Positions 1 through 23,635 of a DNA stretch of 23,635 nt are shown here, piece by piece. The stretch's first letter is position 1, and each line of letters opens with the position of its first letter. The stretch lies in the IMG/VR virus record IMGVR_UViG_3300042090_002758, positions 1 through 23,635 of that record; one strand, written 5' to 3'. Both the position numbers and the translations under genes were made by a program. The DNA comes from a virus. The notes beneath the pieces were generated by a model. That model did not search any database. It was given only the letters and a program-made list of their open reading frames with translations, and had not been told where the DNA came from.

Positions 1-13
1 GGTGGCGCGCCAG

Positions 14-107
14 CGCCAGCCTTGATGCACCCGTCGCGTCCGCAAAACCATGCCTTCGGTCGATCGGGCTTGACGACCAAGACAGTCGCTCTCCCACTCG
101 TGGGAGA
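14..107. repeat. Left arm of a 94-nt inverted repeat matching the window's right end
   Basis: Positions 14-107 are the reverse complement of 23542-23635 with one mismatch (position 99). Position x pairs with 23649-x. The inner end runs into a REP-like hairpin (CTCCCAC/GTGGGAG) present at both ends. The outer 77 nt are not part of the common REP-like element seen elsewhere in the window. The right arm reaches the last base of the window, so the repeat may be longer than visible. No open frame with convincing coding character fills it. Confidence 0.9.
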
Positions 108-134
108 AAGTGGCGCGCAGCGCCGGGTGAGGGT
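89..134 (-). repeat. REP-like palindromic element, copy A (partial)
   Basis: A CTCCCAC/GTGGGAG hairpin is followed by GGCGC/GCGCC and the terminal GGGTGAGGGT shared with the other copies. The opposite ACCCTCACCC end is missing. It lies about 17 nt beyond the stop codon of the gpN-like gene and has the same orientation relative to that gene as copies B, C and D. Confidence 0.75.
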
Positions 135-150
135 CGCGCACCCCCGTTCT

Positions 151-837
151 TCACCCCAGCGCATCGCTCAGATTGTTCGCCGCGCGGCCAAGAAAGCCCT
201 GCGCGTCGGCCAGTTGCGCCAGCGACCCGGCCGCCGTTGCCGCCGATACCGGATCGCCCGCCGCCAACAGTTGCGTGCTCGCTTGTGCCATCCCCGCGCT
301 GGCCTGTGTCCCCGCCGCCGCCACCGCCGCCGCCGCCGCGTCATACGCCGCAGTGCCGGGCGTGGCCGCACCGGCAGCCGTCATTGCCGCCAAGGCGCCG
401 GAAACATCCACGCCGGATGCCGCCGTTTGCAGATCATCGGTCACGCCGTCCAGCAACGACGTCGCCGCTCGCGCGAACACCGCCGACTGATCGGCCACCA
501 CCGTGCAGGAAATCTGGTACGGCACCCAGGTGACATGCTCGTAGCTGGCAGTAAAGCGCTCGATCACCACCAGATACGCAAAGCAATCCCACGCCAGCGG
601 CAGCGGCGATCCCTGCGCGCGCAACAGATCCAGCAGCCGGGCCCGCAACGTCGCATCGCTGCCGGCGAACGTGCCAGACCACGACAGCGGCGCATCGTCG
701 CGCCCCATCGCGTCGATCACCCGCGCGCCGCCCGGCAGCCGATGCACCGCCAGGCGCTGGCCGCCGCCGAACCCGATGCTGGCCGGCAGCTCAAACCCCT
801 GGAACATCACCGGGCCAAGCAGAAGATATCCCGACAT
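151..837 (-). CDS. Phage gpN/baseplate-hub-like tail protein
   Basis: A 228-aa protein with ATG start at 837, preceded by a GGGGAGG ribosome site inside the end of the upstream gene. Residues 1-120 form a compact beta-rich domain (GFGGGQRLAVHRLPGG, WSGTFAGSDATLRARLLD, then a YEHVTWVPYQISCTVV strand). This pattern resembles the N-terminal domain of Mu gpN-type (DNA circularisation) and related baseplate-hub proteins. The C-terminal 100 residues are a low-complexity Ala/Gly-rich helix. Position supports the call: in Mu-like operons the order is sheath, tube, chaperones, tape measure, gpN, and this gene occupies the gpN slot. It has no LysM motif that I can see. The family assignment is inference from pattern and order. 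Confidence 0.6.
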   Translation of the reverse strand: MSGYLLLGPVMFQGFELPASIGFGGGQRLAVHRLPGGARVIDAMGRDDAPLSWSGTFAGSDATLRARLLDLLRAQGSPLPLAWDCFAYLVVIERFTASYEHVTWVPYQISCTVVADQSAVFARAATSLLDGVTDDLQTAASGVDVSGALAAMTAAGAATPGTAAYDAAAAAVAAAGTQASAGMAQASTQLLAAGDPVSAATAAGSLAQLADAQGFLGRAANNLSDALG

Positions 838-840
838 CGC

Positions 841-1656
841 TCAGCCTCCCCATCCCGCCGGACCCTGCAGCGTGCCCGGCCACGCCGGGGTCAGCCGCGG
901 GTCAAATCCCGTGCCCCCGGCCTGCGGCCGTCCCGCCTCTCGCGCCAGATGGTCGGCCAGCCAGCGGTCCAGCCGCGTGCCGTCCACCACCATCTCCGCG
1001 ACGTCCGCCCCGCGCGGGCCGATCGCGCTCCTTGCGCCCGGCGGCAAAGACGCAGCCGGCGTCTTCACCGGAGCCGCCGCCCGCAGGTCCGTTCGTAGCG
1101 GCGCGCACGCAGCATCCGCACGCCCCGGCAGCCCCAGACCAGGTGCCACACCAATTTTCGACAACAGATCCGTCGGTGTCGCCGCCACGAGCGTTGCCGA
1201 CAGCGCCGCGCCTGCGGCCGTATGCAGCACCGACGCGCGCGGACGTAACGTCCTCGCCATCGCCGGCGCCTTCGGAGCCAATTTTTCCACCATCGCCGGC
1301 GCGCCCGCCGCTCGCGGCAGCGCCCGTGCTGCCACCGGCTGCACCATCCGCAGCGGCAGGGCGGCTGTCGTCGCCAACGCAACCCGCACCGGCAACAACG
1401 GTCTTATCGCCATTGCTGCAGGCACGATCGGCGACAAGGCGATGCTCGCTGACAACGGCCGCGCCCGCGCCAACGCGGTCGCCGCGCCCGGCACCAGTTT
1501 CGACCATCGCAGCGACGGCCCGGAAATCACCGCCTGCATCGCTACCCGCGCGCGCGGCGGCGGCGGCACGGCGGGGCCACGCCATTGCCCGAGCAATAAC
1601 TCCGCCGCCCGCACCGCGCGGCGCAAAGTCGGATCGCAAGCAATGCTGCCGCTCAC
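841..1656 (-). CDS. Phage tail ORF in the tape-measure position, unusually short
   Basis: A 271-aa protein whose GTG start overlaps the stop of the chaperone fusion (GTGA, positions 1653-1656), implying coupled translation. Composition is extreme: mostly Ala, Pro, Arg and Leu through residues 30-215, without the long coiled coils and hydrophobic segments usual in tape-measure proteins. The last 50 residues (VVDGTRLDRWLADHLARE, then FDPRLTPAWPGTLQGP) look like a conserved folded tail. In contractile phages the gene after the frameshifted chaperones is normally the tape measure, usually 600 aa or more. This is either a much reduced tape measure, a remnant, or another minor tail protein. The reading frame is supported by tight junctions on both sides. 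Confidence 0.5.
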   Translation of the reverse strand: MSGSIACDPTLRRAVRAAELLLGQWRGPAVPPPPRARVAMQAVISGPSLRWSKLVPGAATALARARPLSASIALSPIVPAAMAIRPLLPVRVALATTAALPLRMVQPVAARALPRAAGAPAMVEKLAPKAPAMARTLRPRASVLHTAAGAALSATLVAATPTDLLSKIGVAPGLGLPGRADAACAPLRTDLRAAAPVKTPAASLPPGARSAIGPRGADVAEMVVDGTRLDRWLADHLAREAGRPQAGGTGFDPRLTPAWPGTLQGPAGWGG

Positions 1657-2176
1657 AGACGATCCTTCCAGCGCATGGCGGCGAAATCGAACTCGCCGCC
1701 GTCAAGTCGTCCCAGCACCACAACGAACGCCAGCCGCTCCTCGGTCGAGAGGCTGAACGCGATGTCGAACGGCACCCCGTTCCTGACCAGATAGAGGCTG
1801 TCGATCAGGTCGGGGTGCCGGCTGAGTTTCCCGCTGTGGCCGCCGCCTCGGCTGGCGTCGGCTGCTCGGCGGCCAATGCGTCGGACACCGCCGCCAGCCC
1901 CTCGTCGCCAAGCCGCGCGACCAGGGCTTCCACTTGCGTCTCCGTCGCCGGCTGCGGCACCGGAATGTCGTCGATGGCGGTGACGCTGGCTGCAAGAAGT
2001 GCCAGCCCCATCCACGGCGTGTTCGGTGCCAGCGCCGGTCCCGCCGCCTTCAGCAGCCGCAGCTTGTCCAGCGCCGTCAAATATCGAAGCGCCAGCCGTC
2101 GTCCGTGCGAGTCGGTGATGGTCGGGCCTGTTTGTGCGGCGGCCAGCAGGCGTGCCGAGGGTGTGTCCATCACCAT
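1653..2176 (-). CDS. Tail assembly chaperone fusion (lambda GT-like) made by -1 frameshift
   Basis: Ribosomes that slip back one base at GGGAAAC (1826-1832, read on the minus strand) continue past the G-like stop into a second frame that ends at 1653. The fused product would be 174 aa: 117 residues of the G-like part plus 57 residues beginning LSRHPDLIDSLYLV and ending MRWKDRL. The second frame has no ribosome site or start of its own at the junction but clearly has protein character (NGVPFDIAFSLSTEERLAFV). In lambda and most long-tailed phages the G and GT products chaperone the tape measure and recruit tube subunits, and the frameshift sets their ratio. The position directly after the tube gene agrees. 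Confidence 0.85.
1770..1832 (-). promoter_or_regulatory. Programmed -1 ribosomal frameshift site with stimulatory hairpin
   Basis: The minus strand reads G GGA AAC in the zero frame, a canonical X XXY YYZ slippery heptamer (1826-1832). After a 5-nt spacer comes a perfect 10-bp stem, CGGCACCCCG (1811-1820) with CGGGGTGCCG (1770-1779). It is continued by a 7-bp inner stem with one G-U pair, CCTGATC (1803-1809) with GGTCAGG (1782-1788), and a 14-nt loop. The zero-frame TGA (1805-1807) sits inside the inner stem. Heptamer, spacing and stem all match known -1 frameshift signals. Confidence 0.88.
1805..2176 (-). CDS. Tail assembly chaperone (lambda G-like)
   Basis: A 123-aa protein, zero-frame product of the chaperone locus. 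The ATG at 2176 overlaps the tube gene's TGA (TGATG), so translation is coupled to the highly expressed tube protein; a second ATG two codons later is possible. Residues 1-60 (RRLALRYLTALDKLRLLKAAG) are helical and fit the phage tail-chaperone pattern. The end is Ala/Glu-rich, and the last residues AGNSAGTPT are encoded across the slippery site and hairpin. It should be made in excess over the frameshifted form. The assignment rests on position, size and the frameshift signal more than on strong sequence motifs. Confidence 0.8.
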   Translation of the reverse strand: MVMDTPSARLLAAAQTGPTITDSHGRRLALRYLTALDKLRLLKAAGPALAPNTPWMGLALLAASVTAIDDIPVPQPATETQVEALVARLGDEGLAAVSDALAAEQPTPAEAAATAGNSAGTPT

Positions 2177-2604
2177 CACATCCGCGTCCGCGTGGTGGCA
2201 AAGAAGTCCATGCGTTGCTTGACGCTGGTATCGCCGCGCCACACGCCGGCGTGCGACAACCTGAACACCACACCGTCGAACTGATAGGTGCTGGTGGAGC
2301 CGTCGGACTCGTTGATGTACTGGTAGAGCGTGCCGGTGGCGGTGGCGTTGCCGGCGTAGTAGGCGGCTTCCACCTGGGCGATAAAGTCCTCGGCCGCGGA
2401 GTTGCCGCGCTCCATTTCGAAGTTGCCTTCCCAACCCTTGGGCAGCTCGGCGCCCAGTTGGGTGCCGTCGATGCGATGCACGCGCACCGAGGCAGTGATC
2501 TGCCGGCTTTCGAAGCCGGTGACGTGTTCGAGGTCGATGCGGCCATACGGCCCCATCACGACAACCTGGCTGTCGTGACCGACGGAGAATGTGTTGCCAG
2601 ACAT
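2176..2604 (-). CDS. Phage tail tube protein
   Basis: A 142-aa protein of the size and pattern expected for the inner tube of contractile tails (Mu gpM-like family). The start MSGNTFSVGHDSQVVVMGPYGRIDLEHVTGFE is followed by a HRIDGTQLGAELPKGWEGNFEMERG region and a YQFDGVVFRLSHAGVWRGD strand pair ending in VKQRMDFFATTRTRM. Tube proteins stack as hexameric rings around the tape measure, inside the sheath. The gene sits directly after the sheath gene, separated only by a REP-like element, and overlaps the chaperone start by one base. A short purine stretch (AAGGA) precedes the ATG, and a TATAAG box lies about 20 nt upstream. Confidence 0.88.
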   Translation of the reverse strand: MSGNTFSVGHDSQVVVMGPYGRIDLEHVTGFESRQITASVRVHRIDGTQLGAELPKGWEGNFEMERGNSAAEDFIAQVEAAYYAGNATATGTLYQYINESDGSTSTYQFDGVVFRLSHAGVWRGDTSVKQRMDFFATTRTRM

Positions 2605-2640
2605 GGCAGTCCTTTACCTTATACTTCGCTGATTCCTGCC

Positions 2641-2701
2641 ACCCTCACCCCAGCCCTCTCCCGCAAGCGGGAGAGGGTGGCGCGAAGCGCCGGGTGAGGG
2701 T
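2641..2701 (-). repeat. REP-like palindromic element, copy B (complete)
   Basis: This is the cleanest copy. Perfect 10-bp ends, ACCCTCACCC and GGGTGAGGGT, enclose a CCCTCTCCCGC/GCGGGAGAGGG hairpin with an AA loop and a small GGCGC/GCGCC hairpin. It starts 2 nt after the sheath gene's TAG and ends about 36 nt before the tube gene's start codon. Confidence 0.9.
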
Positions 2702-2703
2702 CG

Positions 2704-4269
2704 CTACGCCGCCAAGGCGCCCGGCGCATTCGGCAACACCTGCGTTGCCACCTGCACCGTCTGCCCGCCCTGGATGTTGACGATGAATTTCTCGTTGATC
2801 GCCTGGTACTGCACCTGCGCGTCGCTCTGCACGTAGCCGAGCGACGTGCGGCGCAACGGGTTGTTCGAGGTGTCGCACACCACACTGAACGGCAGGCTGC
2901 CGTCGGTGCTGCCCAGCATTCCCTGTCCCAGCATGTTCTGCAGGAAGCTTAGCTGCGTGGCGCGGATTTGCCGGAACAGGTCAGCGTTGATGACCTCGCC
3001 GACATACTGCCCCATGCCGCCGGCAAGCGTGGCGGCGATGTAGTTGGTCATGCGCGTGTAGTTGTCGCCGTTGATGGCCACGTTGGAGGACGAGTTGTGC
3101 CCGCCGCGCACGCCCCAGAACGCGCCCCCCGGCTGTGGATTGGCGATCACGTCGATGCCGGCTTGCAGCAGCACCGCCAGATCGGCGCTGGCATAGCTGG
3201 TGCTTTGCCCAGCACCCGGCGCGCCGCTTTTCTGGCTGCCCACCACGGAGTACAGCGGCTTGTTCAGGCTGCTCTGCTCGGGACTGAGATTGGCCAGCCT
3301 GCCGGCGGCAAAGCCCTGCGGCGAAACCACGCGAAGCACCGCATTCACCGGGTCGTTCCACCAGATCCAGTCGCCGAACATCAGCTTGCAGGCGTAGCTG
3401 TCCAGCCCTGCACTTTGCTTGGTGACGACCGCGTTGGCGATGGTGTCGCCGGCCGGGCCGGTCAGCACCATGTAGATGCCCTCCGACAATCCGAACGCGG
3501 CCTGGGTGGTATATTGCGTGGTGTCGTCAGCGTCGGCCAGCAGTGCGAGGCTGCACCCTTGGCCGCGCAACGCATACATGCCCTTGCGCGGCACGGTATC
3601 AACGCCAACCAACGCCGCGGCGTTCACGCCCGCCGCACCGTCGCTGCCCGGCGTGCCGGTGCTGAACGCAACGCTGAACGCCGCAGGCGCCGCGCTGGCA
3701 GATGCGGCATTTGCCACCACCAGACCGCTTGGCCCGCGCTGCGGTCCCTGCCCGGTGTTCACCGCCGCGGCCAACGCTTGCCAGAACGCCGCGCCGGTGC
3801 CGGCGATGTTGTCGTAAACTTCCGGCACCAGGCCGGGTAGTGCCACCGTCAGTCGCCAGGTGTTCGCCTTCGATCCGGTGCCGAGCGTTACGACGATCTG
3901 GTTGCCGGTGCTCCCGGTGTACAGCCCGCTGAAGGTAAGACCCGACACCGTCACTTGCGCAGCGGTGTCGGTGCCGTCGGTGACGCGCACGCAGCGGAAG
4001 TTTTGTGCTCCCTGCTGCACCGCGGTAGCCACCTGCGTGCCCATGTCATATTTGCGCGCCACGATGGCGCCGAAACTCTGCGCATAGTCGGCCATGGTGG
4101 ACACAATCACCGGCTGGCCCACTGGCCCCCAGCTCGCGCTGCCAACCACGCCGAGCACGTCGGTCGGCACACCGTTCAGCGCCAGCTGCTGCGGCGGCAC
4201 GATTTGCACGTACAGATCAGGCACCACGAGTGCGGTGGTATTGATGCTGCCCTGTTGGACGATCGGCAT
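2704..4269 (-). CDS. Phage tail sheath protein
   Basis: A 521-aa protein typical in length and architecture of Mu gpL-like sheath subunits, which contract during infection. The N-terminus (TTALVVPDLYVQIVPPQQ, then VLGVVGSASWGPVGQPV) is the usual sheath opening. A variable, Ala/Gly/Thr-rich insertion domain covers roughly residues 100-230. The C-terminal half carries the conserved core: GDWIWWNDPVNAVLRVVSPQ, GAFWGVRGGHNSSSN, and RMTNYIAATLAGGMGQYVGE near residues 400-420. The ending INEKFIVNIQGGQTVQVAT is the exchanged beta-strand arm. GGAAAGG precedes the ATG. The call means the particle is a myovirus or R-type tailocin, not a siphovirus or a Rhodobacter-type gene transfer agent. Confidence 0.95.
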   Translation of the reverse strand: MPIVQQGSINTTALVVPDLYVQIVPPQQLALNGVPTDVLGVVGSASWGPVGQPVIVSTMADYAQSFGAIVARKYDMGTQVATAVQQGAQNFRCVRVTDGTDTAAQVTVSGLTFSGLYTGSTGNQIVVTLGTGSKANTWRLTVALPGLVPEVYDNIAGTGAAFWQALAAAVNTGQGPQRGPSGLVVANAASASAAPAAFSVAFSTGTPGSDGAAGVNAAALVGVDTVPRKGMYALRGQGCSLALLADADDTTQYTTQAAFGLSEGIYMVLTGPAGDTIANAVVTKQSAGLDSYACKLMFGDWIWWNDPVNAVLRVVSPQGFAAGRLANLSPEQSSLNKPLYSVVGSQKSGAPGAGQSTSYASADLAVLLQAGIDVIANPQPGGAFWGVRGGHNSSSNVAINGDNYTRMTNYIAATLAGGMGQYVGEVINADLFRQIRATQLSFLQNMLGQGMLGSTDGSLPFSVVCDTSNNPLRRTSLGYVQSDAQVQYQAINEKFIVNIQGGQTVQVATQVLPNAPGALAA

Positions 4270-4312
4270 TGCTCAGCCTTTCCAGATGATGGCGCGTGGG
4301 TGCGAAGGCGCC

Positions 4313-5137
4313 CTAACTCAGAAGATCTCCGCCCGGCGTGATTTGCGTGCCGGTGACAGTCACGCACGGCAAGCTCGCCGAAATCGTCGTGGCGTACTCG
4401 ACGCTGTAGGTCAGTTCGCGCCGGTACAGCGTCGCGTCCTCCCAGCGGTCCGTCACCGTCGAGGCGACAAAGCGCAGCCGGCCGCTGCTGCCATCCGGCA
4501 GGCCGATGAAGTCAATGCCCGACAGCGCCGCGTCGATGGCGCTGCCCACGGCGTCGCGCGTCGGCGGATCGGGGCACCAGCACATCACCTGAAACCGCTC
4601 GCGCTGCCGCCGCGTCTCGCGCGTCGCCGCCTGATCGGCCACCACGCGCGCCACCACGCTGCGCGCGCCCGGCACGCTCACGACGGCCCCGCTTGCGGTG
4701 GCCGCGTTCCAGCCCAGTTGCTGCAATTCCGCCGCCAACGCCGCCGCCACGCTGGCCGGCGTGTCGCCCGTCTCGGTGCGATGCACGCACGCGCGCCCAT
4801 CGACCAGCAACGCGGCGAGCTGCCCTATCGCCGCCGTGCCGGCAAAAGTTGCGACGGCGCCTGCAACCGACGCCGACAGTACCGGCGCGGCCCGTTGGGC
4901 CACGCGCCAGCGGTCGGGATAGCGCGTGGTAACTTCGCACGATCCGGCCAGTGCGGCGACGCTCACGTTCACGGTTCCGGCGGCAAGGTCGGCGTCCAGT
5001 GCGGCCGGTGTCGGCCAACCGCGATAGACGCGGCACACCGCGCCCGCCGCCGCACAGGGCTGGCCCACGCCGCCCGGGTACAGCGCGCCGCCGACGATCG
5101 CCGTCAGCGCCGTCTCCACGTCGGATTGATCGGCCAT
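4313..5137 (-). CDS. Phage tail-completion / head-tail joining protein
   Basis: A 274-aa protein. I place the start at the ATG at 5137, with GGAAAGG 9 nt upstream, rather than a TTG 18 nt earlier that overlaps this ribosome site. The sequence opens MADQSDVETALTAIVGGALYPGG. It has a central stretch SCEVTTRYPDRWRVAQRAAPVLSAS and a domain ending RRQRERFQVMCWCPDPPTRDAVGSAIDAALSG, then LRFVASTVTDRWEDATLYRRELTYSVEY. This resembles tail terminator or Mu gp37-type proteins that sit just before the sheath gene. It lies 43 nt upstream of the sheath. I do not recognise the family with certainty; function is inferred from position. Confidence 0.6.
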   Translation of the reverse strand: MADQSDVETALTAIVGGALYPGGVGQPCAAAGAVCRVYRGWPTPAALDADLAAGTVNVSVAALAGSCEVTTRYPDRWRVAQRAAPVLSASVAGAVATFAGTAAIGQLAALLVDGRACVHRTETGDTPASVAAALAAELQQLGWNAATASGAVVSVPGARSVVARVVADQAATRETRRQRERFQVMCWCPDPPTRDAVGSAIDAALSGIDFIGLPDGSSGRLRFVASTVTDRWEDATLYRRELTYSVEYATTISASLPCVTVTGTQITPGGDLLS

Positions 5138-5317
5138 CGAGCTTGACCTTTCCAAAACTGCCGCTCGGCTTTGTGGGTTGTGTGCAACGGCGTCAGGCCG
5201 TGCCCTCGCCCGCCACGCCGGCCGGCTCGCCCGTCATGCCCGCGTATGGGGCCATCCAGGCTGGCGTGCCCGCTCAGCGCGTGTGGCTCGGCCAATAAGC
5301 GCCGCACGCTCAGCAGG
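5138..5317 (-). other. Gap with no supported gene at the boundary of the accessory island
   Basis: About 180 nt between the broken immunity-like gene and the tail-completion gene. On the minus strand a short open stretch reads PAWMAPYAGMTGEPAG before a TGA, but a TGA also precedes it closely. This may be the leftover end of a displaced phage gene. No promoter or terminator is convincing. Confidence 0.4.
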
Positions 5318-5623
5318 TTACTCACTGAGGTAGGCAACACCGCCGGGAAGAAGCCGTAGCGCGGTTCCCGTCGGAGCGATATCCACCTCCGTCTCAACGT
5401 CAAATTAATCTGGAAGGTCAGCTTGGACCTCCGCGTCCGCACAGTAGATGGCATCGAGATCCGCCTGAGTAAGCGTCTGCTCAAAGTGCGCGCGAAGGAT
5501 GAGGCGACGGTGCGCTTGATCCATGGCAAACGACGTTGCGCGCAAGTTCGCCGGTGTCCGGCCACGCAACGCGCGTTGCACCGAGACGGGGATCAGGGTC
5601 AGATAGTTGTCGAACGATGCCAC
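5318..5623 (-). pseudogene. Small immunity-like gene interrupted by an in-frame stop
   Basis: A GTG at 5623 with a good GAAGGA ribosome site starts MASFDNYLTLIPVSVQRALRGRTPANLR. After 72 codons, at ...AEVQADLPD, a TAA (5405-5407) interrupts the frame. The same frame then continues FDVETEVDIAPTGTALRLLPGGVAYLSE to a second TAA at 5318-5320. Without the internal stop the product would be 101 aa, and the continuation keeps protein character. A single base change (for example CAA or GAA to TAA) explains it. The overall shape resembles small proteins found near polymorphic toxins and contact-dependent inhibition loci, so an immunity role is my inference. The 72-aa product may still be made. Confidence 0.7.
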
Positions 5624-5689
5624 GATATCCTTCCGTACGAAGCGGCCGGCCTAACGCGCTATCCAACAGTGCGGAGTGGTCCAAGCGAA

Positions 5690-6148
5690 TCAGTGAGCGT
5701 TCGGGGCAGCCGGCTTCTGTTCCGGCACGACCACAACCGGCCTGCTCGACCAGTCAACATCTCCTTCCTCCTGCGCCAGGCGCCGCAGGTCGGCCGGCGA
5801 AAGCAGGCAGTCCTGAGCACTGTAGGCGATAGCGCGCCAACGTTCCGCAAAGGCAATCGCGAAGTTCAACCCGAGCCTCCCGGCGCCGGGACGCATGCTG
5901 TAGTGGACCACCACCGAGCTTTGCGGCTCGCCACCCAGCAGGCGTACGACGTCCTCTTCAACGCCTTCGAGGAGGCTGTCCATCGGCTCCCCGTTCAGGG
6001 ATATCCACAGATGCCTGTCCCCATCAGATATCCGGCCAATTTCGTAGGGGGCTGGCTTGATGACAGCGCCGAGGTCGGTCAGGAGCGCGATGAAGTCGTC
6101 TTCCGTGATCACATCGGTCGATAACATCAGGAAATCTCTGGAGGACAT
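5690..6148 (-). CDS. Hypothetical small acidic protein in the toxin island, possible immunity protein
   Basis: A 152-aa protein. I chose the ATG at 6148 because GGGAGAG precedes it and the upstream extension has an unrelated Arg-rich composition. It begins MSSRDFLMLSTDVITEDDF and contains RISDGDRHLWISLNGEPMDSLLEGVEEDVVRLLGGEP, then VVVHYSMRPGAGRLGLNFAIAFAERW. It has no signal peptide or membrane segment. The high Asp/Glu content and its place in a row of small genes behind an EndoU toxin suggest an immunity protein, perhaps against a different toxin. I do not recognise the family. The third small gene follows 66 nt later. Confidence 0.6.
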   Translation of the reverse strand: MSSRDFLMLSTDVITEDDFIALLTDLGAVIKPAPYEIGRISDGDRHLWISLNGEPMDSLLEGVEEDVVRLLGGEPQSSVVVHYSMRPGAGRLGLNFAIAFAERWRAIAYSAQDCLLSPADLRRLAQEEGDVDWSSRPVVVVPEQKPAAPNAH

Positions 6149-6302
6149 TGTCGCTCTCCCAGTCCGCGGAGAAGGTCCAGCAACTCTTCTGGTGTACGTG
6201 CCAGCATGGCGCCCGCGCGTATCACCGCGGCGCCAGCCGTGCCCTGGTAGTTCGGCGCGTAGCCACGAGTTTGCTCGCTCGTTCACCGTTCGGCCAACCT
6301 GG
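6149..6302 (-). other. Short remnant between the MafI-like gene and the next island gene
   Basis: The minus strand contains an open stretch ending at a TGA at 6127-6129 that reads YQGTAGAAVIRAGAMLARTP and then EELLDLLRGLGERQCPPEIS. It overlaps the next gene's start by about 20 nt. Stops close upstream mean it can encode at most about 50 residues. It may be the end of a lost gene or a very small gene; the evidence does not decide. Confidence 0.25.
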
Positions 6303-6617
6303 TCAGATCGGTGGCAATTCCTCGTCCGGAGGCATTTTGGTCTGGCCCCCAAGCACCGCTCGGATGAAACCACTCTCTATCAGGCCAATCGCCTCAGCGA
6401 TGCGCCTTACCTCGTCTCGCACGTCCAACGGCGCGGCCCGTCCATTGACCAGCAGGTGTGCGCACATCTCCTCAAGCGCCAAACCATATTCGCCTTCGTC
6501 GATGAACTCTGTTACATAGTCGAAGGGTTTGCCGATCTGCCCCTTGGGATAAACGAACGCGTAGAATTTCCGTAGTGCGGTCGCAATCTGTAGTTCGATG
6601 TCGCGACGCTCGCTCAT
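6303..6617 (-). CDS. MafI-like immunity protein
   Basis: A 104-aa cytoplasmic protein predicted to neutralise the EndoU toxin encoded immediately upstream. The region FDYVTEFIDEGEYGLALEEMCAHLLVNG and the following helical stretch VRDEVRRIAEAIGLIE match the all-helical MafI immunity pattern (an 'ID.GE...ALE' core). It starts at an ATG 8 nt after the toxin stop, with TGAGGT as ribosome site. Known family behaviour: in Neisseria, MafI proteins bind cognate MafB toxins, several of which end in EndoU domains. Pairing of this gene with this toxin is inferred from adjacency and family logic. Confidence 0.72.
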   Translation of the reverse strand: MSERRDIELQIATALRKFYAFVYPKGQIGKPFDYVTEFIDEGEYGLALEEMCAHLLVNGRAAPLDVRDEVRRIAEAIGLIESGFIRAVLGGQTKMPPDEELPPI

Positions 6618-6625
6618 TGCTGACC

Positions 6626-7351
6626 TCAGGGGTTCGTTGGGAGACCAACGGGATAGGCAGACACCACCGTGCGGCCATCTCGACCAATGATCACCCGGAT
6701 CCGTACGCCAGTTTGTGGTCCATATATTAGTTGCCGATCTCGATCAACCATCACTCTCGCGCTACTCGGGTCTTCTGCGACGTTTTCGATGGCTTGCCTA
6801 ATATCCTCGTCGGACCACCCTCTCGGGAATTCTGTCTTGCCCGACATCCCACTCCCGGGCCGATGGTTAGCCAGAATATGCTGCAACCGATCTGATGGTA
6901 GGTCATAGCGCTTTAGTGAGGCTTGCGCGAGACTGTTCGTCTTCAACCTCGCATCTGTTTCCGCCTCCGCACCCGCTTGGACAGCACGTCCGGCCGGCGC
7001 CGCTTCCACCTCCGTCGCAGCCCTGCCCGCGGACGCGGCCGCTCCCACCCCGCCGAGCGCGCCTCCAACCATGTCCGCGCTGAGTTGCGCCATGTTCGCC
7101 GGGTTGGTGCTGGCGTAGTGCGCCAGTTCGTCCGCCACCTCCCGGCGGTCGGCGTTTGTCATCGTATCGCTGGCGAGGCCCGACAGGATGGCGTTCACCT
7201 GATTGCCACCCCGCGTGTCGCCCTTGTCGTAGAATGCCTCGCGGATGGCGACGCGCAGCGCGCTAACGTTGTCGCGCTCCCGCACCGCCAGGATGCGGTT
7301 CATCAGTGGCACCAGCGGCGCGTAGTACGGCCGCCCCGGCGGCAACGTCAC
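6626..7351 (-). CDS. EndoU-family RNase toxin encoded within the phage operon
   Basis: A 241-aa protein whose C-terminal 95 residues match the bacterial EndoU nuclease domain. It has RLQHILANHRPGSG with two histidines (158 and 163), GKTEFPRGWSDEDI (Lys172), and GVRIRVIIGRDGRTVVSAYP with Ser231 and Tyr233. These are the expected His/His/Lys plus Ser-Tyr residues for RNA cleavage leaving cyclic phosphate. Residues 1-95 are a helical region I do not recognise, followed by an Ala/Gly-rich linker (95-130). No signal peptide is visible. The start is unclear: GTG at 7351 is used here, ATG at 7303 is possible. A TAA lies upstream inside the 7379-7470 hairpin, which limits extension. EndoU domains are usual tips of polymorphic toxins; here it lies between head and tail genes. 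Confidence 0.8.
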   Translation of the reverse strand: MTLPPGRPYYAPLVPLMNRILAVRERDNVSALRVAIREAFYDKGDTRGGNQVNAILSGLASDTMTNADRREVADELAHYASTNPANMAQLSADMVGGALGGVGAAASAGRAATEVEAAPAGRAVQAGAEAETDARLKTNSLAQASLKRYDLPSDRLQHILANHRPGSGMSGKTEFPRGWSDEDIRQAIENVAEDPSSARVMVDRDRQLIYGPQTGVRIRVIIGRDGRTVVSAYPVGLPTNP

Positions 7352-7378
7352 TTCAGCGGCGTTGTCAGCCAGAACGTC

Positions 7379-7470
7379 ATCCGCAGATGGCGCAGATTGC
7401 GCAGATTATTTCCTGCCATGCTTTGCGCGGTTTTCTCTCCAAATCTGCGCAATCTGCGCCATCTGCGGAT
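7379..7470. repeat. Large palindrome of the 'CGCAGATT' family, copy 1
   Basis: Arms 7379-7407 and 7442-7470 are perfect 29-bp complements separated by a 34-nt loop. Each arm contains two tandem units of GCGCAGATT. It lies between the toxin gene and the upstream head gene, about 20 nt after that gene's stop. Related to the element at 11995-12084. It would form a very stable RNA hairpin in either transcript. Confidence 0.92.
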
Positions 7471-7489
7471 AACAACCCCTTCTTCTCCT

Positions 7490-8149
7490 TCAGCTTGCCG
7501 CCTGGCGTACGAACAGCCGCCAGCCCAGCGCGCTCAGTTCCGTGCTTGCCACCACGCCATTTCGCCCGATGTCGTCTTCGAGCAAATCGCCAGTGCGCAA
7601 CACCACCTCGGCGCTCACCGGCAACAGCACTTCCCAGCCGCCCGCGCCACCCGGCAGGCCCGGCGCGTCGCCCGGCAAGGCGCCGCGTCCGCTATCGCGC
7701 GAAAACGTCAGCACGCTGGCGGGCCAGTTGCGCAACAACGGCGTGGCCGTCTGCTTCTGCACGCCGCCATAGCGATTAAGCCCCGCCAGTTGCGGCCCCG
7801 GCGCCCGCGCCACACTCAGCGTGCGATTGCAGCGCACGCACTCTATCGGCCCCAGCCGCATCTGGCTGACGATGAAGAAGGTGCCGTCCGCACCTCGCAA
7901 ATAGTCGCCCGCACGGGTGTAGCCGGCATCGAAAATGCCTTGCCACAGCGACTCGCCAAACCGCACCGGCTTGTCCGCGCCTTGCACCGACACGAACACC
8001 GCCGGCAGCCGCAGCAGCCGGCTGCCCGGCGCGAGCGGATCGAGGGTGTCGGCGGGACGATACAGATCGCACCAGTCGCCGGCCGCGCGCGCGGCCAGGC
8101 CCAGCCCCGCGCGAATGGCATCGGGGATGCTTTCGCCCGGCAGCATCAT
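7490..8149 (-). CDS. Phage head-completion / minor structural protein
   Basis: A 219-aa protein with its start at the ATGATG overlapping the previous gene's TGA (8146-8149), indicating coupled translation. It begins MMLPGESIPDAIRAGLGLAAR and contains GDWCDLYRPADTLDPLAPG, a GTFFIVSQMRLGPIECVRCNRTLSVAR segment, and a C-terminal beta-rich part GWEVLLPVSAEVVLRTGDLLEDDIGRNGVVA. Two cysteines in a CVRC arrangement could bind metal, but no second pair is visible. Position after the capsid and a connector-like gene suggests a head-tail interface component. The family is not recognised; the phage assignment rests on operon context and tight coupling. Confidence 0.6.
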   Translation of the reverse strand: MMLPGESIPDAIRAGLGLAARAAGDWCDLYRPADTLDPLAPGSRLLRLPAVFVSVQGADKPVRFGESLWQGIFDAGYTRAGDYLRGADGTFFIVSQMRLGPIECVRCNRTLSVARAPGPQLAGLNRYGGVQKQTATPLLRNWPASVLTFSRDSGRGALPGDAPGLPGGAGGWEVLLPVSAEVVLRTGDLLEDDIGRNGVVASTELSALGWRLFVRQAAS

Positions 8150-8523
8150 ACCACCAGCGTCAGGCTGCCGTCGCCCAGCGCGGGTCCGGGCGGCAGGCCA
8201 AGAAATCCGCACAGCCGGCGCCGCCAGTCGTCAAACAGCGCCATCCGCTCACGCAACTCGGCGGGATTGCGCGTCCACACCGAGGCCGCGGCGGTGCCCA
8301 GATTGCTGCCCGCATCCGTCACCGCGGTCTCCAGTTGCGCCAGCGTGGCCAGGTAGTTCGTCACCACCGCGGTTTCGCTGTCGCTGAGATTGGCGATGCG
8401 GAATTCCAGCAGCCCGTAGGCGGTGAAGAAGCGCCAGCCCTGAAATCCCGCCGGCCCCGCGCCGTACGCCGGATAGCCGCAGTAGCGCCGGATGTCGGTC
8501 GCTTGCGCATCGGTGAATGGCAT
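8146..8523 (-). CDS. Phage head-tail connector-like protein
   Basis: A 125-aa mostly helical protein, first gene after the capsid gene. The N-terminus MPFTDAQATDIRRYCGYPAYG is followed by FFTAYGLLEFRIANLSDSE and a long helix (VVTNYLATLAQLETAV), then RERMALFDDWRRRLCGFLGL. Size, helical make-up and position fit the small connector or head-completion proteins that bind beneath the portal. A weak AGGA-type ribosome site precedes the ATG. It overlaps the next gene by 4 nt. The exact family is not recognised. Confidence 0.6.
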   Translation of the reverse strand: MPFTDAQATDIRRYCGYPAYGAGPAGFQGWRFFTAYGLLEFRIANLSDSETAVVTNYLATLAQLETAVTDAGSNLGTAAASVWTRNPAELRERMALFDDWRRRLCGFLGLPPGPALGDGSLTLVV

Positions 8524-8543
8524 TGTTCTGTCCTGCGTCTGAC

Positions 8544-8660
8544 ACCCTCACCCCAACCCTCTCCCGCAAGCGGGAGAGGGAGCAGAACGCCCTTCCCTCT
8601 CCCACTTGTGGGGTCGAGCTGCGAAGCAGATCGACGGGGCGCGCAGCGCCGGGTGAGGGT
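8544..8660 (-). repeat. REP-like palindromic element, copy C (composite, two hairpins)
   Basis: It begins ACCCTCACCC and ends GGGTGAGGGT. Inside are a CCCTCTCCCGC/GCGGGAGAGGG hairpin, a spacer, a second half-preserved CCCAC/GTGGG hairpin, an inserted GTCGAGCTGC/GCAGATCGAC stem with one mismatch, and GGCGC/GCGCC-type bases. Its terminal T is the last base of the capsid gene's stop codon (minus-strand TGA, 8660-8662), so it directly abuts that gene's 3' end. Confidence 0.85.
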
Positions 8661-9982
8661 CAGCCGATGTGTTCCACCATCACTGCGCGCTTGAAGTTCG
8701 AGTTGGTGGCAGTGGGGATCGTGGTCGCGTTGGTGGTCACGTCGCTCGGCGCGACGAAACCGCCGATCCAGTACCAGCTTTGCGCGATGATCTGCTGCAA
8801 CCGATCCAGCGGTTCGCGCGTCACCATCGCCACGTTGTCCACCACCGAGACAATCGCATCCTTCGGCGCGACGTCGGCGTCGGCGATGCCGGCGAAATCG
8901 CCCTCGATCAGCGCGCCCTTGCCGCAGATGATCGGCCGGCGCACCAGCGCGCCGGCGATGGTGGGATGCGCGGTCACATAGGCTTCCGTGGTCGGCACGA
9001 AGCGCAGGCCGAGGAAGTCGTTGACCATGCCGCGCTGGAACACCGGATTGGAACTGGTGGCGCCGGTGAACAACTGCCGGAACGCCTGGTCGCCGAACAA
9101 CTGCCGCGCACTCTGCGGATCGAGATAACAATTGTAGGCGCCGTCGATTTCCGGCACCGCGTTCTGCCGCAGCGTCGCCACCCCAGCCAGCAGGGTGGCC
9201 ATGTCGAGCGTGTCGGTGGTCTGGATCTGCGTGGTGTTGGCGCGGCTGTTGGGCCGCCAGATGGCACTCGCCGTCGCCGCCGTGACGGTGTTGTTCAACG
9301 CGGCGTCGGCGACGCTGACGTTGCCGTTGAAGGTCAGCGTGCCGGAAATACCGTTCGGTGCGGTGGAGACGTTGGTGACATCGGCCGCGGCGGCAACCAG
9401 CGTGTAGGCGTCGCTGCCCACCGTCACCGTCATCGGATTGGCGCTGCTCACGGCGGTCTGCACGCCGTTGACGAACACGGTGGTAAAGCCGCGGATGTCA
9501 TCGACGCTGATGGTCGGCCCGGCGCTGCCCAATGCCACGCGCACTCGCGTGTTGCCGCCGAAATACGGCGAGAACAGGGCGTTGCGGGCAATCTCATCCA
9601 GGCTGCGCGCCGCCTGTTCGCCGTTGATGGCGGCGTTGAGCAGGAACTGGCTGGCGATGCCGACGCGGCTGGTCACCACGTTCAGGTCGGCGGTCGCCGC
9701 GTAGAAGTTGATGGTCAGCGTGTACTGCTCGACGTTGAACGAGGCCGGCGTCAGGCCGTTGTCGAGGTTGGTGTTGGTTGCCGGCGCCAGCGGCGTGGTG
9801 ATGGAGGGTTTCAGCCCGGCGCGGGTCTTGGTCAGTGTCTCGCCGATGCCCACGGCGAAATCCTCGCGATCGGCGCAGGCGCGATAGCCCAGCCGGCTGT
9901 GCAGCGCGGCGTCGAACTCGCGTTCCAGGAAGCCCTGCTGGATGATCGGCTGCAAGGCGGTTGGAAAATTCTGAATGCCCAT
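8660..9982 (-). CDS. Phage major capsid protein
   Basis: A 440-aa coat protein that would form the icosahedral shell. It begins MGIQNFPTALQPIIQQGFLEREFDAALHSRLGYR and continues with VEQYTLTINFYAATADLNVVTSRVGIASQFL. The middle (about 165-250, VNGVQTAVSSANPMTVTVG to LTFNGNVSVADAALNNTV) looks like an inserted beta domain, comparable in place to the I-domain of P22-type coats. The C-terminal half carries YNCYLDPQSARQLFGD, the FQRGMVNDFLGLRFVPTTEAYV pattern common in phage coats, and a closing DRLQQIIAQSWYWIGGFVAP. GAGGAA is a good ribosome site. The scaffold gene ends 18 nt upstream, as usual for coat genes. Confidence 0.88.
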   Translation of the reverse strand: MGIQNFPTALQPIIQQGFLEREFDAALHSRLGYRACADREDFAVGIGETLTKTRAGLKPSITTPLAPATNTNLDNGLTPASFNVEQYTLTINFYAATADLNVVTSRVGIASQFLLNAAINGEQAARSLDEIARNALFSPYFGGNTRVRVALGSAGPTISVDDIRGFTTVFVNGVQTAVSSANPMTVTVGSDAYTLVAAAADVTNVSTAPNGISGTLTFNGNVSVADAALNNTVTAATASAIWRPNSRANTTQIQTTDTLDMATLLAGVATLRQNAVPEIDGAYNCYLDPQSARQLFGDQAFRQLFTGATSSNPVFQRGMVNDFLGLRFVPTTEAYVTAHPTIAGALVRRPIICGKGALIEGDFAGIADADVAPKDAIVSVVDNVAMVTREPLDRLQQIIAQSWYWIGGFVAPSDVTTNATTIPTATNSNFKRAVMVEHIG

Positions 9983-10000
9983 GTGGTTCCTCGTGTGTTG

Positions 10001-10384
10001 TTAGCGCCGGCGCAGCAAGTCTGCCCGTGCCGCCTGCCATTCTTCATGGCTCATCTGGGTGGCAAGCTTGGCCTGCGGTGGCTGGGCCGGCGGCGTGCCG
10101 GCGGTGGAGGACGAGTTGGCAGCACCGAACAGCCACGGCTTGGCCCGCCGCAAATCGCGCAGCAGGGCCACCGCCCCGGTGACGGCACCGCTCTCGTCGA
10201 GCGTGACGGTGGCGGCATCGACCAGCTTCAGCCCGTCGAGATCCACCATGCCGGCGCGCAGCGCCTCGGTCTTCAGCTCGGCGTGGATCAGTTTCTCCCG
10301 TGTTTGCGCTTCCAGCCTCGCCAGTTTCTGTTCCAGTTCCGCCACCCGTGCGGCTGCGTCGTCTGTGGCCGCGTTTTCGTTCAT
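10001..10384 (-). CDS. Phage scaffolding-type protein
   Basis: A 127-aa protein with a coiled-coil N-terminus (AARVAELEQKLARLEAQTREKLIHAELKTEAL). This is followed by GMVDLDGLKLVDAATVTLDESG, a pattern found in phage scaffold (GP20-like) proteins, then LRDLRRAKPWLFG. It ends with a Pro/Ala-rich linker and a basic helix (MSHEEWQAARADLLRRR) that could bind the coat. The ATG overlaps the portal stop (ATGA at 10381-10384). Scaffolds direct coat assembly and leave the prohead; position between portal and coat genes fits. No prohead protease is encoded nearby. Confidence 0.75.
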   Translation of the reverse strand: MNENAATDDAAARVAELEQKLARLEAQTREKLIHAELKTEALRAGMVDLDGLKLVDAATVTLDESGAVTGAVALLRDLRRAKPWLFGAANSSSTAGTPPAQPPQAKLATQMSHEEWQAARADLLRRR

Positions 10385-11901
10385 GCCGTCACCTTTTCCG
10401 TATCCGCCGCACCCTCACCCTGGCCCTCTCCCGTAAGCGGGAGAGGGAGAAGTGCGCCTTCCTTTTCCTCTCCCACTTGTGGGAGAGGGTGGCGCGCAGC
10501 GCCGGGTGAGGGGGCCGCACCCTCGCGCGCAATCCGTGCCAGTTCCCCTTGCACGTCCTCGATGTCATAGACGTCGGCAATCGACTTCACCGCCGTCTCG
10601 CGTGAGAGCACGCCGGTTGCCGTCAGCGTCTGCAATGTCGCCGCGTCCTGCCGGCGGTCCTGGGCATCGGGCGGATACCAGGGCGGCCAGCGCAGCGTAA
10701 TGCGCGCCGCGGCCGCCATCGGCGCCACCGGCACGCCCCGCACCCGCAACTCGAACCGCTCGGCGGCGCGCACGATCATCTGCGCCAGCTCGATCATCGC
10801 GCCGCCGTAACTCACGCGCAGATTGTCCGCCAGCCACACCAGCCCTTGATTCATCAGCTCCAGCGCGCGCCCGCTCTGCGGTGCGGCCAGCCTCTCGGCG
10901 CTGGCGCGGTTGCCATGCACGCCTTCCAGCGCCAGTTCGCGCAGGAACCGCACATACTCGATCACCGCCGCCGACGCGGTGCCGCCGATTTCCAGCAGCT
11001 TGGCATCGCCTTTGTCACTGACCACCAGCGCGTTGCCGGCGCCGCGCACGATCTCGCCGTCGGTGGCGGCGGGTTCGCGGATCAGCAGCGTCGGGTCGGA
11101 CGAGTATTTCAGTCCCCGCCCGGCCTGCGACAACTGGTAGTCGATTTCGATGGCGGTCTCTACGGCGGGGCGAAAGGTGCAGGCGCCGTCGATATCGTCG
11201 CCGCCCGGCAGGTTGCGCACCCAGACCAGCGGCACGAACCCCAGCCCGTGACGCACGCTGCGCGCGGTATCGATGAGCGTCGGCGGCCCGGCGGTGACCG
11301 GACTCGGCACGTACCAGGTTTCCCACGCGTCGTCCCAGACACGCTCAAACCAGTAGTCCGCGCCTGCGTCATCAATGTCGTAGCCCTGCGCCAGCAAACT
11401 GCGGCCCGGTACTTTGTAGAGCTGCCTCACCCGCGCCAGCCGGTCCGGCGCGGCGGAGTTCCATGCCGGGGTCAGGAACTGGCTCGGCAACACCTGCAGG
11501 AACAGCCGCCCGTCCAGCACCCGCAGCAGCACGGCCACGCTGCCCACCGAGCCGCGCAGCGCGGCCTCCAGCATCACCTGATTGAGCCGGCTGTCGCGGG
11601 CAAGGTCGGCCAGTGCGGCACGGGTCCGCGGTTCGTCGCATTCCAGCGTCGGGAAGTGTCCTTCGCCGAACACCAGTGAAAGACTGTCGTCCACCACGAT
11701 GCGCGCCAGCGGGTAGCGCACGCTGGGGCGCCGCTGCCGCAACGGGATGTAGTCGCCGCCGGCGCCGCGCTCCTCGTGAAACTCGTAGGGCAGCACATCG
11801 TACAGCCGCCCCTCCAGCACGCGCGTCAGAATGTCCAGTCGCCGCGTCCGCTCGGGATAGTCCCGGTCGCGCGGGATCAGATTGCAGATGGTGTCGAACA
11901 T
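10381..11901 (-). CDS. Phage portal protein with a repeat-derived C-terminus
   Basis: A 506-aa portal subunit, forming the ring through which DNA enters. I place the start at ATG 11901 (MFDTICNLIPRDRDYPERTR), with GGGAG upstream. An upstream extension in frame would translate REP-like element E. Recognisable portal features are GGDYIPLRQRRPSVRYPLARIVVDDSLSLVFGEG, GLGFVPLVWVRNLPGGDDIDG, YQLSQAGRGLKYSSDPTLLI, and the C-terminal helices around RELALEGVHGNRASAERL. Roughly the last 40 residues, from PSPGAARHPLPQVG to LPLTGEGQGEG, are REP-like element D read as protein; the frame then ends exactly at the ATGA overlap with the scaffold gene. The natural end before insertion was probably near ELARIAREG. 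Confidence 0.88.
   Translation of the reverse strand: MFDTICNLIPRDRDYPERTRRLDILTRVLEGRLYDVLPYEFHEERGAGGDYIPLRQRRPSVRYPLARIVVDDSLSLVFGEGHFPTLECDEPRTRAALADLARDSRLNQVMLEAALRGSVGSVAVLLRVLDGRLFLQVLPSQFLTPAWNSAAPDRLARVRQLYKVPGRSLLAQGYDIDDAGADYWFERVWDDAWETWYVPSPVTAGPPTLIDTARSVRHGLGFVPLVWVRNLPGGDDIDGACTFRPAVETAIEIDYQLSQAGRGLKYSSDPTLLIREPAATDGEIVRGAGNALVVSDKGDAKLLEIGGTASAAVIEYVRFLRELALEGVHGNRASAERLAAPQSGRALELMNQGLVWLADNLRVSYGGAMIELAQMIVRAAERFELRVRGVPVAPMAAAARITLRWPPWYPPDAQDRRQDAATLQTLTATGVLSRETAVKSIADVYDIEDVQGELARIAREGAAPSPGAARHPLPQVGEEKEGALLPLPLTGEGQGEGAADTEKVTA
10411..10513 (-). repeat. REP-like palindromic element, copy D (composite) inside the portal reading frame
   Basis: ACCCTCACCC at one end and GGGTGAGGG at the other enclose two hairpins (CCCTCTCCCG/CGGGAGAGGG type and CCTCTCCCAC/GTGGGAGAGG) joined by a short spacer. 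It has the same two-hairpin layout as copy C. All of it is open in the portal frame, which keeps going to the scaffold start. Confidence 0.9.
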
Positions 11902-11920
11902 GCGTGCTCCCGCGTCTCGT

Positions 11921-11960
11921 CTCCCTCTCCCCCTTGTGGGAGAGGGCCGGGGTGAGGGCC
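11921..11960 (-). repeat. REP-like palindromic element, copy E (short)
   Basis: A CCCTCTCCC/GGGAGAGGG hairpin followed by GGGGTGAGGG. The small GGCGC hairpin and the ACCCTCACCC end are missing. It lies just upstream of the portal start, in the gap after the terminase gene. Confidence 0.75.
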
Positions 11961-11994
11961 TTGCCGGCGTGAAAACGCAGCAGCCCAAAATATC

Positions 11995-12084
11995 ATCCGC
12001 AGATGACGCAGATTTCGCAGATTGTTTCTTGCCGCGCTACGCGGCTGTTCTCGCTTAATCTGCGTAATCTGCGCAATCTGCGGA
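11995..12084. repeat. Large palindrome of the 'CGCAGATT' family, copy 2
   Basis: Arms 11996-12023 and 12057-12084 are complementary apart from three mismatches. The loop holds a second small hairpin, GCCGCG/CGCGGC. It fills most of the 196-nt gap between terminase and portal and begins 14 nt beyond the terminase stop. The sequence pattern is that of copy 1 at 7379-7470. Confidence 0.88.
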
Positions 12085-12097
12085 CAAACCCTTCGCC

Positions 12098-13465
12098 TCA
12101 CCGCGCCATGAACGCCAGCGCCAGCCGCCGCGCCGGCTGTTCGCCCAGCATCGCGAAGGCGCGGGCCAGCGCGTCCACCTGGTCGTCCTTGTTCCCCCCA
12201 GGAAACCCGCACAGCTCGTCGAGGAACGCGCGGTTCCACGCCCCGCGCACCAGCGCCACCTGCCCCGCCGCCACCGCCGCCGCCGCCGGGGCGGCGCGCG
12301 TCAGCTTGGCGCCGCTCTCCGGCCCCGCCAGCACCCGGAACCCGGCCAGCAGCCCGCTCAGCCACGCCACCTGTTGCTTGCCGGCCTGGCCGGGGTCCTG
12401 CGGCAGGCCCACCGTCACCGTCGTGCCGTCCAGCCTGGCCGTCTGCACGATCGCCTGCGCCACTTCGTGCGGGCCGGCGCGCAGCCGGCGCACGTCCAGC
12501 ACCACCCAGCCGCCGTCCTCGGTGCGGCCAAGCTTCACCCCCGCCGTCCAATCCGGGTCGCGCGCGGCGCCTGCCTCGGTGGCCGCCAGATCCCACGCCC
12601 GCGCCACCCGCCGGCACGCGGGCGCCTCGTCCAGCACCCCGATCAGCCCGGTGCGGAACAGCGCCTCGGCGTCCGAGCGCGGACGTTGCTGATAAAGCGC
12701 CGCCCAGGCGCGCGGTCCCACCGTGGCCCGCCGCCGCTCCAGCGCCGCCGCGTCCTCCCACGCGGGCCACAGCGGCGTGCCGGGCGGGCGGCCCATCGGG
12801 TCGTCGGCCTCGGCCAGCGCCGGCAGGCAAAGCTGCTGCCAGCGGTCGTCGGCGGCCAGCAGCCGCCCGGCCAGATCGTCCTCATGCCAGCGCGTCATCA
12901 CCAGCACGATGCGTCCGTGCGGCGCCAGCCGGCTGGACAGGTCGGCGCGAAACCAGTCCCACAGCGCCGCGCGCGCCTCGGCGCTGTCGGCTTCGGCCCA
13001 GCTTCGCACCGGGTCGTCGATCACGATCAGCTCGGCGCGCCGCCCGGCCAGCGGGCCGCGCACGCCGACGCCGAAATAGCCGCCGCCCGCGCCAGTGGCG
13101 AAGCGGCACGCTGCCCGCTCGTCGCGCGCCAGCGCCGCCGCGCCGCCCGCACCGGCATGGGCGGCGAGCAGCGCGCGCACCTGGCGGCCGAAATGCGCGG
13201 CCAGGCCCTCGGTGTGGCAGGCCGCGATCAGCCGCGCCCGCGGCCGGCACAGCAGCCACCAGGCCGGAAAGATCACGCTGGCATAGGTGCTTTTGGCGCT
13301 GCCGGGCGGCATCGTCACCAGCAGCCGGTCCGGCCCGCCCGCCTCGGCCAGCGCCGCCAGCTTGTCGAGCAACACCGTATGGTGCTCCGCTGGCACCATC
13401 CGCTGCGCCCGCATGGCGCGCGCCGCCCAGGCATGCAGCGAGCCTGGGGAGGTGTCGTCGGTCAT
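12098..13465 (-). CDS. Phage terminase large subunit
   Basis: A 455-aa DNA-packaging motor counted from ATG 13465 (MTDDTSPGSLHAWAARAM). Upstream ATGs at 13525 and 13537 would add an Arg-rich extension without a better ribosome site. ATPase motifs: Walker A PPGSAKST (residues 53-60), Walker B ELIVIDDP (Asp150, Asp151), and coupling motif MTRWHEDDL (190-198). Nuclease motifs: ARAWDLAATE with Asp292 and a late DDQVDALA aspartate near the C-terminus. All catalytic residues I look for are present, so the enzyme appears intact. No small terminase gene is visible next to it; beyond it lies a non-phage gap and an rlpA-like gene, so this gene marks the edge of the phage block. Confidence 0.92.
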   Translation of the reverse strand: MTDDTSPGSLHAWAARAMRAQRMVPAEHHTVLLDKLAALAEAGGPDRLLVTMPPGSAKSTYASVIFPAWWLLCRPRARLIAACHTEGLAAHFGRQVRALLAAHAGAGGAAALARDERAACRFATGAGGGYFGVGVRGPLAGRRAELIVIDDPVRSWAEADSAEARAALWDWFRADLSSRLAPHGRIVLVMTRWHEDDLAGRLLAADDRWQQLCLPALAEADDPMGRPPGTPLWPAWEDAAALERRRATVGPRAWAALYQQRPRSDAEALFRTGLIGVLDEAPACRRVARAWDLAATEAGAARDPDWTAGVKLGRTEDGGWVVLDVRRLRAGPHEVAQAIVQTARLDGTTVTVGLPQDPGQAGKQQVAWLSGLLAGFRVLAGPESGAKLTRAAPAAAAVAAGQVALVRGAWNRAFLDELCGFPGGNKDDQVDALARAFAMLGEQPARRLALAFMAR

Positions 13466-13969
13466 GGCGATCCGGAAATGGCGACGGCGGCGGCGCAGCT
13501 CCTTGCCGCGCACGCCGCCGATCATGGCGATAGACATACCGGATTTTGGGGCATCCGGGCAACCGCTTATATTCTTATCATGGGTGCGTTTTCCTATTGC
13601 CCTTGCGCTGCACAATCTTTGCCGCTTTTGGTCAGTACACGCGGCCGACCATCCCCAGTATCGCCCGCAAGCAACTGAAAGCAGAGCAATCGAGAGCCAT
13701 AGTTGCGAGATTGCACCCCCGCTTCTGCGGCCGCCGCCGGGGGCTGTTGCAACCTGCCGTGCGGCTCGACCCGGTTGGGGGTTGACCTGCGCTTCGCAAG
13801 TTGCTTCGCTCCGGCCGCGTTTGACCCGGCCCGCAGCATATCCATGCGTATTTCGTTGGCATAGCGTTGTGATTGCTTAAGCCTAGGCGAGTGTTCTGCT
13901 CGCAGCCGTGCCTGGAGGGCTGACCGGATGGGTCAGCGGTCCGCACGCGCAGGAAAAGGGAGAGTGCGT
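13466..13969. other. Divergent intergenic region between terminase and rlpA-like genes
   Basis: About 500 nt with no supported gene. It should hold the promoters of the phage operon (minus) and of the rlpA-like gene (plus), but I see no clear -35/-10 pair. A small perfect hairpin lies at 13919-13937 (GCTGACC/GGTCAGC, 5-nt loop) just before the rlpA-like ribosome site and could modulate its expression. I found no tRNA end or direct repeat that would mark a phage attachment site. Confidence 0.4.
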
Positions 13970-14548
13970 ATGTTCCCACCCGTCCGCCGGGTGCTGCCCG
14001 GTATGCTCGCCTCGTTGTTGATCGCCGCCCCGGTGTTGGCCACCCATGCGCGGGCCGCCTCGCCCGACGCTGTCACGCCCACCACCGCCACCGCGCGCAC
14101 CGCCGGCATCGAGCAACGGCGCGGGGTTGCCGCCCGTCCGTCGCGTGGTCTGGCCAAGCTCGCCCACTATGTCCGCCGCCGGCCGGTCACGCATCCGGCG
14201 CACATCGCCACCCAGACGGTCTCGGTTCACACGCTGGCCTTCTTCGACGACGAAGGCGCCTGGCACCAGAGCGGCACCGCCTCGTGGTACGGCGGCTCGC
14301 GTTGGCAGGGCCAGCGCACGGCCTCGGGCGATCGCTATGAACAGGACGCGCTGACCGCCGCGCATGCCACCTTGCCGCTCGGCGCCAAGGTGCGGGTGAC
14401 GTTGGACGGCAGCGGCCGGGAGGTGGTTGTCACCATCAACGACCGGCCCGGCTCGCGCACCCGCATCATCGACCTCAGCCGCGGCGCCGCCCGCGCGCTG
14501 GGCATCCTCGACAGCGGCGTGGCGCGGGTAACGCTGTCGTTGCTCTGA
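13970..14548 (+). CDS. rlpA: RlpA-like septal ring lytic transglycosylase family protein
   Basis: A 192-aa exported protein. The ATG at 13970 follows AGGAAAAGGGAGAG, better placed than an earlier in-frame ATG at 13928. Residues 1-30 (VLPGMLASLLIAAPVLATHARA) form a Sec signal peptide with an AxA cleavage site. No lipobox cysteine is present, so unlike E. coli RlpA this is not a lipoprotein. A basic, low-complexity linker precedes the double-psi beta-barrel domain: SGTASWYGGSRWQGQRTASGDRYEQDALTAAHATLPLGAKVRV, then VVVTINDRPGSRTRIIDLSRGAARALGI. The usual Glu of family catalytic sites is not obvious to me. There is no SPOR domain. It probably acts on septal or cell-wall peptidoglycan. Confidence 0.85.
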   Translation: MFPPVRRVLPGMLASLLIAAPVLATHARAASPDAVTPTTATARTAGIEQRRGVAARPSRGLAKLAHYVRRRPVTHPAHIATQTVSVHTLAFFDDEGAWHQSGTASWYGGSRWQGQRTASGDRYEQDALTAAHATLPLGAKVRVTLDGSGREVVVTINDRPGSRTRIIDLSRGAARALGILDSGVARVTLSLL

Positions 14549-14676
14549 ATCCTGTCCGGCCCGGTGCCATGTCCGATATGATTGCTCAGTCAATCTGACA
14601 TCAAGGCGAAATCATCTCTTGACCGACCTGGGAGGCAGCGGTTAATTCTTCGTTACCTAACGGGGCGGAGAGGGCG

Positions 14677-15357
14677 ATGAAAATTTCCAGGATGGCGTCG
14701 GGCGCAGCCCTGGCGACGGCTCTGGCATTCGCGGCACCGGCGGCGTGGGCGCAGAGCGTGGCCGTCAGCGGCGGCGGGACATGGGCGCCTACGTCTGCAA
14801 CGCCCACTGACCCCAGCGGGCCTCTCTTTCAGCAATCGGCGTCCGGCATTGCCGATCCTAGCGGCGTGTTCAGCTTCTCGTTCCTGGTGGACACCAGTAG
14901 CTTCGCGTACGCCGACGACAGCAACGGTAACCAACTCACGCCCCCGACGGGCACCGAGACCGTCTCGGACCTGGTCTGGACGGAAAACGGCGTCACCCAG
15001 ACGGTGGGGGCGGGTTCGGTGGGCTTCTACGATACTAACTACAACTACGGCCCCAACGGTCTCGGCGGATTTGACCTGTATTTCACGGCGTCGGTCGACG
15101 AGTCGGATGTCGCCTTCGACCTGTACTTTGGCTGGTTCCCCGCTGTCGATCTGGCGCAGGGCGGCACGTTTCCCAGTTCGTACAACAATGGCTATTACCA
15201 ACTGAGCTGGACCGACGGGGCTGACGACCCGATCGACTACGATGACAATACCGGCAACAGCTACGCCGCCGTGCCGGAGCCGATGTCGCTGGCGATGCTG
15301 GCCTCGGGCCTGCTCGGTCTGGCCATCATGCGCCGCCGCCGCGGCTCGCAGGGCTGA
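14677..15357 (+). CDS. PEP-CTERM sorting domain protein
   Basis: A 226-aa secreted protein with signal peptide (ALATALAFAAPAAWA, cut after AWA) and a C-terminal sorting signal VPEPMSLAMLASGLLGLAIM followed by RRRRG. Known family logic: the PEP motif, hydrophobic helix and basic tail are cut by an exosortase in the inner membrane, and the protein is released or anchored outside, often in exopolysaccharide or biofilm matrix. The mature part is acidic, Gly/Ser/Tyr-rich and beta-like (FDLYFTASVDESDVAFDLYF), with no enzyme motif. GGAGAGGG precedes the ATG. A strong terminator follows, so it is a single-gene transcript. No exosortase gene is in the window. Confidence 0.88.
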   Translation: MKISRMASGAALATALAFAAPAAWAQSVAVSGGGTWAPTSATPTDPSGPLFQQSASGIADPSGVFSFSFLVDTSSFAYADDSNGNQLTPPTGTETVSDLVWTENGVTQTVGAGSVGFYDTNYNYGPNGLGGFDLYFTASVDESDVAFDLYFGWFPAVDLAQGGTFPSSYNNGYYQLSWTDGADDPIDYDDNTGNSYAAVPEPMSLAMLASGLLGLAIMRRRRGSQG

Positions 15358-15394
15358 CACCACAGCCCCATCCGCTCGCCCCATCGCAGCCGTC

Positions 15395-15423
15395 ACGGGC
15401 GCGGGTCATTCCGCGCCCGTTTT
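15395..15423 (+). terminator. Rho-independent terminator after the PEP-CTERM gene
   Basis: ACGGGCGCGG (15395-15404) pairs perfectly with CCGCGCCCGT (15411-15420) across a 6-nt loop, followed by TTT. It lies 38 nt past the PEP-CTERM stop and 50 nt before the convergent histidine kinase gene's end. Confidence 0.85.
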
Positions 15424-15473
15424 GCTGTGCCGTCGCACGCGCTCTTGCCTTGCGCCCCTTTCCCCGCAGAGCG

Positions 15474-17399
15474 TCAGCCCTCTGCCGCGGCCGGCAGCCA
15501 CAGCGCAACCGTGGTGCCCTGGTCGGGGGCGCTGGCGATCTGCAGGGCGCCGTGGAATTGCTCGGCGAAGCGGTGCGCCATCGCCAGGCCCAGCCCGGTG
15601 CCCTGCCCCACGCGCTTGGTGGTGAAGAACGGCTCGGTCGCGCGCGCCAGCACCTCGGGGGCCATGCCCGCGCCGCTGTCCTGCGCCACCAGCCGCACGT
15701 AGTGCCCCGGCGCCAGTCCCAGCGCCCGCCCGGCGTCGTCCGGCGCCTCTGCAACCACCACCGCCTCGGCCGCCAGCGTCAGCTCGCCGCCGCCGGGCAT
15801 GGCGTCGCGGGCGTTGGTGGCCAGATTGAGCACCACCGTCTCCAACTGGCCGCGATGCGCCAGCACCGGCGGCAGGCCGGCCGCGACCGCCACATGCAGT
15901 TCAATGGAGGGCGGCAGGGTCGTGGCCAACAACTCGCGCAGCGCCTCCAACAGCGAGGCAACCTCAACCGGCTCGCCGGTCAGCGCGGTCGGGCGGGAGA
16001 AGGCAAGCAGCCGGCCGGTGATGGCCGCGCCACGCCGCGCCGCCTCGGTGATCAGGCGCGCCACCCGCAGCACCGTTTCCGGCTTGTCGGGGCACGCACG
16101 CAGCAGGTCGCCCGAGGTTTCCGCGGTTTGCAACACGTTGTTGAAATCATGGGCGATGCCGCTGGCAAGCTGGCCGAGCGCCTGCATCCGCTCGGCATGC
16201 ATCACCGCCACCTGCGCCGCCTCGCGCGCCGCCACCTCCTCGGCCACCCGCTGCTCCAGCGTAGCGGTCAGCGCCTGCAAGCGGCCCAACGCCTCGCGCC
16301 GTGTGGTGGCCGCAACATGCAGGGCGCGCGCCACCGCATCGGCTTCGCGCAGGCCGGTGGCCGGCGGCTCGGGCGCGTCGGCGCCGTCGGGGGCGGCGGC
16401 GATGATCTGCAACCGCTCGATCGGCCGCAGGATGTTTCGCGCCACCCATCGCGCCAGCAACAGCCCGGTCAGCAGCATCACCCCGCCCGCCGCCAGCGCC
16501 TCCTCGGCCCGCCGCTGCACCGGCCCGGTCAACTGCCGCTCGGCGACGGCGAGCCCGACATGCCAGCCAGCGCCCGGCACCGGCGCGAAGGCGGCCAGCG
16601 CCGGCGTGCCCTCGCGCGTGGCGACGCGCGCAATCCCTTGCCCGCCGGACGGTGGAAGATCAGGCAAATCCAACGTCAGCGTGCCCAACGCGCCTTCGAC
16701 CCGCGGCCAGCGCGCCAGGATGGCACCGGCGCTGTCGGTCAGCCACAAGTTCCAGCCCGGTTGCGGCCGCTGCTGCTCGGTGATGGTCTGGAATTTGCCC
16801 AGGCCGAGCCGCAATACCAACCGCTGACCCGGCCCCCAGCCGGCGGCGCGCGCCGGCACGCTCAGCTCCACCCCGGCCGGCTGATCTTGCGTTGCCGCAA
16901 CAAGATCGGAAACGCTGGGTGGATCGTCGCGCGCCACCGTGCCGACCGTGGGCGAAGGCGGCGTTGGCAGCTCAAGCAGCCGGCTGCCGTCCGCGCCCAA
17001 CAGCGTCAGCGTCGATCCCGACGGCAACTCTGCGAGCAGCCCGGCGGCCTCATTGAGGAAGCCTTCGTCATCAAGGCGGCGCAGCGCCAGGGTCGTGGCC
17101 AAACGCGTCAGCGCGCCTTGCACGGACTGCAACTCACGTCCCACGCTGTCGGCGAAACTGCGCACCGAACTTAGCTGCTGCTCCGCAATAAGCTCGCGGT
17201 CGCGGCGATATTCGAAAACCTCGGCGGCCAGCGAAAATGCGAGCAGCGGCAGCACACAAGCTGCGACAAGCAGATAGAGTCGCCCACGCAGTCCAAACGG
17301 TTGCCACCGTCGGGAGGGAGCCGCATCCTTGGCGGGCTTGCCCACCGGACACACTCCACGAAATGAGTATCCCAGCGCACATGAGTCTCCGCCCGCCAT
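15474..17399 (-). CDS. Membrane sensor histidine kinase
   Basis: A 641-aa sensor from ATG 17399; a GTG at 17345 is an alternative start. Membrane helix 1 is about residues 41-58 (LYLLVAACVLPLLAFSLA) and helix 2 about 303-318. Between them lies a periplasmic region of about 240 residues of the Cache/dCache kind by size. A HAMP-like segment and a coiled coil (EALGRLQALTATLEQRVAEE) lead to the H-box GIAHDFNNVLQ with His417. Then come the N-box LNLATNARDAM, the G1 box DSGAGM and the G2 region GQGTGLGLAM. 'HDFNN' kinases usually pass phosphate to stand-alone or fused receivers. No fused receiver is present, and two single-domain receivers lie about 2 kb away. The ligand is unknown. It diverges from the glycosyltransferase gene. 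Confidence 0.92.
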   Translation of the reverse strand: MAGGDSCALGYSFRGVCPVGKPAKDAAPSRRWQPFGLRGRLYLLVAACVLPLLAFSLAAEVFEYRRDRELIAEQQLSSVRSFADSVGRELQSVQGALTRLATTLALRRLDDEGFLNEAAGLLAELPSGSTLTLLGADGSRLLELPTPPSPTVGTVARDDPPSVSDLVAATQDQPAGVELSVPARAAGWGPGQRLVLRLGLGKFQTITEQQRPQPGWNLWLTDSAGAILARWPRVEGALGTLTLDLPDLPPSGGQGIARVATREGTPALAAFAPVPGAGWHVGLAVAERQLTGPVQRRAEEALAAGGVMLLTGLLLARWVARNILRPIERLQIIAAAPDGADAPEPPATGLREADAVARALHVAATTRREALGRLQALTATLEQRVAEEVAAREAAQVAVMHAERMQALGQLASGIAHDFNNVLQTAETSGDLLRACPDKPETVLRVARLITEAARRGAAITGRLLAFSRPTALTGEPVEVASLLEALRELLATTLPPSIELHVAVAAGLPPVLAHRGQLETVVLNLATNARDAMPGGGELTLAAEAVVVAEAPDDAGRALGLAPGHYVRLVAQDSGAGMAPEVLARATEPFFTTKRVGQGTGLGLAMAHRFAEQFHGALQIASAPDQGTTVALWLPAAAEG

Positions 17400-17433
17400 C
17401 CCGCTCGGTCAACGTCGGTTTCGTAATGGCCGC

Positions 17434-18804
17434 ATGGTGATGGGGGCATCGCTGCGCGGGCATCTGGAATGGGCGAGCCGTTTCGGGGTGGCGGGTTGGG
17501 CGCGTGACCAGGACGGGCAGGCGCCGCTGCGCCTGGAGGTGCTGGCGGGGCGCCGCCGGCTGGGCGTGGCGGTGGCCGACCGCTACCGCCCGGATCTGGC
17601 CGCCGCCGGCGAGGGCGACGGCCGCTGCGCCTTCGAGCTGTGGTTTAACCCGCCGCTGCCGCCCTCTGGTGCGCCGGCGCTCTCGGTGCAAAGCGCGGCC
17701 GGCACGCCGCTGCCCGGCTCGCCGTTCGCGCTGGCCCCGGACCCGCCGATGGCCGCGCCGCCGCCCGCCCTGGACGGACCGGCCGACGTCGCCCTGGTGG
17801 TTGACGAGGCGGCGCCGGACGCGGCGCGCGATGCCGGTTCGGCGGCGGTGCTGTCGCACATGGCCGCACTCGGGGCGCTGGGGCTGGAGGTGCAATTCGC
17901 GCCCCGCGCCGCGGCGGCCGAGGCGGCGCGGCGGCTGGGCCGGCGCGTGTGCGTGGCCTATCTGCACCGGCTGCGCACCATGCTCGACTGCCACGGCGCC
18001 ATCCGCGCCGCCTGCCCCGGCGCGCGCGTGCTGTTCGCCATCGCCGACCTCGCCAGCCTGCGCGTCGCGCGCCAGGTGCGGGTGCTGGGCGGGGAGCAAC
18101 CGCACGGGCTGCTGGCAGCCGAGGCGGCGGCGCTGGCGGCGGCCGATGCGGTGCTGACGCACAGCGACGTGGAAGCGGCGCTGCTCGCCCGCATGGCCGA
18201 CCAGGGCGCGGGGCGGCTGCCGCCGACAGTGCATGTGGTGCCCTGGGCGGTGCCGCCGCGTCCGCAGGCGGCGGACTGGGCGGCGCGCGCGGGGGTTGGG
18301 TTCGTCGGCAATTTCGGCCATGCGCCGAACCTGGATGCGGCCATGGGGCTGCTGGAAGCGGTGATGCCGCTCGTCTGGCGGCAGGCCCCGGTGCCGTGCG
18401 TGCTGGCCGGCTACGGCCCGCCGGCATGGCTGTGCGCCAGGGCCGGCGGACTGGTGGAGGTGATCGGCTCGCTCGACGACATTGCCGCGCTGTGGCGGCG
18501 GGTGCGGGTCAGTGCGGCGCCGCTGCGCTTCGGCGCGGGGGTGAAGGGCAAAGTGCTGGACAGCCTGGCCGCCGGCGTGCCCGCGGTATGCTCACCGGTG
18601 GCCGCCGAGGGCATCGCGCTGCCGCCGCCGCTGCTGGCGGCGGACCCGGCGGCGATGGCCGCGACGCTGCTGCGGCTGCACGAAGACCAGGCGGCGAACG
18701 CGGCCCTTGCCGCGGCGGGGCTGGCCATGATCGGGGATCGCCATGGCGCGGCGACGGTCACGCGCGCGCTGGGCGCGGCGGTTGCGGCGGCGTTGGCGCG
18801 CTAG
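17434..18804 (+). CDS. Glycosyltransferase (GT4-like, group 1 type)
   Basis: A 456-aa protein from ATG 17434 (an ATG two codons on is equally possible). The N-terminal 110 residues (ASLRGHLEWASRFGVAGWARDQDG) resemble a small accessory beta domain. A Rossmann-like part follows (AYLHRLRTMLDCHGAIRAACPGARVLFAIADLASLR). The C-terminal half is a GT-B donor-binding domain: GVGFVGNFGHAPNLDAAMGLLEAVMPLVW, VIGSLDDIAALWRRVRVSAAPLRFGAGVKGKVLDSLAAGVPAVCSP. The 'FGAGVKGK..D.LAAGVP' motif is typical of GT4 enzymes that build surface polysaccharide or glycosylate proteins. Donor and acceptor cannot be told. The gene's stop shares CTAG with the convergent receiver gene. Confidence 0.82.
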   Translation: MVMGASLRGHLEWASRFGVAGWARDQDGQAPLRLEVLAGRRRLGVAVADRYRPDLAAAGEGDGRCAFELWFNPPLPPSGAPALSVQSAAGTPLPGSPFALAPDPPMAAPPPALDGPADVALVVDEAAPDAARDAGSAAVLSHMAALGALGLEVQFAPRAAAAEAARRLGRRVCVAYLHRLRTMLDCHGAIRAACPGARVLFAIADLASLRVARQVRVLGGEQPHGLLAAEAAALAAADAVLTHSDVEAALLARMADQGAGRLPPTVHVVPWAVPPRPQAADWAARAGVGFVGNFGHAPNLDAAMGLLEAVMPLVWRQAPVPCVLAGYGPPAWLCARAGGLVEVIGSLDDIAALWRRVRVSAAPLRFGAGVKGKVLDSLAAGVPAVCSPVAAEGIALPPPLLAADPAAMAATLLRLHEDQAANAALAAAGLAMIGDRHGAATVTRALGAAVAAALAR

Positions 18805-19184
18805 CCAACGCCGCCGCCGGACACGCTCACCCTGGCCGAGGCAGCAGCCGCGCCGGCCTGGGTCAACGCGGCTTCCAACTGGCCGGCGCTGAAGGGCTTG
18901 ATCAGATGACCGATGCCCGGCTGCAAAATGTGGTCCATCTGCTGCGGATGACCGGTGCAGAGCACCGCGCCAACACCAGCCGCCAACGCCCGCTCGGCAA
19001 GGTCCAGGCCGCTGCCGCCGGGCAGCATCAGGTCGGCCAGCACCACGTCCCACTCAGCCTCGTCGAGCAAAAGCAATGCGCTGGCGTGATCGACAGCGAC
19101 ACCCGTCACGTGACCCGACGCCACCAGCAGGTCACAAAGCGTTTCACGCACCGCTGCGTCGTCTTCCACGACGAGAACGCGCAC
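18801..19184 (-). CDS. Stand-alone response regulator receiver protein
   Basis: A 127-aa single receiver domain. I favour the GTG at 19184 (VRVLVVEDDAAVRETLCDLL), since GAGGAAAG sits just upstream and homologous receivers begin there; an ATG at 19244 would add 20 residues. The acidic pair Asp8/Asp9, phosphoacceptor Asp51 (VLADLMLPGGSG), Thr77 (LCTGHP) and Lys96 (LIKPF) are all present, so it should be phosphorylated. It has no output domain; the end is a short Ala/Ser/Gly tail. Likely a phosphate relay or sink, or a protein-interaction switch, possibly for the nearby kinase. Its stop overlaps the glycosyltransferase stop head-on. Confidence 0.88.
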   Translation of the reverse strand: MRVLVVEDDAAVRETLCDLLVASGHVTGVAVDHASALLLLDEAEWDVVLADLMLPGGSGLDLAERALAAGVGAVLCTGHPQQMDHILQPGIGHLIKPFSAGQLEAALTQAGAAAASARVSVSGGGVG

Positions 19185-19266
19185 TTCTTTCCTCGTACCA
19201 CAACCTAGAATAGAGTAGGCGTTACGTGCAGATCCGGCGCGCAAATATGCGTGAGCGGTAAAACCC

Positions 19267-19770
19267 CTACGCCGACACCAGCGACGCCTGCCGGGACTTC
19301 GCCATCCTCATCCCGCCGGCACCGTCGAGGGCGGCACGGATGGCCCTGAGCAGGTCAACGCGGCGAAACGGCTTGATCAGCAACGGCAGGTGCGCCGCCA
19401 GCCCGTTGCCCAGGAACGTGCCCGGCGCGGCGTAGCCGGTGGCCAGCACGATCGGCAGCGCCGGCCGCAGCCGCCGCGCCGCCGCGGCAAGGTCCAGCCC
19501 GTTGAGCGCGCCCGGCAGCATGATGTCGGTCAGCAGCAGGTCGCAGTCGCGGCCGGCGCGAAGGAACTCCACTGCCGTCTCGGCCCGCTCGTATCCGGTC
19601 ACGTGCGCGCCGGAGGCCGATAGCAGCGCATCGGTGACCTCTCGCACTTCGGGATCATCCTCGACCAGCAACAGCTTCACATCGGCCAGCTCCGGGCCGG
19701 GCCGCGACAGCCCCTCGCAGCCGGGCGGATGGACAAGCCTGACAGGGGGGGCATTACACACGATGCGCAT
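19267..19770 (-). CDS. Stand-alone response regulator receiver protein
   Basis: A 167-aa protein (ATG 19770), or 137 aa from a GTG at 19680 that begins directly at the domain (VKLLLVEDDPEVREVTDALL). Receiver residues are complete: Asp38/Asp39, phosphoacceptor Asp82 (LLLTDIMLPGALNGLDL), Thr111 (LATGYAAPG) and Lys133 (LIKPF), counted from the ATG. No output domain follows; the tail MRMAKSRQASLVSA is basic. It is related in layout to the receiver gene 82 nt downstream on the same strand, and both may be one transcript. The two look like paralogous receivers that could compete for the same kinase. Confidence 0.88.
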   Translation of the reverse strand: MRIVCNAPPVRLVHPPGCEGLSRPGPELADVKLLLVEDDPEVREVTDALLSASGAHVTGYERAETAVEFLRAGRDCDLLLTDIMLPGALNGLDLAAAARRLRPALPIVLATGYAAPGTFLGNGLAAHLPLLIKPFRRVDLLRAIRAALDGAGGMRMAKSRQASLVSA

Positions 19771-19809
19771 TCCTCGCGGCCGATGGAGCGATCACTTGGA
19801 GGGAAGAAT

Positions 19810-20304
19810 ATGACCGATTCGTCAACCCGCCGGTTTGTTACTTTGCCGCCGCGTTTCAACAATGCGTGTAAAGCGGTCCGGCGCCAACACAGGTGCGATA
19901 CCGCACCTGTCACGGCATGGCAGTCGGCACGGGGCGGGGTTGCGGGATTGCTGGGGCTGCTGACGCTGCTGGGCTGCGCCGACGAGAACACGGGCGAGCG
20001 GCGGTACGTGGGCGCGCTGGCAGGCTGCGAGGCGTTCGCCGGGGCCTCGCACAACGCCACGCTGACGCGCAACGCCGACGTGGTGGTGTTCACCCCCGAC
20101 GACGGCACGCTGATGCTCACCGGCACGCTGGCGGCGGATGGCACGCTGATGCTGCGCCGCAACACCCAGCCGGCGGGCAAGCCGCCGTATGTGCTGACGG
20201 TGTCGGGCCGGGTGGCGGCCGGGCAGGCCACGCTGACCTACGTGACGCCGCGCTGCCAGGCGCATGGCGTGCTGCGTCTGGTGCCCAAGACGCTGACGCC
20301 GTGA
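19810..20304 (+). CDS. Small predicted lipoprotein
   Basis: A 164-aa protein, ATG 19810 after GGAGGGAAGAAT. A hydrophobic segment GVAGLLGLLTLLGC ends in a lipobox-like LLGC, but about 40 polar residues precede it, longer than a normal lipoprotein signal. The true start may therefore be internal, although no better start codon is evident. The mature part (about 105 residues) has two Asp/Gly-rich repeats, DDGTLMLTGTLAADGTLMLR, and a final beta-strand region with Cys (TPRCQAHGVLRLV). Two cysteines (GCEAF and PRCQ) could form a disulfide. The family is not recognised. It diverges from the receiver gene and ends head-on against the GIY-YIG gene. Confidence 0.65.
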   Translation: MTDSSTRRFVTLPPRFNNACKAVRRQHRCDTAPVTAWQSARGGVAGLLGLLTLLGCADENTGERRYVGALAGCEAFAGASHNATLTRNADVVVFTPDDGTLMLTGTLAADGTLMLRRNTQPAGKPPYVLTVSGRVAAGQATLTYVTPRCQAHGVLRLVPKTLTP

Positions 20305-20305
20305 C

Positions 20306-20593
20306 TCAGGCCAGCCGCGCGAACAGATCGTCCCACCGTGGATTGTCGGCCATGATCAGCCGGACCTTCCAGGCGCGCGGCCAGTGCTTGAGGGTCTTCT
20401 CACGCTGGATGGCGGCGCGGATGTCCTGGTGCGGCTCGGCGTGGACCAGCCGCTTGAGTCCGTAGCGCGCGGTGAAGCCGTCGCCCAGGCCCTCGCGATG
20501 CTCCCAGACGCGACGTGCAAGGTTGCTGGTGACGCCGACGTAGAGCGTGCCGTTTGGCCGGTTGGTCATGATGTACACCCAGCCCTCAGGCAT
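20306..20593 (-). CDS. GIY-YIG nuclease superfamily protein (small YhbQ/UPF0213-like class)
   Basis: A 95-aa single-domain protein. The GIY-YIG core appears as WVYIMTNRPNGTLYVGVTSNLARRVWEHREG, with the tyrosine pair (VYI...LYVGV) and the Arg of the RR-WEH segment. It continues with FTARYGLKRLVHAEPHQDIRAAIQREKTLKHWPRAWK, including the Glu of QREK that binds metal in active members. Small proteins of this class are common in bacterial genomes and often lie beside repeats; roles in DNA processing are proposed, but the physiological function is uncertain. Its 3' end is 2 nt from the lipoprotein gene's stop, and a large tandem array begins about 50 nt upstream of its start. Confidence 0.9.
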   Translation of the reverse strand: MPEGWVYIMTNRPNGTLYVGVTSNLARRVWEHREGLGDGFTARYGLKRLVHAEPHQDIRAAIQREKTLKHWPRAWKVRLIMADNPRWDDLFARLA

Positions 20594-20643
20594 CAGTCTG
20601 CTCCTGAGCTCAAGGCCGGCGCTCCTTGGTCACGGCCGTGCCC

Positions 20644-21204
20644 TTTCGTCATGCGCGTACTCCCTTTGTCATGCCCGGCCTTGTGCCGGGCATCCACGAC
20701 TGGCGGCCGCAAGGTGCGTGCGGCGCGAAGGCGTGGATGGCCGTGACAAGCACGGCCATGACGAATCCCCGGCGGCATGGCCGGCGCCCCTTCGTCATGC
20801 GGGTGCGCCCATTGTCATGCCCGGCCTTGTGCCGGGCATCCACGACTGGCGGCCGCAAGGTGCGTGCGGCGCGAAAGCGTGGATGGCCGTGACAAGCACG
20901 GCCATGACGAATCCCCGGCGGCATGGCCGGCGCCCCTTCGTCATGCGCGTGCGCCCATTGTCATGCCCGGCCTTGTGCCGGGCATCCACGACTGGCGGCC
21001 GCAAGGTCCGTGCGGCGCGAAGGCGTGGATGGCCGTGACAAGCACGGCCATGACGAATCCCCGGCGGCATGGCCGGCGCCCCTTCGTCATGCGCGTACTC
21101 CCTTTGTCATGCCCGGCCTTGTGCCGGGCATCCACGACTGGCGGCCGCAAGGTCCGTGCGGCGCGAAAGCGTGGATGGCCGTGACAAGCACGGCCATGAC
21201 AAAA
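20644..21204. repeat. Tandem array of 146-bp palindromic units, nearly four copies
   Basis: The anchor TGTCATGCCCGGCC recurs at exact 146-nt steps (GTC at 20668, 20814, 20960 and 21106). Each unit holds two hairpins, GCCCGGC/GCCGGGC and ATGGCCGTG/CACGGCCAT with an ACAAG loop, and in most copies a CGGCGGCATGGCCGGCGCC joint. Units 1 and 4 share the variant GTACTCCCTTTGTC; units 2 and 3 share GTGCGCCCATTGTC. Another site (GGTGCG or GGTCCG) separates units 1-2 from 3-4, and a third alternates G/A. Translated, the unit gives the 'WMPGTRPGMT' pattern widespread in alphaproteobacterial intergenic repeats, so the frames in it are not genes. Confidence 0.95.
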
Positions 21205-21229
21205 CCCCGGACGCAGGCGTCCGGGGTTT
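21202..21229 (-). terminator. Rho-independent terminator after the second PEP-CTERM gene
   Basis: AAACCCCGGACG (21202-21213) pairs perfectly with CGTCCGGGGTTT (21218-21229) across a 4-nt loop. A TTTT run follows in the minus direction. It sits 26 nt past the minus-strand PEP-CTERM stop and directly borders the tandem array. Confidence 0.88.
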
Positions 21230-21255
21230 CGGCGGTCGGCAAAGCGTCGGCGCGA

Positions 21256-21933
21256 TCAGCCGCGGCGGCGGCGCAGCATCCCCAGGCCGAGCAGCGCGCT
21301 GGCGAACACCGCCATGGTGGCCGGCTCGGGCACCGGCGGCGGCGGATCGCCATTGGCGTAGGTATAGACAGCCTGAACAATCACCTCGCCGGAATCGCTC
21401 TGGCTCTCGCTGCCGTTGCCGCTGGCGCCGGTCGGGAAGACGACACCGCCCGTGTCAGTCGCCGTCACGATCCATTGGCCGGCGAAGGCCGGGGAAGTGG
21501 CGGCGTCGAAGCTCCCCGCCGACAGCGAGGCGGACGAGGTGATGAGGCCGCTCGTCGCGCTGTCGCCAGGATCCAGTGAGAAGCTGACGCCATTGCTGGT
21601 GTCCAGCACAACGACCGTGCTGAACAGGCTTGAGGACGCGATGGCGGTGTTCGACAACGCCAAGGTCACGTCGTCCTCCCCGTTTCCGCCCGCGGTGGCG
21701 CCGACTGTGCCGCTCAGATCCTCCGACACCGTGACCGACACGCCGGTCCAGGTCCCGGTGCCGCCAATGTTCTCGAAGGTTGCGCCCTGCATGGTGATAG
21801 GCTTGCTGAACCAACTGGTTCCCGCCGGCCCGTACGACTCCGTCTCGGTCACGGTGTACGTGCCCGCCATCGCCACACCGCCCGACAGCAGGAGCGCGGC
21901 GCTCGTCAGCGCTAGCTTCGTCATCAGCCGCAT
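21256..21933 (-). CDS. PEP-CTERM sorting domain protein
   Basis: A 225-aa secreted protein from ATG 21933, preceded by GAGAGGG. Signal peptide: KLALTSAALLLSGGVAMAG. The C-terminus is PPPPVPEPATMAVFASALLGLGMLRRRRG, a complete exosortase signal. The mature part is a beta-rich, Ser/Thr/Gly-rich domain (TYTVTETESYGPAGTSWFSKPITMQGATFENIGGTGTWTGVSVTVSEDL), consistent with the 'choice-of-anchor E' type. It contains no catalytic motif. It differs in its core from the other PEP-CTERM protein in the window and shares only the sorting signals. Probably an extracellular matrix or surface protein. It is transcribed away from the RTX-like gene, with a 366-nt shared upstream region. Confidence 0.88.
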   Translation of the reverse strand: MRLMTKLALTSAALLLSGGVAMAGTYTVTETESYGPAGTSWFSKPITMQGATFENIGGTGTWTGVSVTVSEDLSGTVGATAGGNGEDDVTLALSNTAIASSSLFSTVVVLDTSNGVSFSLDPGDSATSGLITSSASLSAGSFDAATSPAFAGQWIVTATDTGGVVFPTGASGNGSESQSDSGEVIVQAVYTYANGDPPPPVPEPATMAVFASALLGLGMLRRRRG

Positions 21934-22299
21934 GGTGTGACCCTCTCCGAATCCCGATCGCTTCCGAATTGGTATCAGCATCGTGTGGTGACGTAAAGCC
22001 AATTGTTAGACTTCGTTCATATGTCCCCGCCACAGACCGCCACTTCGCCCCGCGGCACCGCCACCGCAAAGCGAACCGATGCGCCTGCGGTTCCGCTGAC
22101 ATGGCGAAATCACCGCGCCGCCCGCAATCAACCAGAACATCACCACGATGACGCAAAGAGTCCCATAAGGAATACAAACATAACGAGTCCGTGACACCTG
22201 GATTGCTGCGTTGCGATTGTATTGTCGCTTTCTTAACCTCCTTCACGAAGTCCGCATCCAAAGCAACCCCATCAGTTCCCAAACCGGGAGGATTGCGTT
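21934..22299. other. Divergent regulatory region between PEP-CTERM and RTX-like genes
   Basis: Nothing coding is supported. This stretch is less G+C-rich than its surroundings, especially 22140-22250, as expected for promoters of two divergent genes. A possible plus-strand promoter is TTGCGA (22211-22216), 17 nt, TAACCT (22234-22239), which is a weak match. I see no operator palindrome. Confidence 0.35.
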
Positions 22300-23505
22300 A
22301 TGCCATTCGCCACAGTACTGGGTGCGGGCGGTGAGACCGTCACACTGTCTTTTACCTCCGCCGAGACTGCGGCACTTGCGCAGAAGCTGGCTGACGTCAT
22401 CACTTCCGGGGTGCTTAGCGGCACGCTGCAACCTGTGGACTACGTCAGTGGCCTGCCAACACTGCCGTCCAGCACGCCGCTTGAGGTGGTCATCAAGTCC
22501 AGCGGCATCGCCTCGCTGCCGGCCTCGACGGCGGCCATCGTCGATACTGCGGCCAATTCCGTGGTGTTCGGCGGTTCGCTGCCCGACGAGACCGTGCTCG
22601 GCGGCAGCGGCGCCATCAGCTTCTTCGCCGGCGCCGGCAGCGGCGGCAGCTTCGTCGGCGGCGACGGCAACGACAAGTTCGTCGGTGCCGACGCCGGCAA
22701 CTGGAGCATCACCACCGGCAACGGCGCCAACACCATCATCGTCAACAGCGGCGTCAACACCATCACCTCGGGCACCGGCAGCAACGCCATCGCGCTGAAC
22801 GGCGGCAGCAACCTTGTCGATGCCAATGGCACCGACGACATCCAGGCGCTCGCCGGGTCCGACACCATCGCCGTCACCGGCGACGACAACAAGGTGGTTG
22901 TCACCGCGCTGAACGCCGACGTTACCTTCGTCGGCGGCGAAGGCGACGCCACCGTGCTGGGCGGCGCGGGCAGCGACACCATCTACGGCGGCCAGAACGG
23001 CGGCCTGTACCGCGGCGGGCTGGCGGGCGACAACCTCATTTACGGCGGCATGGGTCCGACCACCATCGAAGGCGGCGGCAGCGGCGATACGCTCAACGCG
23101 CTGGGCAGCTACGGCAGCACGCTGATCGCCGGCGCCGGCAGCGAGACCCTCACCGGCGGCCTGTCGTCGGGCAACGACAAGTTCGTCGCCGGCGCCGGCA
23201 GCGACCTGATCGTGGCCGGACCGGGCGACGACACCGTGGTCGGCGGCACCGGATCCTCCACCGTGTTCGCCGGCAGCGGCAAGGACCTGTTCGAGTTCAA
23301 CCAGGGCTTCGCCGGCAGCATGACGGTGGAAGGCTACTCGGTGTCGCAGGACAAGATCAGCCTGGCCGGCTATGGCCACAACGAATGGGCCGGCGCGGCC
23401 GCCAACGCCAAGCTGGTCGGCGGCTCGATCGTGGTGACGCTGTCGGACAACACCAAGATCACGTTGGCCGGGTTGCAGACGCTCAAGAACGTCGATCCGG
23501 CGTAG
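22300..23505 (+). CDS. RTX-like glycine-rich repeat protein, probable type I secretion substrate
   Basis: A 401-aa protein, ATG 22300 after GGGAGGA. There is no N-terminal signal peptide. Residues 1-90 form a non-repeat domain (TVLGAGGETVTLSFTSAETAALAQKLAD). From about 90 to 330 there are degenerate nonapeptide-like repeats: GGDGNDKFVGA, GGAGSDTIYGG, GAGSETLTGG, GAGSDLIVAG, GPGDDTVVGG. These resemble calcium-binding hemolysin-type repeats that fold as parallel beta rolls outside the cell, but only a minority keep both aspartates. The C-terminal 70 residues (LFEFNQGFAGSMTVEGYS to ITLAGLQTLKNVDPA) resemble the uncleaved export signal region. No ABC exporter genes are present here. It carries no protease or lipase motif, so a surface or biofilm role is more likely than a toxin. 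Confidence 0.85.
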   Translation: MPFATVLGAGGETVTLSFTSAETAALAQKLADVITSGVLSGTLQPVDYVSGLPTLPSSTPLEVVIKSSGIASLPASTAAIVDTAANSVVFGGSLPDETVLGGSGAISFFAGAGSGGSFVGGDGNDKFVGADAGNWSITTGNGANTIIVNSGVNTITSGTGSNAIALNGGSNLVDANGTDDIQALAGSDTIAVTGDDNKVVVTALNADVTFVGGEGDATVLGGAGSDTIYGGQNGGLYRGGLAGDNLIYGGMGPTTIEGGGSGDTLNALGSYGSTLIAGAGSETLTGGLSSGNDKFVAGAGSDLIVAGPGDDTVVGGTGSSTVFAGSGKDLFEFNQGFAGSMTVEGYSVSQDKISLAGYGHNEWAGAAANAKLVGGSIVVTLSDNTKITLAGLQTLKNVDPA

Positions 23506-23510
23506 CCGGG

Positions 23511-23558
23511 TCCCTCACCCGCCTCGCTTCGCTCGGCACCCTCTCCCACAAGTGGGAG
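23511..23558 (+). repeat. REP-like palindromic element, copy F
   Basis: TCCCTCACCC, a GCCTCGC/GCTCGGC-type small stem, then CCCTCTCCCAC/GTGGGAGAG. It starts 5 nt after the RTX-like stop codon and has the same orientation relative to its upstream gene as copies A-D. The far GGGTGAGGGT end is replaced by the inverted repeat arm. Confidence 0.8.
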
Positions 23559-23635
23559 AGCGACTGTCTTGGTCGTCAAGCCCGATCGACCGAAGGCATG
23601 GTTTTGCGGACGCGACGGGTGCATCAAGGCTGGCG
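23542..23635. repeat. Right arm of the 94-nt inverted repeat
   Basis: The reverse complement of positions 14-107, 93 of 94 bases identical. It begins inside the hairpin of REP-like copy F and reaches the last base of the window, so its outer limit is unknown. No gene is supported in it. Confidence 0.9.

Follow-up and report, generated by a model that had tools for sequence, protein, structure and literature searches.

The tail gene cluster and its putative chaperone

The window, by which we mean the whole analysed stretch of 23,635 nucleotides from an IMG/VR virus record, carries on its minus strand a tail gene module in which two overlapping reading frames lie between the genes in tail tube and tape-measure position. 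The features relevant here are, in order of coordinates:

151..837, minus strand: GpU-like tail protein (phrog_21362, E 1.5e-44; phrog_16855, 'Gpu-like tail protein', E 0.002)
841..1656, minus strand: next gene, 271 aa, in tape-measure position (by position; no family match)
1653..1826, minus strand: -1 frame extension, 57 aa plus stop, putative analogue of T and E' (conserved in relatives)
1770..1779, minus strand: 3' arm of the stem, CGGGGTGCCG (conserved core 1771-1779)
1782..1809, minus strand: inner 7-bp helix (1809-1803 with 1788-1782), weakly conserved
1805..1807, minus strand: zero-frame stop TGA, inside the hairpin
1805..2176, minus strand: zero-frame ORF, 123 aa, putative short tail assembly chaperone and analogue of G and P2 E (phrog_20383, AlphaFold2 model)
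1811..1820, minus strand: 5' arm of the stem, CGGCACCCCG (conserved core 1811-1819)
1821..1825, minus strand: 5-nt spacer TCAGC (6 nt up to the conserved 9-bp core)
1826..1832, minus strand: X XXY YYZ-type slippery heptamer, G GGA AAC, in zero-frame phase and present at homologous sites
2176..2604, minus strand: upstream gene in tail tube position, after the sheath gene (phrog_12993, no known function)
2704..4269, minus strand: tail sheath protein (phrog_23, E 2e-46)

The order sheath, tube position, chaperone is anchored by the clear identity of the sheath, while tube and tape measure are assigned by position only. The start ATG of the zero-frame ORF overlaps the TGA of the upstream gene by one base, and the GTG of the 271-aa gene overlaps the TGA of the extension. 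Portal, major head protein and terminase are found in the same module as the sheath, and the whole belongs to a contractile-tailed prophage. Host-like genes adjoin the terminase (13616-23635), among them a histidine kinase (15474-17399), a response regulator (19267-19770) and a GIY-YIG protein (20306-20593); as no integrase or lysogeny gene was recognised on this side of the window, the prophage is possibly degraded or domesticated. The gene in tape-measure position varies considerably in length, from 246-296 aa in near relatives to genes of 110-137 aa plus 320-420 aa in others and 743 aa in the Komagataeibacter phage phiKX2. Should the 271-aa gene of the window indeed encode the tape measure, a very short contractile tail would be expected.

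Two further observations concern the surroundings of the tail genes. Between the head and tail genes, an ORF at 6626-7351 (minus strand) ends in a bacterial EndoU nuclease domain (PF14436, E 4e-9) and is followed by a small gene without family match (6303-6617, minus strand); the pair is possibly a toxin cargo with its immunity gene, carried within the structural module. Furthermore, copies of a REP-like repeat, CCTCACCCCAGCCCTCTCCCGCAAGCGGGAGAGGG, are located between phage genes and in flanking DNA (2640-2700, 8539-8580, 10410-10512, 89-133 and 23512-23560).

The zero-frame protein belongs to phrog_20383 (E 1.9e-23), a family of unknown function, and matches the tail assembly chaperone family phrog_508 marginally (E 0.005-0.02). 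Searches of Pfam and NCBIfam with this protein gave nothing above the cut-off, and no credible match came from a profile search of PDB sequences. Its AlphaFold2 model (pLDDT 92.9; row L021 was left out of the input alignment) finds its best PDB match in 2ob9, the HK97 tail assembly chaperone, with YqbN next. With a Z-score of 5.7 over 98 residues, an rmsd of 4.7 and a TM-score of about 0.45, the match to 2ob9 is moderate, and the model suggests that the short form adopts a tail chaperone fold like that of HK97.

Slippery heptamer, hairpin and predicted products

Towards its 3' end, the zero-frame ORF reads GCC ACA GCG GGA AAC TCA GCC GGC ACC CCG ACC TGA, so that the minus-strand GGGAAAC (1832..1826) is read as GCG GGA AAC in the frame of ORF 2176..1805. 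Five nucleotides past the heptamer begins a perfect 10-bp stem, in which CGGCACCCCG (1820..1811) pairs with CGGGGTGCCG (1779..1770). The 31-nt loop of this stem contains the inner helix, and the zero-frame stop (1807..1805) is part of that helix. After a slip of one base, the product would continue as ...ATAGN-LSRHPDLIDSLYLVRNGVPFDIAF..., with 57 residues up to the stop at 1655..1653, and the resulting fusion of 174 aa would join the N-terminus of the short form to a conserved -1 frame domain at its end. The initial annotation had described this arrangement without giving a strand, and its account holds for the phase of the heptamer, the 5-nt spacing, the position of the stop within the stem and the 57-residue extension to 1653. 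It had also proposed a 10-bp stem extended by seven more pairs; both are present in the minimum free energy fold of the window, but across relatives only nine of the ten outer pairs are conserved and the inner seven are not firmly so.

GGGAAAC occurs three times in the window, against 1.6 expected. It is thus not rare by itself, and its significance derives from its phase, its location in the frame overlap and its conservation. The hairpin folds at -38.1 kcal/mol (z -3.1), a value equalled in 1 of 200 dinucleotide shuffles, and a search of the window against Rfam returned no match.

We consider it very likely, with a probability of about 95%, that a -1 programmed ribosomal frameshift with a hairpin produces a short and a long tail chaperone from this locus. 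Most ribosomes would stay in the zero frame and terminate once 123 residues have been made. Some would slip one base back at G GGA AAC, exchanging GGA for GGG and AAC for AAA, with their forward movement hindered by the hairpin 5-6 nt downstream; having shifted, they would read 57 more codons and make the fusion of 174 residues. If the roles match those in lambda G/GT and P2 E/E+E', the tape measure would be coated by the short form, and the long form, the rarer of the two, would bring in tail tube subunits in a fixed ratio.

Conservation across relatives and rival explanations

Relatives were collected by scanning IMG/VR with the zero-frame protein and by profile scans of GTDB genomes and IMG/VR, which together gave 186 distinct homologous site regions. 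The named organisms among them belong mostly to the Acetobacteraceae and Rhodospirillales, and a few are Planctomycetes. The in-phase heptamer is kept at 182 of these sites, as GGGAAAC in 156 and as AAAAAAC in 26, and nearly all of them carry the 9-bp stem core at a fixed spacing with a 31-nt loop. In most relatives the spacer opens with a zero-frame stop (TGA, TAA or TAG): the stop directly follows the heptamer at 143 of the 182 sites, and the window represents a minority state, shared by 36 sites, in which it lies six codons further on. The four sites without the heptamer are those of L020, L088, L030 and L234; L030 has lost it along with part of the stem, and L234 has a one-base deletion within it. 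Such a deletion, and the origin of the window from a public virus record of 23.6 kb that is possibly a fragment, might suggest that the frame transition reflects an assembly error or a decayed pseudogene. The transition and the heptamer, however, recur at 182 distinct sites, including those of cultured bacteria and sequenced phages, and these conservation data rule this explanation out.

Alternatively, the two frames could be separate genes, with coupling or re-initiation allowing the extension to be translated from a start codon of its own. This is how they are annotated in phiKX2, where both are listed as 'hypothetical proteins' and the second starts at an ATG inside the hairpin. It is also the organisation seen in two very distant relatives, in which heptamer and stem are both gone and two genes with their own start codons overlap by GTGA or ATGA (L020 1916-2484; L088 2473-3015); the initial annotation had named this arrangement as evidence against its reading, and we encountered it in these two relatives only. 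By contrast, at 138 of the 182 sites the -1 frame offers no ATG, GTG or TTG ahead of the conserved HP codons, and just two sites have such a codon within 45 nt; in about three quarters of the sites, the extension is therefore reachable by frameshifting only. In the window, the nearest upstream start codon in this frame is 183 nt away, and the next one falls within the 3' arm of the stem. Moreover, conservation of the extension starts exactly at the heptamer, and third-position variability tracks the zero frame upstream of the site and the -1 frame downstream of it. We therefore regard independent translation of the extension as very improbable. Still less probable is that the fusion is made by transcriptional slippage on A-runs, without any slippage of the ribosome. 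The AAAAAAC of 26 relatives would be compatible with this, but most sites, including the window, have GGGAAAC with homopolymers of three at most, the phase is always X XXY YYZ, and the RNA hairpin is conserved at ribosomal spacing.

With the frameshift itself as the preferred reading, it can be asked what part the hairpin plays. With the heptamer's first G numbered 0, the stem pairs 13-61 to 21-53 are standard in 98% of cases across 97 non-redundant sites, compared with 35-49% for slid versions of the same arms. The tenth pair (12-62, or 1820-1770 in the window) is pairable in 53% and the inner seven in 51-87% each, neither being firmly conserved. It is conceivable that, as in P2, the shift needs the heptamer only, and that codon choice in the conserved HP and NGVP motifs happens to produce the stem; no stem has been reported for P2-type sites (PMC3091744), and relatives with AAAAAAG have none. 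Yet the arm codons are frozen far above their usage (GGG 98% versus 25%, GTG 99% versus 46%, CCC 92% versus 24%, CAC 95% versus 67% and AAC 95% versus 70%), whereas the CCN codon directly past the stem is free and follows usage, which demonstrates selection on the stem at the RNA level. Likewise, when the -1 frame was recoded synonymously with its protein sequence kept, none of 1000 recodings folded as low as the native sequence (-33.0 versus -17.1 +/- 3.2), and all ten outer pairs arose in 151 of 20,000.

Compensatory changes in distant members also speak against a by-product of codon choice. In L097, one C-G pair is changed to G-C and another to G-U with the helix kept, and L093 has U-A in place of C-G; among farther relatives, C-G has become G-C in L397, L399, L416 and L413, and G-C has become A-U in L382. 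We therefore consider it unlikely that the stem lacks a role of its own, and find it more plausible that it would stimulate the shift. Covariation, which the initial annotation had suggested as a check, thus turns up in these few pairs and is otherwise sparse, because the almost invariant stem sequence leaves little room for it; the case for the stem is consequently carried mainly by the frozen synonymous sites. Finally, when IMG/VR was searched by the RNA signal alone and spacing and loop length were left free, 81 matches were returned, of which 62 are members of this family, all with identical spacing and loop. The original proposal of a frameshift signal in a tail chaperone gene is thus supported by the 182 heptamers at 186 sites, the frozen stem codons and the structural match to the HK97 chaperone.

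Known tail chaperone frameshifts and the wider superfamily

Frameshifted tail chaperones are classical and widespread in phages. The role of RNA structure downstream of their shift sites is poorly documented, such structures being rare according to one study (PMC3091744) and often found according to another (PMC3483164). The signal in the window is best described as belonging to a new family that would rely on the established mechanism of G/GT (P2 E/E+E'). The special points of this family are its family-wide stem, a heptamer that ends in AAC and a zero-frame stop that usually lies right behind the heptamer.

As in lambda gpG/gpGT and the G/GT family of long-tailed phages (Xu, Hendrix and Duda, 2004, as cited in PMC5009743), the -1 shift would occur close to the end of the chaperone gene, which lies between the genes assigned to tube and tape-measure position, and would give a short and a long form. 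Unlike lambda G/GT, the window family appears to belong to a different protein family (with the weak match to phrog_508), has an AAC-ending heptamer and a strong conserved stem, and is associated with a contractile tail. With P2 E/E+E' it shares the contractile-tailed phage type and, presumably, the gene position; the products are of 123 aa and 174 aa here, versus 91 aa (E) and 142 aa (E+E') in P2, and P2-like sites differ in having TTTTTTG and no downstream hairpin that was found (PMC3091744). The gp18/gp19 site of Burkholderia phage KL1 (L528) resembles the family in its GGGAAAC with a zero-frame TGA directly after it, and its authors proposed a downstream stem-loop by mfold (PMC3483164). 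KL1 is, however, a siphophage with an unrelated extension, and the stem of the window family is absent from it. The haloarchaeal viruses HCTV-1 and HCTV-2 likewise have G_GGA_AAC and A_AAA_AAC as g-t shift sites (PMC5009743), but they are archaeal siphoviruses.

Relatives of the window family are the Komagataeibacter phages phiKX1 and phiKX2 (37% protein identity), described in a study that induced myovirus-like particles with contractile tails and does not mention a frameshift (PMC8566455). phiKX2 has AAAAAAC TGA and the same stem as the window family, GGCACCCCG/CGGGGTGCC. The expectation that standard annotation would miss the fusion proved right in phiKX2, whose two frames are listed as separate hypothetical genes, and our analysis puts a name to a family so far annotated in this way.

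Wider scans raised the number of distinct sites to 319, of which 312 have a heptamer at the same place and 238 of these have the stop directly behind it. The stem accompanies GGGAAAC in 199 of 199 cases, AAAAAAC in 57 of 78, AAAAAAG in 0 of 24 and AAAAAAA in 4 of 11. Since AAAAAAG and some AAAAAAC homologs do without it, the stem is not essential to the wider superfamily. On the tree, GGGAAAC and AAAAAAC were exchanged several times with the stem kept and without a non-slippery intermediate, which strongly indicates selection for slipperiness itself.

On E. coli ribosomes, heptamers of the A_AAA_AAN series that end in AAC are weaker than those that end in AAG (PMC5009743), AAAAAAG being the strongest A-run heptamer in E. 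coli; on mammalian ribosomes, G_GGA_AAC and A_AAA_AAC are among the shiftiest sites. Given the weakness of AAC-ending heptamers in E. coli, frameshift efficiency in the window family may be low; for HK97-like chaperones, efficiencies of 6-7% were found by experiment (PMC3711429). One might speculate that heptamer strength and hairpin are traded off against each other, in that the AAC A-site codon of GGGAAAC would slip less well on bacterial ribosomes, and that a stop right behind the heptamer would prevent the hairpin from being opened by unshifted ribosomes. In counts, the association of heptamer and stem is strong, yet it follows a few old branches of the tree and is not significant by independent contrasts; with so few independent changes, we keep this trade-off as a hypothesis only, and a rather doubtful one. 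The superfamily provides a natural series: the stem is present at all 199 GGGAAAC sites, at part of the AAAAAAC sites and at none with AAAAAAG, and two distant relatives have a split gene and lack both heptamer and stem.

Among the remaining IMG/VR matches to the RNA signal are four different proteins (L279, L285, L311 and L320) that likewise have an in-phase GGGAAAC or AAAAAAC followed by a GCACCCCG/CGGGGTGC-like stem. A search of phages with the extension of L311 gave one weak match only. Most of the four extensions are of the LREHPE...LALGV type, and the likeness of their stems to that of the window family may reflect either old homology or convergence.
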